Assembly: GCF_001590795.1 (NCBI RefSeq)
Contig: NZ_JXDL01000001.1
Location: 5,123,758 to 5,187,757 of the forward strand
Source: Bradyrhizobium sp. AT1
GTDB taxonomy: Bacteria; Pseudomonadota; Alphaproteobacteria; Rhizobiales; Xanthobacteraceae
Reading direction: 5' to 3'
DNA length: 64,000 nucleotides
Below the pieces are notes generated by a model. That model had not been told where the DNA came from and made no database searches. It saw only the letters and a list, made by a program, of their open reading frames with translations. A program made the translations under genes and the position numbers. Below are positions 1-64,000 of this stretch, piece by piece. Numbering within the stretch: the first letter of the stretch is position 1; the number at the start of each line of letters is the position of its first letter.

Positions 1-213
1 GAGCGCCTGGGTGACCTCATCCTTGGCCTGATTGATCGCCGCGCCCTGCGTTTTGCGCTCGTCGGGCGACATCTTGCCGAGCGTCGCGAGCAGCGCGGAG
101 ATTGAGCCCTTCTTGCCGAGGGCCGCGACGCGCACGGCTTCCAACGCCGCCTCATCTGCGGCCGCGGCGATGTCGGCGGTGATCTGGGCTTGGAGCTGGG
201 CAAGATCGGTCAT
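1..213 (-). CDS. pheS: Phenylalanyl-tRNA synthetase alpha subunit, N-terminal part (cut by window edge)
   Basis: Only the first 71 codons lie in the window; the gene continues to the left. The ATG is at 213-211 and the protein begins [10 protein letters not shown]. An alanine-rich helical stretch follows, then [10 protein letters not shown] and [10 protein letters not shown], the N-terminal coiled-coil arm that binds tRNA-Phe in bacterial PheS. PheS pairs with PheT to charge tRNA-Phe in the cytoplasm. It lies downstream of rpmI and rplT on the same strand, the usual bacterial order. A hairpin lies in the 216-base gap before it. Confidence 0.93.
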
Positions 214-270
214 GGCAATCCCTTTTGGCCAGGATGCTGAGCCGATGATCCTAGCCCGTTACGCCCGGCT

Positions 271-295
271 CAAAAGCGCGAAGCGCGTCTTCGCG
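271..295 (-). terminator. Hairpin between rplT and pheS, possible terminator or attenuator
   Basis: Read on the minus strand, a 7-bp stem (CGCGAAG/CTTCGCG) with a 5-base loop is followed by CTTTTG. The stem is good but the U tract is short, so partial termination or attenuation before pheS fits better than a full stop. Confidence 0.35.
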
Positions 296-429
296 TCAGA
301 TGCGCCGGGCTTCCACGTCGGAGAGATGTATTGGCGCGAGAGATGACGGCCGGGGCACCAAGGCGCAAGGCGCGCCTCTGTCCGGGCCATCACAAGCGAA
401 ACGCTGCGCAGAACACAGCGGAGGACGGC

Positions 430-789
430 TTACGCCGCGAGCGCGGCCTTGGCCTTCTCGGCGATCGCCTGGAACGCGGCGGGCTCGTGGACCGCGAGAT
501 CCGACAGCACCTTGCGATCCACGGTGATCCCCGACTTGGCCATGCCGTCGATAAATCGGCTGTAGGTCAGGCCGAACGGACGGACGGCAGCATTGATGCG
601 CTGGATCCAGAGCGCGCGGAACGTCCGCTTCTTGCGCTTGCGATCACGGAACGCGTACTGCTGGGCCTTCTCCACGGCCGGCTTGGCGGCGCGGATGGTG
701 TTCTTGCGGCGGCCGTAGAAGCCCTTGGCGGCCTTGTAGACTTTCTTGTGCTTGGCGTGGGCGGTCACACCGCGTTTGACGCGAGACAT
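430..789 (-). CDS. rplT: 50S ribosomal protein L20
   Basis: The 119-residue protein begins [19 protein letters not shown] and contains [12 protein letters not shown] and [15 protein letters not shown], hallmarks of L20. L20 binds 23S rRNA early in large-subunit assembly, and in other bacteria it also represses its own operon. Length is normal for the family. It lies 78 bases downstream of rpmI, with pheS next, the usual translation cluster. The start is the only ATG that gives the conserved N-terminus. Confidence 0.98.
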
Positions 790-867
790 GACGAATATCC
801 TTCAGAGATGACTTGGTTTCGGATCGCCGCGAAGACGCGGCGGAGCTGGCAATGATCGTGGACGCGA

Positions 868-1068
868 TCAGGCGTTCGGCAAGAAGTACTTCTTGACGTT
901 GTCGCCGTCGGTCTTGAACAGCACCGCGGTGCCGCGCAGCTGACGGATCTGCTTCTTCGTCCGCTTGATCATGCCGTGACGCTTGCCGCGATGGGCGAAC
1001 ATCACTTTGCCTGTGGCAGTCACCTTGAAGCGCTTTTTAGCGCCCGATTTGGTCTTCAGCTTGGGCAT
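868..1068 (-). CDS. rpmI: 50S ribosomal protein L35
   Basis: The 66-residue basic protein begins [20 protein letters not shown] and ends [28 protein letters not shown] is typical of L35. The open frame extends upstream to 1122, but the ATG at 1068-1066 is preferred because it gives the family N-terminus and has GGAG just upstream on the minus strand (inside the bases at 1072-1080). It is probably co-transcribed with rplT. Unlike the classical infC-rpmI-rplT operon, infC is separated from it by a convergent gene. Confidence 0.97.
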
Positions 1069-1340
1069 TTGGCTCTCCTCAAAGGCCACAGAATTCCGCC
1101 CGCGAAGGCGGCTGGCCGTCAAAAATGCTCGTTAGAGCGTTGATTGTGCTCAGGTTTTACGAACAAGCGCGAAACCCGCACGAAACACCGCCACGGCAGC
1201 CCTTAATCAGCCGGGCGATGAAGGCTGGGCTTATGGCAGAGGACGAGCCAATTGGCAACGATGAACCGGCGGAACATGCCCGGCGACTATCCGGAATTGC
1301 TGCCCTCATGTCCAAGTCTGTCGCCCGGAGCAGGACCAAA

Positions 1341-1745
1341 ATGGCCCCATTTTCCCTATCGCTGTCGTCTTTGACCGATTTCGCCCGCCCGCGCCATCTG
1401 GCGCTGTTCGCCGTACTCGCCACGGCCGCGCTGCCCTCGACCGCCGATGCCCGCGCCGGCAGCTATGACGGGATCTGGAATGTCACCTTCGCCACCACAA
1501 GGGGCAATTGCAGCTCGGGCTACAGCGTGCCCTTCACCGTCACGGGTAGCCGGGTCTCGTCCGCCGGCGGCGGCCGGGTCTCCGGCACGGTCAAGCGCGG
1601 CGGCGCGGTCGCGGTCCAGGTCTCGGTCGGCGCGTCGCATGCCAACGGTGGCGGCCGGCTCGCCGGCGTCAACGGCGCCGGCTCGTGGAAGGGCATCATT
1701 TCCGGCGACGCCTGCAGCGGCACCTGGCAGGCGACACGGACATAG
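1341..1745 (+). CDS. Small secreted protein of unknown function
   Basis: The 134-residue protein begins MAPFSLSLSS, has a hydrophobic stretch (LALFAVLATAALPST) and a likely signal-peptidase site near ADARA. The mature part starts SYDGIWNVTFATTRGNC, is rich in Gly, Ser and Val, and has two cysteines (in GNCSSG and GDACSG), suggesting a small beta-rich periplasmic domain with a disulfide. An in-frame ATG at 1308 would add 11 residues (MSKSVARSRTK) and is also possible. The gene lies convergent to infC. I do not recognise a named family; the opening resembles lipocalin-like 'YDGxW' secreted proteins found in Bradyrhizobium. Confidence 0.7.
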   Translation: MAPFSLSLSSLTDFARPRHLALFAVLATAALPSTADARAGSYDGIWNVTFATTRGNCSSGYSVPFTVTGSRVSSAGGGRVSGTVKRGGAVAVQVSVGASHANGGGRLAGVNGAGSWKGIISGDACSGTWQATRT

Positions 1746-1819
1746 CTGTCACCAGGCGATCGGTGCTCTCCCTCCACCGCAAGCAGCGGAGGTTGCAGCG
1801 GTGCTCGCGGCTGCATCTT

Positions 1820-1862
1820 GCCAAAAACAAAACGGCCCGCCGGAAATCCGGACGGGCCGTTG
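1820..1862 (-). terminator. Rho-independent terminator of infC
   Basis: On the minus strand, a long GC-rich stem (ACGGCCCG then CCGG, mirrored around a short AT loop) is followed by TTTTGTTTTT. It sits about 26 bases past the infC stop codon. It separates infC from rpmI-rplT. Confidence 0.85.
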
Positions 1863-1887
1863 AACTCTCAGTCCTAACCAACCGGCG

Positions 1888-2427
1888 TCAGCGCGGCGCC
1901 AGCACCATGACGACCTGGCGGCCTTCGAAGCGCGCGTCCTGCTCGACCTTGGCGAGCTCGGCGACGTCGGTCTTGATCTTGTCCAGCAGCTTGGTGCCGA
2001 TCTCCTGATGCGCCATTTCGCGACCGCGATAGCGCAGCGTGATCTTGACCTTGTCGCCCTCTTCGAAGAACCGCTGCATCGCGCGCATCTTCACGTCGTA
2101 ATCGTGATCGTCGATCATCGGGCGGAGCTTGATCTCCTTGATCTCGACGGTCTTCTGCCGCTTGCGGGCTTCGGCGGCTTTCTTCTGCGCGGAATACTTG
2201 TACTTCCCGTAGTCCATGATCTTGCAGACGGGAGGGCTGACGTTCGGCGAGATCTCGACCAGATCCATGCCGGCTTCCTGAGCCATGCGGATTGCCATAA
2301 CTGTCTCGACGGTGCCTTTGTTGTCACCGGCCGCGTCGATCAGCTGGATCTGCGCATTGCGAATGTCGTCATTGATGCGCGGCCCGTCTTTGCTGGCAGC
2401 GGGCGGAGCTTTATTAGGACGGCGAAT
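1888..2427 (-). CDS. infC: Translation initiation factor IF-3 (AUU start)
   Basis: IF-3 binds the 30S subunit, stops premature 50S joining and checks the start codon. The protein contains [35 protein letters not shown] and [12 protein letters not shown] (N-domain and linker), then [20 protein letters not shown] and [10 protein letters not shown] (C-domain). No ATG gives the family N-terminus. The codon at 2427-2425 is ATT, preceded by GGAG with 8-base spacing, and gives 179 residues starting (M)[10 protein letters not shown], as in relatives. An AUU start is the known autoregulatory feature of infC in E. coli. The longer open frame to 2688 is not supported. A terminator follows. Confidence 0.95.
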
Positions 2428-2439
2428 GGGTGGTTCTCC
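2425..2439 (-). promoter_or_regulatory. infC ribosome binding site with AUU start codon
   Basis: On the minus strand, GGAG at 2439-2436 is followed by 8 bases and then ATT at 2427-2425. AUU is discriminated against by IF-3 itself, so this site probably gives translational feedback control. The mechanism is known for E. coli infC and inferred here. Confidence 0.85.
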
Positions 2440-2675
2440 AAAGTTGTGAAAGAAGCGGCTATTTTGAAGGAAGATAGGTTTGCCGGCAAGCAATTCGCTC
2501 GTGCGGAGCGCGAAAACCCTCAAATGCGAGGTATTTTGGCCACGCCAGGGCACGGTGACCGACATAGACACCTTGCGTCCGTTCCGCAAGCGTCCCAAAG
2601 GGCCGATGCTGCATCCGGTCGCGTCGCAGGCGGCACCCCGGACAACCCAAACCGCACAGCCAGAGTAAACGTTCC

Positions 2676-3464
2676 ATGATCTCAGCAATTCCCGATACCG
2701 TGCCTGACTTCATCGATGTGGGCGAGGGTCAGTCCGCACGCAGGATCGCGGTTCGCAGCCGGCGCGGGCAGGGGCCCGGATTGGTCTGGCTCGGCGGGTT
2801 CAAGTCGGACATGCAGGGCGGCAAGGCCCTGGCGCTGGATGCCTGGGCCAGGGAGCATGGCCGCGCAATGGTCCGGTTCGACTATTCCGGCCACGGCGAA
2901 TCCGGCGGCAATTTCGCCGATGGAACCATTGGCAGCTGGCTCGAGGACAGCGTGGCGGTATTCGAGCGCTTCTGCGAGGGCCCGCAGGTCCTGATCGGCT
3001 CGTCCATGGGCGGCTGGATGGCGCTGCTGCTCGCGCGCGAGATCAGGAAGCGAGCCGGCAAGGCCTCGCTGGCCGGGCTCGTGCTGATCGCGCCGGCGCC
3101 TGATTTTACCGAAGAGCTGATGTGGAAGAATTTTTCGCCTGCGGTGAAGAAGGAGATCGAGACCAAGGGCGTCTGGATGAGGCCGTCGGACTATGGCGAC
3201 GGCTCGCCCTATCCGATCACGCGGAACCTGATCGAGGAGGGGCGCAATCATCTCGTGCTCGGCAGCGCCATCGATCTCGGCTGCCCGGTCCGCATCCTGC
3301 AAGGTGCGCAGGATCCTGATGTGCCTTGGCAGCACGCCTTCGCGCTGACGCACCGCCTGCCGGCCGACGACGTGGTGCTGACCATGATTCAGGACGGCGA
3401 TCACCGCCTCTCCCGCCCGCAGGACATCGCACGCATTCTTGCCGCGGTGGCGGAGATCGGGTGA
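2676..3464 (+). CDS. Alpha/beta hydrolase (ABHD10 / acyl-protein thioesterase-like)
   Basis: The 262-residue protein has an alpha/beta-hydrolase fold. Visible elements are the oxyanion-loop region [16 protein letters not shown], the strand/turn [14 protein letters not shown], the nucleophile elbow GSSMGG with Ser110, an acidic residue in GAQDPDVPW and a His in DGDHRLSRP. These complete a Ser-Asp-His triad. The 'GGFKSDM.G.KA' opening is typical of the ABHD10/YcjY-like esterase group common in alphaproteobacteria. There is no signal peptide, so it is cytoplasmic. It starts divergently from infC with no strong Shine-Dalgarno site. The substrate is unknown. Confidence 0.85.
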
Positions 3465-3494
3465 AGTGTCTTCTTACTTCGGGAGGCAAACACG

Positions 3495-3962
3495 ATGACC
3501 ACCATCGCCATGCTGCGCGCCTTCTGTGACGCCGTCGAGCAACGCAACGGCCGCGCCTTTGCCGAGCTCTTCACCGAGGACGGCGTCTATCACGACGTCT
3601 TCTACGGCGCCTTCGCAGGCCGCGACAAGATCGCCGAAATGATCGACGACTGGTTCTATCGCACGGCGACCGATTTTCGCTGGGACATGCATGACCCCGT
3701 CACCGACGGCACCACGCTCTATGCGCGCTACACCTTCAGTTATCGCTCGACGCTGCCGGAAGCGAATGGCGCGCGGGCGATGTTCGAGGGTGTCGCAATC
3801 ATGACGCTGCAGGACAGCAAGATTGCCGACTATCACGAAGTCGCCAACACCGCGCCTGCGTTTGTCGATCTGAAGTTCGCGCCTGAAAGAATCGCGAAGA
3901 TCGTCGCCAAGCAGGGCATGGAATTGAAGCAGCGGCCGGAGATGCAGCGGCATCTCACCTGA
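3495..3962 (+). CDS. SnoaL / NTF2-like fold protein
   Basis: The 155-residue protein has the cone-shaped NTF2-like pattern: an N-terminal helix (MLRAFCDAVEQRNGRAFAELF), then TEDGVYHDVFYGAFAGRDKIAEM and a curved sheet (FRWDMHDPVTDGTTLYARYTF). These folds host varied small-molecule enzymes or binding proteins, and the sequence does not identify a substrate. GGGAGG lies about 9 bases before the ATG, a good ribosome site. It follows the hydrolase gene by 30 bases on the same strand and is probably co-transcribed. Confidence 0.8.
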   Translation: MTTIAMLRAFCDAVEQRNGRAFAELFTEDGVYHDVFYGAFAGRDKIAEMIDDWFYRTATDFRWDMHDPVTDGTTLYARYTFSYRSTLPEANGARAMFEGVAIMTLQDSKIADYHEVANTAPAFVDLKFAPERIAKIVAKQGMELKQRPEMQRHLT

Positions 3963-3963
3963 C

Positions 3964-4069
3964 CGTCATTCCGGGGCGCGCGAAGCGCGAACCCGGAATC
4001 CATTTCTCCTCGGGGCCTGTAGCCAAATGGATTCCGGGTCTGCGCCTGACGGCGCATCCCGGAATGACG
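3964..4069. repeat. Palindromic intergenic repeat (CGTCATTCCGGG type)
   Basis: An imperfect 106-base inverted repeat: CGTCATTCCGGGG with CCCGGAATCCATTT on the left is mirrored by AAATGGATTCCGGG with CCCGGAATGACG on the right. It lies between two convergent stop codons (3962 and 4090). It resembles the REP-like palindromes scattered through Bradyrhizobium-type genomes and may form a bidirectional terminator-like hairpin. Confidence 0.75.
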
Positions 4070-4089
4070 AGCGGAGAGAGACGCGCTCG

Positions 4090-4887
4090 CTACCGCTTCG
4101 ACGGGTTCACGATCGGCTTGCGCTGCGCCAGCGCTGCGACCGTCGCGGTGCCGATCGGGCCCTGCTCGTCATAGAGCCAGCATTCGCCGATCGCGACGCC
4201 GTCGGTGCCGTGATGGTTCACCACCTCGAAGCCGATCCAGTTCGTCACCGGCAGGCGGTGCAGATAGATCGTCACGTCGCTGTTGATGTAGCCGAGCCCG
4301 TTGTCGCCCGCGTTCGCAAACGGGCTGGCGAAATCGGCGCCGGTGGCGACGTGGACGAACGGCGTCATCGGCACGCCCTCAACGAGCTCGCGCACCTCGC
4401 TCATCCACAGCCGGCGCGGTCCGAGCGAGCCCATGTGGCCGACGATGGGGCGCGTCGTCCATTTGCCGTTCATGCCGAGCCTGGGATCGGTGGGCTTGGG
4501 AATGTCTGATGGCTTGGGCACATCCCAGTTCGGCGGCGACCAGACATTGCCGTCCGGATTTTGCGTCTTGCGCAACAATTGGCACGAGGCCCGCGCCATG
4601 CTGACGCCGCCGGAGACGAACTCCGCTTCGACCACGCGAATGCGCAGGCCGTCGCGCACGAGACGCGTGGTCACCTCGATCGGCTTGTCGATCGTCGGCA
4701 GCTTGTACATGTCGACCGTGAGCCGCGCCGGCACGAATTCGGGGCCCGAATGGCGCTCCTCGATGGCGAAGCCGAGCAGGCCGATGATGACGCGCCCGTG
4801 CAGCGATTTTGGATCCCACGGACCGTTGGCCACTTCCGTCGGATGGAATGTGTCGCCGTCGCGGGTGAAGAAAGGCATGTTTGTCAT
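4090..4887 (-). CDS. Thioesterase-like double hot-dog protein
   Basis: The 265-residue protein begins MTNMPFFTRDGDTFHPTEVANGPWDPKSLHGRV. The repeated hot-dog pattern shows as ARLTVDMYKLPTIDKPIEVTTRLVRDGLRIRVVEAEF in the first half and SDVTIYLHRLPVTNWIGFEVVNHHGTDGVAIGECWLYDEQGPIGTATVAAL in the second. This fits the TesB/acyl-CoA thioesterase-like superfamily. Such proteins hydrolyse acyl-CoA or act on fatty-acyl intermediates in the cytoplasm; the substrate is not predictable. The ATG at 4887-4885 is chosen because the upstream extension to 4953 looks non-coding. Confidence 0.75.
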   Translation of the reverse strand: MTNMPFFTRDGDTFHPTEVANGPWDPKSLHGRVIIGLLGFAIEERHSGPEFVPARLTVDMYKLPTIDKPIEVTTRLVRDGLRIRVVEAEFVSGGVSMARASCQLLRKTQNPDGNVWSPPNWDVPKPSDIPKPTDPRLGMNGKWTTRPIVGHMGSLGPRRLWMSEVRELVEGVPMTPFVHVATGADFASPFANAGDNGLGYINSDVTIYLHRLPVTNWIGFEVVNHHGTDGVAIGECWLYDEQGPIGTATVAALAQRKPIVNPSKR

Positions 4888-4957
4888 GCGCGCGAGATTG
4901 CGGGAACGGGTGGGGAAATCAAGTGTGGTGGGCGCGCGTGACAGCCACAACAACAGG

Positions 4958-5060
4958 TGTCATCGCCCGGCTTGACCGGGCGATCCAGTACTCCGAGACG
5001 TCAGTGATTGAGTCGATAGGCCGCGGCGTACTGGATTCCCCGCCTTCGCGGGGAATGACA
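4958..5060. repeat. Palindromic intergenic repeat (TGTCATCGCCCGG type)
   Basis: TGTCAT with a short CGCCCGG...CCGGGCG hairpin and GATCCAGTA on the left is mirrored on the right by TACTGGATTCCCCGC, a CCCCGC...GCGGGG hairpin and ATGACA. The ends are perfect 6-base inverted repeats. It fills most of the gap between the thioesterase-like gene and queG. No coding signal is visible. Confidence 0.7.
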
Positions 5061-5067
5061 CCGAGGG

Positions 5068-6243
5068 TTAGGAAGCGTGCTCCCACTCCTCACGCACGCT
5101 ATCGTCGTGCTCGTTGGCAATGGCATTTGCGCGAAGCGCCGCAAACTCATCCCGCTCCACCAACTGCCCCAGCGCCCACACCGCCGCCCCGCGCACCAGC
5201 GGGCTTGCGTCATCCAGCAATCGTCGTGCCTCCTCGGCCAGCGTCGCATCGCGCGAGTTGCCGATCGCGATCAGCACGTTGCGCAAGAAGCGGTCGCGGC
5301 CGATGCGTTTCACCGGGGATTTTGTGAACAGCGCGCGAAACGCGGCGTCGTCGAGCCGTGCAAGCTCCGCAAGTTGAGGCGCACGCAATTCGTCACGTGC
5401 GGCGAGCTTGGCCTCGCGTCCCTCCTGCGCGAACTTATTCCAGGGGCACGCCGCGAGGCAGTCGTCGCAGCCATAGATGCGGTTGCCGATGGCTTTGCGA
5501 AACTCGCGCGGGATCGGTCCCTTGTTCTCGATGGTGAGGTAGGAGATGCAGCGCCGCGCGTCGAGCTTGTAGGGCGCGGGGAACGCTGCGGTGGGGCAGA
5601 TGTCGAGGCAGGCCTGGCACGAGCCGCAATGATCAATCTCGGCCTCGTCGCGCGGCAGCTCCAGCGTGGTGTAGATCGCGCCGAGGAACAGCCACGAGCC
5701 GAACCCGCGCGAGACGAGATTGGTGTGCTTGCCCTGCCAGCCGAGATGCGCGGTTTGCGCCAAGGGCTTCTCCATCACGGCCGCGGTGTCGACGAACACC
5801 TTCACCTCGCTTGGCGCGGTCGCGACCAGCCAGCGCGCCAGCGCTTTCAGCCGCTTCTTGATGAGGTCGTGATAGTCATCGCCTTGCGCATAGACCGAGA
5901 TCGCCGCGCGCGTGCGCTGCTTGAGAATGGCGAGCGGATCGGAATCGGGGCCGTAATTGACGCCGAGCATGATCACACTGCGCACGTCGGCCCACAGTCC
6001 GCGTGGATCAACCCGGCGCTCCGGCTGCGCGGCGAGCCAGTCCATGTCACCGTGACCGCCTGAGGCGATGAATTCGAGAAAATGCGCTCCTGCCTTGTCG
6101 ATCGTGCCGGGAGCTGTGATGCCGACGCAGTCGAAGCCGAGCGCACGGGCCTCGCGTTCAAGCGCGGTTTTCAGTTCAGTCGGATCGGAGCTCAGAAATC
6201 CAGGTCCACGTAGGTCCGCGACGCCGGCACGCCGGCCAGCCAT
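5068..6243 (-). CDS. queG: Epoxyqueuosine reductase QueG
   Basis: QueG is a cobalamin and [4Fe-4S] enzyme that reduces epoxyqueuosine to queuosine at the tRNA wobble position. Visible features are [13 protein letters not shown] with the conserved Asp (about residue 152), a first cluster [12 protein letters not shown] (Cys 206, 209, 212, 216), the extra Cys in RRCISYLT, a second cluster [12 protein letters not shown] (Cys 259, 262, 266), and a C-terminal HEAT-like segment ([20 protein letters not shown]). At 391 residues it is near family length. The start chosen (6243) overlaps the end of the upstream fzlA-like gene by 52 bases; no closer ATG, GTG or TTG exists, so the exact start is uncertain. 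The two genes are probably co-transcribed. Confidence 0.95.
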
Positions 6244-6884
6244 TCGCTCAGCAGCGGACGGAACGACGGGCGGGACTTCACCCGCGCGTACCACGCCTTT
6301 GCTGAATCGTCCTCGCTCCATGGCACGTCGCCCAGATAGTCGATCGCCGAGAGATGCGCCGCGGCGGCGAGGTCCGCGTAGGTGAGCCGGTCGCCGGCGA
6401 GGAAATTGCGCGTCTGCGCCAGCCAGCCGATATAGGCCAGATGATAGCGCACATTGGCCTTGGCGGCGCGCATCACGTCGGCGGAAGGCGCACCCCCGCC
6501 GTTCTCCTCGCTCATGAAGCGCTTGTAGATGCGCTCGGTGACGAGAGGGTGCGAGACCTCCTCGAAGAACTTTTCGTTGAACCAGGCCATTAGCCGGCGC
6601 ACTTCGACGCGCTCGGAGATCGTTTCCGGCATCAGGCGCTTGGGTCCCATCTCGGCGCCATAGGCCTCGTCGACATATTCGGCGATGATCGCCGCGCCCG
6701 GGATCGGCGGTTGCTCGTCGTCCACCAGAACAGGCGTCGTGCCGGCCGCATTGAGCAGCAGAAACGCCTCGCGCCGTTCCCAGCTGCGCTCTTCGACCAG
6801 CTTGAGATCGAGCCCGTATTCGCCCGCGATCAGGCGGATGAAGCGCGAATGCGGACAGAACGGATGATGAAACAGCGTAAACAT
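6192..6884 (-). CDS. fzlA: Glutathione S-transferase-fold protein, FzlA-like
   Basis: The 230-residue protein has an N-terminal thioredoxin-like GST domain ([48 protein letters not shown]) and a helical C-domain ([34 protein letters not shown]). It ends YVDLDF. FzlA of Caulobacter is a GST homologue of the same length that binds FtsZ and links it to septal wall synthesis; its extreme C-terminus, around Asp227, is functionally important, and Asp227 is present here (D227-L-D-F230). Assignment to FzlA and not a general GST rests on that tail and on length, from memory. It is directly upstream of queG. Confidence 0.7.
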
Positions 6885-7053
6885 GAAGCCTTTGACTATG
6901 TGATGGTGCTTAAGAATCCATCAATGTTTGTGCGGCGCCACACTAGTCCTTCAAAACCGCGAAGCAAGGGCGTGATTTCGCATTTTGCGATTGCGGCATG
7001 GGGGCGAATAGGCGAGAAGAGCCCCGCTTTTCCAGCCGAAATGGACCGTAAAT

Positions 7054-7860
7054 ATGTCAGATGCAATACGGGCAGTGATCCTCGGCATCATCGAGGGTGT
7101 GACCGAGTTCCTTCCCGTGTCCTCGACCGGCCATTTGCTCCTCGCGGAACGCTTCTTCCATCTCGGTGAAGGCGCCTTCTGGGATTCGTTTACGGTTCTG
7201 ATCCAGTTGGGTGCGATCCTCGCGATCGTCGGGCTTTACTTCAAGAAGCTCTGGGATGTCGTGATCGGCTTCTTCACGGGCGACACCTATTCGCGTCGCT
7301 TCGTGGTCGGCGTGCTGGTGGCGTTCCTGCCCGCTGTTATCGTCGGCCTCGTTGCCGGCAAATACATCAAGAGTGTGCTGTTCAATCCGTGGGTGGTGTG
7401 CTTCACGCTGATCGTCGGCGGCGCCATCCTGCTCTGGGTCGACAAGCTCGATCTCAAGCCGCGCGAGCATGACGCCACAAGGTTTCCGCTGCTGATGTAT
7501 CTCTATATCGGCATCGCGCAGTGCGTGGCGATGATCCCGGGCGTGTCGCGTTCCGGCGCCAGCATCGTCGCCGCGATGTTTTTGGGCGCCGACAAGCGCG
7601 CGGCGGCGGAGTTCTCGTTCTTCCTCGCCATCCCCACCATGATCGGCGCGTTCGCCTACGATTTCTACAAGAACCGCTCCGAGATGACGATGGACCATAT
7701 GGGCATCGTCGCGATCGGCTTCGTGGTGTCGTTCATCACCGCGATCATCGTGGTCAAGACGTTCCTGGAATACGTTACCCGGCATGGCTTCGTGGTGTTC
7801 GCCTGGTGGCGCGTCATCGTCGGCACACTCGGCCTGATCGCGCTGGCGTTGGGGCGATAA
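7054..7860 (+). CDS. uppP: Undecaprenyl-diphosphatase UppP (BacA)
   Basis: This membrane enzyme dephosphorylates undecaprenyl diphosphate, recycling the lipid carrier for peptidoglycan, O-antigen and other glycans; excess activity gives bacitracin resistance. The 268-residue protein has EGVTEFLPVSSTGH (residues 14-27) and PGVSRSG (162-168), the two signature motifs holding catalytic Glu, Ser and Arg. Several hydrophobic segments fit a polytopic inner-membrane protein. It starts at ATG 7054. Genes for polyprenyl-phosphate sugar metabolism follow, so it may supply carrier to that local pathway as well as to general wall synthesis. Confidence 0.97.
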   Translation: MSDAIRAVILGIIEGVTEFLPVSSTGHLLLAERFFHLGEGAFWDSFTVLIQLGAILAIVGLYFKKLWDVVIGFFTGDTYSRRFVVGVLVAFLPAVIVGLVAGKYIKSVLFNPWVVCFTLIVGGAILLWVDKLDLKPREHDATRFPLLMYLYIGIAQCVAMIPGVSRSGASIVAAMFLGADKRAAAEFSFFLAIPTMIGAFAYDFYKNRSEMTMDHMGIVAIGFVVSFITAIIVVKTFLEYVTRHGFVVFAWWRVIVGTLGLIALALGR

Positions 7861-7871
7861 GCCCGTGATCC

Positions 7872-7965
7872 GTAGCCCGGATGGAGCGTAGCGCAATCCG
7901 GGACCGGCGTCCGTTGTAGTACGTAGTACCAACCCGGATTACGCTTGCGCTCCATCCGGGCTACG
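7872..7965. repeat. GTAGCCCGGATGGAGCG palindromic repeat, copy 1
   Basis: The left arm GTAGCCCGGATGGAGCG with GCGCAATCCGGG is mirrored by CCCGGATTACGC with CGCTCCATCCGGGCTAC. It lies 12 bases past the uppP stop. Three more copies occur in this window (42599, 49873, 59001). Confidence 0.85.
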
Positions 7966-8050
7966 TTTCTCCACGCTCTCAACCCAATATCAGCTTTTGA
8001 CCGGTAGGCAGTTCCCGGAGCGGGGTGGCCCGCAGGCGGAGCCCGAAACC

Positions 8051-9376
8051 ATGACCCTTGTCAGCGGCTGGGGGCGTTTCCCGGTCGTCGATAGCGACGT
8101 GCTGCGTCCGCGCTCGTTCGCGGCGGTGGGCGAGGCCGTCTCGTCCGGCACCGTCGCGCGCGGCAACGGCCGCGCCTATGGCGATGCCGCGATCGGCGCC
8201 GTCAGGACCGTCGCGATGACCGGCTTCGACCGGGTCAGGTCGTTCGACCCGGTGACGGGCCGCATCCGCCTGGAGGCCGGCGTTCTCCTGTCGGATCTGA
8301 TCGACACCTTTGGCCCGCGCGGCTTCCTGCCCTTCGTCGTGCCGGGCACACGGTTCGTCTCGGTCGGCGGCGCCATCGCGGCCGACGTGCACGGCAAGAA
8401 CCATCATTGCGAAGGCGGCTTCGGCCGCTACGTCGACAGCCTGTTGCTGCGCACCGGACAGGGCGAGGTCATCGAGGCCTCGCGCGAGCAGAACGCCGAC
8501 GCCTTTTTCGCGACCGTCGGCGGCATGGGCCTGACCGGCATCATCCTGGAAGCGACGATGCGGCTGCGGCGGGTCGAGACCGGTTGGATCCGCGAACGCG
8601 TGATCTCCGCCTCCGATCTCGATGCCGCGATGCGCGCGCTCGCGGCGAGCGATGAGGCGACCTATTCGGTGGCATGGATCGACTGCGTGGCACGGGGACG
8701 CGATCTCGGCCGTTCGCTGATCTATCTCGGCGAGCACGCGGGCAGGGACGAACTGGCAGACGGCGCCGATGTTTTTCCGGTGGGCAAGGATCCCGGCCTC
8801 AGCGTGCCGGTCGACCTGCCGTCGCTGGCACTGAACCGCGCCAGCATCCGCGCCTTCAACGAGCTGTATTATCGCATGGGCGCGCGGCGTGCCGGCAGCA
8901 GCCGAGTGGTCTCGCTCTATCCCTATTTCTTTCCACTCGACAGCATCGGTGAGTGGAACCGCATCTATGGCAAGCGCGGCTTCCTCCAGCATCAATGCGT
9001 GATTCCGGAAGCGGGAGCGCGCGCCGTGCTCGGCGAGATCCTCGATCGCGTCGCACGGCGCGGCGATGCTTCCTTTCTTGCCGTGCTCAAGAAGCTCGGC
9101 CAGGGCGACGGCATCCTGTCGTTCCCGCTCCCCGGCTACACGCTGGCGCTGGATTTCCCGGTGAAGGGCGACATCCTGAATTTTCTCGACGAGATCGATC
9201 GCCTGGTCGTCGCCGCCGGCGGACGGCTGTATCTGGCGAAAGACGCGCGGCAGTCGCGCGCGACCTTCGCGGCGGGCTATCCTGCCTTGCAGCGTTTCAA
9301 CGCGATCTGCAAATCGCTCGATCCCGCCGGCAACATAAGATCGAAACTTTCACAGCGTCTGTTCGATGAGGTCTAA
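8051..9376 (+). CDS. FAD-dependent decaprenylphosphoryl-ribose 2'-oxidase-like enzyme (DprE1 homologue)
   Basis: DprE1 oxidises polyprenyl-phospho-ribose at C2', the first half of epimerisation to the arabinose donor. The 441-residue protein has the VAO-type FAD domain (ARGNGRAYGDAAI, then FVSVGGAIAADVHGKNHHC) and a C-terminal substrate domain with YFFPLDSIGEWNRIYGKRGF, ILSFPLPGYTLALDFP and GGRLYLAKD. These match mycobacterial DprE1 segment by segment. The Cys targeted by benzothiazinones (Cys387 in M. tuberculosis) appears as Ala in YTLALDF. ATG 8051 is preferred over 7997 because GGAG lies 9 bases upstream. The DprE2-like gene follows after 3 bases. Confidence 0.88.
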   Translation: MTLVSGWGRFPVVDSDVLRPRSFAAVGEAVSSGTVARGNGRAYGDAAIGAVRTVAMTGFDRVRSFDPVTGRIRLEAGVLLSDLIDTFGPRGFLPFVVPGTRFVSVGGAIAADVHGKNHHCEGGFGRYVDSLLLRTGQGEVIEASREQNADAFFATVGGMGLTGIILEATMRLRRVETGWIRERVISASDLDAAMRALAASDEATYSVAWIDCVARGRDLGRSLIYLGEHAGRDELADGADVFPVGKDPGLSVPVDLPSLALNRASIRAFNELYYRMGARRAGSSRVVSLYPYFFPLDSIGEWNRIYGKRGFLQHQCVIPEAGARAVLGEILDRVARRGDASFLAVLKKLGQGDGILSFPLPGYTLALDFPVKGDILNFLDEIDRLVVAAGGRLYLAKDARQSRATFAAGYPALQRFNAICKSLDPAGNIRSKLSQRLFDEV

Positions 9377-9379
9377 CCC

Positions 9380-10120
9380 GTGACATCACGCAAATCCGTA
9401 TTGGTGCTCGGCGGCTCCTCCGATATCGGCCGCGCTGCAGCGCGCGCCTTCGCCAAGGCGGGCTACGATGTCGCCCTCGCAGGCCGCGACGTCGCCGCGC
9501 TGGAGCCTGACGCCGCCGATCTGCGCGCGCGCTACAATGTCGAGGTCGGTCTGCACAGATTCGATGTGCTCGACACCGCCTCGTTCGACGGTTTCGTCGC
9601 GAGCCTTCCAGGGTTGCCCGATGTCGTTATCTCGATCGTCGGCCTGCTCGGCGTGCAGGAAAATGCCGAGAGCGACCTTGCCCACGCCAGCGCGATCATG
9701 CGCTCGAACTACGAAGGTCCCGCGCTGATCCTCGGCCTGTTCGCGGAGAAGTTTCTGGCCCGCGGCAGCGGCACGCTGGTCGGCGTGTCGTCGGTGGCCG
9801 GCGATCGCGGCCGCGCTTCGAACTACGTCTATGGCTCGGCCAAGGCCGGCTTCTCCGCGTTCCTGTCCGGTCTGCGCGCCCGCGCCAGCCGCGGCGGCGT
9901 GCATGTTGTCACCGTCAAGCCCGGCTTCGTCCGCACCAGGATGACCGAGGGCATGAAGCTGATCGGCCCGCTCACCGTCGAAGCGCCGGTGGTCGGCGAT
10001 GCGATCCTTGCCGCCGTCGAGAACAAGACCGACGTCGTCTATGTCAGCGGCAAGTGGCGCCTCGTGATGCTGATCATCAAGGCGCTGCCGGAAGCGGTGT
10101 TCAAGAAGCTGAAGTTTTGA
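9380..10120 (+). CDS. Short-chain dehydrogenase, DprE2-like 2'-keto reductase
   Basis: The 246-residue Rossmann enzyme has GGSSDIG (residues 11-17) for NAD(P) binding, SNYEGPALILGL in the central region, GVSSVAGDRGR with the active Ser, and the YGSAK catalytic Tyr-Lys pair. Its C-terminal LVMLIIKALPEAVFKKLKF is hydrophobic and basic, as in DprE2, which works on a lipid-linked substrate at the membrane. DprE2 reduces the keto intermediate made by DprE1. It starts with GTG at 9380, three bases after the DprE1-like stop, a tight operon. Pairing with that neighbour is the main reason for choosing DprE2 over a generic SDR. Confidence 0.85.
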   Translation: MTSRKSVLVLGGSSDIGRAAARAFAKAGYDVALAGRDVAALEPDAADLRARYNVEVGLHRFDVLDTASFDGFVASLPGLPDVVISIVGLLGVQENAESDLAHASAIMRSNYEGPALILGLFAEKFLARGSGTLVGVSSVAGDRGRASNYVYGSAKAGFSAFLSGLRARASRGGVHVVTVKPGFVRTRMTEGMKLIGPLTVEAPVVGDAILAAVENKTDVVYVSGKWRLVMLIIKALPEAVFKKLKF

Positions 10121-10141
10121 GGGGCGCGGTGAAGACGAGCC

Positions 10142-11107
10142 TCACACGCCCATGCGCTGAAACTGCCCCGCCGCACGAAAACGCCAGAGATATTGCGGGG
10201 CGATCGCTTCCAGCGAATCGGCAGCGATGCCGAGCCCCTCCAGCGTCAGGCCGGCGGCCTTCGCCGCGTCAGACACGACATTGTCGCGCTCGAGCAGCGT
10301 GACCTGGTCCGGCGTCAGCTTGAACGCGCCCGGCGCGAATTGCAGGAAGGCGGCCTTGAAGCGGGCGAGGCCGAACGACAGCGGCACCAGCATCCGCTCG
10401 CGGTCGGTGATGGCGAGGATGGCCTCGATGATCTCGCGCATGGTCAGCACTTCCGCGCCGCCGAGCTCGTAGGTCGCGCCCGCCTTGGCCTTGCCGTCGA
10501 CGGCATCCGCGATCGCGGTGGCGACGTCGCCGACATAGACCGGCTGCATCTTGGTCTCGCCGCCGATCAGCGGCAGCACCGGCGACATCCGGGCCAGCGC
10601 GGCGAAGCGGTTGGTGAACTGGTCCTCGGGGCCGAACATCACGGAGGGGCGGAAGATCGTGGCCGAGGGCACCGCCGCCAGGACCGCGGCTTCGCCGGCC
10701 GCCTTGGCCCTGGCATAGCGGGAAGGCGATTCGGCGTCGGCCCCGATCGCCGAGACATGCACCAGGCGGGCACCCGCCGCGGCCGCTGCCTTGGCGACCG
10801 TTTCGGCGCCCTTGGCCTGGACGGCGTCGAAGGTCTGCCCGCCGGCTTCCGTGAGGACGCCGACCAGATTGATCACGATATGCGAATCACGCAGCGCCGC
10901 CTCGACCGAGGCCGGATAGCGCAGGTTCGCCTGCACGGTGTGGACCTGCCCGACCCTGCCGGAGGGCTGGAGGTACCCGGCCAGTTCCGGGCGCCGGACC
11001 GCAACCCGGACCCGGTAATCGCGCTTGCACAGGGCCCGGACGACATTCCGGCCCAAAAACCCCGATCCGCCGAAAACCGTGACGAGAGTTTCCAGATTCG
11101 ATGCCAT
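10142..11107 (-). CDS. Complex I NDUFA9-family NAD(P)-binding protein
   Basis: The 321-residue extended short-chain dehydrogenase-like protein has GGSGFLG at residues 13-19, NLVGVLTEAGGQTFDAVQAKG, LVHVSAIGADAESPS and FRPSVMFGPEDQF. These match the NDUFA9-like group linked to respiratory complex I in mitochondria and alphaproteobacteria. In place of the catalytic YxxxK it shows YARAKAAGE. A role in complex I assembly or stability, with a bound NADPH, is known for the mitochondrial relative; here it is inferred. It lies convergent to the DprE2-like gene with a 21-base gap. Confidence 0.9.
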   Translation of the reverse strand: MASNLETLVTVFGGSGFLGRNVVRALCKRDYRVRVAVRRPELAGYLQPSGRVGQVHTVQANLRYPASVEAALRDSHIVINLVGVLTEAGGQTFDAVQAKGAETVAKAAAAAGARLVHVSAIGADAESPSRYARAKAAGEAAVLAAVPSATIFRPSVMFGPEDQFTNRFAALARMSPVLPLIGGETKMQPVYVGDVATAIADAVDGKAKAGATYELGGAEVLTMREIIEAILAITDRERMLVPLSFGLARFKAAFLQFAPGAFKLTPDQVTLLERDNVVSDAAKAAGLTLEGLGIAADSLEAIAPQYLWRFRAAGQFQRMGV

Positions 11108-11258
11108 GAGAGCCGTTCCTGCGGAAAAGAGTGCGTCTTGTCAGGCTTGTATCGGGCCGGTTTGCAATGCGCAATCGGCATCCCGAACCGGGCTTGAAGC
11201 ATGAATTGACAACGGCGTCACCGAACCGTAGTAACCGCCTCCGTGCCCCAAACGGCAT

Positions 11259-11345
<87 letters not shown>

Positions 11346-11387
11346 TGTTATGCTTGTGCGAACTGCACTTGGCGATCGATATCGACT

Positions 11388-11687
11388 CTAATCCTCTGGG
11401 AAGAGTAACGGCTCGTAGTCTCGTGCGCCGTGGAGGATGTGGATCACCTCGATCACATCAATTCCGACACGATAGAAGATCAAATAGCTCCCGAACGGTC
11501 GCCGGCGAATGCCTTTGTTTTCGTAGCGCGGGACCAAGGGATAGCCGCGTGGCGCCTCAGCAAGGGATTCGCACTTCTCGCGCAACCCGCGGATGAGCGT
11601 GAGCGCGCTGCGCGGACTTTGCTCGGCGACATATGACGCGATTTCCTCAAGGTCGGCCTCCGCCTCCCCGGTGAGGACGACGATCAC
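11388..11687 (-). CDS. parE: ParE/RelE-family toxin
   Basis: The 99-residue protein begins MIVVLTGEAEADLEEIASYVAEQSPRSALTLI and contains RRPFGSYLIFYRVGIDVIEVIHILHGARDYEPLLF, the RelE/ParE fold pattern with the terminal 'ILHGARD' motif typical of ParE toxins. ParE toxins poison DNA gyrase, while RelE relatives cleave mRNA; this sequence is nearer ParE. It overlaps the antitoxin gene by four bases (ATGA), and the antitoxin is upstream, the normal parDE order. The pair lies beside the 3' end of tRNA-Leu, a common integration spot. Confidence 0.9.
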   Translation of the reverse strand: MIVVLTGEAEADLEEIASYVAEQSPRSALTLIRGLREKCESLAEAPRGYPLVPRYENKGIRRRPFGSYLIFYRVGIDVIEVIHILHGARDYEPLLFPED

Positions 11688-11941
11688 GTGCGGTCGGCCT
11701 TGGCCGCCAAACTCGCTTCCAGCCGGTCAAAAACTTCGGAGCTCGATTTGACCCGTCCGGCATCGGCGTCCTCAATCCCGCGTGAGATCGCGGCATCCAG
11801 AGCGGCCAAGCGGGCTTCGCGCTCCTGAATCAACCGTACGCCCTCCCGCAACACCTCGCTCTTGGAGTGGTACCGGCCCGATTCGACCAGCTTTTTCACA
11901 AAGTCTTCAAGGGTTTCGCCAAGATCTGCGCTGACAGCCAT
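11684..11941 (-). CDS. parD: ParD-family antitoxin
   Basis: The 85-residue protein begins MAVSADLGETLEDFVKKLVESGRYHSKSEVLREGVRLIQERE, a ribbon-helix-helix domain that would bind its own operator as a dimer. The acidic C-terminal tail would wrap and neutralise ParE. ATG 11941-11939 is chosen because GGAG lies 9 bases upstream; a GTG at 11956 would add five residues. It is translationally coupled to parE. Autorepression by the ParD-ParE complex is the usual regulation. Confidence 0.9.
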   Translation of the reverse strand: MAVSADLGETLEDFVKKLVESGRYHSKSEVLREGVRLIQEREARLAALDAAISRGIEDADAGRVKSSSEVFDRLEASLAAKADRT

Positions 11942-12015
11942 GTCGATTTGCTCCACTCGCGTCGTTCCAATAACTATTATTGGGCCATCGCTGCATCAAG
12001 CCTCAGCTCGCCCCC

Positions 12016-13287
12016 TCACACCACCCGCTTCCCCGTCCGCTCCGCCACCGCCTTCTGCACGAAATACATCATCACCAGCGTAATGATCGTCGTCGTGACG
12101 ACGACGTAGCCGATCCGGTCGAAATGGATCAGCGAGCCGTCCGCGGCTTGCGCGATGATCGCGCCGGCGAGCACCGAGCCGAGGCCGCCGGAGAGCTGCT
12201 GTAGCGAGGCGCTGACCGCGCTGAACGAGCCGCGCTGGGTGGGGTCGGGGATCGCCGACATCAGCGCCTGTGACGGGATCATCCGTGAAAAGATGCCGAT
12301 GAACATCAGCACGTTGACGATGATCGCGGTCGTGAGCGAGACGTGGCCGAGATGGGTGTAGATCAGCACCATGACGACGGTCATCGCGCAGCCGAACACG
12401 AAGGTCGGATATTTGCCGAAGGCGTCGCTGGCGCGGCCGACCAGCGGCCCGGTGACGATGCTGAACAGGCCGGAGACCAGATAGATCGTCGGCAGATGCG
12501 CCATGTCGATGCCGAGATTATGCACGGTGAAGGCGCTGGAGAACGGCATCAGCATGTAACCGCCGGTCGCAAGCAAGGTCGTGACGGCGAAGGCCAGCGT
12601 GTAACGCGGCTCGAAGACCGTTGCGATCAGGTGGTGGAACGGGTTCCTGTCCTGCTTCAGCTTGAGATGCGCGTCGACCGGCTCCATGGCGCAGGCGATG
12701 ATGGCGATCGTGATGATCGACAACCCGACGATCGCGACGAAGCAGAGCTGCCAGCTCCAGTGATTGGCGAGGAACAGCCCGGCGGGAATGCCGAGCACTT
12801 GGCTTGCGGCGAACGCGGTCTGGATGAAGCCCATCACGCGGCCGCGCAAATGCAGCGGAAATAAATCGGTGACGATGGCGAGCACGACCGAGCCGATCAC
12901 GCCGCCGAACAGTCCGGTCACGATCCGGCCGAGCAGCAGCACGTGGTAATTCTGCGCGGCGGCGCAAAGCATGGTGCCGAGGGTGAAGCCGACATAGAAG
13001 AACAGCAGCAGGCGCTTGCGATCGAAGCGATCGGCGAAGCCGGCGGCCAGCACGCCCGAAATCCCCGCACTGAACGCATAGGCCGACACCGCGACGCCGA
13101 ATTGGGTGGCGGTGATGTCGAGCGCGGGCATCAGGATGGCGCCGAGCGGCGACATGATGATGAAGTCGAGGATGATGGTGAATTGCGTGAACGCGAGCAG
13201 CGCGATGAGAAGCGCCTGGTAGCGCGAGAAGCCGCGCGGCTGTTCCGATGGGGCGTCGATAGGCGCAGCGAGCGTCTGTTCGGTCAT
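12016..13287 (-). CDS. MFS transporter
   Basis: The 423-residue polytopic protein has about 12 hydrophobic segments. It has the MFS motif A in the loop after helix 2 (GFADRFDRKRLLL), and FTQFTIILDFIIMSPLGAIL in helix 1 typical of drug/sugar efflux-type MFS proteins (AraJ/Bcr-like group). A cytoplasmic loop (VDAHLKLKQDRNPFHH) separates the two halves. The substrate cannot be told from sequence. It is transcribed away from the adhesin gene across a 419-base gap. Confidence 0.88.
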   Translation of the reverse strand: MTEQTLAAPIDAPSEQPRGFSRYQALLIALLAFTQFTIILDFIIMSPLGAILMPALDITATQFGVAVSAYAFSAGISGVLAAGFADRFDRKRLLLFFYVGFTLGTMLCAAAQNYHVLLLGRIVTGLFGGVIGSVVLAIVTDLFPLHLRGRVMGFIQTAFAASQVLGIPAGLFLANHWSWQLCFVAIVGLSIITIAIIACAMEPVDAHLKLKQDRNPFHHLIATVFEPRYTLAFAVTTLLATGGYMLMPFSSAFTVHNLGIDMAHLPTIYLVSGLFSIVTGPLVGRASDAFGKYPTFVFGCAMTVVMVLIYTHLGHVSLTTAIIVNVLMFIGIFSRMIPSQALMSAIPDPTQRGSFSAVSASLQQLSGGLGSVLAGAIIAQAADGSLIHFDRIGYVVVTTTIITLVMMYFVQKAVAERTGKRVV

Positions 13288-13706
13288 GGATCTCGATTTC
13301 GTCGGGGGGCGGGCAGAGAAAGCGGAAGATGGGGTGGGCCCACATGATTTTCACGGGCGCACGGCCCTCATTCCCGAGGGAAACCGAAGCTCGCGCCGGG
13401 TTGTGGGATCCGTGCAACAGCTCGCGATCCGACCAACCGTCCGGCGGCTTCGCGAAAGGCGTGCGCGGGCTGAGAAGCCGGGCGCCGGCCCCGCACCCCA
13501 TGAATATGGGAGGACGCAATGCCGCGCGGTCCCTCGCGCATCCGGCGTCTTCCAAAGCCATGGACTGCATGCTTTGAGTGTCGCCGTGCCGCGCAAACGT
13601 CAATCGGTTTGACGCGGTGGCGGCCTGGGGCTGAACGTGACGGCGGTCTTCGTTCTTCGTGCGCCACTTGCCGGTCGCAAGGTTGGAGGACGGGGTGGGG
13701 ACCAAC
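13288..13706. other. 419-base divergent intergenic region between the MFS gene and the adhesin gene
   Basis: It holds a 17-base inverted repeat at 13598-13614 (CGTCAA-TCGGT-TTGACG), a possible operator, and a GGGAGG before an ATG at 13519 that opens a 63-codon frame overlapping the adhesin start. That frame has no recognisable protein features. Nothing else is seen. Confidence 0.4.
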
Positions 13707-15269
13707 ATGATGATTTCATCGCGCGCGCGAATCGCTGCTTGTCTCGCAACCGCGCTGCTTGCCGCGATCGCGGCCTGTGCCGGCGCGTCGCAAGCCCGGG
13801 CCCAGTTCATCTGCGTCGATGGTACCCTGTCCGATCAAGGCGCCAGTGCGGCCGGCTCTGGAGGCAATTTTGCCTGCGGGCCCTCCGCCTCCGCTCCGGG
13901 GGCGGGCAGCAACAACTCCGCGATCGGGAGCGGCGCTTACGCTGACGGAAATGCCAGCAGCAATATTGCCGTCGGTTCCGCCAATGCCAGCGGCCACACC
14001 AGCTCCAATATTGCGACCGGAAACAATGCCAACGCCAGCGGCAACAACAGCTTCAACAGCGCGACCGGAGCGGGAGCCATCGCCAGCGGCGACAGCAGCA
14101 AAAACATGGCCTCCGGAAACAACGCGCAGGCCGGCGGTGACAACAGTGCCAATATCGCGGCCGGCGCCGGAGCCAACGCCAGCGGCAACAACAGCGGTAA
14201 TCTCGCGTCCGGGCTCACCGCCCTGGCCAACGGCGACAACAGCAGGAACGTTGCGACCGGGCGCAGTTCCAATGCCTCCGGCAACAACAGCAGAAATGTT
14301 GCGACCGGGTTTGTCGCCAGGGCTTACGGGGACGGCAGCGCCAACACCGCGACGGGGACCAACGCCAACGCCTACGGCAACGGCAGCGGCAACATCGCGA
14401 CAGGCCCCAACTCCAACGCGACCGGCGACAACAGCTTCAATATCGCGACCGGCGTGAATACCAACGCGAGCGGGTCCGGAAGCAACAACGTCGCCACCGG
14501 TAACGCCGCCAACGCGTATGGCGCCAACAGCTCCAACGCGGCGACCGGCTATCTGGCGAATGCCAACGGCGCCAATTCGAGGAATATCGCGAACGGTGCA
14601 CAATCCAATGCCAGCGGCACCGGCAGCTTCAACATTGCGGTCGGAAACGGCGCCAACGCGAGCGGAAATGGCGTCGCGAACACCGCGGTGGGCAACGGCT
14701 CCAACGCCACCGGCGCAAATTCCTCGGCGTTCGGCAATGGTGCATCGGCAACCTTCGCGAATTCCACCGCGATCGGCAATGGCGCCACCGCGACCCGCGC
14801 GAACCAGCAGGTCCTGGGGACCGCGAGCAATACCTACACGATGACAGGCGTCACCTCGGCCGCGAGCACGGCCGCGCAGTCCGGGCCCGTGCAGCTCGTC
14901 ACCACGGACGCTGCCGGCAATCTCGCCTCCACCTCGCTCAGTGCGCTCGGCTTTGCGAGCCCCGCGGATATCGCCGGCATCAACAGCCAGCTCGCAAGCA
15001 TCAATGCCCGCCTCAACGACCTCGACGGCAGGACCGGCAAGGCGGTCAACGGTGTCGCGATGGCCTTTGCGATGTCCGGCTCGCCTTGGTTGATGCCGTC
15101 CGAGAAGATCGCGATGAGCATGAACTGGGGAACGTTCCAGAACACCAACGCGCTCTCGATGAGCGCGGCGCTGCGCGTCAGCGAGCACGTGCAGGCCAGC
15201 GGCGGGCTGACCTATGGCACGAACGGCGGCGGATTGGGCGGTCGCGTCGGCATGCGGGTCGGCTGGTGA
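13707..15269 (+). CDS. YadA-type trimeric autotransporter adhesin
   Basis: The 520-residue outer-membrane adhesin begins MMISSRARIAACLATALLAA with a signal peptide ending near ASQARAQ. From about residue 80 to 350 it carries some fifteen 16-residue head repeats of the form N-x-A-T-G-x-x-x-N-A-x-G-x-x-S-x, then canonical 14-residue YadA head units (SAFGNGASATFANS, TAIGNGATATRANQ). A short stalk follows (ADIAGINSQLASINARLNDLDGR) and then a C-terminal beta-barrel anchor ending GGRVGMRVGW, aromatic at the last residue. Such trimers bind surfaces or host matrix. Start ATG 13707 is chosen over 13659 for the signal peptide. The coding repeats have a period of 48 bases. Confidence 0.9.
   Translation: MMISSRARIAACLATALLAAIAACAGASQARAQFICVDGTLSDQGASAAGSGGNFACGPSASAPGAGSNNSAIGSGAYADGNASSNIAVGSANASGHTSSNIATGNNANASGNNSFNSATGAGAIASGDSSKNMASGNNAQAGGDNSANIAAGAGANASGNNSGNLASGLTALANGDNSRNVATGRSSNASGNNSRNVATGFVARAYGDGSANTATGTNANAYGNGSGNIATGPNSNATGDNSFNIATGVNTNASGSGSNNVATGNAANAYGANSSNAATGYLANANGANSRNIANGAQSNASGTGSFNIAVGNGANASGNGVANTAVGNGSNATGANSSAFGNGASATFANSTAIGNGATATRANQQVLGTASNTYTMTGVTSAASTAAQSGPVQLVTTDAAGNLASTSLSALGFASPADIAGINSQLASINARLNDLDGRTGKAVNGVAMAFAMSGSPWLMPSEKIAMSMNWGTFQNTNALSMSAALRVSEHVQASGGLTYGTNGGGLGGRVGMRVGW
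13950..14780 (+). repeat. Degenerate 48-base tandem repeats encoding the adhesin head
   Basis: Successive blocks coding for 'NxATGxxxNAxGxxS' recur every 48 bases, shifting to 42 bases near the end. Bases vary at third positions while the encoded pattern holds, so the array is old and selected at protein level. Boundaries are approximate. Confidence 0.75.
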
Positions 15270-15288
15270 AGGCTGGCAGGAGCGTTCC

Positions 15289-15837
15289 ATGCGATTGATT
15301 GCACGGGCCATGATGGCACTGGCGCTGCTGCTGTCCTGCACGAACGACGCGGCGATGGCTCAGCAGAAGACGCCTGAGCCGGTCCCGGCGCAGCCGTCGT
15401 TGCCGGTGACGCTGGAGAAGGCGCTCTATCTGATCCGCTCGACGCTGCTCACGCTCAACGATGCCAACCGCACGGGCAATTACACGGTGCTGCGCGACCT
15501 CGCGGCGCCGGACTTCCAGGCGCGCAACACCGCCGCCGATCTCGGGCTGAATTTTCTCGACCTGCGGCGCCGCAACTTCGATCTCTATGGTGCGGCGTTG
15601 CTGGCGCCGCAATTCAGCGATGCGCCCGCGCTCGATCAGCGCGGAATGCTGCGGCTTGCCGGTTACATTCCGACCCGCCCGCAGCAGATCCAGTTCGATC
15701 TCACCTTCCAGGTCGTGGCCGGGCAATGGCGTCTGTTCGCGATCGCGATCGCCACGCCGGAATCCGCAGCGCCACAGCCGCAAGCCCAGGTGACGCCCGT
15801 GAAGCCGGCCGTGCCCGCGCAGAAGAAGATGCAATGA
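15289..15837 (+). CDS. Secreted protein of unknown function
   Basis: The 182-residue protein begins MRLIARAMMALALLLSCTNDAAMAQQ, a signal peptide with a likely cut after AMA. The mature domain (LPVTLEKALYLIRSTLLTLNDANRTGNYTVLRDLAAPDFQ ... FDLTFQVVAGQWRLFAIAI) resembles an NTF2-like fold seen in periplasmic proteins. The tail is proline-rich (PQPQAQVTPVKPAVPAQ), suggesting a linker to the wall or a partner. It starts 19 bases after the adhesin stop on the same strand and is likely co-transcribed, so a role in adhesin secretion or surface display is possible but not shown. Confidence 0.75.
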   Translation: MRLIARAMMALALLLSCTNDAAMAQQKTPEPVPAQPSLPVTLEKALYLIRSTLLTLNDANRTGNYTVLRDLAAPDFQARNTAADLGLNFLDLRRRNFDLYGAALLAPQFSDAPALDQRGMLRLAGYIPTRPQQIQFDLTFQVVAGQWRLFAIAIATPESAAPQPQAQVTPVKPAVPAQKKMQ

Positions 15838-16029
15838 ACCTTTCCTGGCATCTATCTTATTGAAAAAGTTGTATTTATCGCACAGGCCGGCAAACGCTCA
15901 CCGGGCCGTTTCTCCAGCTCCCGCGGCCCCGATTAAGCCGCCCTTAGCGAATGCCCCCTAGGCTCGCGGTCGTCCATTTTCCTGCTCCCCGGCTGATGCC
16001 GGTCATCGCGGTCACGAGAAGCTTTTCGA

Positions 16030-17352
16030 ATGGAGCAGCCTGCCCGGCAGTACGAGTCTGGCGCACCTGTCCCGTCGGCAGCCCCGGCGGCTGCGCGGAC
16101 GCTCGTCATCGATCTCGAAGGCGCCCTGCTGCGCTCTGAACTGCTGATGGAAGCGCTGTTCAGCCGGCCCGCCCTCATGCTCGCGCGCTTCGGTGCGGGC
16201 GGACGGCCGGGCATGGCGGCGCTCACCGATATCCTGGCGCGGGCCGAGATCGACTACGCCCATCTGCCCTACGATTCCGACGTATTGAACCGGGCGCTCG
16301 CGGCGCGGGCGCGGGGCGGCAAGATCTACCTCGTCGCGGATCGTTTCGCCGCGCATGCCTCCGGTATCGCGACGCATCTCGGTTTTGACGGCGTGGTGAC
16401 CTCGGCCGATCTCGCCGCGGGCGATCTTCCGTTCGATCACGCCGTCATCGAGCGCATCAGCGTAAGCAGCAGCGGCCGTGCCAGCCTCAAGACCTGGATG
16501 AAGGCGCTGCGTGTCTATCAATACGCCAAGAACACGCTGGTGTTCGTGCCCGTCATCACCGCGCATCAGCTCAACCTTGCCAGCTTCGGCTCCGCGCTGC
16601 TGGCGTTCCTGGCGTTCTCGGCCTGTGCGTCGGGCGCCTACCTGATGAACGATCTGCTCGATCTCTCGGCCGACCGGCAGCATCCGACCAAACGCCATCG
16701 CGCGCTCGCGGCCGGCGACTTGCCGATCTCCTCGGCGCTGGCGGCGATCCCCGCGCTGTGGCTGTTCGCGGTCGTGGCCTCGCTCTGCATCTCGCCGCTG
16801 TTCCTCGCCGTGCTCGGCGGCTATCTCGTCACCACGATCGCCTATTCGCTGGTGCTCAAGCGCAAGATGCTGGTCGACATCGTCACGCTCGCCGGTCTCT
16901 ACACGCTTCGCATCGTCGCCGGCGCGGTCGGCGTCGGCGTGGTGCTGTCGGAATGGCTGCTGATCTTCTCGCTGTTCGTGTTCACCTCGCTGGCGCTGAT
17001 CAAGCGCTTCAGCGAGCTCAGCATGCGCGAAAGCGCCGGCCTCGCCGATCCCTCCAACCGCGATTATCGCGTCACCGATTTGCAGATCATCGCCGCGATG
17101 GCGGCGGCGAGCGCGATGAACGCGGTGACCGTGTTCTCGCTCTACGTCTCCTCGACCGCGGTGACGCCGCTGTACAGCCGCCCCTGGATGCTGTGGCTGC
17201 TCAACCCGCTGCTGCTCTACTGGTTCGGCCGCGCCCTGATGATGGCGCATCGCCGCGAGATGCCGGATGATCCGATCCTGTACGCCTTCCGCGACGGTCC
17301 CAGCCGGATCGCGGTCGCAGCGATGATCTGCATCATGCTGGCGGCGATCTGA
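16030..17352 (+). CDS. UbiA-family polyprenyl-phosphate phosphoribosyltransferase-like protein with degenerate HAD domain
   Basis: The 440-residue protein is a fusion. Residues about 22-140 look like a shrunken HAD phosphatase: motif I reads VIDLEGALL (Asp28, but Glu30 where the second Asp should be), and motif II LVADR lacks the Thr/Ser. Residues about 155-440 form a multi-spanning UbiA domain with NDLLDLSADRQHPTKRHRAL (Asn207, Asp208, Asp211, Asp215). This is close to the ND..D.EAD..HP.KR.RP motif of mycobacterial DPPR synthase, which puts phosphoribose on decaprenyl phosphate. That product, once dephosphorylated, is the DprE1 substrate, matching the genes 6 kb upstream. NoeC of Azorhizobium is another relative. 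Confidence 0.82.
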   Translation: MEQPARQYESGAPVPSAAPAAARTLVIDLEGALLRSELLMEALFSRPALMLARFGAGGRPGMAALTDILARAEIDYAHLPYDSDVLNRALAARARGGKIYLVADRFAAHASGIATHLGFDGVVTSADLAAGDLPFDHAVIERISVSSSGRASLKTWMKALRVYQYAKNTLVFVPVITAHQLNLASFGSALLAFLAFSACASGAYLMNDLLDLSADRQHPTKRHRALAAGDLPISSALAAIPALWLFAVVASLCISPLFLAVLGGYLVTTIAYSLVLKRKMLVDIVTLAGLYTLRIVAGAVGVGVVLSEWLLIFSLFVFTSLALIKRFSELSMRESAGLADPSNRDYRVTDLQIIAAMAAASAMNAVTVFSLYVSSTAVTPLYSRPWMLWLLNPLLLYWFGRALMMAHRREMPDDPILYAFRDGPSRIAVAAMICIMLAAI

Positions 17353-17361
17353 GCCACCAAG

Positions 17362-17406
17362 TGCTTGCCTGACAGGTGCTTGCCTGACAACTGCTTGCCT
17401 GCCATG
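17362..17406 (+). repeat. Three tandem 15-base repeats
   Basis: TGCTTGCCTGACAGG, TGCTTGCCTGACAAC and TGCTTGCCTGCCATG lie in tandem, followed by a decayed fourth unit. They occupy the gap between the UbiA-type gene and rnd. No function is evident; copy number may vary between strains. Confidence 0.8.
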
Positions 17407-17502
17407 GGCTTGCGTGGCCTGTCCCGAGTGGATACATCGCGGGCAATTCGAAATGAGCCTATTGTGCCGACGCACCGATTCGACCCGAGGTTTTGAAACG
17501 CC

Positions 17503-18117
17503 ATGACCGTACGCCTGCACCGCGGCGACTTGCCGGACCTCTCGCGCTACACCGGCGCGGTGGCGATCGACACCGAGACCATGGGGCTGAACCCGCACCG
17601 CGACCGGCTCTGCGTGGTGCAGCTCTCGCCCGGCGACGGCAGCGCCGACGTGGTGCAGATCCCCAAGGGCCACACCGACGCGCCGAACCTGAAGGCGCTG
17701 CTGGCCAATCCTGCCGTCACCAAGATCTTCCACTTCGCGCGGTTCGACGTCGCGGTGCTGTACCAGACCTTCGGCGTCATGACCGGGCCGATTTATTGCA
17801 CCAAGATTGCCTCCCGCCTGATCCGCACCTACACCGACCGTCATGGCCTCAAGGACCTCGTGCGCGAGGTGCTCAATGTCGATCTCTCCAAGCAGCAGCA
17901 GTCCAGCGACTGGGGATCCGACAGCCTGACCGAGCCGCAGCTCGCCTATGCCGCCTCGGACGTGCTGCATCTGCATGCCCTGCGTGAGCGGCTGGATGCC
18001 ATGCTGGTGCGGGAAGGTCGCACGCAGCTGGCCAAGGCCTGTTTCGATTTCCTGCCGACCCGTGCCCTGCTCGACCTCCAGGGCTGGGCGGAAGAGGACA
18101 TTTTCGCGCACTCCTGA
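17503..18117 (+). CDS. rnd: Ribonuclease D, short form
   Basis: The 204-residue 3'-5' exoribonuclease of the DEDDy family has AIDTETMGLN (Asp23, Glu25), FHFARFDVAVL with the second Asp, and QLAYAASDVLHLHAL with the Tyr and final Asp. The HRDC domains of E. coli RNase D are missing, as in most alphaproteobacterial short forms. It would trim tRNA precursors and other RNAs. It precedes lptC, a common order in Rhizobiales. Confidence 0.93.
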   Translation: MTVRLHRGDLPDLSRYTGAVAIDTETMGLNPHRDRLCVVQLSPGDGSADVVQIPKGHTDAPNLKALLANPAVTKIFHFARFDVAVLYQTFGVMTGPIYCTKIASRLIRTYTDRHGLKDLVREVLNVDLSKQQQSSDWGSDSLTEPQLAYAASDVLHLHALRERLDAMLVREGRTQLAKACFDFLPTRALLDLQGWAEEDIFAHS

Positions 18118-18268
18118 GCCTGCTTGGAGGGAGTTGTCGCCCCGTTTCGGACACTTTCGTAACGGCCTGTCCAAGCCTGATATGCCGAAGGCTGCATATT
18201 TTGGCGCCTCCGGCTACAATGGGGCGCCCGTCAAACGGACCAGGCGAGCGACACCTCAGGAACTCAAG

Positions 18269-18997
18269 GTGAATTCGGCCCACAATCCCACCTACGACGC
18301 CGCGCTTGCGGCGAAGTTCGCCAGCGCGGCGCGCCACAGCCGCCTGGTGCGGATTCTGCGCGTCTCGGTGCCGGCGACGGTGGTCGTGGCAATGGCCGTG
18401 ATCATCTACATCGCCTTCTTCAACAAGTTCAGGATTCCGGAACTGCCGCTCACCGTCGAGAACATGGTGGTGTCGGGCACCAAGATCACGATGGAATCGC
18501 CGCATCTGTCCGGTTTCACGCCGGACCAGCGGCCCTACGAGCTCTGGGCCAAGACCGCGACCCAGGACATCACCGATCCCGATCATGTCGATCTCAAGGA
18601 TCTGCGCGCGAAGGTGCTGATGGAGGATCAATCCACCCTGTTCCTCGATGCCCGCACCGGCCGCTTCGACAACAAGCAGCAGCAGCTCGATCTGCACAAG
18701 GACATCTTCCTGCGCACCTCCACCGGCTATGAGGCGCGGCTGAACTCCGCCTTCGTCGACATGAACAAGGGCACGGTCTCCTCGGACGAGCGCGTCGATG
18801 TCAAGCTGACCAACGGCACGCTGACCGCTGACAAATTGCGCATCACCGAAGGCGGCGACGTCATCCGCTTCGAAGGAAATGTGGTGATGCATCTGGACAA
18901 ACTGGACCAGCCCGCCGCCGCGCAGCCTGCGCCGCCCGAGCCCGCGCCGCCGGTGAAGACACGTACGCCTCAGAACAAGTCTGCCAATTCAAAGTGA
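18269..18997 (+). CDS. lptC: LPS export protein LptC
   Basis: LptC is a single-span inner-membrane protein that receives LPS from LptB2FG and passes it to LptA. The 242-residue protein has one N-terminal membrane helix (LRVSVPATVVVAMAVIIYIAFF) and a periplasmic beta-jellyroll (MVVSGTKITMESPHLSGFTPDQRPYELWAKTATQDI ... GDVIRFEGNVVMHL). A Pro/Ala-rich tail follows. The GTG at 18269 is chosen: AGGA lies 7 bases upstream and the N-terminus NSAHNPTYDAALAAKFA matches relatives from memory. An ATG at 18182 would add 29 residues. lptA and lptB follow. Confidence 0.93.
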   Translation: MNSAHNPTYDAALAAKFASAARHSRLVRILRVSVPATVVVAMAVIIYIAFFNKFRIPELPLTVENMVVSGTKITMESPHLSGFTPDQRPYELWAKTATQDITDPDHVDLKDLRAKVLMEDQSTLFLDARTGRFDNKQQQLDLHKDIFLRTSTGYEARLNSAFVDMNKGTVSSDERVDVKLTNGTLTADKLRITEGGDVIRFEGNVVMHLDKLDQPAAAQPAPPEPAPPVKTRTPQNKSANSK

Positions 18998-19002
18998 TTT
19001 TC

Positions 19003-19728
19003 ATGACCAAGACTTTTTCGCGCAGCATCGACAAGCGCAGCGGCATCATCAGCGCGGCTGCCCTTGCAGTCGGCGTCGCGCTGGTCGCCGGCGGCGCGGC
19101 CATCGCGCAGAGCACGATGCAGGGTGTGCCCAACGCCATGCAGGGCTTTTCGCAGAACCGCGACCAGCCGATCCAGATCGAAGCCGCCTCGCTGGAGATG
19201 CGCGACAAGAAGAAGGAGGCGACCTTCGCCGGCAATGTGAAGGTCATCCAGGGCGACACCACCATGACTTCGAAGACGCTGGTGGTGTTTTACGATTCGG
19301 GCGACAAGCCGGCCACGCCTCAACCTGCGGCGAAGGCGACCAAGAACAGTGGGACCGGCGCGCCGATGCAGTCCGCGCAGCCGGGTCCGGGCGGTAGCTC
19401 CTCGATCAAGCGGCTGGAAGCGCGCGGCAATGTCGTGGTCACCCAGAAAGACCAGGTGGTCACGGGCGACACCGCCGTATTCGACACCAGGACCAATCTC
19501 ATCACCATGCTCGGCGGCGGCGGTCAGGTCGTCCTGACGCAGTGCAAGAACGTGCTGCGCGGCGACCGCTTGATGGTCGACATGACGACGGGCGTGTCGC
19601 GGGTGGAATCCGACAATGGCCGGGTGCAGGCCCTGCTACCGCAGGGCGGCAACAACGATTGCGGTCAGGGGAGCAAGCCCGGCGGGGCGCCCCCTTTGCA
19701 ATTGCCTGGCGCAAGTAAACCAAAGTAA
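19003..19728 (+). CDS. lptA: LPS transport periplasmic protein LptA
   Basis: LptA oligomerises in the periplasm to bridge LPS from LptC to the outer-membrane LptD. The protein has a signal-like N-terminus (IISAAALAVGVALVAGGAAIAQS), then the OstA/LptA beta-jellyroll (QPIQIEAASLEMRDKKKEATFAGNVKVIQGDTTMTSKTLVVFY ... KRLEARGNVVVTQKDQVVTGDTAVFD). An insert rich in Pro, Ala and Gly splits the sheet, and the C-terminus is Gly/Pro-rich. ATG 19003 is used; a GTG at 18994 overlapping the lptC stop is possible. Confidence 0.93.
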   Translation: MTKTFSRSIDKRSGIISAAALAVGVALVAGGAAIAQSTMQGVPNAMQGFSQNRDQPIQIEAASLEMRDKKKEATFAGNVKVIQGDTTMTSKTLVVFYDSGDKPATPQPAAKATKNSGTGAPMQSAQPGPGGSSSIKRLEARGNVVVTQKDQVVTGDTAVFDTRTNLITMLGGGGQVVLTQCKNVLRGDRLMVDMTTGVSRVESDNGRVQALLPQGGNNDCGQGSKPGGAPPLQLPGASKPK

Positions 19729-19950
19729 ATTCAACGGCTTGGATCTGATGCGCCCGAACCGAGGTTGAAGCTTGGCCGGCGAGACTGTATCTAGCGCGCA
19801 GGGCTTTCGAAGCGGGGTCCGCCGCTTTTCGGGCGTGTTTCACTGGGCATGAGACATCCCTTCACTCATGCTGCGTCGGCGAATCGAAAGGCCGGTGCGG
19901 CAGATCGCGCGAACTCGCGCGGGATCGTCGCGAAAGGCTAGAAGGCGGGG

Positions 19951-20970
19951 ATGGTCGATCTCTTCAGCATGTTCCGTCGGCGCCCCGCCAAGAGCGGCCG
20001 GCCAGGATTTGCGCGTCAGGACATCACCGCGCTCGGTGACAGCGTCGGCGGGCTCGTGGCCAGCCCGATCCGCGACGCGCCGCCGATGGCTCGTGACCAG
20101 GCGATCCGTGCGCCGGACCAGTTCCAGGGTGACTACCAGGACGACTACCAAGCCGATTATCAAGCCGAGCCGCGTCCGCAGGCGGTTCACCCCGTCAGGG
20201 CGGCCGGCAGGTCCAATGGCGCGGGCGACCCGCAGCTCCTGAAGCGACCGGGCTTCCTGGCTGTGCATAGCGTGAAGAAGTCGTTCGGAAGCCGTCAGGT
20301 CGTGCGTGGCGTCAGCATCTATGTGCGGCGCGGCGAAGCCGTCGGCCTGCTCGGCCCGAACGGCGCCGGCAAGACCACCGTGTTCTACATGATCACCGGC
20401 CTGATCAAAGCCGACCACGGCGCGATCGAGCTCGACGGCCACGATGTCACGAAACTGCCGATGTATCAGCGCGCGCGGCTGGGCATCGGCTATCTGCCGC
20501 AGGAAGCCTCGATTTTCCGCGGCCTCACCGTCGAGCAGAACATCAGGGCCGTGCTCGAAGTGGTCGAGCCCTCGCGCAAGAAGCGCGAGCAGCAGCTCGA
20601 TTCCCTGCTCGACGAATTCAACATCACGCGGCTGCGCAAATCGCCGTCGATCGCGCTGTCCGGCGGCGAGCGGCGCCGCGTCGAGATCGCGCGTGCGCTG
20701 GCGACGCGGCCGAACTACATGCTGCTCGACGAGCCCTTCGCCGGCATCGACCCGATTGCGGTCGGCGACATCCAGGACCTCGTCCGCCATCTCACCAATC
20801 GCGGCATCGGCGTGCTCATCACCGACCACAATGTCCGCGAGACGCTCGGCCTCACCGATCGCGCCTATATCGTCTATGCCGGTGAAATCTTGACCGAGGG
20901 GAGCCCGGATGAGATCGTTGCCGATCCGGACGTGCGCCGCCTTTACCTTGGCGAGGAATTCCGCCTCTAG
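19951..20970 (+). CDS. lptB: LPS export ABC transporter ATPase LptB with N-terminal extension
   Basis: LptB powers LPS extraction with LptF and LptG. The ATPase core starts near residue 100: Walker A GPNGAGKT (135-142), Q-loop YLPQEASIF, signature [15 protein letters not shown], Walker [13 protein letters not shown] and switch ITDHNVRET, all standard LptB features. Before it lie about 98 residues that are basic, then low-complexity with [13 protein letters not shown] repeats. These extra residues are absent from E. coli LptB (about 240 residues). They are probably real, since no ATG lies just before the core. rpoN follows after 89 bases, the conserved alphaproteobacterial order. Confidence 0.95.
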
Positions 20971-21040
20971 CCCGTTTTTGCGTTTCGTCAAGGCGTATAC
21001 ATCGGGCTCGGACTAGGATAAGCAAAAATCGGACCAACTT

Positions 21041-21058
21041 TTGGATCGGTTCTTGCTT
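21041..21058 (+). promoter_or_regulatory. Sigma-54 -24/-12-like site just before the rpoN start
   Basis: TTGGATCGGTTCTTGCTT matches the -24/-12 consensus with GG at 21043-21044, ten bases, then GC at 21055-21056. The rpoN ATG is at 21060, so a start about 12 bases past GC would fall inside the coding region. The site could therefore act as a repressor site for the gene's own product. This is an inference. Confidence 0.5.
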
Positions 21059-21059
21059 C

Positions 21060-22682
21060 ATGGCGCTCACGCAGAGATTAGAGTTCCGGCAGTCGCAGTC
21101 GCTGGTGATGACGCCGCAGCTGATGCAGGCGATCAAGCTGCTGCAATTGTCCAATCTCGATCTGACGACCTTCGTGGAAGAGGAACTCGAGCGGAACCCG
21201 CTGCTGGAGCGGGCCAGCGACGAGGCCCCCGCGGGCGAAGCTCCGGCCGAGGCCGGCCAGTTCAGCGATAACGATGATTTCGGCGGCGGGGGCAGCGACG
21301 AGCCCGGCGGCGGTCCGGGCGAGGCCTTTGAGCCGGGCCAGGAAGAATGGATGAGCAAGGATCTCGGCACCCGCGCCGAGATCGAGCAGACCCTGGACAC
21401 CGGGCTCGACAACGTCTTCTCCGAGGAGCCGGCCGAGGCTGCCGCGCGCAACGCCCAGGACGTCGCACCCACCACCTATACCGAGTGGGGCGGCGGCGCC
21501 TCTGGTGACGAAGACTACAATTTGGAAGCTTTTGTCGCGGCCGAGACAACGCTCGGTGACCACCTCGCCGAGCAGCTCTCGGTCGCCTTCACCGCACCCG
21601 CACAGCGCATGATCGGCCAGTACCTGATCGACCTCGTCGACGAGGCCGGCTATCTGCCGCCCGATCTCGGCCAGGCCGCCGAGCGCCTGGGCGCATCGCA
21701 GGCCGACGTCGAGGGCGTCCTTGCCGTGCTGCAAAAATTCGATCCGCCCGGCGTCTGCGCGCGTAACTTGAGCGAATGCCTGGCCATCCAGCTCCGCGAG
21801 CTCGACCGCTACGACCCCGCGATGCAGGCCCTGGTCGAGCATCTCGATCTCCTCGCCAAGCGCGACATCGTGGCCTTGCGCAAGCTCTGCGGCGTCGACG
21901 ACGAGGACATCGCTGACATGATCGGCGAGATTCGCCGCCTCAATCCCAAGCCCGGCATGAAGTTCGGCTCGGCGCGTCTGCAGACCATGGTGCCCGACGT
22001 CTATGTCCGCCCGGGTCCCGACGGCGGCTGGCATGTCGAGCTCAACAGCGACACCTTGCCGCGCGTGCTGGTCAACCAGACCTACTATTCCGAGCTGTCG
22101 AAGAAGATCGGCAAGGACGGCGACAAATCCTATTTCACCGACGCGCTGCAGAATGCGACCTGGCTGGTGCGCGCGCTCGACCAGCGCGCCCGCACCATCC
22201 TGAAAGTTGCGACCGAGATCGTGCGCCAGCAGGATGGCTTCTTCACCCACGGCGTGGCGCACCTGCGGCCGCTCAATCTGAAGGCCGTCGCCGACGCCAT
22301 CCAGATGCATGAATCCACGGTGTCGCGCGTCACCGCCAACAAGTACATGGCAACAAATCGCGGCACTTTCGAGTTGAAATATTTCTTCACGGCCTCGATC
22401 GCCTCGGCCGACGGCGGCGAGGCGCATTCCGCCGAGGCCGTCCGTCACCACATCAAGCAGCTGATCGATTCGGAAGAGCCCAGCGCGATCCTGTCGGACG
22501 ACACCATCGTGGAACGCTTGCGCGCCTCGGGCATTGATATTGCCCGCCGCACGGTCGCGAAGTACCGCGAAGCCATGCGCATACCCTCCTCGGTGCAACG
22601 TCGCCGCGACAAGCAGAGCGCTCTTGGTAACGTCCTCTCCACCGCAATGTCCGATCGCTCCCGCAACACCGAACCGGCCTGA
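21060..22682 (+). CDS. rpoN: RNA polymerase sigma-54 factor
   Basis: Sigma-54 directs RNA polymerase to -24/-12 promoters of nitrogen and carbon-use genes and needs an activator ATPase. The 540-residue protein has the Gln/Leu-rich region I (MALTQRLEFRQSQSLVMTPQLMQAIKLLQLSNLDL), an acidic region II (about 60-145), the core-binding domain, the helix-turn-helix (LKAVADAIQMHESTVSRVTANKYMATNRGTFELKYFF) and the RpoN box ARRTVAKYRE. It sits between lptB and hpf, as in B. japonicum, where this locus is rpoN2. No clear Shine-Dalgarno site precedes the ATG, but the N-terminus fixes the start. Confidence 0.98.
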   Translation: MALTQRLEFRQSQSLVMTPQLMQAIKLLQLSNLDLTTFVEEELERNPLLERASDEAPAGEAPAEAGQFSDNDDFGGGGSDEPGGGPGEAFEPGQEEWMSKDLGTRAEIEQTLDTGLDNVFSEEPAEAAARNAQDVAPTTYTEWGGGASGDEDYNLEAFVAAETTLGDHLAEQLSVAFTAPAQRMIGQYLIDLVDEAGYLPPDLGQAAERLGASQADVEGVLAVLQKFDPPGVCARNLSECLAIQLRELDRYDPAMQALVEHLDLLAKRDIVALRKLCGVDDEDIADMIGEIRRLNPKPGMKFGSARLQTMVPDVYVRPGPDGGWHVELNSDTLPRVLVNQTYYSELSKKIGKDGDKSYFTDALQNATWLVRALDQRARTILKVATEIVRQQDGFFTHGVAHLRPLNLKAVADAIQMHESTVSRVTANKYMATNRGTFELKYFFTASIASADGGEAHSAEAVRHHIKQLIDSEEPSAILSDDTIVERLRASGIDIARRTVAKYREAMRIPSSVQRRRDKQSALGNVLSTAMSDRSRNTEPA

Positions 22683-22879
22683 TTGCACCGGCGCGAAATC
22701 GCGCTACTGTCAGCTCCCCTTTGCAACCGATCCAGGCACGCGCATGATCCGGAAAAGCGCACAGCGGTCTCCTCTCCCGACGAACGTGGAAGGGGCTCGT
22801 GGGGCGGTCATGCGCAGGGAACGACTTCGGCTGCGATGATTCGTCGTCGCAGCTGAGGAGCAAACCAAGCGAGGCATCC

Positions 22880-23497
22880 ATGACTCTTCGGATTTCGGGC
22901 AAGAGCATCAGCGTCGGTGAGGCCCTGCGCGGCCGCGTCGCCGACCGCACCGACGAGGTGCTGCGCAAATATTTCGACGGCAATTATTCCGGCCACATCA
23001 CGCTCAGCAAGGACGGCTTCGGCTTCCGCACCGATTGCGCCCTGCACCTCGATTCGGGGATCACGCTGGAAGCCGATTCGAACGCGCCGGACGCCTATGC
23101 CAGCGCCGACCAGGCGCTGCTGATGATCGAGAAGCGGCTCCGGCGCTACAAGAACCGGCTCAAGGACCGCTCCGCCCGCAAGGCCCATGTCGCCTCCGAA
23201 GCGCTGGCTGCGCTCGACGCGACAGCCTACGTGCTCGAGGCGCCCGGAGAGGGCGAAGAGGAAGTCACCGGCTACAGCCCCGTCATCATCGCCGAGCAAA
23301 CCACGTCGTTGAAGCAGCTCTCGGTCAGCGAGGCGGTCATGGAACTTGACCTCAGCGGAGCCCCTTGCCTGGTGTTCCAGCATGGTTCGTCGGGCCGGGT
23401 GAACATCATTTACCGCAGGGCGGACGGCAATGTGGGCTGGATCGATCCGCCGGGGGCCAAAGCCGACGGCAAGGTCGATGGCAAGGCGGGCGGTTAG
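22880..23497 (+). CDS. hpf: Long-form ribosome hibernation promoting factor
   Basis: The 205-residue protein begins MTLRISGKSISVGEALRGRVADRTDEVLRKYFDGNYSG and contains LMIEKRLRRYKNRLKDRSARK, the N-terminal HPF/YfiA domain that sits in the 30S decoding site. The C-terminal domain (TSLKQLSVSEAVMELDLSGAPCLVFQHGSSGRVNIIYRRADGNVGWIDP) dimerises ribosomes into 100S particles. Long HPF alone suffices for this in most bacteria. The start at 22880 is set by homology; upstream in-frame codons are not conserved. It lies in the standard rpoN-hpf-ptsN order. Confidence 0.95.
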   Translation: MTLRISGKSISVGEALRGRVADRTDEVLRKYFDGNYSGHITLSKDGFGFRTDCALHLDSGITLEADSNAPDAYASADQALLMIEKRLRRYKNRLKDRSARKAHVASEALAALDATAYVLEAPGEGEEEVTGYSPVIIAEQTTSLKQLSVSEAVMELDLSGAPCLVFQHGSSGRVNIIYRRADGNVGWIDPPGAKADGKVDGKAGG

Positions 23498-23725
23498 GCC
23501 GGGGCGGGGGCCCGTACGATCCCGGCCCTTAACAATGACCGTGGCAAAGCCGCACGCGGGAGTTGGCACCGGGATTGCGTTGGAGTAGAAGCCCCCCACA
23601 TCTGGACTTGGCAGGACCTTGGGCTAAGTCCCCCTCCTGCTTCATGTTATTGACGCCGGCTCAGCTTGGTCTATCAAGCGGGCCAAATCGGAACCTGACG
23701 GTTTAATTCACCTCGGAAAGCCTCC

Positions 23726-24187
23726 ATGCCGATTACCGATCTGGTCGCACCCGAGGCGATTCTCCCGGCATTGAAGGTCAACAGCAAGAAGCAGGCCTTG
23801 CAGGAGCTCGCGGCCAAGGCCGCCGAGCTGACCGGGCAGAACGAGCGCTCGGTGTTCGAGGTGCTGCTGCAGCGTGAGAAGCTCGGCACCACCGCGGTCG
23901 GCTATGGCGTCGCCATTCCGCACGGCAAGCTGCCCAAGCTCGAAAAGATCTTCGGCCTGTTCGCGCGGCTCGACCGCCCGATCGATTTCGAGGCGATGGA
24001 CGGCCAGCCGGTCGACCTCGTCTTCCTGCTGCTCGCCCCCGAAGGCGCCGGCGCCGATCACCTCAAGGCGCTCGCCCGCATCGCCCGCCTGCTGCGCGAC
24101 CAGGACATCGCCAAGAAGCTCCGCGCCTCGCGCGATGCGCAGGCGATCTATTCGGTGCTGGCCCTGCCGCCGGCGACCGCGGCGTAA
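23726..24187 (+). CDS. ptsN: PTS IIA-like nitrogen regulatory protein PtsN
   Basis: The 153-residue EIIA(Ntr) protein starts MPITDLVAPEAILPALKVNSKKQALQELAAKAAEL and carries VGYGVAIPHGKLPKLEKIFGLFARLDRPI; the His in IPHGK is the phosphorylation site. It takes phosphate from PtsO/NPr and PtsP and, in other bacteria, regulates potassium transport, KdpD and stringent-response enzymes without moving sugar. It is 228 bases after hpf. No terminator was seen between them. Confidence 0.96.
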   Translation: MPITDLVAPEAILPALKVNSKKQALQELAAKAAELTGQNERSVFEVLLQREKLGTTAVGYGVAIPHGKLPKLEKIFGLFARLDRPIDFEAMDGQPVDLVFLLLAPEGAGADHLKALARIARLLRDQDIAKKLRASRDAQAIYSVLALPPATAA

Positions 24188-24376
24188 GCCTCTCCTTCTT
24201 TCCTGCCGAATAGGGCCGATCCACTTTTGCACCTGGATTGCGTTGCGTTCGCAGCCGTCCCGTCATACACATCTTGGTCTCAAAGGTAGAAGGTACGACA
24301 ATCTTCCCGTTTGAGACGTACGGCACATTGGGCGGCCCTCTAAATCCGCTAAGGGCCGTTCGAAGCTATGGACTGA

Positions 24377-25759
24377 GTGGACGTGACTGGGAATGGAAGG
24401 TCGCCGTTGCACCTTGGTGCTGCGGCGGGAGAACGGCCCGAGGCCGTGCTTCAGGGCGGTCAGCCCGGCACCGACGTGCACACGGCAGCGCATCCCGAGG
24501 CATACGAAAGCGCGTTCTGGAAACCGCCAAGTGCCGGCGTGGAGCGGCTTGCCAGAAACGCGATGCGCAGCTCGATCATTGTCAATGTGATCGCGTCAAT
24601 GGGTGTCCTGCATCCGGCATTGCTGCCTTCTGAATGGAGCTACGTGCAGCAGGCGGTCGCGCTTTCGATGTGGATCGTCTCGATCTATGCCAGTGCCTTC
24701 GTGCGGCCGTGTATTCGAATCCAGCCCAATCCAGATCTCATCGCGTTGGTCGCGTTTTATGCCCTCGCGGCCGTTTCCGTGCTCTGGACCACGCTTTCCA
24801 TCGCAGCGGTCATGAAGAGCGCGGCACTTGTCGTGACGACGTTCGGTGCGTACTGCCTCGTCACGCGCATCGACATCGACGAGATCGTCGGATCGACGGC
24901 GCTCGGGCTGTTCGTTCTGGTTGCCGCCTCGGCGTTGTGCGCGCTCTTCGCGCCCGAGATCGGCGTCGACCAGAGCTGGATGCACAATGGCCAGTGGCAA
25001 GGAATCTACGAATCGAAACAGACGCTCGGCTTCATCAGCGCGTATCTGATGTTCTTTGCCTGTTATCAGAAGATCACGGGACAGGGATGGATCGCCTTCC
25101 TCGCGACGTTCATTCTGGCATCGACATGTGTCATCGCCTCGGAATCCCGTGGTGCCGGCGCTGTCGCATTCGCCGCGGGTGGGCTGCTCGTGACTTCGAT
25201 GTGGTCGGTCCGGTGCATGAAAATCTATGCAGTGTTGCCATTCGTCATGTGCATCCTGGCGGCTCTGCTGATGCTGTATTTCTATGTGACGGGGTATGAT
25301 TCCATCCATCTCGGCGAATCGACTGTCGATTTCACCGAGCGGACCTTCATCTGGCAGTACGCCATCGGCCATTTCAACGATGCGCCGCTGCTGGGTTTCG
25401 GCATCAACGGATTCTGGACGCGCCCCGCGATCTACGACTATTTCAATCAGAATCACGGCTGGGTGCTCGACAATTACCATAGCGGCTACATCGCGGTGGC
25501 CATTGAAACGGGATTTCTGGGATATGTGCTGTTCGCCACCAGCGTCTATTTGTTCTCGGAAAAGGTCCTCTATTTGATCGCCACCCGGTCGATCGATCGT
25601 TATCACTGCGCGCTGATCATCGGCTTCGTCGTCCTGAGCTTTCAATCGAATTTCACGGAGACGATGTTCCTTCGCTCGACGATGTTCACGTCGGTGCTGC
25701 TCGTGGCCTTTTTCTTTGCAGTGTGCAGGCCGGTGCCGCAACAGGGCCCGCAACCATGA
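24377..25759 (+). CDS. O-antigen polymerase/ligase-like membrane protein
   Basis: The 460-residue inner-membrane protein has some ten hydrophobic segments and a large periplasmic loop between about residues 290 and 365 (ESTVDFTERTFIWQYAIGHFNDAPLLGFGINGFW ... NHGWVLDNYHSGYIAVAIETG). The pattern 'R..IW..A...F...PLLGFG..G' plus 'HS.Y' is the Wzy_C/ExoQ/WaaL signature, proteins that polymerise or ligate lipid-linked glycan units. The N-terminal 40 residues are not conserved-looking, so the GTG start at 24377 is uncertain. The next gene, a secreted GH5 enzyme, begins 13 bases after its stop, suggesting one exopolysaccharide module. No glycosyltransferase is adjacent. Confidence 0.82.
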   Translation: MDVTGNGRSPLHLGAAAGERPEAVLQGGQPGTDVHTAAHPEAYESAFWKPPSAGVERLARNAMRSSIIVNVIASMGVLHPALLPSEWSYVQQAVALSMWIVSIYASAFVRPCIRIQPNPDLIALVAFYALAAVSVLWTTLSIAAVMKSAALVVTTFGAYCLVTRIDIDEIVGSTALGLFVLVAASALCALFAPEIGVDQSWMHNGQWQGIYESKQTLGFISAYLMFFACYQKITGQGWIAFLATFILASTCVIASESRGAGAVAFAAGGLLVTSMWSVRCMKIYAVLPFVMCILAALLMLYFYVTGYDSIHLGESTVDFTERTFIWQYAIGHFNDAPLLGFGINGFWTRPAIYDYFNQNHGWVLDNYHSGYIAVAIETGFLGYVLFATSVYLFSEKVLYLIATRSIDRYHCALIIGFVVLSFQSNFTETMFLRSTMFTSVLLVAFFFAVCRPVPQQGPQP

Positions 25760-25772
25760 TGAGGCAAGCAGG

Positions 25773-26795
25773 ATGAGTGCTATCCGTGTTCGGTGGTCGG
25801 CAGCTTTCTGCCTCGCCCTGGCATTGACCGTGCTTGCGATTTGCTTCCCGGCTGAGGCGGCCGGGCGGCCCGACGCGCTCGCTCCTCCAAAATTGGGACG
25901 CGGCATCAACGTCCTCGGCTATGACGGCATCTGGGAGGGAGGCCGAAACGCGCCATTCCGCCTGGACAACCTCACTGCGATCCGACGCGCCGGGTTCTCG
26001 CACGTTCGGATCAATTTCTTCGGCTTCAAGTTCATGAACGCGGAGAATGTGCTGGACGACGTCGTCTTGAGTCGGCTCGATGCCGTCATCGAGGAAGTGC
26101 TCGCCCGAAATCTCATCCCTGTCCTGGACGAGCACGACACCCATGTCTGTCAGCGCGACATCTCAGAGTGCACCGACAAGCTGAAATCGTTCTGGACCCA
26201 AATCGCCGCGCGCTATGCCGGAAAATATCCGGCTCTCGTTTTCGAGGTGCTCAACGAGCCGGGCGGGCAGATGACGTCCGCCGCCTGGAACACTCTGCTG
26301 AACGAATGTCTCGGCATCATCCGCGCCACCAATCCAAGGCGGACGGTCATCGCGTCGGTCCTCAACGTCGACGAGATGCCGGTCGACGATCTGGTCCTGC
26401 CGTCGGATGACCGGAATCTGATCGTCACGTTTCACTATTACGCACCGATCCGCTTCACCCATCAGGGAGCTCCATGGTCTCCGACATTCTCGCGCATCGG
26501 CCCGCTTGATTGGGGCACCCAGGAGGACGAGCAAAAGGCCCGGGCCGATTTCGAGAAAATTCGGGCCTGGTCCGAAAGGGAAAAGCGCCCGATCTACCTC
26601 GGCGAGTTCGGCGTGTACGAGGCCGCTCCAGCCCAGGCGCGCGCGCGGTATCTATCGTTCGTGGCGCGGAGCGCGGAACGGCTGGGCTGGGCGTGGGCCT
26701 ATTGGCAGTTCGACCACGATTTCGCGGCCTTCGACAGTGCGCGTCAAGCGTGGAAGCCGGACATCCTGCGGGCGCTGATTCCGACGGGGCGCTGA
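25773..26795 (+). CDS. Secreted glycoside hydrolase family 5 (endoglucanase-like)
   Basis: The 340-residue protein has a signal peptide (MSAIRVRWSAAFCLALALTVLAICFPAEAA) and a GH5 (beta/alpha)8 domain: GRGINVLGYDGIWEGG, HVRINFFGF, VFEVLNEPGG with acid/base Glu162, VTFHYYAPIRFTHQG at 218-232 and PIYLGEFGVYE with nucleophile Glu278. Both catalytic glutamates are present, so it should be an active beta-1,4-glucan-type hydrolase; exact specificity is open. The ATG follows GGAGGATG-like bases loosely (AGGCAAGCAGG). Polysaccharide export systems often include a matching hydrolase that trims or edits the polymer. Confidence 0.88.
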   Translation: MSAIRVRWSAAFCLALALTVLAICFPAEAAGRPDALAPPKLGRGINVLGYDGIWEGGRNAPFRLDNLTAIRRAGFSHVRINFFGFKFMNAENVLDDVVLSRLDAVIEEVLARNLIPVLDEHDTHVCQRDISECTDKLKSFWTQIAARYAGKYPALVFEVLNEPGGQMTSAAWNTLLNECLGIIRATNPRRTVIASVLNVDEMPVDDLVLPSDDRNLIVTFHYYAPIRFTHQGAPWSPTFSRIGPLDWGTQEDEQKARADFEKIRAWSEREKRPIYLGEFGVYEAAPAQARARYLSFVARSAERLGWAWAYWQFDHDFAAFDSARQAWKPDILRALIPTGR

Positions 26796-26915
26796 AGCGG
26801 GAAGCTTTCGCAAGGTGAACCTGCGCCGCGCCGTTTGCGACCTAGCTGCAGCAGGACGCTTTTGCCGGGATTCCGCGGGCCTCCGGTGGGGACTCGGCGT
26901 AGGGATTCCCAGGAC

Positions 26916-28022
26916 ATGAATTGTGGTTCGATTGGCCGGATTTTCGGTTTGCTCTGCTCGATCGCCATTGCCGCCGCGGCCCATGCCGACGAGGCATCGA
27001 ACGAGCGCGTCATCGCGGAGAAGTCCGAGATCATCGCGGCGGACCCGACCAATGCGACAGCCTACGAGCTGCGCGGTGAAGCCTACTACATCAAGCACGA
27101 TTGGACTCGTGCCTTCGAGGATTGCAGCGCCGCGATCCGGATCGATCCGAATTTCGGCCGGGCCTATCATTGCCGCGGCCGCGCTTATTCCGCCAAAGGC
27201 GATCGCGATCACGCCTTGGCCGATTACAACGAGGCCATTCGTCTCGATCCTGGCTATGGGCCATCCTACACCTCGCGTGCCCAGGAATATTTCAACAAGC
27301 ACGACTTCGAGGGCGCGATCGTCGGCTTCACCGAGGCGATCGAACGCAATCCCAAGCAGGCCTATTTTGCCACCGTCATGAGAGGTGAAGCCTACGCCGC
27401 GAAGGGCGACACCGACCACGCCGTCGCCGATTACAACGAGGCGATGCGGCGTAATCCCGCCGCTGCGTGGCCCTACGAGCTGCGCAGCACGATCCATGTC
27501 GGGAAGGGCGAAATCGACGCGGCGCTCGACGATTGCAACAGCGCCGTTCGCCTCGAGCCGGGCAAGGCCGGCGGCCATTATTGCCGGGCGGTCATCCTCC
27601 TGAAAAAGGACGATGCCGACGGGGCCATCCGGGAGTTTGACGAGGTCACGCGGATGACCCCGGCTTTCGCGAGAGCTTATCTCGCTCGTGCCCTCGCCTG
27701 GCACAGGAAGGGTGACGACAAACGTGCCCTCGCCGATTGCGACGAAGCGGTTCGATTGGAGCCGGCAAATTCGACGGCCTACAACAACCGTGCCGCCTTG
27801 TTTCGCGACATGGGAGAGCACGCGCGTGCACTCGCCGACTACAACGACACAGTCCGGCTCGATCCGAAGAACCAGGCCGCCCTGGCCAATCGCGGCCTCC
27901 TCTACATGATGATGTCGGATCCAAAACACGCGCGCGCCGATTTCAACAACGTGCTCGCGCTGCCGCCGGACGATAGATGGGCGGTAGACACCGCGCGCGA
28001 AGGGCTTGGTTTCTTGAAATGA
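26916..28022 (+). CDS. Secreted tetratricopeptide-repeat protein
   Basis: The 368-residue protein begins MNCGSIGRIFGLLCSIAIAAAAHADE, a signal peptide, followed by about ten TPR units of 34 residues (such as AYELRGEAYYIKHDWTRAFEDCSAAIRIDPN, and AYHCRGRAYSAKGDRDHALADYNEAIRLDPG). TPRs build helical protein-binding surfaces; the partner is unknown. ATG 26916 is chosen for the signal peptide, with AGGA just upstream. It is 120 bases after the GH5 gene on the same strand and might belong to the same unit. Confidence 0.88.
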   Translation: MNCGSIGRIFGLLCSIAIAAAAHADEASNERVIAEKSEIIAADPTNATAYELRGEAYYIKHDWTRAFEDCSAAIRIDPNFGRAYHCRGRAYSAKGDRDHALADYNEAIRLDPGYGPSYTSRAQEYFNKHDFEGAIVGFTEAIERNPKQAYFATVMRGEAYAAKGDTDHAVADYNEAMRRNPAAAWPYELRSTIHVGKGEIDAALDDCNSAVRLEPGKAGGHYCRAVILLKKDDADGAIREFDEVTRMTPAFARAYLARALAWHRKGDDKRALADCDEAVRLEPANSTAYNNRAALFRDMGEHARALADYNDTVRLDPKNQAALANRGLLYMMMSDPKHARADFNNVLALPPDDRWAVDTAREGLGFLK

Positions 28023-28044
28023 ATGAGAGTGGCGCGTGTATTTC

Positions 28045-28197
28045 CGCTCTCGTGTCCCGGACAAGCCGCAACGCGGAAGCGTTGCTGCGCAGAGCCGGGA
28101 CCCAGTGCCTCACGGATTGCCGTCAACCGAATGGGCCCCGGCTCTGCAGCGCACCGCTGAAGGGACGCTGCGCTGCGTCCGGGGCACGAGAGCTGAG
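28045..28197. repeat. Long imperfect palindrome (GCTCTCGTGTCCCGGAC type)
   Basis: GCTCTCGTGTCCCGGAC on the left mirrors GTCCGGGGCACGAGAGC on the right, with inner arms around CGCAGAGCCGGGACC and GGGCCCCGGCTCTGC. It occupies most of the first half of the 374-base gap after the TPR gene. A second repeat and a terminator fill the rest. Confidence 0.75.
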
Positions 28198-28218
28198 CGT
28201 GCGATAGCCTTATACGCA

Positions 28219-28304
28219 GTCATTGGGGGCGCAGCGAAGCAATCCAGAGTCTTTCCGCGGAAGGATTCTGGATTGCTTCGTCGCAAGTGTTCTTCGCAAT
28301 GACG
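28219..28304. repeat. Palindromic intergenic repeat (GTCATTGGGGGCGC type)
   Basis: The ends GTCATTG and CAATGAC are inverted, with inner arms GAAGCAATCCAGA and TCTGGATTGCTTC. It has no coding signal. It resembles other mobile-palindrome debris in the window. Confidence 0.7.
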
Positions 28305-28323
28305 AGCGGAAAACTTCATGGCT

Positions 28324-28364
28324 CAAAATGAAAACGGGCACGCCTTCGCAAAAAGGCATGCCCG
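28324..28364 (-). terminator. Rho-independent terminator of the hsp20-DUF1150 unit
   Basis: On the minus strand, a 12-bp stem (CGGGCATGCCTT pairing with AAGGCGTGCCCG with one G-U step) is followed by TTTTCATTTT. It lies 33 bases past the DUF1150 stop. Confidence 0.88.
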
Positions 28365-28396
28365 CTCAAAACTCTCCTCGTGCGACGTTCGCGCGG

Positions 28397-28669
28397 TCAG
28401 TGCACGCTCACCGCTTGCAGCTCGTTGCTCCAGGCATTCGCGACCGCGGCTTCGCGGCTGTCGGTCAGCATGATCGGCGTGCCGTCGGCGGCGTGGAGCG
28501 CGAAGAGCTTGAGGCCCGGCGCGATTTTCGGCGCTTCGGGAAACAGGCCCGGCACATCTTCCGAGCGGATCTGCTTCACATAGGCGATATGGCCTTCGCC
28601 GAGGGTTGCCAGCGTCTCGGGCGAGACGTTCTTGGCTTCGTATTCGAACGCAACGTGACCTTCACTCAT
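28397..28669 (-). CDS. DUF1150 family protein
   Basis: The 90-residue protein contains LATLGEGHIAYVKQIRSEDVPGLFPEAPKIAPGLKLFALHAADGTPIMLTDSREAAVANAWSNEL, matching DUF1150, a short alphaproteobacterial family. Its function is unknown. It follows hsp20 by 50 bases on the same strand, and in related genomes the two genes are typically neighbours, suggesting a heat-induced accessory role. Confidence 0.92.
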   Translation of the reverse strand: MSEGHVAFEYEAKNVSPETLATLGEGHIAYVKQIRSEDVPGLFPEAPKIAPGLKLFALHAADGTPIMLTDSREAAVANAWSNELQAVSVH

Positions 28670-28719
28670 GGTCTCGACTCCTCTGGAACACTAAGCGGTC
28701 GAGTCCGCTACTCGTTCCA

Positions 28720-29145
28720 TTATTCGTGCTCATTGATAGCGATTGTCTTAACGATCCTCTCCGGTTCAGGCCGGGCCAGATCGATCGACAACAGCCCGTT
28801 CTTCAGATCCGCACCCAGCACCAGCATCCCCTCCGCCAGCACGAAGGTGCGCTGGAAGTGGCGCGCGGCGATGCCGCGATGGATGTATTGCCGGGTCTTG
28901 TCGTCCTGCTGGCGCCCGCGGATCACGAGCTGGTTTTCCTCAATGGTTACATCGAGTTGGTCGCGGGTGAATCCGGCGACCGCCAGCGTGATGCGTAACC
29001 GCTCGGGCTGACCGTCCGCGCCGCCGCACCTCTCGATATTGTAGGGAGGGTAGCCGTCGGCGCCTTTGACGACGCGATCGAGCACGCGCTCAATCTCGTC
29101 GAAGCCCAGAAGGAACGGACTGGATAACGTGGGAACACGAGACAT
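28720..29145 (-). CDS. Small heat-shock protein, Hsp20 family
   Basis: The 141-residue alpha-crystallin-type holdase has an N-terminal arm (FLLGFDEIERVLDRVVKGADGYPPYNIER), the crystallin core (RLRITLAVAGFTRDQLDVTIEENQLVIRGRQ), RGIAARHFQRTFVLAEGM with the conserved FxR-F, and LLSIDLARPEPERIVKTIAI. The usual A-x-x-x-n-G-v-L motif appears as ADLKNGLLSI. It prevents aggregation of unfolded proteins during heat stress. A sigma-32-type promoter and a hairpin enclosing the ribosome site lie upstream. It is probably co-transcribed with DUF1150. Confidence 0.95.
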   Translation of the reverse strand: MSRVPTLSSPFLLGFDEIERVLDRVVKGADGYPPYNIERCGGADGQPERLRITLAVAGFTRDQLDVTIEENQLVIRGRQQDDKTRQYIHRGIAARHFQRTFVLAEGMLVLGADLKNGLLSIDLARPEPERIVKTIAINEHE

Positions 29146-29151
29146 AGTTTA

Positions 29152-29176
29152 CAAAGTCCTCGCAGAAGCGACTTTG
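29152..29176 (-). promoter_or_regulatory. Hairpin enclosing the hsp20 ribosome-binding site (candidate RNA thermometer)
   Basis: On the minus-strand transcript, CAAAGT pairs with ACTTTG, and CGC-TTCT-GCG forms an inner hairpin. The Shine-Dalgarno bases GAGGA (29161-29157) lie partly in the right arm and bulge, 11 bases before the ATG. Such short hairpins can melt with heat. It does not match the ROSE consensus that I know of. Confidence 0.45.
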
Positions 29177-29211
29177 GTGTGTCGGGGCCCGTAGTGGCAC
29201 CCCTTGAGAAG

Positions 29212-29242
29212 CAATATGGGCACGTTCCCGTGTTGGTTCAAG
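29212..29242 (-). promoter_or_regulatory. Sigma-32 (RpoH) promoter of hsp20
   Basis: On the minus strand the -35 box CTTGAA (29242-29237) and the -10 box CCCATATTG (29220-29212) are 16 bases apart, near the heat-shock consensus CTTGAA and CCCATnT. Transcription would start near 29205, giving a leader of about 60 bases that contains the hairpin at 29152-29176. The rest of the 327-base gap up to 29472 shows no other clear element. Confidence 0.75.
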
Positions 29243-29472
29243 CAGGTAGCCGGGGTGCTGTGGATGGGCTCATGCCGGCCGCCCCGTCAACTCTGCCGTC
29301 GCTCATGTGTCAACCATGTCTCCGAACGCCTGTCAGCGATGTCGCAGGGACTGAGCCGACAAGCGCGGCCGGGACGGTTTTTCGTCGCGGATTTTTCTCA
29401 ACGAAAACAAGGCCCCTTCTACTGTGCATGGGGTTGTTTTCGCACTTTTGAGTTGGGAGGCTTCGGAACCCG

Positions 29473-30561
29473 CTAGGCTTCGAGCCGCGTCCGCCCGTCC
29501 GCGCTGAACAAATGCAGCTTGCTGCGCACCGCCGCGACCCGGATCTTCGCGCCGATGGCAGGCGCCTCGGTTCCGGGGATGCGGACGATGATCTCGCCGG
29601 GCGGCAGCTCACCGGGCGTGGCGGCGACGCGCTGTTGTTCCTGGTCGCGCGAGCCGTAGACGAAGGTCTCGGCGCCGACGCGCTCGATCGCCTCCACGGT
29701 CAGCGGCAAGGCGACGCCGCCGTCCGGGGTCTGGTCGGTGATGACGAAATCTTCCGGGCGGATGCCGAGGATGCCGGCATCGGCGGCGCTGCTGCCGGCG
29801 AGCTGCGACCTGATCTCCTCGGGCCGCGTCGCCATCAAGTTCATCGGCGGCGCGCCGATGAAGGAGGCGACGAAGGTGGTCGCCGGCTTCTCGTAGATCG
29901 CGAGGGGATTGCCGACCTGCTCGACCTGGCCGCCGTTCATCACGACGAGGATGTCGGCGAGCGTCATCGCCTCGAGCTGGTCGTGGGTGACGTAGATCGA
30001 CGTGGTGTTGAGCCGGCGCTGCAATTTGCGGATCTCGACCCGCATCGCGATGCGTAGCTTGGCGTCGAGGTTCGAGAGCGGCTCGTCGAACAGGAACACT
30101 TTCGGCTGGCGCACGATGGCGCGGCCCATGGCGACGCGCTGGCGCTGGCCGCCGGAGAGCTGGCGCGGCTTGCGCTCCAGCATCGGCGTAAGCTCGAGCA
30201 CGCGCGCGGCTTCGTCAACGCGCGACTTGATCTCGGCCTCCTTCATGCCGCGGTTGCGCAGGCCGTAGGCCATGTTGTTGAAGACGCTCATATGCGGATA
30301 GAGCGCGTAGTTCTGGAACACCATCGCGATATCGCGGTCGGCGGGCTCGACCTGGTTGACGACCTTGCCGCCGATGTCGATCTCGCCGCCGGTGACGGTT
30401 TCGAGGCCGGCAACCATCCGCAGCAGCGTGGACTTGCCGCAGCCGGAGGGGCCGACCAGCACGCAGAACTGTCCGTCGCCGACATCGACGTTGACGCCCT
30501 TGATGGCCTCGAAGCCGCCGGGATAGGTCTTGCGGACGTTGCGCAGGGTGACGTTGGCCAT
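29473..30561 (-). CDS. ugpC: sn-Glycerol-3-phosphate ABC transporter ATPase UgpC
   Basis: The 362-residue ATPase of the MalK type has Walker [10 protein letters not shown], signature [15 protein letters not shown], Walker [32 protein letters not shown] and a C-terminal TOBE/OB-like regulatory domain (from about residue 240). It energises uptake of glycerol-3-phosphate or its phosphodiesters. It ends the ugpB-ugpA-ugpE-ugpC operon, the usual order, with ugpE 6 bases upstream. MalK-type relatives serve other sugars, but the neighbours support Ugp. Confidence 0.93.
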
Positions 30562-30567
30562 AACTCT

Positions 30568-31416
30568 TTACTTCTCCGTCTCGACCAGTCCGCGCACGAA
30601 CAATTTCTGCATCACGACGACGACGAAGACCGGCGGCAGCATCGCCAGCACGGCGGTCGCCATCACGATCGGCCACTCGGTCAGCGCGTCGGTGGTGGTA
30701 ATCATCTTGCGGATGCCGATCTGGATGGTCTGCATGTCGTCGCGCGTGGTGATCAGCAGCGGCCAGAGATATTGATTCCAGCCGAGGATGAACAGGATCA
30801 CGAACAGCGCCGCCATGTTGGTGCGCGACAGTGGCAGCAGCGTATCCCAGAAGAACCGCAAGGGACCGGCACCGTCGATGCGGGAGGCTTCGAGCAATTC
30901 GTCCGGCACCGTCATGAAGAACTGGCGGAACAGCAGCGTCGCCGTGGCCGACGCGATCAGCGGCAGCGCCAGGCCCGCATAGCTGTCGAGCATGTGCAGA
31001 TCGGCGACGATCTTGTAGGTCGGATAGATGCGGACCTCGACCGGCAGCATCAGGGTGATGAAGATGATCCAGAAGATCGGCATCCGGAACGGAAAGCGGA
31101 AATACACGATCGCATAGGCCGAGATGATCGAGATCGCGATCTTGCCGACCGCGATCAGCAGCGCCATCACCAGCGAGTTCAGCATCATGTTGCCGACCGG
31201 CTCGCGGGTCGAGCCGCTCGTGCCGACGAAGATGGTCTGGTAGTAGGTCTCGAAGAAATGGCCGCCGGGCAGCAGCGACATCTGCCCGTTCGCGATCAGC
31301 GCGTTGTCCTGGGTCGAGGCAACGAACGCGATGTAGACCGGGAATGCGACGACCGCGATCCCGATCCAGAGGATGATGTGGGCGACGTAGCGCCGGAAGC
31401 CTTCTTCCTCGACCAT
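30568..31416 (-). CDS. ugpE: sn-Glycerol-3-phosphate ABC transporter permease UgpE
   Basis: The 282-residue inner-membrane permease has six spans and the EAA loop DELLEASRIDGAGPLRFFWDTLLPLS, which contacts UgpC. It begins [31 protein letters not shown], and 'FVASTQDNALIANGQMSLLPGGHF' is typical of UgpE. Its ATG overlaps the last base of ugpA by one nucleotide (31416), so the two are translationally coupled. Confidence 0.94.
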   Translation of the reverse strand: MVEEEGFRRYVAHIILWIGIAVVAFPVYIAFVASTQDNALIANGQMSLLPGGHFFETYYQTIFVGTSGSTREPVGNMMLNSLVMALLIAVGKIAISIISAYAIVYFRFPFRMPIFWIIFITLMLPVEVRIYPTYKIVADLHMLDSYAGLALPLIASATATLLFRQFFMTVPDELLEASRIDGAGPLRFFWDTLLPLSRTNMAALFVILFILGWNQYLWPLLITTRDDMQTIQIGIRKMITTTDALTEWPIVMATAVLAMLPPVFVVVVMQKLFVRGLVETEK

Positions 31417-32297
31417 CAGTAGGTCACCTTGCGTTCGACGAAGCGGAACTGGATTCCCGTCAGCACGATCACCATGATCATCAGGATCACCGATTGCGCC
31501 GCCGAGCTGCCGAGATTGCCGCCGAGCAGGCCGTCGGAATAGACCTTGTAGACCAGCGTGACCGTCGACGTGCCGGGCCCGCCGCGGGTCATGGTGTCGA
31601 TGATGCCGAAGGTGTCGAAGAAGGCGTAGACGATGTTGACGACCAGCAGGAAGAAGATGGTCGGCGACAGCAGCGGGAAGGTCACGGTCCAGAACCGGCG
31701 CATCGGGCGCGCGCCGTCGATCGCGGCGGCTTCGAGCACGCTTTTCGGGATCGCCTGCAGGCCGGCGAGGAAGAACAGGAAATTGTAGGAGATCTGCTTC
31801 CAGGCCGCGGCGAGAATGATCAACGTTGCCGCCTGGTCGCCGTCGAGCAGCGGATTCCAGTCGATGCCGAGCGCGCGCAGATAACGCGCGAGCACGCCGA
31901 GCGAGGGATGCAGCATGAAGATCCAGAGCACGCCGACCACGGGCGGAGCGACGGCATAGGGCCAGATCAGCAGCGTGCGGTAGAGCATCGAGCCGCGCAG
32001 GGGCTTGTCCGCCATCACGGCGAGCAGCAGCGCAAAGGACAACGACAAGACCGCGATCGCGAACGAGAAGAAGAAGGTCCGGACGACCGACTCGAAATAA
32101 GCCGGGTCTTTGAACAGCTCGATGTAATTATCGAACCAGACGAAGGTGGTCGAGAGACCGAAGGCGTCCTGCAGCAGGAAAGACTGGATCACGGCCTGCA
32201 GGGCCGGCCAGTAAAAGAAAATCAGCACGATTGCGAGCTGCGGCGCAACCAGCACGTAAGGCAACAGCTTCGATTGGAAAATGGCTTGCTTTTGCAT
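31416..32297 (-). CDS. ugpA: sn-Glycerol-3-phosphate ABC transporter permease UgpA
   Basis: The 293-residue permease has six membrane spans and the EAA loop [28 protein letters not shown]. Start features ([50 protein letters not shown]) match UgpA. It lies 48 bases downstream of ugpB and is coupled to ugpE. Confidence 0.94.
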
Positions 32298-32345
32298 GAT
32301 GCCCCGAAGCGTCAGGCCGGGTTCACCGGCCTGACGCTGATCGCC

Positions 32346-33665
32346 TTACTTGATGGCGGTCTTTTCGAACTGCCGCAGCATCGTGTTGCCACGCTCCACG
32401 GCCGCATCCAGCGCCTGCTTGGCGGTCTTCTTGCCGGCGAGCGCCTGCTCGATCTCTTCCGACCAGACGTCACGGAGCTGAACCATGTTGCCGAGGCGCA
32501 GGCCGCGGGAGTTCTCGGTCGGCTCCTTGTTGGTCAGCTCGAGCAGCGGGGTCTCGAGATAGGGCTGGTCCTTGTAGAAACCTTCCGCCTTGGCCTTCTC
32601 ATAGGCAGCCTTGGTGATCGGCAGATAGCCCGAGGCCTTGTGGATGTAGACCTGGCGATCGGTGTCGGAGAGGAAGGTCAGGAATTTCGCGACGCCCTTG
32701 TATTCCTCGGCCGGCTTGCCGCCCATGACCCAGAGCGAAGCGCCGCCGATGATCGAGTTCTGCGGCGCGCCCTTGACGTCCGGATAGTACGGCATCGGCA
32801 CGGCGTTGAAGGCGAACTTGGCCTGCGCCTTGACGTTGCCGAAGAACGCCGACGAGGTCAGGTAGATCGCGCACTCGCCCGAGGTGAAGCGGCCTTCGCC
32901 CGTGTTGGTGCGGCCGGCGTAGTCGTAGATCTTGTCCTTCTGCAGCTCGACCAGCTTCTCGAGATGCTTGACCTGGAGCGGCCCGTTGAACTCGAGCTTG
33001 GTGTCGAAGCCGTCGAGGCCGTTGGCCTTGCTGGCGAGCGGCACGTTGTGCCAGGCGGAGAGCTGCTCGAGATTGACCCAGGTGACCCAGGAGCCGGAGA
33101 AGCCGCAGGTCGGGTGGCCGTTGTCATGAAGCTTCTTGGCGGCCTCGAACGTCTCGGGCCAGGTCTTCGGGATCTCGATATTGTTCTTCTTCAATTCGTC
33201 GAGGTTGACCCACATGACCGTGGACGACGAGTTGAAGGGGAAGGACAGCATCTCGCCCTTCGAGGTCGAGTAGTAGCCGGTGATGGCGGGCAGGTAGATC
33301 TTGGGATCGAACTTTTCGCCCGCGTCGGCCATCAGCTTGTAAACGGGCTTCACGGCGCCGGTCGCGGCCATCATGGTGGCGGTGCCGACCTCGAACACCT
33401 GCATGATGTGCGGCGCGTTGCCGGCGCGGAAGGCCGCGATGCCCGCATTCATCGTGTCGGCGTAGTTGCCCTTGTAGGTGGGGATGACCTTGTAGTCGCT
33501 CTGCGCCGCGTTGAAGTCGTTGGCAAGCTTGACGATGACGTCGTTGTTCGCGCCGGTCATCGCGTGCCACCACTGGATCTCAGTCACGGCCAAAGCCGGC
33601 GAAGCGCCGAGACCAACCGCGAGTGCAACAGCAGCAGCCGTGCCAAATTGTCGAAGAGCCATCAA
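32346..33665 (-). CDS. ugpB: Glycerol-3-phosphate-binding periplasmic protein UgpB
   Basis: The 439-residue binding protein has a signal peptide (MMALRQFGTAAAVALAVGLGASPALA) followed by VTEIQWWHAMTGANNDVIVKLANDFNAAQSDYKVIPTYKGNY, typical of UgpB. It binds sn-glycerol-3-phosphate or glycerophosphodiesters in the periplasm and delivers them to UgpAE. It is first in the operon and ends with EKTAIK. The ATG is well placed with GGAGG just upstream on the minus strand. A candidate Pho box lies 50-70 bases upstream. Confidence 0.95.
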   Translation of the reverse strand: MMALRQFGTAAAVALAVGLGASPALAVTEIQWWHAMTGANNDVIVKLANDFNAAQSDYKVIPTYKGNYADTMNAGIAAFRAGNAPHIMQVFEVGTATMMAATGAVKPVYKLMADAGEKFDPKIYLPAITGYYSTSKGEMLSFPFNSSSTVMWVNLDELKKNNIEIPKTWPETFEAAKKLHDNGHPTCGFSGSWVTWVNLEQLSAWHNVPLASKANGLDGFDTKLEFNGPLQVKHLEKLVELQKDKIYDYAGRTNTGEGRFTSGECAIYLTSSAFFGNVKAQAKFAFNAVPMPYYPDVKGAPQNSIIGGASLWVMGGKPAEEYKGVAKFLTFLSDTDRQVYIHKASGYLPITKAAYEKAKAEGFYKDQPYLETPLLELTNKEPTENSRGLRLGNMVQLRDVWSEEIEQALAGKKTAKQALDAAVERGNTMLRQFEKTAIK

Positions 33666-33716
33666 GAAAACCTCCCTTGCCCGTCACTAATGAAGCGCTT
33701 GCGCTAGCAGTGCCAT

Positions 33717-33734
33717 ATGACGTTCACATGACTG
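33717..33734 (-). promoter_or_regulatory. Candidate Pho box upstream of ugpB
   Basis: On the minus strand CAGTCAT-GTGA-ACGTCAT is two GTCAT half-sites 11 bases apart, near the PhoB consensus CTGTCAT-N4-CTGTCAT. The ugp operon belongs to the Pho regulon in other bacteria. This site would put ugpB under phosphate-starvation control. The spacing fits; the second half has two mismatches. Confidence 0.6.
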
Positions 33735-33894
33735 TGTAAGCGGCCGAAACGAAAGCGGCAAGCGCTGGAAAAGGGAAGCCGGAAAATAGGCGAAGGCGAT
33801 GCGAACAGCCTCCTCCGTTCGCGGTGCACCCGCGTGGATCGCGCCGCAGTGCGGCATTGGTGATGTGAGCCGATGACTGGGCCGCAGGCTCGAA

Positions 33895-34013
33895 AACCTC
33901 TCCCGCCTGCGGGAGAGGTCGCGCGCAGCGCGGGTGAGGGTTCTCTCCTCTTGGGGAATCCCACCGTAGAGAAACCCTCTCCCCAACCCTCTCCCGCAGG
34001 CGGGAGAGGGAGT
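33895..34013. repeat. Palindromic intergenic repeat (CTCTCCCGCCTGCGGGAGAG type)
   Basis: A left hairpin CTCTCCCGC..GCGGGAGAG and a right hairpin CTCTCCCGC..GCGGGAGAG flank a spacer with inverted AACCCTC/GAGGGTT-like arms. It lies in the 364-base gap between the CaiB-type gene and ugpB. With the Pho box, it accounts for most of that gap. Confidence 0.8.
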
Positions 34014-34029
34014 GCACCGTCGCAAGCCC

Positions 34030-35235
34030 CTAGCGCTTGCGCTCCGGCCCGCAGACCGTGCCCTGCTCGACCATCGCGTCGATCTCGGCCTTGGAATATC
34101 CGAACTCGCCCAGCACTTCAGCCGAGTGCTGGCTGAATTTCGGCGGTAGCCGGCGCAGGCTCGGCTTGCTGCGGTCGAGCCGGATCGGCGACGCCACGCC
34201 CTTGTACCAGTCCTTCTCGATAATATCCCCGCGCGCGATCGTGTGCGGGTTCGTCAACGCCTGGTCGATCTTCTGCACGGGCCCTGCGGGCAGGCCCGCG
34301 GCCAGCAGGCGATTGCACAGCGGCTCGGCCTCGTGCTGGCTGAACACCGCGGCGAGCTCGGCGCGCAGCGCCTCGCGATTGGCGATGCGGTCCTTGTTGC
34401 GGGCAAAGCGTGGATCGGTGCCGAGCTCGGGCTTGCCGATCTCCTTGGCGAGCTTGCGGAAGGTGCCGTCATTGCCGACCCCGATGAAGATGTTGTCGGT
34501 CTTGGTCGGGAAGATCGCGTAGGGCACGAGGTTCGGGTGCTCGTTGCCGGTCAGCGACGGCGGCTTGCCATGCATGAAGTAATTCGCGGTGTGCGGATGC
34601 ATGATGGCAAGGCCGGTCTCGTACAGCGTGGTCTCGAGGAACTGGCCCTTGCCCGAGCGCTGCCGCTCCGACAGCGCCATCAGGATGCCGATCGCCGCAT
34701 AAAGCCCGGTGCCGATGTCGACCAGGGGCACGCCGATCCGCATCGGCCCGCTCTCGGGCGAGCCGGTCGCGGCGATCATGCCGGTCATGGCCTGGATGAT
34801 GGCGTCGTAGCCGGGATTGCCGCCGCGCGGGCCGTCGGCGCCGAAGCCGCAGATCCGGCAATGCACGAGGCGCGGGAATTTCTTGCTGAGCACGTCATTG
34901 CCGATGCCCCATTTCTCCAGCGTGCCCGGCTTGAAATTCTCGATCAGGACGTCGGCGCTCTCCAGCATCTTGAGCAGCACGGCGCGGCCGCCCTCGGAGG
35001 CGAGGTCGAGGCCGATCGAGCGCTTGTTGCGGTTGATGCCGATGAAATAGGCCGCATCCTCCTCGTGGAAGGGAGGGCCCCAGTCGCGCACCTCGTCGCC
35101 GGCGGGCGGCTCGACCTTGATCACGTCGGCGCCATGGTCGGCGAGGATCTGGGTGCAGTAGGGACCGCCGAGCACGCGCGTGAGATCGATGACGCGCAGT
35201 CCGCTCATGGCACCTGTGGCGGCTTCAGAACTCAT
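34030..35235 (-). CDS. CaiB/BaiF family CoA-transferase
   Basis: The 401-residue class III CoA-transferase has GLRVIDLTRVLGGPYCTQILADHGADVIKVEPP at the start, NRNKRSIGLDLASEGGRAVLLKMLESADVLIENFKPGTLEKWG, then GYDAIIQAMTG and SPESGPMRIGVPLVDIGTG. The catalytic Asp would be the one in VLIENF/GDxxG-like context, and the pattern is complete. It moves CoA between carboxylic acids; the substrate (such as oxalate, succinate, carnitine or bile acid-like) is not readable. No related catabolic genes are adjacent. The start (35235) gives nine residues before the conserved GLRVIDL and is plausible. Confidence 0.88.
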   Translation of the reverse strand: MSSEAATGAMSGLRVIDLTRVLGGPYCTQILADHGADVIKVEPPAGDEVRDWGPPFHEEDAAYFIGINRNKRSIGLDLASEGGRAVLLKMLESADVLIENFKPGTLEKWGIGNDVLSKKFPRLVHCRICGFGADGPRGGNPGYDAIIQAMTGMIAATGSPESGPMRIGVPLVDIGTGLYAAIGILMALSERQRSGKGQFLETTLYETGLAIMHPHTANYFMHGKPPSLTGNEHPNLVPYAIFPTKTDNIFIGVGNDGTFRKLAKEIGKPELGTDPRFARNKDRIANREALRAELAAVFSQHEAEPLCNRLLAAGLPAGPVQKIDQALTNPHTIARGDIIEKDWYKGVASPIRLDRSKPSLRRLPPKFSQHSAEVLGEFGYSKAEIDAMVEQGTVCGPERKR

Positions 35236-35367
35236 TGCCTTCGCTTCCCCTGTGTCGACGTTTGGTCACAGGCCTAGCGAGGTTTGTTTGCGCCAGCAAT
35301 GGGCCCTCGCGTAGGGCCGTATGCGCCGCCGCGTGTCAGTCCCGCGACGTGGCAAATCAACGCAAGT

Positions 35368-35397
35368 GGCCGGCCCGAGGGGGATCTCGGGCCGGCC
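35368..35397 (-). terminator. Hairpin terminator downstream of ohr
   Basis: A perfect 12-bp stem (GGCCGGCCCGAG/CTCGGGCCGGCC) with a 6-base loop lies 16 bases past the ohr stop. The T-run is weak, so efficiency is unsure. Confidence 0.6.
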
Positions 35398-35412
35398 AAT
35401 CCGCCGTTCCGA

Positions 35413-35838
35413 TCAGACGACCGTCAGGCGAACGTCGACATTGCCGCGCGTGGCGTTGGAATAGGGGCACACCTGGTGCGCCTTCTCGACCAGCGCTTCG
35501 GCTTCCGAGCGGGCGAGGCCCGGCAGCGAGACCGCGAGGTCGATATCGAGGCCGAAGCCGCCCTCGGAGCGCGGGCCGATGCCGACGGTCGAGGTGACGG
35601 AGGCGTCGGCGGGAACCTTCGGGCCGCCCTGCGAGGCCACGAACTTCATCGCGCCGATGAAGCAGGCGGCATAGCCGGCCGCGAACAGCTGCTCGGGATT
35701 GTTGCCGGCGCCGCCTCCGCCGCCGAGCTCCTTCGGCGTGGTCAGCTTGACGTCGAGCGCGCCGTCGAGGGTTGCAGCATGGCCGTCGCGGCCGCCGGTG
35801 GCTTTGGCGCTGGTCTTGTAGAGCACGTTCACGGACAT
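35413..35838 (-). CDS. ohr: Organic hydroperoxide resistance protein Ohr
   Basis: The 141-residue thiol peroxidase of the OsmC/Ohr family has [25 protein letters not shown] with the peroxidatic Cys59 and [13 protein letters not shown] with the resolving Cys124. It reduces organic and fatty-acid hydroperoxides using lipoylated proteins as donors. The Glu in NPEQLF is also present. It is divergent from ohrR and sits under ATTG-N4-CAAT operator-like repeats. Confidence 0.95.
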
Positions 35839-35890
35839 TGTCGTCTCCCTGGGGTTTCGATGGGGTGCGATCTATATCGCCGGCAATTAG

Positions 35891-35939
35891 ATTGTGCGCA
35901 ATCGAAATTGCGACGTCTCACATTTAATTGTTCGCAATT
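35891..35939. promoter_or_regulatory. Candidate OhrR operators between ohr and ohrR
   Basis: Inverted repeats ATTG-TGCG-CAAT (35891-35902), overlapping CAAT-CGAA-ATTG (35899-35910), and AATTG-TTCG-CAATT (35926-35939) lie in the divergent promoter region. OhrR dimers bind AT-rich palindromes in other species, so these are likely sites for repressing both genes until organic peroxide oxidises OhrR. Confidence 0.6.
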
Positions 35940-35990
35940 GAATGTCGCGGCCCGCGGCGCCACAATGAGACAGATTCCGAGAGATTCTCC

Positions 35991-36452
35991 ATGCCCCGAA
36001 AACCCTCGGCAGTGGACGCGCCGCTGCGGCTCGACAACCAGATCTGCTTTGCGGTCTATTCGGCCGCGCATGCCTTCAACCGCGTCTACAAGCCGCTGCT
36101 GGACCGGCTCGGCCTGACCTACCCGCAATATCTTGTCATGCTGGTGCTGTGGGAGCGCGACGACGTGCCGGTCAAGGACATTGGTGAACGGCTGTTCCTG
36201 GATTCGGGCACGCTGACGCCGCTGCTCAAGCGGCTGGAGGCGGCGCATCTCGTCAGACGCACCCGCTCCAGCGAGGACGAGCGCCAGGTGCTGATCGCGC
36301 TGACGGCGCAGGGCCATGCGCTGAAGGAGAAAGCGCGCGCCGTGCCGCAGTCGATCCTGGCGGCGTCGGATTGCTCGGTGTCGGAGCTGGTGGCGATGAA
36401 GGACGAGATCGTCGCGCTCAGGGATCGGCTGAATGCGGTGATCGGGGAGTAG
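35991..36452 (+). CDS. ohrR: MarR-family organic peroxide sensor OhrR
   Basis: The 153-residue winged-helix repressor begins [34 protein letters not shown]; Cys19 in NQICF is the reactive sensor and Cys128 (ASDCSV) a probable partner for a disulfide, as in the two-Cys OhrR class. The DNA-binding wing reads [32 protein letters not shown]. It is transcribed away from ohr. The start at ATG 35991 gives the family N-terminus; the open frame extends to 35928 without homology. Confidence 0.94.
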
Positions 36453-36456
36453 GGGT

Positions 36457-36699
36457 TCAGCAGAGCCGCTTTTTCGAGAAGGCTCGGCCCGAGTGTGACT
36501 TGAGATATTTCTCGAATGCCAAGGCCTTCAGCTTGTCGGGGAAAGCGCAGTACCAGACCAGCTTCCAGGGCTTGAACTTGGCAATGTGAGCGGATTTACC
36601 CGCATTGTGCTCTGGAATGCGCCGCTTCAAATCCTCGGTCGCGCCAATGTATTCTTGGTCGGGGAATTCGATGCTGCGGATGATGTAGACGTACCACAT
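36457..36699 (-). CDS. GIY-YIG nuclease domain protein
   Basis: The 80-residue protein begins [72 protein letters not shown]. It shows the GIY-YIG-like strands (YVYIIRS ... EYIGAT), conserved Arg in LKRRIPEHN and Glu in AFEKYLKS. It is one of the small stand-alone UPF0213/YhbQ-like endonuclease-fold proteins of unknown role. The ATG is set at 36699 since upstream residues run into the tRNA-Ala and repeat region. Confidence 0.88.
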
Positions 36700-36750
36700 C
36701 GTTGGCTCGCACGGCGGAAGCTCAAGGATAGGAACCGTCGACCAGTCCGT

Positions 36751-36834
36751 CTTCGCCCTTCGGGCTACGCCGGACACCACGCTTCGCCCTTCGAGCTCCG
36801 CGCGGCTGCGCCACGCGTAGCCCGAAGGGCGAAG
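36751..36834. repeat. Palindromic repeat abutting tRNA-Ala
   Basis: CTTCGCCCTTCGGGCTACGC on the left is mirrored by GCGTAGCCCGAAGGGCGAAG on the right, a perfect 20-base inverted repeat, with an inner CGCCCTTCGAG segment. Its right end is two bases from the CCA end of tRNA-Ala. It could be a mobile palindrome or a hairpin that helps end the tRNA transcript. Confidence 0.8.
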
Positions 36835-36836
36835 CG

Positions 36837-36912
<76 letters not shown>

Positions 36913-37007
36913 TTAGTCCTTAACGGGGTGAAATCTGGTGGATCACCCCAACCGGCGAGTCCTGGCGACTCGCGCGGTGCACCCTTTTTCACAGATCAGG
37001 AATGATC

Positions 37008-37415
37008 TCAAGTCTCTTCATCACCTCCGACATCACCAATGATGTCGGTTACGTCCTCATCGCCTTCTTCTTCGTCGGCAATGAAGGTCGAATCATCGTC
37101 ATCGTCGTCATCGAGGGTCTCGTCGACCTCGATATCGTCCTCCGATTCGGGCACCACGGCCTTGACCTTGCCGGTGTTCTCCTCGGCATCGGCCTCCTCC
37201 AGCGAGACCTCCTCGACCTCCGCCGGCTCCGGCGTGGTGTCGGCGGCTGCTGCGTGGCGAGCTTCGGCGCCGCGAGGCACGCGCGCGGGCGCCACCGGGG
37301 CGATCGGCACGACTTCGCCGGTATAGGGCGAGATCACCGGATTCTTGTTGAGGTCATAGAACTTCTTGCCCGTGGTCGGGCAAATACGTTTAGTTCCGAG
37401 TTCGGACTTGGCCAC
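37008..37415 (-). CDS. TIGR02300 family protein (FYDLN acid-domain)
   Basis: The 135-residue protein has a conserved N-terminus (MAKSELGTKRICPTTGKKFYDLN) with the FYDLN motif, followed by a highly acidic low-complexity tail (DDIEVDETLDDDDDDDSTFIADEEEGDE). The family is alphaproteobacterial and lacks a known function. The single Cys in ICPTTG and the acidic tail suggest a metal or nucleic-acid-protein interaction domain. It is divergent from aroA and lies upstream of tRNA-Ala. Confidence 0.93.
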   Translation of the reverse strand: MAKSELGTKRICPTTGKKFYDLNKNPVISPYTGEVVPIAPVAPARVPRGAEARHAAAADTTPEPAEVEEVSLEEADAEENTGKVKAVVPESEDDIEVDETLDDDDDDDSTFIADEEEGDEDVTDIIGDVGGDEET

Positions 37416-37575
37416 GGCAGGAATCCTGGGAATGTCTTGAAAAGCGGTGTTTCACTTGGCTAGTTGGCGGCCCGCTGTCAATAGCGCATTACGGGAGAAC
37501 GACATGCCCGTGACGGGGCGCGGACCATGTGGTACCTGCGCCGCAGTCCCTCAGGGCTCATCCAAGGACACAATC

Positions 37576-38913
37576 TTGACTCATTCCGACCCACCGAGGC
37601 CGCTTCAGTCTCGCGCCAGCGGGCCCCTGACCGGGAAAGTACGGGTGCCCGGGGACAAGTCGATCTCCCACCGGGCCCTCATTCTGGGGGCGCTCGCGGT
37701 CGGCGAGACCAGGATTTCGGGCCTGCTCGAGGGCGAGGACGTCCTCAACACCGCCAAATCCATGCAGGCGCTGGGCGCCGAGGTCGAACGCACCGGTGAT
37801 TTCGCCTGGAAGGTGAATGGGGTCGGCGTCGCCGGCTTTGCCTCGCCCAAGGCGCCTCTGGATTTCGGCAACTCCGGCACCGGCTGCCGGCTGGTGATGG
37901 GCGCCGTCGCGGGCTGCCCGATCTCGGCGGTGTTCGACGGCGACGCCTCGCTGCGTAGCCGGCCGATGCGCCGGATCCTCGATCCCCTGGAAAAGATGGG
38001 CGCGAAGGTCGTTTCCGGTGGGGAGGGCGGCCGGCTGCCGCTGACCCTGCAGGGCGCGCGCGATCCACTTCCGATCACCTACACGACCCCGGTCGCCTCG
38101 GCCCAGATCAAATCCGCGGTGCTGCTGGCGGGCCTCGCTGCACCCGGCACCACGACCGTGATCGAGACCGAGGCCAGCCGCGACCACACCGAGCTGATGC
38201 TCAAGCATTTTGGCGCCGACATCACCTCGGCGCAGGAAGGCCAGCACGGCCGCCGCATCACGCTCAAGGGCCAGCCCGAGCTGCATGGCGCCACCGTCGT
38301 GGTGCCCGCCGATCCGTCCTCGGCGGCCTTCCCGGTCGTCGCAGCGCTGATCGTCGAGGGCTCGGATGTCGTCTTGTCCGATGTCATGACCAACCCGCTG
38401 CGCACCGGCCTTTTCACGACGCTGCGCGAAATGGGCGCCTCGATCGAGGAAAGAGAGGTCCGACGTGACGCCGGCGAGCCGATGGCGCAATTGCGCGTGC
38501 GCGCCTCGAAACTGCGCGGGGTCGAGGTGCCGCCCGAACGCGCGCCATCGATGATCGACGAATATCTGGTGCTGGCCGTGGCGGCGTCCTTCGCCGAAGG
38601 CACGACGATCATGCGCGGCCTCCAGGAGCTGCGCGTCAAGGAATCCGACCGGCTGGAGGCCACCGCCGCCATGCTGCGCGTCAACGGCGTAACGGCCACC
38701 ATTTCCGGCGACGATCTCATCGTCGAGGGGCGCGGCCACGTTCCCGGCGGCGGCACCGTCGCCACCCACATGGACCATCGCATCGCGATGTCGGCGCTGG
38801 TGATGGGCTGCGCCTCCGATCAGCCCGTGACCGTCGACGACACAGCCTTCATCGCCACGAGTTTCCCGGACTTCATTCCGATGATGCGTTCCTTAGGGGC
38901 CGAGTTTTCATGA
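37576..38913 (+). CDS. aroA: 3-Phosphoshikimate 1-carboxyvinyltransferase (EPSP synthase)
   Basis: AroA joins phosphoenolpyruvate and shikimate-3-phosphate in the shikimate pathway. The protein has the [28 protein letters not shown]-terminal motif, [43 protein letters not shown] and [17 protein letters not shown]. The start is a TTG at 37576 with AAGGA 7 bases upstream, giving 445 residues beginning (M)THSDPPRPL; an in-frame ATG at 37504 would add 24 residues that are not family-like. The motif around NSGTGCR resembles the glyphosate-tolerant class II enzymes found in rhizobia. It begins a cluster with cmk and rpsA, interrupted by two small genes. Confidence 0.96.
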
Positions 38914-38923
38914 GGCCGCGGCC

Positions 38924-39529
38924 ATGAGCGCAGCCTTCGACCGCGACGCCTTGCTGGATGCTTTCGATTCGATAGGCCGGGCTGCGGCCCAAGCCGGAAC
39001 CAAGCTCCAGATCGCGGTCTATGGCGGCTCCGCTCTCATGCTCGCCAGCAATTTCCGCTTGGCGACGGAGGACGTCGACGTCTCGAAGCTCGAGCATCCG
39101 CTGCCGGGCTGGCTGCAGGAGACGGTCGCTGACATTGCCACAAGGAATGGATGGGGTGCCGATTGGTTCAACGATCATGTCGTATTTCATCTCAGTCCAC
39201 TCGCTGACCGCGCCGCCGATCATCTCGAATTCGGTACTTTCCCGCGCGACGGCACGCCGCCAGGGCTTGAGGTTTCGGTGCCCTCTGCCGAATATCTTCT
39301 GGCGTTGAAATTGAAGGCGTTCCGCATCACGGATCCTGTTCGCGGGGACACGGAGCGGCTGGACATCTTGAATTTGATGAAAGTGGTTGGAATCTCGACC
39401 GTCGAAGAAGCCATCGCGCTGCTTGGTCGATATTTTCCAGTAAGCGCGGCATCCTCCGAGAAGCAGCGCTTCTTGCTGAAGAACATGGACCAGGGGGGAG
39501 GAGCGGATGCGCCCAAATACCCTCGCTGA
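38924..39529 (+). CDS. Nucleotidyltransferase-like protein (DUF6036-like), possible toxin-antitoxin member
   Basis: The 201-residue protein has the minimal nucleotidyltransferase core AVYGGSALMLASNFRLATEDVDV: GGS at 34-36 and Asp50-x-Asp52. Further conserved parts are PSAEYLLALKLKAFRITD and DILNLMKVVG, typical of the DUF6036/AbiEii-like group. Such proteins occur in toxin-antitoxin and abortive-infection modules, where they AMPylate or otherwise modify targets. It sits 10 bases after aroA. The next gene overlaps it by 23 bases, so the two form a pair. The family name is from memory. Confidence 0.75.
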   Translation: MSAAFDRDALLDAFDSIGRAAAQAGTKLQIAVYGGSALMLASNFRLATEDVDVSKLEHPLPGWLQETVADIATRNGWGADWFNDHVVFHLSPLADRAADHLEFGTFPRDGTPPGLEVSVPSAEYLLALKLKAFRITDPVRGDTERLDILNLMKVVGISTVEEAIALLGRYFPVSAASSEKQRFLLKNMDQGGGADAPKYPR

Positions 39530-39914
39530 AGCCGTCGAGCGTATCCATGCCGGCGCGCCGCAAGATACGACGTTGGCCGAATTCGTGGACACGTTCGATC
39601 TGGCCGGGTCGAGCGAGGCTCAATACGAGACGATCAAGGACGAGCCGATGCTGACGCAGGACGACCGGCTTGACGCCCTGGTCGGTGCGATCGCCGAATA
39701 TCTGGCCAAGCAACGTCGTCTCGGCCGGGTGCCGGCCTGGGTCTGCGATCCCGCGCGGCGGCTCGCCGAGCCCTGGTTCACGACATCGTCGCCGTCCGAC
39801 GCGATGCGCGAATATCTCACTTTTGCGAGTCCCGCGGAGTTCGCGTCTCGCAATATTTTTACCGAAGAGCGGCCATTGCGACGTGCGCGCGGGCCGCTGA
39901 CAGCCAAGGTTTGA
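39507..39914 (+). CDS. Partner protein of the nucleotidyltransferase pair
   Basis: The 135-residue protein begins [16 protein letters not shown] and contains [43 protein letters not shown] and [26 protein letters not shown] recall a widespread family with the ending F-x-E-x-P-L-x-R-A-R encoded beside a nucleotidyltransferase of this kind, mainly in actinobacteria in the opposite gene order. The likely role is the antitoxin or partner of the neighbouring protein; this is not shown. It stops 6 bases before the cmk start. Confidence 0.65.
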
Positions 39915-39919
39915 GTGAT

Positions 39920-40558
39920 ATGATCATCGCCATCGACGGGCCCGCGGCCTCGGGCAAGGGGACGCTCGGCAAGCGTCTCGCGCACCATTACGGCTATCGT
40001 CATCTCGATACCGGCGTGATCTATCGCGCGGTGGCCTATGCCCTGATGCAATCAGGTCATGATCTCCGCGATGAGGCGGCCGCGGTGCAGGCCGCGCTGG
40101 AGCTCGACCCCGAAAAGTTCGGCAACCCGGCCCTCAAGACCCAGTTGGCCGGCGAGGGCGCCTCCATCGTCTCGGCGATCCCGCGCGTCCGCGAGGTCCT
40201 GCTCAATTTCCAGCGCCAATTCGCCGCCGATCCGCCCGGCGCCGTGCTTGATGGCCGGGACATTGGAACCGTGATCTGCCCCGATGCCGACGTGAAGATC
40301 TTCGTGGTCGCCGACCCCAGGGTCCGCGCCCGTCGCCGGACCATGGAGGCCCGGGCGAGGGGCGAGGAGGCGGACGAGGCGGCCGTGCTCGCCGATATCA
40401 TCCAGCGCGACGAACGCGACAAGAACCGGCCGATTGCGCCTTTAAAGCCGGCCCCGGATGCTTACTTGCTAGATAACTCCCAACTGGATATAGAAGGCGG
40501 CGTCCGGGCCGCCATCGACATTATCGAGGCTGTCCGAGCGGGCCGGTCGCGGGGTTAA
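39920..40558 (+). CDS. cmk: Cytidylate kinase
   Basis: Cmk phosphorylates CMP and dCMP for nucleic-acid synthesis. The 212-residue protein starts [42 protein letters not shown], with the P-loop GPAASGKGT, and has [32 protein letters not shown] with the NMP-binding Asp-Arg-Asp and lid region. Start ATG 39920 follows AAGG by 10 bases; the in-frame TTG at 39911 is less likely. It lies between the two-gene module and rpsA, as in many genomes where aroA-cmk-rpsA is continuous. Confidence 0.97.
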
Positions 40559-40825
40559 GCCGCCGCCGTCATTGGAGGAAGTGCCCGCTCCCGCTCGTTG
40601 AGGTCGATACGTCAGGTCCTTCGTTTCGGGACCGGTGCGATCCAGGATCCGGACGAAAGATTTCCACGTATCGAACGCGCGGGCCCCAGCCGGCCCGCTT
40701 GCGCCGTTCCGGTGCCAGCCGGAGCGGCGAGCGGTCGCTCGAAGGTTTTGCGGACCTTCCGACACTGCGTGTGCGATGCGCCCATGAACCCAACGGCCGG
40801 CAAGACATCCGCAACTGGAGAACAA

Positions 40826-42532
40826 ATGGCTTCGACTTCTGCTGATACCTATAGCCCGTCGCGCGACGATTTCGCCGCGATGCTCGACGAGTCCTTCGCA
40901 GGCGGCAACCTGCAGGAAAGCTCCGTCATCAAGGGCAAGGTTGTTGCAATTGAAAAGGACATGGCCGTCATCGACGTCGGCCTGAAGACTGAGGGCCGCG
41001 TCGCCCTGCGCGAATTTTCCGGCCCCGGCCGTGATAGCGACCTCAAGGTCGGCGACGAGGTGGAAGTGTTCCTCGATCGTATCGAGAATGCCCTCGGCGA
41101 GGCCGTGTTGTCGCGCGACAAGGCGCGCCGCGAAGAGAGCTGGGGCAAGCTCGAGAAGGCCTTCCAGAACAACGAGAAGGTCAACGGCGTCATCTTCAAC
41201 CAGGTCAAGGGCGGCTTCACCGTCGACCTCGACGGTGCCGTGGCCTTCCTGCCGCGCTCGCAGGTCGACATCCGTCCGATCCGCGACGTTGCGCCGCTGA
41301 TGAACAACTCGCAGCCGTTCCAGATCCTCAAGATGGACCGCCGCCGCGGCAACATCGTGGTGTCCCGCCGCACGGTTCTCGAAGAGACCCGCGCCGAGCA
41401 GCGCCAAGAGCTGGTGCAGAACCTCGAAGAGGGTCAGGTCATCGACGGCGTGGTCAAGAACATCACCGATTACGGTGCGTTCGTCGACCTTGGCGGCATC
41501 GACGGCCTGCTGCACGTCACCGACATCGCGTGGCGCCGCGTCAACCACCCGACCGAGGTGCTCTCGATCGGTCAGACCGTGAAGGTCAAGATCATCAAGA
41601 TCAACCACGAGACGCACCGCATCTCGTTGGGCATGAAGCAGCTGCTGGACGATCCGTGGCAGGGCATCGAAGCCAAGTACCCGCTGGGTGCCCGCTTCAC
41701 CGGTCGCGTCACCAACATCACCGACTACGGTGCGTTCGTCGAGCTCGAGCCGGGCATCGAAGGCCTGATCCACGTCTCCGAGATGTCGTGGACCAAGAAG
41801 AACATGCATCCCGGCAAGATCGTGTCGACCTCGCAGGAAGTCGACGTGCAGGTGCTGGAAGTCGATTCCGTCAAGCGCCGTATTTCGCTCGGCCTCAAGC
41901 AGACCATGCGCAACCCCTGGGAGGTCTTCGTCGAAGGTCACCCGACCGGTTCGGTGGTCGAGGGCGAGGTCAAGAACAAGACCGAGTTCGGTCTGTTCCT
42001 GGGTCTCGAGGGCGACGTCGACGGCATGGTCCACCTCTCCGACCTCGACTGGAAGCTTCCGGGCGAGCAGGTGATCGACAACTACAAGAAGGGCGACATG
42101 GTGAAGGCCGTGGTGCTCGATGTGGACGTCGAGAAGGAGCGCATCTCGCTCGGCATCAAGCAGCTCGAAGGCGACCCCTTCGCCGAGCCGGGCGATGTCA
42201 AGAAGGGCGCGGTCGTGACCTGCGAAGTGCTCGAAGTGAAGGAAAGCGGTATCGAAGTGAAGATCACCGGTACCGACTTCTCGACCTTCATCAAGCGCTC
42301 GGAGCTCGCCCGTGACCGCAACGACCAGCGCGCCGAACGCTTTGCCGTCGGCGAGAAGGTCGATGCCCGCGTGATCCAGTTCGACAAGAAGGCCCGCAAG
42401 GTCCAGGTGTCGATCAAGGCGCTCGAAGTCGCCGAAGAGAAGGAAGCCATCGCGCAGTACGGCTCCTCCGATTCGGGCGCGACGCTCGGCGACATCCTGG
42501 GCACCGCGCTCAAGAACCGCGACAGCAAGTAA
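40826..42532 (+). CDS. rpsA: 30S ribosomal protein S1
   Basis: The 568-residue protein has six S1 RNA-binding domains, seen as repeats such as VIDGVVKNITDYGAFVDLGGIDGLLHVTDIAWRRV and FTGRVTNITDYGAFVELEPGIEGLIHVSEMSW. It helps mRNAs with weak leaders bind the 30S subunit. ATG 40826 follows GGAG by 5 bases and gives the family N-terminus (MASTSADTYSPSRDDFAAMLDESF). A strong terminator follows. The 267-base gap to cmk probably holds its promoter. Confidence 0.97.
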   Translation: MASTSADTYSPSRDDFAAMLDESFAGGNLQESSVIKGKVVAIEKDMAVIDVGLKTEGRVALREFSGPGRDSDLKVGDEVEVFLDRIENALGEAVLSRDKARREESWGKLEKAFQNNEKVNGVIFNQVKGGFTVDLDGAVAFLPRSQVDIRPIRDVAPLMNNSQPFQILKMDRRRGNIVVSRRTVLEETRAEQRQELVQNLEEGQVIDGVVKNITDYGAFVDLGGIDGLLHVTDIAWRRVNHPTEVLSIGQTVKVKIIKINHETHRISLGMKQLLDDPWQGIEAKYPLGARFTGRVTNITDYGAFVELEPGIEGLIHVSEMSWTKKNMHPGKIVSTSQEVDVQVLEVDSVKRRISLGLKQTMRNPWEVFVEGHPTGSVVEGEVKNKTEFGLFLGLEGDVDGMVHLSDLDWKLPGEQVIDNYKKGDMVKAVVLDVDVEKERISLGIKQLEGDPFAEPGDVKKGAVVTCEVLEVKESGIEVKITGTDFSTFIKRSELARDRNDQRAERFAVGEKVDARVIQFDKKARKVQVSIKALEVAEEKEAIAQYGSSDSGATLGDILGTALKNRDSK

Positions 42533-42554
42533 GCGAAAGCATTTTGCTGCATCA

Positions 42555-42582
42555 AAGCCCCGGCGCGAGCCGGGGCTTTTTT
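42555..42582 (+). terminator. Rho-independent terminator of rpsA
   Basis: AAGCCCCGGC, a GCGA loop and GCCGGGGCTT form a stem followed by TTTTTT. It lies 22 bases past the rpsA stop. Confidence 0.93.
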
Positions 42583-42598
42583 GTTGGCCTTGTTGCCC

Positions 42599-42686
42599 GT
42601 AGCCCGGATGGAGCGAAGCGTAATCCGGGAAGGTCTTTCGGCGCGGTGACCGCCCCGGATTACGCTTGCGCTCCATCCGGGCTACG
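42599..42686. repeat. GTAGCCCGGATGGAGCG palindromic repeat, copy 2
   Basis: The same palindrome as at 7872, with GAAGCGTAATCCGGG on the left and CCCCGGATTACGC on the right. It is just past the rpsA terminator. Confidence 0.85.
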
Positions 42687-42804
42687 CAGCTACCACTCAC
42701 AGCCTTGTTTTCTTCAAATTGCGCCGCAATTGATGTATCCAGATAAGCCGATGGTCACGCCGTGACCGCACAACGCTGCTGACCTTTCATTTGGAGATAT
42801 TCCG

Positions 42805-43785
42805 ATGTCGCTCGATTCGGACATCATCGTCGATCGCCGCCGGATCCGTCGCAAGCTGACGTTCTGGCGCGTGATGGCTGCGCTGATCGCGATCGCGGCG
42901 ATCGCGAGCTTCGCGTTGATTGCAACGCCGGGCGCGCGGGGCAGCTTCGCATCCGCCGGCTCGATCGCACGGGTCCACATCGAAGGCCTGATCCGCAGCG
43001 ATTCCGATCGCACGCAGGCGCTGGAGCGGCTGGAGAATTCGCAGGCCGCCGCGGTCATCGTTCACATCAACTCGCCGGGGGGCACCACCGCCGGCTCCGA
43101 GCAGCTCTACGATTCGCTCGTCCGGTTGAAGGCGAAGAAGCCGCTCGTAGTGGTGGTCGAGGGCCTCGCTGCCTCCGGAGGCTACATCACGGCGATTGCG
43201 AGCGACCACATCATTGCCCAGCAGAGCTCGCTGGTCGGGTCGATCGGTGTGCTGTTCCAATATCCCAACGTCTCCGAGCTGCTGAAGACCATCGGCGTCA
43301 AGGTCGAGGAAGTGAAGTCCTCGCCGCTGAAGGCCGCGCCCAACGGTTTCGAGCCGACCAGTCCCGAAGCAAGGGCCGCGCTCGATGCGCTGGTGAAGGA
43401 TTCCTATGCCTGGTTCCGGGGATTGGTGAAGGATCGGCGTGGCATGGATGACACGCAGCTCGAGAAAGTGGCCGACGGCCGCGTCTTCACCGGACGCCAG
43501 GCGATCGATCTCAAGCTGATCGACCAGATCGGCGACGAGAAGACCGCGGTGACCTGGCTGGTCGAGCAGAAGGGCGTCAAGAAGGGGCTCTCCGTGCGCG
43601 ATTACAAGCTCGAGCCGCGCTTTGGCGATCTGCCGTTCCTCAAGACGGCGGCCGCCGTCACGCTGGAAGCACTCGGTTTGGGCTCGATTGCGCATCAAAT
43701 CGGACAAACCGGCGTTGCGCAGGCGGTCGACCGGTTCGGAATGGATGGAATGCTGGCCCTGTGGCAGCCGGCCGCCTCAAATTAA
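42805..43785 (+). CDS. sppA: Signal peptide peptidase SppA
   Basis: SppA is a membrane-bound serine protease that degrades cleaved signal peptides. The 326-residue short form has one N-terminal membrane helix (MAALIAIAAIASFALIA), VIVHINSPGGTTAGSEQLYDSL, the nucleophile Ser124 in GLAASGGYI and the general-base Lys176 in SSPLKAAPNG. The 52-residue spacing matches the short bacterial SppA. It is 272 bases after rpsA and read in the same direction. Confidence 0.94.
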   Translation: MSLDSDIIVDRRRIRRKLTFWRVMAALIAIAAIASFALIATPGARGSFASAGSIARVHIEGLIRSDSDRTQALERLENSQAAAVIVHINSPGGTTAGSEQLYDSLVRLKAKKPLVVVVEGLAASGGYITAIASDHIIAQQSSLVGSIGVLFQYPNVSELLKTIGVKVEEVKSSPLKAAPNGFEPTSPEARAALDALVKDSYAWFRGLVKDRRGMDDTQLEKVADGRVFTGRQAIDLKLIDQIGDEKTAVTWLVEQKGVKKGLSVRDYKLEPRFGDLPFLKTAAAVTLEALGLGSIAHQIGQTGVAQAVDRFGMDGMLALWQPAASN

Positions 43786-43955
43786 GCGACTGGGCGAGCA
43801 TTTGAGGGTTTTCCCGTCTGACGGGCGTCGGGTCAGCCTGCTTTTCCGGCATTTGTCACGCATTTTCACGACGCTCAGCCTTGATTTAGCGTCTTGACAG
43901 ATCAAGGTATTTTCACGGAAATGGTCATCCGCACGCTCCCGGGTCCTATCTCTCG

Positions 43956-44261
43956 ATGATCAAATCCGAACTTGTTCAGCGTATCGCCGAGCACAACCCG
44001 CATCTGTACCAGCGGGATGTCGAGAACATTGTGAATGCGATTCTCGAAGAGATCGTAGCGGCCCTCGCGCGCGGTGATCGCGTCGAGTTGCGCGGCTTCG
44101 GTGCCTTCTCGGTCAAGCATCGCCCTGCACGCGCCGGGCGCAATCCACGCACCGGCGCCCATGTGCCCGTCGACCAGAAGAGCGTTCCGTTCTTCAAGAC
44201 CGGCAAGGAAATGCGCGAGCGGCTGAACCGCGACCATCCGGATCCCGGCGCGCCGGATTGA
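43956..44261 (+). CDS. ihfB: Integration host factor beta subunit
   Basis: The 101-residue DNA-bending protein begins [70 protein letters not shown], with the beta-arm Pro in RNPRTG that wedges into DNA. IHF-alpha is not in the window. It binds a variable site and helps sigma-54 promoters and recombination. A 7-bp inverted repeat with CCTTGAT..ATCAAGG at 43879-43907 in the upstream gap is an unassigned candidate operator. Confidence 0.96.
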
Positions 44262-44331
44262 GTTGTCGTCCGGGTTTTACCGAACGGCCGCGTGATGCGG
44301 CCGCAAACTTGATTCAAGACGAGCGATCGCG

Positions 44332-44724
44332 ATGCGAAAGTTCCTGACCGCGCTGATCGTGATTCCGCTGGGCCTGATCCTGGTGACCTTCGCCGTTGCC
44401 AATCGGCATTTCATCACAGTCTCGTTCGATCCCTTCGTTGCGAACGACCCGTCCTTGTCGGTCACGCTGCCGCTGTTCCTGCTCCTGATCCTGGTGGCAG
44501 CCTTCGGGGTTCTCGCTGGCGGCTCCGCCGTCTGGGTCGGCCAGCGGCACTGGCGGCGCGCCGCGCGCCGGCAAGAGGCGGAGGCCCGGGCCGTGAGGGC
44601 CGAACTGACCGATCTGCGAGCCCAAATGGCCGCGGCAAGGCCCGAGTCCCGGCGCCTTCCCGCCCCGATCGGGGTCGGGCTTTACGGGCCCGTCGAGCGA
44701 GACAAGCAGCGCGCGACGTTGTAG
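44332..44724 (+). CDS. LapA-domain inner-membrane protein (DUF1049)
   Basis: The 130-residue protein has two N-terminal membrane helices (MRKFLTALIVIPLGLILVTFAVANRHFITVSFDPF, then SVTLPLFLLLILVAAFGVLAGGSAVWV), the DUF1049/LapA pattern, followed by a basic-acidic coiled region (AARRQEAEARAVRAELTDL). In E. coli LapA pairs with LapB to control LPS synthesis by LpxC turnover. LapB is not visible here. It follows ihfB by 70 bases. Confidence 0.85.
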   Translation: MRKFLTALIVIPLGLILVTFAVANRHFITVSFDPFVANDPSLSVTLPLFLLLILVAAFGVLAGGSAVWVGQRHWRRAARRQEAEARAVRAELTDLRAQMAAARPESRRLPAPIGVGLYGPVERDKQRATL

Positions 44725-44789
44725 AAGCGGCCCCGACCTAAAAGCCCGTTTTCCGGCCGTCGCTTGCGGCCTCCATCTGCTTTGAGACC

Positions 44790-45445
44790 ATGTCCCTGCT
44801 CGTCAAAATCTGCGGCCTGTCCACGCGCGAGACGCTTCAAACGGCGCTCGATGCGGGTGCGGATATGGTGGGGTTCGTGTTCTTCCCGCCGTCGCCGCGG
44901 CATCTGTCGCTGGAAGCGGGCCGCGATCTCGGCCGCCAGGTAAAGGGGCGCGCGCTCAAGGTGGCGCTCACCGTCGATGCCGATGACGCCACGTTCGACA
45001 ACATCATGGATGCGCTGTCGCCGGACATCTTCCAGCTCCACGGCAAGGAGAGCGTCGCAAGGCTGCGCGACATCAAGCAGCGGTTCGGCCGTCCCGTGAT
45101 GAAGGCGGTCCCGGTCGCCACCTCAGCCGATCTTGCCGTGCTGCCCGGCTATGCCGCGGTCGCCGATCGCATCCTGTTCGATGCGCGCGCGCCGAAGGAT
45201 GCGACGCGGCCCGGCGGCCTCGGGGAGCCGTTCGATTGGCACCTGCTGCAAAACCTTGAGCTCGCGCTGCCGTATATGGTTTCAGGCGGACTTCACGCTG
45301 ACAACCTCGCCGAGGCGCTCCGCGTTACCGGCGCGGGTGGCGTCGACGTCTCCTCTGGTGTCGAGAGCGCCCCCGGCGTCAAAGACCCGGAAATGATCAA
45401 GGCCTTCATTCGCGCCGCGCGCGCCACTCAAGAGTTGAGCGTCCG

Positions 45446-45449
<4 letters not shown>
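44790..45449 (+). CDS. trpF: Phosphoribosylanthranilate isomerase
   Basis: TrpF makes the Amadori rearrangement in tryptophan synthesis. The 219-residue (beta/alpha)8 enzyme begins [39 protein letters not shown] with catalytic Cys8 in KICGL, and has [22 protein letters not shown] with catalytic Asp and [15 protein letters not shown]. trpB overlaps its stop by four bases, so the genes are coupled in trpF-trpB-trpA. Confidence 0.97.
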
Positions 45450-46656
<1,207 letters not shown>

Positions 46657-46660
<4 letters not shown>

Positions 46661-47493
46661 CCACGCGTATCGACACCCGTTTTGCCGAGCTGAAGAAGCA
46701 GGGCCGCGCGGCTTTCGTCACCTATGTGATGGCCGGCGATCCCGATCCCGTGACGTCGCTCGAGATCGTCAAGGCGCTCTCGAAATCGGGTGCCGACGTC
46801 ATCGAGCTCGGCATCCCCTTCACCGATCCGATGGCGGATGGTCCCTCGATTCAGGCGGCAGGCCTTCGTGCGCTCAAGGTCGGCATGACCTTGAAGAAGA
46901 CGCTCGGTCTGGTGCGCGATTTCCGCAAGGACGACAACGCCACGCCGCTGGTCCTGATGGGCTATTACAATCCGATCTACATCTACGGCGTCGACAAGTT
47001 CTTGGCTGATGCCAAGACGGCCGGCGTTGACGGCCTGATCATCGTCGATCTGCCGCCGGAGGAAGACGACGAGCTCTGCATTCCCGCGCTGAAGGCTGGC
47101 CTGAACTTCATTCGCCTGGCGACGCCGACCACTGACGACAAGCGCCTGCCGGCGGTGCTCACGAACACGTCAGGCTTTGTCTATTACGTCTCGATCGCCG
47201 GCATCACCGGTGCCGCGGCGGCGGACGCGAATGTCGTCGGTGAAGCCGTCGCGCGCATCAAGCGGCACACCGAGCTGCCGATCTGCGTCGGCTTTGGCAT
47301 CCGCACGCCCGAGGCGGCGCGCGCCATTGCCGAGAAGGCCGATGGTTCGGTGGTCGGCACCGCGCTGGTCGATGCGCTCAAGAACAGCCTCGATGCGGAA
47401 GGGCGCGCGACGGCCAAGACCGTCAATGCCGTCGCCGAGTTGACGGCAGCCCTGGCCCAGGGCGTCAAGGGCGCGCAACAGGCGGCCGAATAG
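46657..47493 (+). CDS. trpA: Tryptophan synthase alpha chain
   Basis: TrpA splits indole-3-glycerol phosphate into indole. The 278-residue TIM-barrel protein has [48 protein letters not shown] with catalytic Glu and Asp residues, and [15 protein letters not shown]. It starts with GTG at 46657, overlapping the trpB stop by four bases. accD follows after 90 bases. Confidence 0.98.
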
Positions 47494-47583
47494 GCCCGAG
47501 ACGACGGCTTGCCGGGCGGAGACCCGGCCGCCATATATCCCTTCAGGCGATCCGCCAGGCGGCATCGCACATCGGAGCAAACC

Positions 47584-48525
47584 ATGAACTGGCTTACCAA
47601 TGTGGTCCGGCCGAAAATCCGCAACATGCTGCGGCGGGAGACGCCGGAGAATCTGTGGATCAAGTGCCCGGATTCCGGACAGCTCGTGTTCTACAAGGAC
47701 GTCGAGGCCAACCAGTTCGTCATCCCCGGCTCGAACTACCACATGCGCATGGGCGCGGTGGCGCGTCTGAAGTCGATCTTCGACAACGAAACCTGGTTCG
47801 ACGTGGCGCTGCCCGACGTGACGCCCGATCCGCTCAAGTTCCGCGACGAGAAGAAATACGTTGACCGCATCAAGGATGCCCGCGCGCGAACCAACCTCAA
47901 TGACGCGATCAAGGTCGGCTACGGCAAGCTCGAAGGCGCCGCCGTTGTCGTCGCCGTGCAGGATTTCGACTTCATGGGCGGCTCGCTCGGCATGGCCGCA
48001 GGCGAAGCCATCGTGCGCGGGCTCGAGCTTGCGGTCGAGAAGAAGTCGCCGTTCATCGTGTTCGCCGCCTCCGGCGGCGCGCGCATGCAGGAAGGCATCC
48101 TGTCGCTGATGCAGATGCCGCGCACCACCGTTGCGGTGCAGATGCTGCGCGAGGCAAAGCTGCCCTACATCGTCGTGCTGACCAATCCGACCACCGGCGG
48201 CGTCACCGCGTCCTACGCGATGCTCGGCGACGTGCAGATCGCCGAGCCCGGCGCGCTGATCGGTTTTGCCGGCGCGCGCGTGATCGAGCAGACCATCCGC
48301 GAGAAGCTGCCTGAAGGGTTCCAGCGCGCCGAGTACCTGAAGGAGCACGGCATGGTCGACATGGTCGTGCATCGCCACGAGCTGCGTCCGACGCTCGCCC
48401 GCCTTTGCCGCCTCTTGACCAAGGCGCCGGCGCAGGAAGGCGCATCGAAGCCCGTGCAGCCGGTCGTGAGCCCGGCGCAGATCGTCTCGGCCGCCGAGAC
48501 GGCGCCGGCTGCGCCCCACGCGTGA
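47584..48525 (+). CDS. accD: Acetyl-CoA carboxylase carboxyltransferase beta subunit, zinc ribbon lost
   Basis: AccD with AccA transfers the carboxyl group from biotin to acetyl-CoA, the first step of fatty acid synthesis. The 313-residue protein contains [42 protein letters not shown], the conserved core. Normally a Cys4 zinc ribbon lies near residues 28-50; here only Cys28 stays and the other positions are Ser31, Ile47 and Ser50 ([26 protein letters not shown]). The ribbon binds mRNA and zinc in E. coli. The start ATG follows GGAGCAAACC. folC overlaps the stop (GTGA). Confidence 0.95.
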
Positions 48526-49865
48526 ACGCGTCCCCTGACAGCACCAAGACGCCGCTCGGCGAATTGATCGGGCGGCTGTCGGCCCTGCATCAGAAGCGCA
48601 TCGATCTCGGCCTCGAGCGGATGGACGGTCTGCTCGAACGGCTCGGCCACCCTGAACGCAAGCTGCCGCCGGTGATCCACATCGCCGGCACCAATGGCAA
48701 GGGCTCGACGCTCGCGTATCTGCGCGCAACGCTGGAGGCGGCAGGCCTGCGCGTCCACGCCTACACCTCACCCTATCTGGTCCGCATCAACGAATGCTTT
48801 CGCCTCGGCCGCGTCGGTGGCGGTGTGCTGGTCGGCGACGACGAGCTGCGGGCGGCTCTGGAAGAAGTCGAGCGCGTCAATGCCGGCGACGCCGCGACAT
48901 TGTTCGAGCTGAAGACCGCCGCCGCGTTCCTTCTGTTCGCGCAGAACCCGGCCGACGTGGTGCTGCTCGAAGTCGGCCTCGGCGGCCGGCTGGATTCGAC
49001 CAATGTCATCGATCAGCCTGCGGCCTGCGTGATCACGCCGATCAGCATGGATCACATGGACTTCCTCGGCGATACCTTGGCCTCGATCGCCAGCGAGAAG
49101 GCCGCGATCATCAAGCGCGGCGTGCCCGTGATCTGCGCCGAGCAGTCGGCTGAAGCGATGGCCGTGATCGAGGCGCAGGCCAAGCGCATGCGCGCGCCGC
49201 TGTTCGCTGCGAACGAGAGCTGGCACGTCAATGTCGAGCGTGGCCGCCTGGTCTATTCCGATGACCGCGGTCTGATGGATCTGCCGGCGCCGCGTCTGTT
49301 CGGCCGCCACCAATTCGCCAATGCCGGCCTTGCCATCGCGACGCTGCGCGCGCTCCCGAACTTCAAGGTGAGCCATGTCGCCTTCGAGGCCGGCATCGTC
49401 GGTGCCGAATGGCCGGCGCGGATGCAGCGCATCAATTCGGGCGAGCTGCTGTCCTGGGGTCCGCAGGGCTCGGAGATCTGGCTCGATGGCGGGCACAATG
49501 CCGAGGGCGGCCGCGTCGCCGCCGCCGCGCTCGGCGACCTCGAGGAGCGGGTGTCGCGGCCGCTGGTCGTGATCGCGGGCATGATGGCCAACAAGGACGC
49601 GCAGGGCTTTCTGGCCAACTTCGCCGGGCTCACCCGTCACATCATCGCGGTGCCGATCCCCGATACCGAAAATGCGATGCCGGTCGATCGTCTCGCGGAC
49701 GCCGCGCGCGGCCTCGGCATGCGCGTCGAGACCGTCTCCGGCGTCGAAGCCGCACTGCGGGCACTGGCGAAGCTCGCTTATGAAGTGCCGCCGCGCATCC
49801 TGATCACCGGCTCGCTTTATCTCGCCGGCCACGTGCTGGCCATCAACGGCACGCCGCCTGCATAG
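48522..49865 (+). CDS. folC: Folylpolyglutamate synthase / dihydrofolate synthase
   Basis: FolC adds glutamate to dihydropteroate and folates. The 447-residue Mur-ligase-fold enzyme has [22 protein letters not shown] (P-loop), [41 protein letters not shown] and [10 protein letters not shown]. It starts with GTG at 48522, overlapping the accD stop by four bases. accD-folC is a common alphaproteobacterial order. A palindromic repeat follows. Confidence 0.96.
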
Positions 49866-49872
49866 ATGTTGC

Positions 49873-49959
49873 GTAGCCCGGATGGAGCGAAGCGCAATCC
49901 GGGATTCGTGCCACAAGCAATGAACATCCCGGATTACGCTTCGCTCCATCCGGGCTACG
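49873..49959. repeat. GTAGCCCGGATGGAGCG palindromic repeat, copy 3
   Basis: Another copy of the palindrome, 8 bases past the folC stop. Its inner spacer begins GATTCGTGCCACAAGC, a sequence shared with copy 4. Confidence 0.87.
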
Positions 49960-49969
49960 GGAAATCCCC

Positions 49970-50710
49970 ATGCGTTTTGCCGCGATTGCCGACGTGCACG
50001 GAAACTACCTCGCGCTCGAAGCCGTGCTCGCCGACATTCGCGCGCAGGGCATCGCCGACATTGTCAATCTCGGCGACATGCTGAGCGGCCCGCTCGATGC
50101 CCGCCGCACCATCGAGATGCTGATGCCGCTCGACGCCGTGCATGTGCTCGGCAATCACGATCGCTATCTGCTCGACCGTCCGCCGGAGAAGATGGGCTCG
50201 TGGGACCGTCCCGCCTACGAAGCGCTCAATGCGGCGCAGCTCGATTGGCTGCGCGCGCAGCCGATGACGCGCGTGTACCGTGACGAGGTGTTCCTGTGCC
50301 ACGCGACGCCCAGCAATGATGAAGTCTATTGGCTCGACACCGTGCATCCCGACGGTACGGTCGCGCTCTCGCCGCTCGACCGCATCGAGCAGTACGCGCA
50401 AGGCATCATGCAATCGCTGATCCTGTGTGCCCACACCCATCTCGCCCGCGCCGTGCTTCTGCGCGACGGCCGCCTGGTCGTCAATCCCGGCAGCGTCGGC
50501 AGCCCGGGCTATCGCGACAAGCATCCGTTCCCGCACGTCGTCGAAGCCGGTACGCCACATGCGCGCTATGCGATCCTCGAACTGGCTGGCGATGCGTGGC
50601 AGGTGACGTTTCGAAATGTTGCCTACGACCATGAGGCAATGGCCGCGCTCGCCCGCCGAAACAATCAGCCCGAGCTCGCGAATGCGCTGGCGACAGGGTG
50701 GATCGAGTAG
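49970..50710 (+). CDS. Calcineurin-like metallophosphoesterase
   Basis: The 246-residue protein has the metal-binding motifs D-x-H (ADVHGNY, with Asp8 and His10), GD (NLGDMLSG), GNHD (VLGNHDRYLL) and the histidines in LCHATPSN and LCAHTHLAR; VVNPGSVGSPG follows. It binds two metal ions and hydrolyses a phosphoester; YfcE/MJ0936-like and diadenosine or RNA phosphodiesterase roles all use this fold. It starts 11 bases after the repeat. The natural substrate is unknown. Confidence 0.9.
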   Translation: MRFAAIADVHGNYLALEAVLADIRAQGIADIVNLGDMLSGPLDARRTIEMLMPLDAVHVLGNHDRYLLDRPPEKMGSWDRPAYEALNAAQLDWLRAQPMTRVYRDEVFLCHATPSNDEVYWLDTVHPDGTVALSPLDRIEQYAQGIMQSLILCAHTHLARAVLLRDGRLVVNPGSVGSPGYRDKHPFPHVVEAGTPHARYAILELAGDAWQVTFRNVAYDHEAMAALARRNNQPELANALATGWIE

Positions 50711-50713
50711 GGG

Positions 50714-51778
50714 CTACAGCGGCTTCAACAGCTTCATGGGATCCGCAGCCTTCTGCTTCAACTGATCGAAGCCGCATTGCCGCGGCGCCTTGTCGGGACG
50801 CCAGCGCAGGATCGAGGTGCCGTGGCGGAAGCGCTCGCCGCTGAAATGGTCGTAGCAGACTTCGATCACCAGCTTTGGCTTGAGCGGGCACCACTTTGCC
50901 GAGCGCTCGGTCGACCAGCGGCTCGGTCCGCCCGGCGCGTTGCCGGTAAAGCCGGGCTCGCCAATCAGCGCCTCGAGCCGGTCGGTCAGATCGGGCTTCT
51001 CGTCCGCCTTGATCGCCGAGGTGAAGCCGACATGGTGCAATAGTCCCTTCGCGTCATAGAGACCTAGCAGCAGCGATCCCACGACCTTGCGGCCGGCGAT
51101 CTTGTTGGTGGCATAGCGGAAGCCGCCGACCACGCAATCTGCGCTGCGGAATTTCTTGATCTTCTGCATGCCGTCGCGGTTTCCGGCTTGATAGGGCAGG
51201 TCGATCCGCTTGGCGATGACACCGTCCGAGCCGCCGCCGGATTGCGCCAGCCACTTTTTGGCCGCGGCGTAGCTCGTCGCGGAGGGCGAGAGATAGAACA
51301 GGCTGCCTCTTAGATTGGCCTTCGCAAATGCTTCCAGGGCTGGCCGTCGTTCGCTCAACTGCTTTTCGGCAAGCTGCTTGTCTCTGGCGGTCGCGAGCAG
51401 ATCGAAGACGAGATAGAGCGCCGGCGTTTCCTGCGAGAGCTTTCTCACACGGCTGGCGGCTGGATGAATCCGCTGCAGCAGCGCGTCGAAAGAAAAGCCC
51501 TTGCTGTGCGGCACGACGAGCTCGCCGTCGAGCGTGAAGCGGTCCGCTTTCAGCTTCAGTGCGGCGGCGACCACGTCCGGAAAATAGCGCGCCAGGTCTT
51601 CACCCGATTTCGAGCGCAGGTCGACATCGCTGCCATCGCGCGACAGCAGGCAGCGAAAGCCATCCCATTTCGGCTCGTACTGCCATTCCTTGCCGCGCGG
51701 GATCTCGTCGACCGACCGCGCCTCCATTGCGACGAGAGATGTCGGTTTTCGAGAGCGCTTTCGGGGAGGGACTGGCAA
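50714..51778 (-). CDS. ATP-dependent DNA ligase (LigC/LigD-ligase-like)
   Basis: The 354-residue protein has MEARSVDEIPRGKEWQYEPKWDGFRCLLSRDG with adenylation Lys37, GELVVP, YLVFDLL, SDGVIAKRID and KFRSADCVVGGF, covering motifs I-V of ATP-dependent ligases, then an OB domain (SLLLGLYDAKGLLHHVGFTS). LigC-type enzymes help in base-excision or end-joining repair in rhizobia and mycobacteria. A polymerase or Ku gene is not adjacent. The start is ambiguous: TTG at 51778 (used here) or ATG at 51727, the first codon of MEARS. Confidence 0.88.
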   Translation of the reverse strand: MPVPPRKRSRKPTSLVAMEARSVDEIPRGKEWQYEPKWDGFRCLLSRDGSDVDLRSKSGEDLARYFPDVVAAALKLKADRFTLDGELVVPHSKGFSFDALLQRIHPAASRVRKLSQETPALYLVFDLLATARDKQLAEKQLSERRPALEAFAKANLRGSLFYLSPSATSYAAAKKWLAQSGGGSDGVIAKRIDLPYQAGNRDGMQKIKKFRSADCVVGGFRYATNKIAGRKVVGSLLLGLYDAKGLLHHVGFTSAIKADEKPDLTDRLEALIGEPGFTGNAPGGPSRWSTERSAKWCPLKPKLVIEVCYDHFSGERFRHGTSILRWRPDKAPRQCGFDQLKQKAADPMKLLKPL

Positions 51779-51818
51779 GGGCGGGACTCGTCATACGCTG
51801 AACACGTCCCACCAACGC

Positions 51819-51844
51819 AAACGGCCGGCATTTCGCCGGCCGTT
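51819..51844 (-). terminator. Hairpin downstream of trxA
   Basis: AACGGCCGGC, a GAAAT loop and GCCGGCCGTT (minus strand) form a strong stem, followed by TTGCGTT. It lies 28 bases past the trxA stop. Confidence 0.65.
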
Positions 51845-51871
51845 GTCGAAAAGAATCTTATGGCAGACAGA

Positions 51872-52192
51872 TCAGACTGCGGAGGTGATCCACTGCTGCA
51901 GCTTCGCCTTCGGCGCGGCGCCGACCTGGCGGGAGGCCATCTCGCCGCCCTTGAAGATCATGAGAGTCGGGATCGACATCACGCCGTATTTCGAGGCGGT
52001 CTTCGGGCTCTCGTCGACGTTGAGCTTGACGATCTTGACCTTGTCGCCCATCGCGCCGGCGATCTCGTCGAGGGCGGGCGCGATCATGCGGCAGGGGCCG
52101 CACCACTCGGCCCAGAAATCGACGACGACAGGGCCGTTCGCCTTGAGCACTTCGGCTTCGAAATCAGTGTCGGAAACCTTGCCAACGGCCAT
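51872..52192 (-). CDS. trxA: Thioredoxin 1
   Basis: The 106-residue thioredoxin has [16 protein letters not shown] with Cys31-Gly-Pro-Cys34, the cis-Pro in MSIPTLMIF and [15 protein letters not shown]. It reduces protein disulfides in the cytoplasm. The start is ATG 52192; the longer open frame to 52252 is not family-like. It is 69 bases after addA on the same strand, an arrangement common in rhizobia. Confidence 0.97.
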
Positions 52193-52261
52193 GGGAATAC
52201 CTCGTTCGGTTGAAAGAGAATCGGCGCGACCTGGAATCGCGCCGGGGATCATGGCGTCAAC

Positions 52262-55200
52262 CTATGAACGGCCCCTTGCCGGGTCAAGGACGCTCACGCC
52301 GAGATGAAGGGATGCCAGCGCCGCGTCCAGCGCGGGGGCAGAAATCTCCATATATTCAAGGGCCTCGGTCCAGAGCAGGACGGCCCTGATGGGCTTTTGG
52401 GGATAAAGCCGCGCCAGCACCGCCCGGTACAGCGCGAGCTGCCGGACATAGGCGACGGGCGCATCGGTGGCGCTCTTCGGCGCGGCCTGGTTGGTCTTGA
52501 AATCGACGATCAAGACCTCCTCCGGGCGAACGACCAGCCGGTCGATCTGTCCCGACACCAGCGCCGGCGGGCGGCCCGGCCGCTCCAATTTGCCGACAAT
52601 GGCGACCTCCGCCCGGCTGCCGGCGGCAAACACCGGGGCGAATCGCGGCTCGGCGATCAAAGCGAGCACCTTGTCGGCGAGCGCCGTAAGATCGGCCTCC
52701 GCCCAGCCCGCGGCATTGCGGGCCATGAAGCCCAGCGCGGCCTCGCGGCGGCGCTCGATGGCAATGTCGGGCAAGGATTGCAGCAGCCGGTGCACCAGCG
52801 TGCCGCGCTGCAGCGCCAGCGCGCGGGACTGTACCGATTCGCCGGACCGGACACTGCGGCCCTCTTCGGGCGGCTGGCCGGAGGGACGGACCAGATCATC
52901 GTCGATCTCGCGCGGTGCGGGCGTCCGCAGCCAGTCCGGCAATTCGACCGCCTGGTCCACCGCGGTCGCCGGCGTGCCCAGCGTCGCGACATCCTCCGGC
53001 CGGGCGAATCGGGTGACCTTGCCGAGCGGCGTCTCGATCACCTGCTTGTCGAGGCCGGAGCCTTTGAGCCCGGTGTCGATCAGGTCGTACCAGCTCAGCT
53101 TGCGCACTGTCCTCATGTTGCCGGGCATGCAGCCGCCGACGATCAACCGGTCGGCCGCGCGCGTCATCGCGACATAGAGCAGGCGGCGATATTCGTCCTC
53201 GGTCTCCTCGATCATCGCCTTGCGCGCGTCCGCGACGGGCTTGGGATCATCCGCCTTGCGTCCGGCCCAGACCACGACCTCGCCGCCATTGCCGCGCGGC
53301 ACGTGGATCAGCCGCACCCGCTGTGAGTCCGCAGGGGACGAGGTAGTGTCGACCATGAACACGACCGAGGCTTCGAGACCCTTGGCGCCGTGCACGGTCA
53401 TCACGCGCACCTCGTCGCGGGAGATCTCCATGTCGCGCTTCACTTCGGTGTCGGCCGAACGCAGCCAGGCCATGAAGCCCTGCAGCGAGGCCGGCGCCTT
53501 GCGCTCGTAATTCAGGGCCAGCTCCAGAAATTCGTCGAGTGCGTCGTTGGCCTCATGACCGAGCCGGCGCAGGATGCGCGCACGGCCGCCGTCGCCGCCG
53601 AGCAGCCAGGCGTAGAAGGCGAACGGCGTCTCCTCGCGCGCGCGGCTCTCGCAGGCTTCCAGGCGCCGCAGCACAGTCGCGAATTTCTCAGCTGTAGCGG
53701 CGTGCTCGCCGAGCGCGCGGCGCAGCGATCCCTTGCGGTCATGGGCGAGGGTGAAGAGGTCGTCGTCGTCGAGCCCGAACAGCGGGCTCTTCAGCGCCAC
53801 CGCCAGCGCGAGATCGTCCTGCGGCAGCAGCAGCGCATCCGCAAGGTTCATCAGATCGATGATGCCGATATGTTCGGTGAGCTTGAGCCGGTCGGCGCCG
53901 GCCACCGGAACACCGGCATGCTTTAGCGCCTGGATCACGGCGTCGAACGCATTGCCGCGTCGGCGGACCAGGATCAGCATGTCGCCATAGCGCAACGGAC
54001 GCCGCTCGCCTTCATGTCCGGTCAGCGTGCCGCTCTCGACCAGGTGCTTGATCTCGGCCTGGATACGGCGGGCAAGCTTGACCTCGGGGCTGGTGACGGC
54101 GACGCCGTCGAACGGCGCGCGCCAACCCTCGATGTCCTGCCGGTCGTCGGCCTCGCAGAGATCCCACAGCTCGATCACGCTGGGGCCGGCGTCGGCGAGT
54201 GCATTGTGCAGGGGATGGCCGATCTCGACCGAATGGATGCTCTTGTAGATCGCGGGATCGCGGAAGACGTGGTCGACGGCGTGAAGGATCGTGGCGCCCG
54301 AGCGGAACGAATAGGTGAAAGCGACGGGATCGAACTTCAGCCCGGCGGCGGTGAACTTGCGGTGCAGCTCGCGCCGCCGCGCGTCGAACTCGTGCGGAGC
54401 TGCGCCTTGGAACGAGAAGATCGACTGCTTCTCGTCGCCCACGGCGAAGACGGTGCGGTTCAGCCCCTCGCGCGCGCCTTCTCCGGCCGTGAATTCCGAG
54501 ATGATATGCGCGACGATGTCCCATTGCCGCGGGCTGGTATCCTGGGCCTCGTCGATCAGGACGTGATCGACGCCGCGGTCGAGCTTGTAATGCACCCAGC
54601 CCGAGGCGACGCGGTCAAGCATCGCCAGCGTCTTGTCGATGAGATCATCGTAATCGAGCAGCCCGCGCTCCTGCTTTTCGCGGCGATAGTTTGCCGCGGC
54701 GGCGGTCGCGATGTGCAGCAGGGCCGCCGTGCGGTCGCGCATGGTCACGGCGCGGCGCTTCTCGACCAATCCACCGATGCGCTGCGCCTCGTTCTCGAAC
54801 AGGCGGGCGACGGACGGATTGTGCTCGCCAAACTTCTTGGTCAGCACCGCCTTGCGGGGCAGCTTTTCGTCGGTAAGGAAGACGGACAGATAAGCATCGA
54901 CCTGCGCGCTGCCGGAAAACACCTTGGCCTCACGAAGGCGGGAGGCCTGGTCGTTGTCGGACTTGCTGCCGTCCTCCAACGCAATGGCGATGTCGTCCCA
55001 ACGCGAACGCGGCAAATAGGGCCCATCGAGAATCTCCGTCTCGACGTCCTCGATGCGGTCGCTGGCATCGACGCCCAGTGCCGCCGCCATCTGTGCAGCC
55101 GCCGCTTCCGCGTTGCCGGCCTGATCCGTCCAGGCCATGAAATGATCCCGGCTCAAACACGCCTCGCGCACGACCTCCTTGAAGGTGACATCGGCGGCGC

Positions 55201-55768
55201 TCGCCATCGCGGTCAGCAAGGCGCGGCCGGTGACGCTCTCCGGATCGCGCGCGGCCTCCAGCAGCACTTTCAGATTGGCGCGCTCCATCATGTCGGTCTG
55301 GTCGCGCTCGTCGATGACGGAGAAGCGCGCGGGCACGTTGGCTTCGAACGGGAATTGCTGCAGCAGCCGCGTGCACAGCGCGTGGATGGTCTGCACCTTC
55401 AGCCCGCCCGGCGTCTCCAGCGCGCAGGCGAACAGTTTTCGCGCGTTGCGTCGCAATTTTCGATCGGGATGGGGAATGCCGACCGCGCGGATTGCGGCGT
55501 CGAGCGCGAGGTCGTCCAGCGTCACCCAGTGACCGAGCGTGGTGAACACGCGCTCGGCCATGTTGGCCGCAGCGGCCTTGGTGAAGGTGATGCAGAGGAT
55601 CTTTTCCGGCGGCACGCCCGACAGCAAGAGGCGGATCACGCGCTGCACCAGCACATGGGTCTTGCCCGAGCCAGCATTGGCCGACACGAAAGCTGAGGCA
55701 GTCGGATCCGACGCGCGGGCCTGCCGCGCGCGCACTTCATCCGGGATGGGACGCGGCGCCTTCACCAT
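52262..55768 (-). CDS. addA: Double-strand break repair helicase-nuclease AddA
   Basis: AddA is the UvrD-like helicase and nuclease half of AddAB, which processes broken DNA ends for RecA. The 1168-residue protein has Walker A SANAGSGKT (Lys36), the motif II region LIDEAQDTSPRQWDIV, ITFTKAAAANMAERVF, MTVHGAKGLEASVVFMVDT and LLYVAMTRAADRLIVGG, then a RecB-like nuclease with VDFKTNQ near the C-terminus (LIVDFKTNQAAPKS). ATG 55768 overlaps the addB stop (ATGGTGA), so the genes are coupled. The extension to 55801 lies inside addB. Confidence 0.97.
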   Translation of the reverse strand: MVKAPRPIPDEVRARQARASDPTASAFVSANAGSGKTHVLVQRVIRLLLSGVPPEKILCITFTKAAAANMAERVFTTLGHWVTLDDLALDAAIRAVGIPHPDRKLRRNARKLFACALETPGGLKVQTIHALCTRLLQQFPFEANVPARFSVIDERDQTDMMERANLKVLLEAARDPESVTGRALLTAMASAADVTFKEVVREACLSRDHFMAWTDQAGNAEAAAAQMAAALGVDASDRIEDVETEILDGPYLPRSRWDDIAIALEDGSKSDNDQASRLREAKVFSGSAQVDAYLSVFLTDEKLPRKAVLTKKFGEHNPSVARLFENEAQRIGGLVEKRRAVTMRDRTAALLHIATAAAANYRREKQERGLLDYDDLIDKTLAMLDRVASGWVHYKLDRGVDHVLIDEAQDTSPRQWDIVAHIISEFTAGEGAREGLNRTVFAVGDEKQSIFSFQGAAPHEFDARRRELHRKFTAAGLKFDPVAFTYSFRSGATILHAVDHVFRDPAIYKSIHSVEIGHPLHNALADAGPSVIELWDLCEADDRQDIEGWRAPFDGVAVTSPEVKLARRIQAEIKHLVESGTLTGHEGERRPLRYGDMLILVRRRGNAFDAVIQALKHAGVPVAGADRLKLTEHIGIIDLMNLADALLLPQDDLALAVALKSPLFGLDDDDLFTLAHDRKGSLRRALGEHAATAEKFATVLRRLEACESRAREETPFAFYAWLLGGDGGRARILRRLGHEANDALDEFLELALNYERKAPASLQGFMAWLRSADTEVKRDMEISRDEVRVMTVHGAKGLEASVVFMVDTTSSPADSQRVRLIHVPRGNGGEVVVWAGRKADDPKPVADARKAMIEETEDEYRRLLYVAMTRAADRLIVGGCMPGNMRTVRKLSWYDLIDTGLKGSGLDKQVIETPLGKVTRFARPEDVATLGTPATAVDQAVELPDWLRTPAPREIDDDLVRPSGQPPEEGRSVRSGESVQSRALALQRGTLVHRLLQSLPDIAIERRREAALGFMARNAAGWAEADLTALADKVLALIAEPRFAPVFAAGSRAEVAIVGKLERPGRPPALVSGQIDRLVVRPEEVLIVDFKTNQAAPKSATDAPVAYVRQLALYRAVLARLYPQKPIRAVLLWTEALEYMEISAPALDAALASLHLGVSVLDPARGRS

Positions 55769-58700
55769 TCCTCGATCCCCAGGCCGCCGGCCGCGGACCA
55801 TTCCTTGATCCGGGCGAGGTCGTCATAGGCGCCGTAGCGGTTGGTCCACATCGGCAGGTTCAGCGAGGTGTAGGGCTGGTTCTCGTCGTCGAACGCGCGG
55901 ATCAGCGCTTCCAGCTTGGCCCGTGCTTCCGCGGCTGCGGTGTCCGGCGGCTGCGGCTCCTCGCCCGGCTTGTATTTGAGCTCGAGGATGCGCTCCTCGC
56001 CCGGCGGGTTGTTGCCGCTCAAGCGCACATAGACGAGCTGACTTACCGACGAACCCGCGTCTATATCGGGGAAACCGCCTTCGCGGAGGATGGCGGCTTC
56101 CAGCGTCAGCTGCGGTGACAGGCCCATGCGGACCTGCTTGCCGGTCGGCGGCTGGCCGGTCTTGTAGTCGAGGATGGCGTAGCCGCCGCCCTGGCGCCGC
56201 TCGATGCGGTCGGCGCGCGCGGACAGCTTGAAGCTGCGCGTGCCGTCGAGCGGGATCGAAATCTCGCCGCGCGTTTCCGCCGTGATCCCTTCGATCGCCT
56301 CGCGCCGGGCGGTCTCCCATTCGCCGAACCAGCGCGCAATGCGCTGAAAGCGTGGCCACCACAGCGCGCGCGCCTCGGGACGTTCCATCAGCGGCGCGAA
56401 ATGCTTCTCGCCGATGGCGCGCAGCACGCGGGCGGGATCGTCGGGCAGACGCGTGGCGTAGCTTTCGGTGAACTCACCGATCGCATCGTGAATCGCGGAA
56501 CCGCGATCGGCGGCCGACAGCGGCATGTCGACGGGATCGAGCGCATCCAGCCGCAGGATATACTTTGCATAGATGGTGTAGGGATCGCGCAGCCAATCCT
56601 CGATCGCGGTCACCGACATCTTCAATGGCCGCGTCGCGCGGGGTGGTCGCGGCTCGGGTTGCTTGATCGGCTCGACCTTGTCGGGCTGGTCCAGCCGCTC
56701 TGCAAATCGCACGTAGTTTTCGCCGGCATGAACGGCCGCCTTCCAGAGCTCGTCGCCCGCCACCGCTTCCAACCGGTGCAGGAAGCGCGAGGTCACGGCC
56801 GGTGCGCCGCCGGCCTTGGCGGAGTGGGTGAGGATCACCTCATGGCCGCCGAGCAGCTGGGCAAAATCATGCGCGGAGAGGCCGATACGGCGCTCCGGCA
56901 AATCGAGGCCGAGCTCGTGCCGCATCGGCCGGCTCAGCCAGGGATCGATGCGCGGCGCCGGCGGCCAGACGCCCTCGATCAGGCCGCCGACGATGATGCG
57001 GTCGGCCTGCATCAGGCGCGATTCCAGCGGGCCGTAGATCTGCAGCCGCGCGCCAGGCTTGTCGCGCCGCCGCACCGCGCGATCGCTGAACGCGGTCTGG
57101 AAGACATCCGCGTAGTCGGGCAGCGTCACCAGCAACCCGCTGGTCGTGCCGCCGCGCAGGAGATCGTCGAAGGCGCTCGCGAGTGCGAGGCCCTCGCGCT
57201 CCTCGAAGGCCAGCGGAATGCCCTGCTCGTCACGCGACAGCTCGATCATGATCTCGCGGTGACGATGCGCAAGCTCGGCGAAGTCATACGGTTTTAGAGA
57301 GGCCAGGCTCTCGATCGGCGCCAACGCCTTTTGCAAAATATCGATCAGCGCCTGGACACGGTCGAGATCCTCGGCCTTGAGATGCGCGCGGGGCTCGGCG
57401 CGATGCAGCGCGGAGACCTCGCTGCGCCACAATTTTGCAAGCTCATCGCGAAAGCGGTTGAATTCGCGCAACAGGCCGGCCGTGCCGGCAGGCGGACGCG
57501 TGCCGCGCAAGATTGCGAGCTCGAGATCTTCGATCGCCGCCTTCCAAGCGCCGGGCAGCCGGCCGAGCCGGCATAGCGGATGCTTCAGCAGCGCCAGCAG
57601 CGTCGGTGGCTCCAGGCCCTTGGTCGCCGCTTCCGCCACAAGGCGCGCGAAAACGCCGGCTGAAGTTTCCATCAGGACGTCGCCGCCGGAATCGTCGAAA
57701 CTGAGGCCCCATCGGGTGAGCGCCGCCATCACCCGCCGCGCCAGCGCGCGGTCCGGCGTCACCAGCGCTGCCGACTTGTCGAGATGCCGTGCCTCGCGCA
57801 TCGCAATCGCGATCGCGAGCGCTTCCATTTCGGGGTTGGGGGCCTCGACGACCGCAAGATTTGTCATGCCGCCGGCGATCTTCGCGGCGACGTCAGGCTG
57901 CTTCAGCCGGTCGTGCCAGACTTCCGTCTTGGCGGAGGGCCGCATCGATTCGGAGGCGAGCAGATCGCGACCGCCTTCGGCCGGCGGCCGTAAAATCTCG
58001 ACGTCGCTGCGCTTGATGCCGAATCGATCCAGCAGCGCATTCATGGCGTATTGCGGATGGTTCGAGGCCGGGTGCTCGACGAATTTGCCGAGCGAATCGC
58101 GCAATCCGCCGATGCTGCGCCAGGCGTCGTCGTCGAGATCGGTGTCGAGGCCGGGCAGCACCACGGCGCCATGCGGCAACGATGCGACCGCGTGCAGGAA
58201 TTTCGCGGTGGCCGGCATCGAGCCGGTCGAGCCCGCCGCGATGACAGGTCCATGCGGATGCGCGGTCAGCCGCTTGGCTTCCGCCGCGATCAGGAGGTCG
58301 CGCCGCGCCGCGGGCTCGATCCGGTTGATCTCGGCGAGATGACCGGGCCAGGCGATGCGCGCGATGCGCAAGAATTCGAGCGAGTGCTGCCAATAGCGAT
58401 CGAGGTTGTCAGGCACGAGGCCGTCGAGCGCGTTCCAGTCGACGCCGCGCGTGACCATGTCGTCGATCAGGCGTGCGAGGTCGCCGGCGAGCGCGAGCGT
58501 CGAGGCGGGCCCGCCGACTACCAGCGGCGCCAGCACCGGGCCCTTGGCCCACGCCGCAACCAGTTGTGCCAGCGTCAGCCGCCGCTCGAGCTCGCCAAGC
58601 CGCGGCGGAATATCGAGCGGCGTCGCGCCGGAAAATTGCTCGCCGTCATCGGCGAAGGCGAGCTCATCCTCGTCGATGTCACCGAGCGCGACGATGCGCG

Positions 58701-58908
58701 GCAGCACGACGGCATCGGCCTTCATCTCGTCGAGGAAAATCTCGCGCACGACGCGCATGGCGCGGCGGGTCGGCAAATACAGCGTTGCGTCGGCAAGCCG
58801 CGCCGGTTCCCTGCGCGCCTCGAAGCCCTCGACCAGCCGTCCCTCGAGCAGGGCCGTGACGACCGTGCGCAGGAACGGAACTGAGATGGGGACGCTGAAA
58901 ACGCGCAT
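55762..58908 (-). CDS. addB: Double-strand break repair protein AddB (alphaproteobacterial type)
   Basis: AddB is the partner of AddA and recognises Chi-like sites in other species. The 1048-residue protein has the AddB-alpha features: RVFSVPISVPFLRTVVTALLEGRL, RRAMRVVREIFLDEM, GSTGSMPATAKFLHAVASLP and IIVGGLIEGVWPPAPRIDPWLSRPMRHELGLDLPERRIGLSAHDFAQ. A PD-(D/E)XK nuclease domain with YAILDYKTGQPP follows. It is normal length. Its stop overlaps the addA start. Confidence 0.96.
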   Translation of the reverse strand: MRVFSVPISVPFLRTVVTALLEGRLVEGFEARREPARLADATLYLPTRRAMRVVREIFLDEMKADAVVLPRIVALGDIDEDELAFADDGEQFSGATPLDIPPRLGELERRLTLAQLVAAWAKGPVLAPLVVGGPASTLALAGDLARLIDDMVTRGVDWNALDGLVPDNLDRYWQHSLEFLRIARIAWPGHLAEINRIEPAARRDLLIAAEAKRLTAHPHGPVIAAGSTGSMPATAKFLHAVASLPHGAVVLPGLDTDLDDDAWRSIGGLRDSLGKFVEHPASNHPQYAMNALLDRFGIKRSDVEILRPPAEGGRDLLASESMRPSAKTEVWHDRLKQPDVAAKIAGGMTNLAVVEAPNPEMEALAIAIAMREARHLDKSAALVTPDRALARRVMAALTRWGLSFDDSGGDVLMETSAGVFARLVAEAATKGLEPPTLLALLKHPLCRLGRLPGAWKAAIEDLELAILRGTRPPAGTAGLLREFNRFRDELAKLWRSEVSALHRAEPRAHLKAEDLDRVQALIDILQKALAPIESLASLKPYDFAELAHRHREIMIELSRDEQGIPLAFEEREGLALASAFDDLLRGGTTSGLLVTLPDYADVFQTAFSDRAVRRRDKPGARLQIYGPLESRLMQADRIIVGGLIEGVWPPAPRIDPWLSRPMRHELGLDLPERRIGLSAHDFAQLLGGHEVILTHSAKAGGAPAVTSRFLHRLEAVAGDELWKAAVHAGENYVRFAERLDQPDKVEPIKQPEPRPPRATRPLKMSVTAIEDWLRDPYTIYAKYILRLDALDPVDMPLSAADRGSAIHDAIGEFTESYATRLPDDPARVLRAIGEKHFAPLMERPEARALWWPRFQRIARWFGEWETARREAIEGITAETRGEISIPLDGTRSFKLSARADRIERRQGGGYAILDYKTGQPPTGKQVRMGLSPQLTLEAAILREGGFPDIDAGSSVSQLVYVRLSGNNPPGEERILELKYKPGEEPQPPDTAAAEARAKLEALIRAFDDENQPYTSLNLPMWTNRYGAYDDLARIKEWSAAGGLGIEEW

Positions 58909-59000
58909 GGGCTGCCTGATTCGGAGGAACAGGCAATATAGGGAGGCGGGGTCGAATGGTCATGGGGCGGGGAGGAATCGTCCCCGTTGTTCGGCGTTTC

Positions 59001-59086
59001 GTAGCCCGGATGGAGCGGAGCGCAATCCGGGATTCGTGCCACAAGCCCTGGGGCCCCGGATTGCGCTCCGCTTCATCCGGGCTACG
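59001..59086. repeat. GTAGCCCGGATGGAGCG palindromic repeat, copy 4
   Basis: The same palindrome, with the spacer GATTCGTGCCACAAGC shared with copy 3. It lies 21 bases past the murU stop, in the gap to addB. Confidence 0.87.
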
Positions 59087-59107
59087 GCACCGTCTTTGGG
59101 GCTGGCT

Positions 59108-59830
59108 CTACGCCACGCTCTCCAGAAACGCCTCTTCCGCGGCGTGCACGGCATCGGGCGTGCCGACATGCATCCAGACGCCGTCGAGGCGGAGGCCGAA
59201 GAGGCGCTCCTGCTCGTTGGCACGGTCGAACATTTTTGTCAGCGAGAACTCGCCTTGCGGCGCGCCGTCGAAGATCGTGGGCGACAGGATCGCAGCGCCC
59301 GCATAGACGAACGGAACGACTTCTTTTTCCTTGCGCTTGCGCAAGGCGCCGTCGGGCAGCATGCCGTAATCGCCGCGGCCGCTATAGCCGATGCTGGTCG
59401 CGGTCGGCGCCATCAGCAGCAGGATATCCATGCGCTCAGGGTCGAAATTCTCGGCGAGCCGCGTCAGGTTCGGGCGCACGCCGTCGATCCACAAGGTGTC
59501 GGAATTGACATGGTAGAACGGCGCATCGCCGAGCAGCGGCAGCGCCTTGACCACGCCGCCGCCGGTGCCGAGCACCTGGTCGCGCTCGTCGGAGATGGTG
59601 ACGCGCGGATGCTGGCGCGAGGCGGTGTGCTCGATGATCTGGTCCGGCAGGTAATGCACGTTGACCACGGCGTCGGTCACGCCGGCCTGGCCGAGCTTGT
59701 CGAGCACGTGGTCAAGCAGCGGCTGGCCGGCTACCGGCACCATCGGCTTCGGCATCTTGTCCGTCAGTGGACGCATGCGCAGGCCGAACCCTGCGGCGAG
59801 CACCATGGCTTTGGTCGGTTTGACGGACAT
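59108..59830 (-). CDS. murU: N-acetylmuramate-1-phosphate uridylyltransferase-like enzyme (MurU)
   Basis: MurU activates MurNAc-1-phosphate to UDP-MurNAc in wall recycling, bypassing MurA. The 240-residue nucleotidyltransferase has AMVLAAGFGLRMRPLTDKMPKPMVPVAGQPLLDHVL, TGGGVVKALPLLGDAPFYHVNSDTLW and FLESVA at the end. In Pseudomonas it works with AmgK, a kinase encoded just upstream here as part of a TsaE fusion. Only the PilZ protein gene lies between. No signal peptide. Generic sugar-1-phosphate nucleotidyltransferase is the alternative. Confidence 0.88.
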   Translation of the reverse strand: MSVKPTKAMVLAAGFGLRMRPLTDKMPKPMVPVAGQPLLDHVLDKLGQAGVTDAVVNVHYLPDQIIEHTASRQHPRVTISDERDQVLGTGGGVVKALPLLGDAPFYHVNSDTLWIDGVRPNLTRLAENFDPERMDILLLMAPTATSIGYSGRGDYGMLPDGALRKRKEKEVVPFVYAGAAILSPTIFDGAPQGEFSLTKMFDRANEQERLFGLRLDGVWMHVGTPDAVHAAEEAFLESVA

Positions 59831-59946
59831 CTCGCTTTCTCAGACCTTTCGCGTTCGCAGCAACCCTAACACGAGGTTCGATCGGCCGCACCGCATCTCA
59901 ATCGCCTTAGCCAGCCGCCGTGACGGTTGTACGACGGGTGTTGCCG

Positions 59947-60264
59947 TCATGCCCCGACGGCTGTGGAACGCGCCTTCTTCTTCTTGTCGCCGACTTTCAG
60001 GAAATTGACGCCGATCTGGTCGCCATTGACCCAGGCCAATTCGCAGCGCCGATAGGCCAGCCCGGTGGAGGACAGCAGCAGAAAGAATTCCTTCAGGTGC
60101 AGGCCTTCGACCGAGCCGTCGATGGTCAGCTTGGCGCCGCTGTCGGAGACGTCCTCCATGGTGCATTCGCGCCGCCAGGTCCCGTCGATACCCATCATCT
60201 GGGCCGGAATCCCACGCTCGAAAACGACCCGGCTGTTGCCACGCTGGTCCGTCTTTACCGCCAT
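59947..60264 (-). CDS. PilZ-domain protein
   Basis: The 105-residue protein has the c-di-GMP-type pattern: QRGNSRVVFERGIPAQMM with Arg residues in the N-terminal switch, then the DVSDSGAKL motif (D-x-S-x-x-G), and CELAWVNGDQIGVNFLKVGDKKKK. The first Arg-rich motif (RxxxR) reads R-G-N-S-R, as needed for c-di-GMP binding. It is between the tsaE-amgK fusion and murU on the same strand. The role may be to link c-di-GMP to wall recycling or it may be independent. Confidence 0.85.
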   Translation of the reverse strand: MAVKTDQRGNSRVVFERGIPAQMMGIDGTWRRECTMEDVSDSGAKLTIDGSVEGLHLKEFFLLLSSTGLAYRRCELAWVNGDQIGVNFLKVGDKKKKARSTAVGA

Positions 60265-60350
60265 CTGCCCGCTCCAGCCCGTATTTATCCGGCTGCCTGG
60301 CCGCCAGAATACCGACGTCTTGGCTAACAGCCGGTAAATCAGGTCCCAAA

Positions 60351-61883
60351 TCAGGGCTGAGGCGGACTTTTGGGCGGCGGCACGTTGGCGAGATACCAGT
60401 CGCGCAGGAAGCCCAGCGCAGGATGCGCCAGCGAGCGTTGGAGATAGGTCCAGATCCGCGGCTGGTGACGCAGATAGTGCGGCTTGCCGTCGCGGCGGTT
60501 GAGCCGGGCGAAGGTGCCGAGCAGGCGCGTGTTCCGCTGCGCCGACATGATGGCGTAGAGCTCGGCGAAGCCGGCGGCGTCGAAGGCCGCGTCGCTGGCG
60601 CGGCGCGCCTTGATGTAGCGCGACAGCAGCGTGAGCTCGATGTTTTCGGGCACGTCGATGCGGGCATCCTGGAGCAGCGACACCACGTCATAGGAGTGCG
60701 GACCGAGTACCGTGTCCTGAAAGTCGATCACGCCGACGCGTTCGATGCCGCTGCGATCGTCGAGCCAGATCAGGTTCGGCGAGTGGTAGTCGCGGATGAC
60801 CCACGTCTTCGGCGCGGCCAGCGGCTTCTTCAAGAGCTCGCGCCACATCGCGAAGAACTCCGCGCGGGCCGCTTCGCTGAGCGGCGCGTTGCGATCGGGC
60901 AGATACCATTCCGGCATCAGGCCGATTTCGATCAAGAGCGCCTCGACGTCGAAGACCGGGATGTCGTAACTCTGGCCGGCCAGCGGCAAGGTTTCCGGCA
61001 GCGTCTTGGCGTGCAGCGCGGCGAGCACGTCGGTCGCAGCCTCGTACCGCTCGCCAATCGGGCGCGGCGGATGGCCTTCGATTACGCCTTCGCTGCCGAA
61101 ATCCTCCGAGATCAGAAAACCGTGGTCGAGATCGAAATGGTGGATCGCCGGCGCGGATACTCCCGCCGCGCGCAGGCCTTCATCGACGGCAACGAACGGC
61201 TTGATGTTTTCCGCCAGATGCACTGCTGCGCTGTAGGACTTGCCGTTATAGAGCGCCGCGCCATCGGGGCGCTGCGGTGAATTCATGAGAATGACGACGC
61301 CGTCGTCGCGGATCAGGCGCGCATAGGACCGCGTCGAGGCATCCCCGGCCATGCGCTTGCGTCCAGCGTCGATATAGCCCGAGTTGTCGAGGAATTCGCG
61401 CAGCGCCTTCAACCGCGGCACAGTCGCAGCGGCCTTGCCATACCCGGTGATATCGGCTGCGCGTGCGTTCGAGCCCAGCGCCGGCCGATGCGTCAGCGCG
61501 ATGTCGATGCGATCTGCGGGCATTGCCGACGGCGCGCGCTCCGGCCATTCGATCAGGACCAGCGTGGCCTCGGGGAGCGGCGACAGCCCGATCTCCTCGA
61601 GCTCGCTCTCGTCCTCGATCCGGTAGAGGTCGGCATGCATCACCGGGAAAGGCGGCAGCTCATAGCTTTGCACGAGGGTGAAGGTCGGGCTCGGCACTTC
61701 CAGCTCCTCGTCGCCGGCGAGGTAGCGGATCAGGCTGCGCGCCGCCGCGGTCTTGCCGGCGCCGAGATCGCCGGTGAGAGTGATGACGTCGCCGGGGCCG
61801 ATCAGGAGCGCGAGGTCGGCCATCAATTGCGCGGTGGCCGTCTCGTTGTGAAGCGCGACGGAAAGTTTGGTGGGCTCTGTCAT
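60351..61883 (-). CDS. TsaE-AmgK fusion: tRNA t6A ATPase and amino-sugar kinase
   Basis: The 510-residue protein fuses two enzymes. Residues 1 to about 150 are TsaE (LTGDLGAGKTAAARSLIRYL, Walker A Gly38-Thr45; SPTFTLVQSYE; HADLYRIEDESELEEIGL; VLIEWPERA), which helps make the t6A base of tRNA. Residues about 155-510 are an aminoglycoside phosphotransferase fold (RKRMAGDASTRSYARLI, VIRDYHSPNLIWL with catalytic Asp and Asn, GVIDFQDTVLGPHSYDV) matching AmgK, which phosphorylates MurNAc and GlcNAc at C1. murU lies just downstream. The start overlaps the DivL-like stop by four bases. Fusion appears real since one frame covers both. Confidence 0.92.
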   Translation of the reverse strand: MTEPTKLSVALHNETATAQLMADLALLIGPGDVITLTGDLGAGKTAAARSLIRYLAGDEELEVPSPTFTLVQSYELPPFPVMHADLYRIEDESELEEIGLSPLPEATLVLIEWPERAPSAMPADRIDIALTHRPALGSNARAADITGYGKAAATVPRLKALREFLDNSGYIDAGRKRMAGDASTRSYARLIRDDGVVILMNSPQRPDGAALYNGKSYSAAVHLAENIKPFVAVDEGLRAAGVSAPAIHHFDLDHGFLISEDFGSEGVIEGHPPRPIGERYEAATDVLAALHAKTLPETLPLAGQSYDIPVFDVEALLIEIGLMPEWYLPDRNAPLSEAARAEFFAMWRELLKKPLAAPKTWVIRDYHSPNLIWLDDRSGIERVGVIDFQDTVLGPHSYDVVSLLQDARIDVPENIELTLLSRYIKARRASDAAFDAAGFAELYAIMSAQRNTRLLGTFARLNRRDGKPHYLRHQPRIWTYLQRSLAHPALGFLRDWYLANVPPPKSPPQP

Positions 61884-64000
61884 TCGGCGGCGTCGCGATG
61901 CGCCGCCTGGTCGGTCGGGAAATCACAGATTACGACCGTGCCGCGGCCGACGATCGAATCCACAAGCACCTTGCCGCCATGCAGCTCGACGAAGGAGCGC
62001 ACCAGCGACAGGCCGAGCCCGGCGCCGCGGTGACGCGAGCCCTGCGAGCGGCTTTCGAACCAGTTGAACACCTTGTCCTTCATGTCGGCAGGTATTCCAG
62101 GCCCGGAATCTGTCACGGTGAAGACCACGCTTCGCTCGGTGCGCCGCGCGCTGATACCGACGGTGGAATCCTGTGGAGAAAACCCGACGGCGTTGGCGAG
62201 GAGGTTATAGAGCACCTGCACCACGCGCTTCTCGTCGCCGACGAAGCTGCCGACGTCGGGCGCGATCTCGACCTTGAGGCGGATGCGGTCGGTGGCAAGC
62301 CGGTCCTGGATTCCCTCCGCGGCCAGCTCGATGGTCTTGCTGACGTCGACGGGCCCGAGTTCCAGCTTCATGGCGCCGGCGTCGATGGTGGCGAGATCGA
62401 GGATGTTGTTGGTGAGCGCCAGCAGCGCGTTGGTCGATTTGGTGACGTAGTCGAGATATTCGGCCTGTTTCGGCGTCAGCGGCCCGGTCGAGGGATCGCT
62501 GAGGAAATGCGCGAAGCCGATGATGGTGGTGAGCGGCGAGCGCAGCTCGTAGGAAACGTGGTGGACGAAATCCACCTTCATCTGGTCCGCGGCCTCCAGC
62601 GCCTCGTTGCGCTCGCGTAGCGCGCGCTCGACATTCTCGGTGTCGGTGATGTCCTGGAACGTCAGCATGGTCGCGCCGTCGTGCAGCGGACGGATCATGC
62701 CGTCGAGCACGCTGCCGTCCTTCCGCTCGAGCTTCAGCGGCACGTCGGCGCGGCTCTCGATCGAGGTGACGGCCTCGCGGATCTGGCGCCAGACCGCGGG
62801 ATCGTCGAACAGCTGATGACACCAGCCTTCGACGGTCTGGATATGCGGCTCGTCGCGCATGGCATCGCTCGACAGCTTCCACATCCGGACGAAGGCCGGA
62901 TTGAACAGCTGGGCCTTGCCGTTGCTGCCGAACACCGCGACGCCTTCGGCGAGGCTGTCCAGCGTCTCGCGCTGAACCCGGATCATGCCGTCGAAGCGGC
63001 GGGCAAGCTCGAGGCTTTCGGTGACGTCGTCGAACAGATAGGTGACGCCGCCTTCCGGGTTCGGCGTGGTGACGACCGAGAGCGCGCGGCCGTCGGGCAG
63101 ATACCAGGTGTCCTTCGCGGCCTCGACCGCGCGATAGGCCTCGTGCAGTTTCGCTTTCCAGGCGCGGAAATCGGGCTGCTCGGGCAGCTTGCGCGCGGCG
63201 CGGAGCTTGTCGAGCACGCTGGAATCGTCGGGATTGGCGTCGAGGAAGCTGCGGTCGAGGTCCCACAGCCGGCGGTAGGAATCGTTGTAGAAGGCGAGCC
63301 GGCGCTGGCCGTCGAACACGGCAACGCCGGAGGAGAGCTGGTCCAGCGTGCGGCGGTGCGCCTCCGCCATCCGCACCAGCGCGGAGCTGAGCGCATCCGC
63401 CTCGCTGGCATCGATGGCGACGCCCACGCTGCCGCTGCCGACATTGACGGCGCGCACGTCGTAGATGCGCCGCTCACCGCTGATCACGATCGGCAGCCGC
63501 GAGGTGAAGCCCGCGGCGTCCTTCAGGCCCCGCTCCATCGCGGAGCGGTCGGCGCTGTCGAGCAGCTCGAGCTTGCGCTCCTGCGCGTCGGTGACGCTGG
63601 CTGCTTCGGTGGCGCGGACATAGGCCGGGTTGGCATAGGTCAGCGCGCCGTTCTCGCCCTTGGCCCAGATCGGCCAGGGTGCAGCGGCGGCAAAGCCGCG
63701 CAGCATCTCGGTCTCGTCGGACAGCGCGTTGTAGCGCAGATTGGTCTCGGCCAGGTCGCGGCGCAGCCCGGAGAGTTCGCGAATCCGGACAATGGCTTGG
63801 CCGCCGATGGCGCGGCCGATGGCCTCCAGCGTGTGGCCGTGCGCGGTCGTCAGCGTCAGCTGGAACCCGTCACCGCGGTCGCGCAGTGCATCGACCGCAT
63901 GATCCATCTGCAGCGCGGGTTCCGGCGGCAGCCAGGTTCCGAAGGCGAGCACGCGCTGCGGCGAGGAGTCGCGCGGCAGCACCATGGAGATGTCGCCGGA
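61880..64000 (-). CDS. divL: DivL-type PAS pseudo-histidine kinase (N-terminus outside window)
   Basis: The gene runs off the right edge; 707 codons are visible. It has several PAS-like domains (such as APWPIWAKGENGALTYANPAYVRATEAAS, GVAVFDGQRRLAFYNDSYRRLW and GVAVFGSNGKAQLFNPAFVRMWKL), then a dimerisation region and an ATPase domain (LLANAVGFSPQD, VTDSGPGIP, GAGLGLSLVRSFVELHGG). The H-box reads FVHHVSYELRSPLTTIIGF: Tyr (codon 62551-62549) replaces the phospho-His, the hallmark of DivL, which controls CckA-CtrA cell-cycle signalling. The visible ATP site has N, G1 and G2 boxes. The first Met seen (63985) is not the start. Confidence 0.85.
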   Translation of the reverse strand, partial: SGDISMVLPRDSSPQRVLAFGTWLPPEPALQMDHAVDALRDRGDGFQLTLTTAHGHTLEAIGRAIGGQAIVRIRELSGLRRDLAETNLRYNALSDETEMLRGFAAAAPWPIWAKGENGALTYANPAYVRATEAASVTDAQERKLELLDSADRSAMERGLKDAAGFTSRLPIVISGERRIYDVRAVNVGSGSVGVAIDASEADALSSALVRMAEAHRRTLDQLSSGVAVFDGQRRLAFYNDSYRRLWDLDRSFLDANPDDSSVLDKLRAARKLPEQPDFRAWKAKLHEAYRAVEAAKDTWYLPDGRALSVVTTPNPEGGVTYLFDDVTESLELARRFDGMIRVQRETLDSLAEGVAVFGSNGKAQLFNPAFVRMWKLSSDAMRDEPHIQTVEGWCHQLFDDPAVWRQIREAVTSIESRADVPLKLERKDGSVLDGMIRPLHDGATMLTFQDITDTENVERALRERNEALEAADQMKVDFVHHVSYELRSPLTTIIGFAHFLSDPSTGPLTPKQAEYLDYVTKSTNALLALTNNILDLATIDAGAMKLELGPVDVSKTIELAAEGIQDRLATDRIRLKVEIAPDVGSFVGDEKRVVQVLYNLLANAVGFSPQDSTVGISARRTERSVVFTVTDSGPGIPADMKDKVFNWFESRSQGSRHRGAGLGLSLVRSFVELHGGKVLVDSIVGRGTVVICDFPTDQAAHRDAAE

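Follow-up and report, generated by a model that had tools for sequence, protein, structure and literature searches.

The locus raises the question of why an ATPase of tRNA modification and an amino-sugar kinase of cell wall recycling should be encoded as a single chain, and whether that chain is genuine. The window, meaning the whole stretch of 64,000 nucleotides of Bradyrhizobium sp. AT1 DNA that was analyzed, carries on its minus strand, in this order, divL, the fusion gene, pilZ, murU, addB, addA and trxA. One open reading frame (60351..61883, minus strand) encodes 510 residues and matches the profiles of both domains, as the original prediction had it, with TsaE at residues about 1-148 and an AmgK-type kinase at about 149-510. 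The predicted layout around it was also borne out. A single-domain PilZ protein (59947..60264, minus strand, 105 residues) lies between the fusion and a MurU-type nucleotidyltransferase (59108..59830, minus strand, 240 residues), and a DivL-type gene overlaps the start of the fusion by four bases, its stop and the fusion's start sharing the ATGA at 61880..61883. The conserved downstream neighbors addB (55762..58908) and addA (52262..55801) follow on the same strand. A promoter and terminator scan returned one site per kind, about as many as chance gives. The gene product is most likely an old protein made of two ordinary enzymes, and it is highly probable that it is a bifunctional protein, uniting the genome's sole TsaE with an AmgK-type kinase, which arose by merger of neighboring genes and was kept throughout the order.

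The N-terminal half has the profile, the P-loop and the switch residues of TsaE. PF02367 is matched above its gathering score at residues 12-132 (61488..61850; E 8e-32), with the Walker A motif GDLGAGKT, and the best structural matches are 5np9 and 6n9a_E (TM 0.88 and 0.87 by target length). The residues K44, S65, D85, Y87, E112 and W113 are invariant in 49 fused proteins; the last three presumably correspond to E. coli Y82, E108 and W109, partly on the basis of E. coli numbering. According to the available text of PMC4330362, the E. coli substitutions Y82A, E108A and W109A abolish t6A activity. Alanine at position 46, after the P-loop, was considered as a sign of functional loss, as mutation of the equivalent E. 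coli T43 removes activity in the same text; it proved uninformative, being found in 8 of the 49 fused proteins and in unfused ones too. A profile search of the genome returned the fusion as its only TsaE match, and the partners TsaD and a TsaB-like protein are both encoded there. Within the genus, dN/dS of the TsaE half was 0.13-0.16 (two comparisons). The half thus described resembles bacterial TsaE (YjeE) of the TsaB-TsaD-TsaE complex in Walker A motif, switch residues and fold, and differs from it in bearing a kinase of ~360 residues at its C terminus. On these sequence features it would stimulate TsaB-TsaD in t6A synthesis in an ATP-dependent manner, serving as the ATPase which returns the TsaD-TsaB complex to its starting state.

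The C-terminal half matches the AmgK profile NF045698 at residues 162-502 (60378..61400; E 1e-72; model positions 6-355 of 360) and the APH fold PF01636 above its cut-off. Its 245 bits fall below the NCBIfam cut-off of 500, which is a threshold for naming and no defining trait; that cut-off is passed by none of 121 host-order genomes and by the Caulobacter control. The kinase residues D181, S183, R185, D365, N370, D387, Q389 and D390 are invariant in the 49 fused proteins, and in 65 fused and unfused AmgK proteins together the columns checked are near-uniform (H367 in 62; D390, M200, R450 and G456 in 64 each). The closest solved kinase is 3csv of Silicibacter sp. TM1040, both by sequence (E 8e-52) and by fold (TM 0.84 by target length, 33% identity); its chain of 333 residues includes no TsaE, and it is described only as a putative aminoglycoside phosphotransferase. 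The neighboring MurU-type gene covers positions 1-226 of the 229 of profile NF045697 (E 9e-77; 257 bits, below the naming cut-off of 370), and 8hhd, listed as MurU, matches it at 1e-29, second to the nucleotidyl transferase 4y7t. Two within-genus comparisons per gene put dN/dS at 0.13-0.20 (AmgK half) and 0.07-0.08 (MurU); values against locus L079 reached 0.4-0.6 in three of four genes with dS near saturation and were set aside. From the nearness of MurU and the work on relatives, the kinase half may be expected to phosphorylate MurNAc, perhaps also GlcNAc, at C1, and MurU, two genes downstream, would convert the product to UDP-MurNAc without MurA.

The proposal that AmgK and MurU constitute a wall-recycling bypass of MurA finds backing in both the profile matches and the published relatives. 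The AmgK-MurU pairs of Pseudomonas, of Agrobacterium tumefaciens (Atu0026/Atu0025) and of Caulobacter crescentus (CCNA_03649/CCNA_03650) are the same enzyme types encoded together; the difference here is that the kinase is joined to the C terminus of a TsaE. In the available text of PMC9790009, fosfomycin Tn-Seq in A. tumefaciens implicates AnmK, MupP, AmgK (Atu0026) and MurU (Atu0025), and the parts available of PMC13046382 and PMC11980594 report MurNAc accumulation and fosfomycin sensitivity after amgK deletion in Caulobacter. Loss of AmgK or MurU raises fosfomycin sensitivity in both species, according to such text, and the suggested role of this locus in fosfomycin resistance is supported by analogy with them. 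AnmK is encoded in the Bradyrhizobium genome, along with two GH3 matches, NagZ being among the possibilities. AnmK is missing from 8 of the 115 AmgK-bearing genomes of the order, so the known pathway is not complete everywhere.

The fusion is standard across the host order, which includes the rhizobia, Agrobacterium and Brucella (in keeping with PMC9790009 and PMC9491525). In a sample of 121 genomes of the order, searched with PF02367 at E 1e-10 and with NF045698, TsaE was matched in 118 (exactly one match each), AmgK in 115 and both in 113; in 112 of the 113 the two lie on the same contig in the same frame, as matched by eye from contig and frame length. In the exception, G214, TsaE is fused to the initial portion of AmgK, the remainder lying in another frame, and this AmgK looks broken. 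Two genomes (G159, G173) have AmgK without a TsaE match, the AmgK standing at a contig end in both. Six genomes gave no AmgK match (G146, G148, G191, G196, G228, G233), and all five of the AmgK-less genomes with a TsaE match encode a free-standing TsaE of 158-183 residues with divL upstream. Frames of 949-1338 residues in G226, G216, G260 and G175 were considered as DivL-TsaE-AmgK triple fusions and rejected, DivL being in a different frame.

Genomes with names give the same picture. Of 321 relatives of the Sinorhizobium meliloti protein the best 80 were taken, their titles being from Sinorhizobium, Ensifer, Rhizobium, Shinella and related genera or simply "Rhizobiales bacterium"; 79 of them are fused and the remaining one is cut by a contig end. 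The row DivL-TsaE-AmgK-MurU-AddB is found at 75 of these 79 fused loci; at the other four (L232, L233, L238, L240) neither MurU nor AddB is seen in the 4 kb downstream, although their kinase residues are intact. Four fused loci outside the reach of a motif filter have DVH in the kinase motif and retain every residue that was checked.

The reason for the pairing can be deciphered from outside the order. In a sample of 142 genomes of the class, TsaE was matched in 137 and above cut-off in 136, two of which belong to the host order. Nine of the other 134 have TsaE frames of at least 470 residues, and inspection of all nine gave six TsaE-AmgK fusions (L063-L067, L119), one case of separate frames, one DivL-TsaE and one TsaE-MurU. 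The 580-residue frame of G135 was rejected as a fusion, its TsaE and AmgK being in separate frames. Thirty outside-order stretches were mapped, hand-picked for long frames and larger contigs and hence a non-random set: tsaE and amgK are adjacent and separate in 17, fused in 6, and in 7 there is no amgK beside tsaE. In 9 of the 17 split pairs there is a four-base overlap between the tsaE stop and a possible start codon (one pair was unmeasurable), and AmgK usually adjoins MurU, unfused cases included. In an annotated record of Sphingomonas parapaucimobilis, three junctions each have an overlap of four bases: divL/tsaE, tsaE/phosphotransferase and phosphotransferase/nucleotidyltransferase. Brucella abortus has this gene row too, with bvrR/bvrS upstream, and RT-PCR showed it to be a single transcript, as the available text of PMC9491525 reports. 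The association of t6A synthesis with wall recycling, for which the original prediction saw no clear reason, is therefore best read as an inherited operon neighborhood: tsaE, amgK and murU are neighbors in other orders of the class, often with possible overlaps, and in the host order the first two are joined. The neighboring and often overlapping tsaE and amgK would have lost the intervening stop, the last helix of TsaE and the first of AmgK would have merged into one, and the product would then have been retained across the order.

A tree was built from TsaE, AddB and AddA of 67 loci, rows without AddB being left out. In it the 39 loci of the order, of which 36 are fused and three lack AmgK, group together with modest support (0.76; 87 unstarred in a second tree). 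The AmgK-less rows have odd composition and are nested among the fused ones at two separate points, L072 at one and L074 with L076 at the other; two or more losses of the kinase half, with TsaE retained, are therefore probable. Another AmgK-less locus, L068 from outside the order, is likewise placed among the fused ones in one tree, on a long branch that renders its place doubtful. The fused and split states require five changes on the tree; independent origins of the fusion were nonetheless set aside as a conclusion, for the AU test, on 24 hand-picked of the 58 fused or split rows, is compatible with a single clade (p 0.172).

The best-surviving rival to two independently working halves is that they are coupled, a rigid joint letting the ATP state of TsaE or its binding to TsaD-TsaB adjust the recycling kinase, or the kinase adjust TsaE, which would link the salvage of wall material to the cell's capacity for translation. 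In its favor, the span between R141 and D181, both invariant, is near-fixed: of 43 fusions of the order, 36 have 39 residues there, six have 40 and one has 37; among the best 80 of 321 relatives, the loci passing the motif filter have 39 in 74 of 75 and 40 in the other. The six outside-order fusions have 39, 46, 46, 49, 50 and 56. An AlphaFold model from 40 fused sequences (pLDDT 95.5, pTM 0.92) places the two domains relative to each other with confidence and predicts that the last TsaE strand (141-148) leads directly into a helix (149-167) continuous across the junction, so that the modeled joint is likely rigid. Several spans within the domains are looser than the junction; others (44-65, 370-387) are as fixed or more so, which makes the fixity partly a matter of ordinary domain structure. 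Against coupling, too, a control model of an outside-order fusion with a 46-residue junction still reached pTM 0.88, its joint being made of two distinct helices connected by a weaker stretch, although it shared the same alignment rows and is not independent. Furthermore, the five order genomes that keep TsaE alone indicate that TsaE does not require AmgK, and the two are separate proteins in more than half of the mapped outside-order stretches. Coupling is on balance unlikely, and two halves that would each work on their own are preferred.

An extended form of the coupling reading is more doubtful still, namely that the ATP switch of TsaE and its docking to TsaB-TsaD control the MurNAc kinase through the rigid helix, with PilZ as a c-di-GMP input in one family. 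The PilZ protein itself is well founded: PF07238 is matched above cut-off, and the translation holds RGNSR (8-12) and DVSDSG (38-43), that is, the RxxxR and D/NxSxxG patterns, which we take to be the c-di-GMP motifs. With two comparisons within the genus its dN/dS was 0.05-0.08, and two paralogues of 52-55% identity occur in the same genome. PilZ was matched at 1e-8 in 25 of 61 genomes of the family, the best match being 4.4e-32 or better in 18; the order AmgK-PilZ-MurU holds at 17 of these 18 loci, and at L161 only PilZ-MurU is seen. The other seven PilZ-matching genomes have neither AmgK nor MurU within 1.5 kb of it. Of 51 mapped stretches of the order, the window included, 43 show AmgK and MurU, and PilZ lies between the two in three (the window, L077 and L078), all of one genus. 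Among the 18 neighboring PilZ proteins, a pattern search did not find DxSxxG in three, and the spacing of the first motif varies, as judged by eye with a pattern that also matched unrelated upstream letters. PilZ is hence a real and selected gene, but a local addition within one family that cannot explain the fusion.

The DivL-type PAS/HisKA/HATPase protein (61880..64000, minus strand) continues past the window end. In the adjoining stretch its most upstream start lies at about window-equivalent 64384, 384 bases further, giving about 834 residues. It has Tyr for the phospho-accepting His (VSYELRSPL), which we take to be the mark of DivL, and its best solved match is the DivL structure 4q20 (E 2e-39). 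Among 57 DivL-profile matches scoring >600, Tyr stands at this site in 38, Phe in one and His in one, and the pattern was not found in 17. DivL is merely the next conserved neighbor of the fusion, and the possible link from c-di-GMP to the cell cycle put forward for this locus is not supported so far.

That the main role of the kinase half lies with the t6A machinery and not with wall recycling, on the model of the protein-kinase-like Bud32 in KEOPS, is very improbable. AmgK does have an APH/kinase-like fold, and in the available text of PMC9654439 Bud32 is an ATP switch analogous to TsaE and a Kae1-Bud32 fusion is cited in the reference list. Opposed to this are the adjacency of AmgK to MurU in most cases, even where it is unfused, and the MurNAc accumulation and fosfomycin sensitivity of the Caulobacter deletion (PMC13046382, in the part available). 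The loss of AmgK is moreover accompanied by that of AnmK, which is missing in 3 of the 6 AmgK-less genomes of the order against the 8 of 115 that bear AmgK (Fisher p 0.0098, uncorrected for kinship). Two of the three genomes lacking both belong to the same genus. Those eight AmgK-bearing genomes, together with G196, in which a MurU-type gene persists although AmgK is missing, argue against any strict link.

That the fusion is an error of sequencing or assembly, for which it may be said that a one-base error could join split loci of the kind whose genes possibly overlap by four bases elsewhere, is refuted by the sharing of one frame in 112 of the 113 genomes of the order that have both domains and in 79 of the best 80 of 321 named loci and by the near-constant length of the junction.

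What remains as the preferred reading is a pair of known enzymes in an old fusion, of which the records found name only the TsaE half. The S. meliloti Ak57 protein UIJ95027.1, annotated only as TsaE, matches over 97% of the fusion and occupies the same position, between divL-like and nucleotidyltransferase genes, with no PilZ gene listed between. Brucella abortus BAB1_2102, also annotated only as TsaE, has the same operon position in the available text of PMC9491525; there the gene after it is named mannose-1-phosphate guanylyltransferase. In the main text of the AmgK-MurU papers PMC9790009, PMC13046382 and PMC11980594 the word TsaE is absent. The TsaE-AmgK fusion was not found described in the open-licence literature searched, which does not imply absence from print overall. 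In one open-licence paper looked into, the sole "fused" passage concerns YrdC-Kae1 proteins. By analogy with its named relatives, and not from its own sequence, Atu0026 would be the same fusion, and Agrobacterium "AmgK (Atu0026)" and Brucella "TsaE" are probably the two halves of one fused gene.

Overall, a whole-gene deletion of amgK removes TsaE too, as the kinase gene also holds the only TsaE of the genome. TsaE being essential in E. coli (according to the available text of PMC4330362), transposon and deletion data on the fused gene need to be read half by half. With a junction of near-constant length, splitting the protein would test directly whether translation and wall salvage are coupled; if they were, the cell would match the salvage of wall sugars to tRNA modification. 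Two literatures, that of wall recycling and that of the BvrR/BvrS operon, have probably been naming different halves of one gene.

Open-frame joinings at the tsaE locus were found to extend beyond the TsaE-AmgK fusion. A single 777-residue open frame at 3916-6246 (+) of locus L126 (genome G202) spans TsaE, AmgK and MurU, with no stop intervening between AmgK and MurU, and could represent a triple TsaE-AmgK-MurU fusion in this one incomplete genome. Likewise, a single 990-residue open frame at 6102-9071 (-) of L062 (genome G040) holds both DivL and TsaE, a possible fusion of the cell-cycle kinase with TsaE; an AmgK match was not found in G040. One 528-residue frame at 2466-4049 (-) of L068 (genome G048) comprises TsaE and MurU with no AmgK match between them, and the AmgK-like matches of G048 are situated on other contigs.

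In L081 (genome G214) the AmgK half is disrupted by a frame change, and an AnmK match was not found in this genome; the break perhaps reflects pathway decay, or else sequencing error. The kinase motif of four fused loci (L232, L233, L238 and L240) reads DVH instead of DYH or DFH, and neither MurU nor AddB was found within 4 kb downstream of them. Two genomes of the order carry a free-standing second AmgK-like kinase besides the fused copy (G185:C3:204036 and G158:C5:251761).

The fusion gene is called only TsaE in record L142, as is the corresponding gene in the Brucella abortus operon paper (PMC9491525), and the MurU-type gene is labelled "nucleotidyltransferase" or "mannose-1-phosphate guanylyltransferase" across these two sources.

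Upstream of divL, the own-genome stretch L258 carries putative dut, coaBC, ubiB and ubiE at 834-5117 (names judged by eye), whereas ahcY/PTS genes occupy this place in Sinorhizobium. On the other side, the gap between murU and addB contains an inverted repeat (window 59000-59086; 32 nt, 97% complementary), whose 27-nt core occurs six times in the window with at most 3 mismatches (7876, 42603, 49877, 49928, 59005 and 59055) compared with zero copies across 100 shuffles. It looks like a REP-type palindromic repeat.
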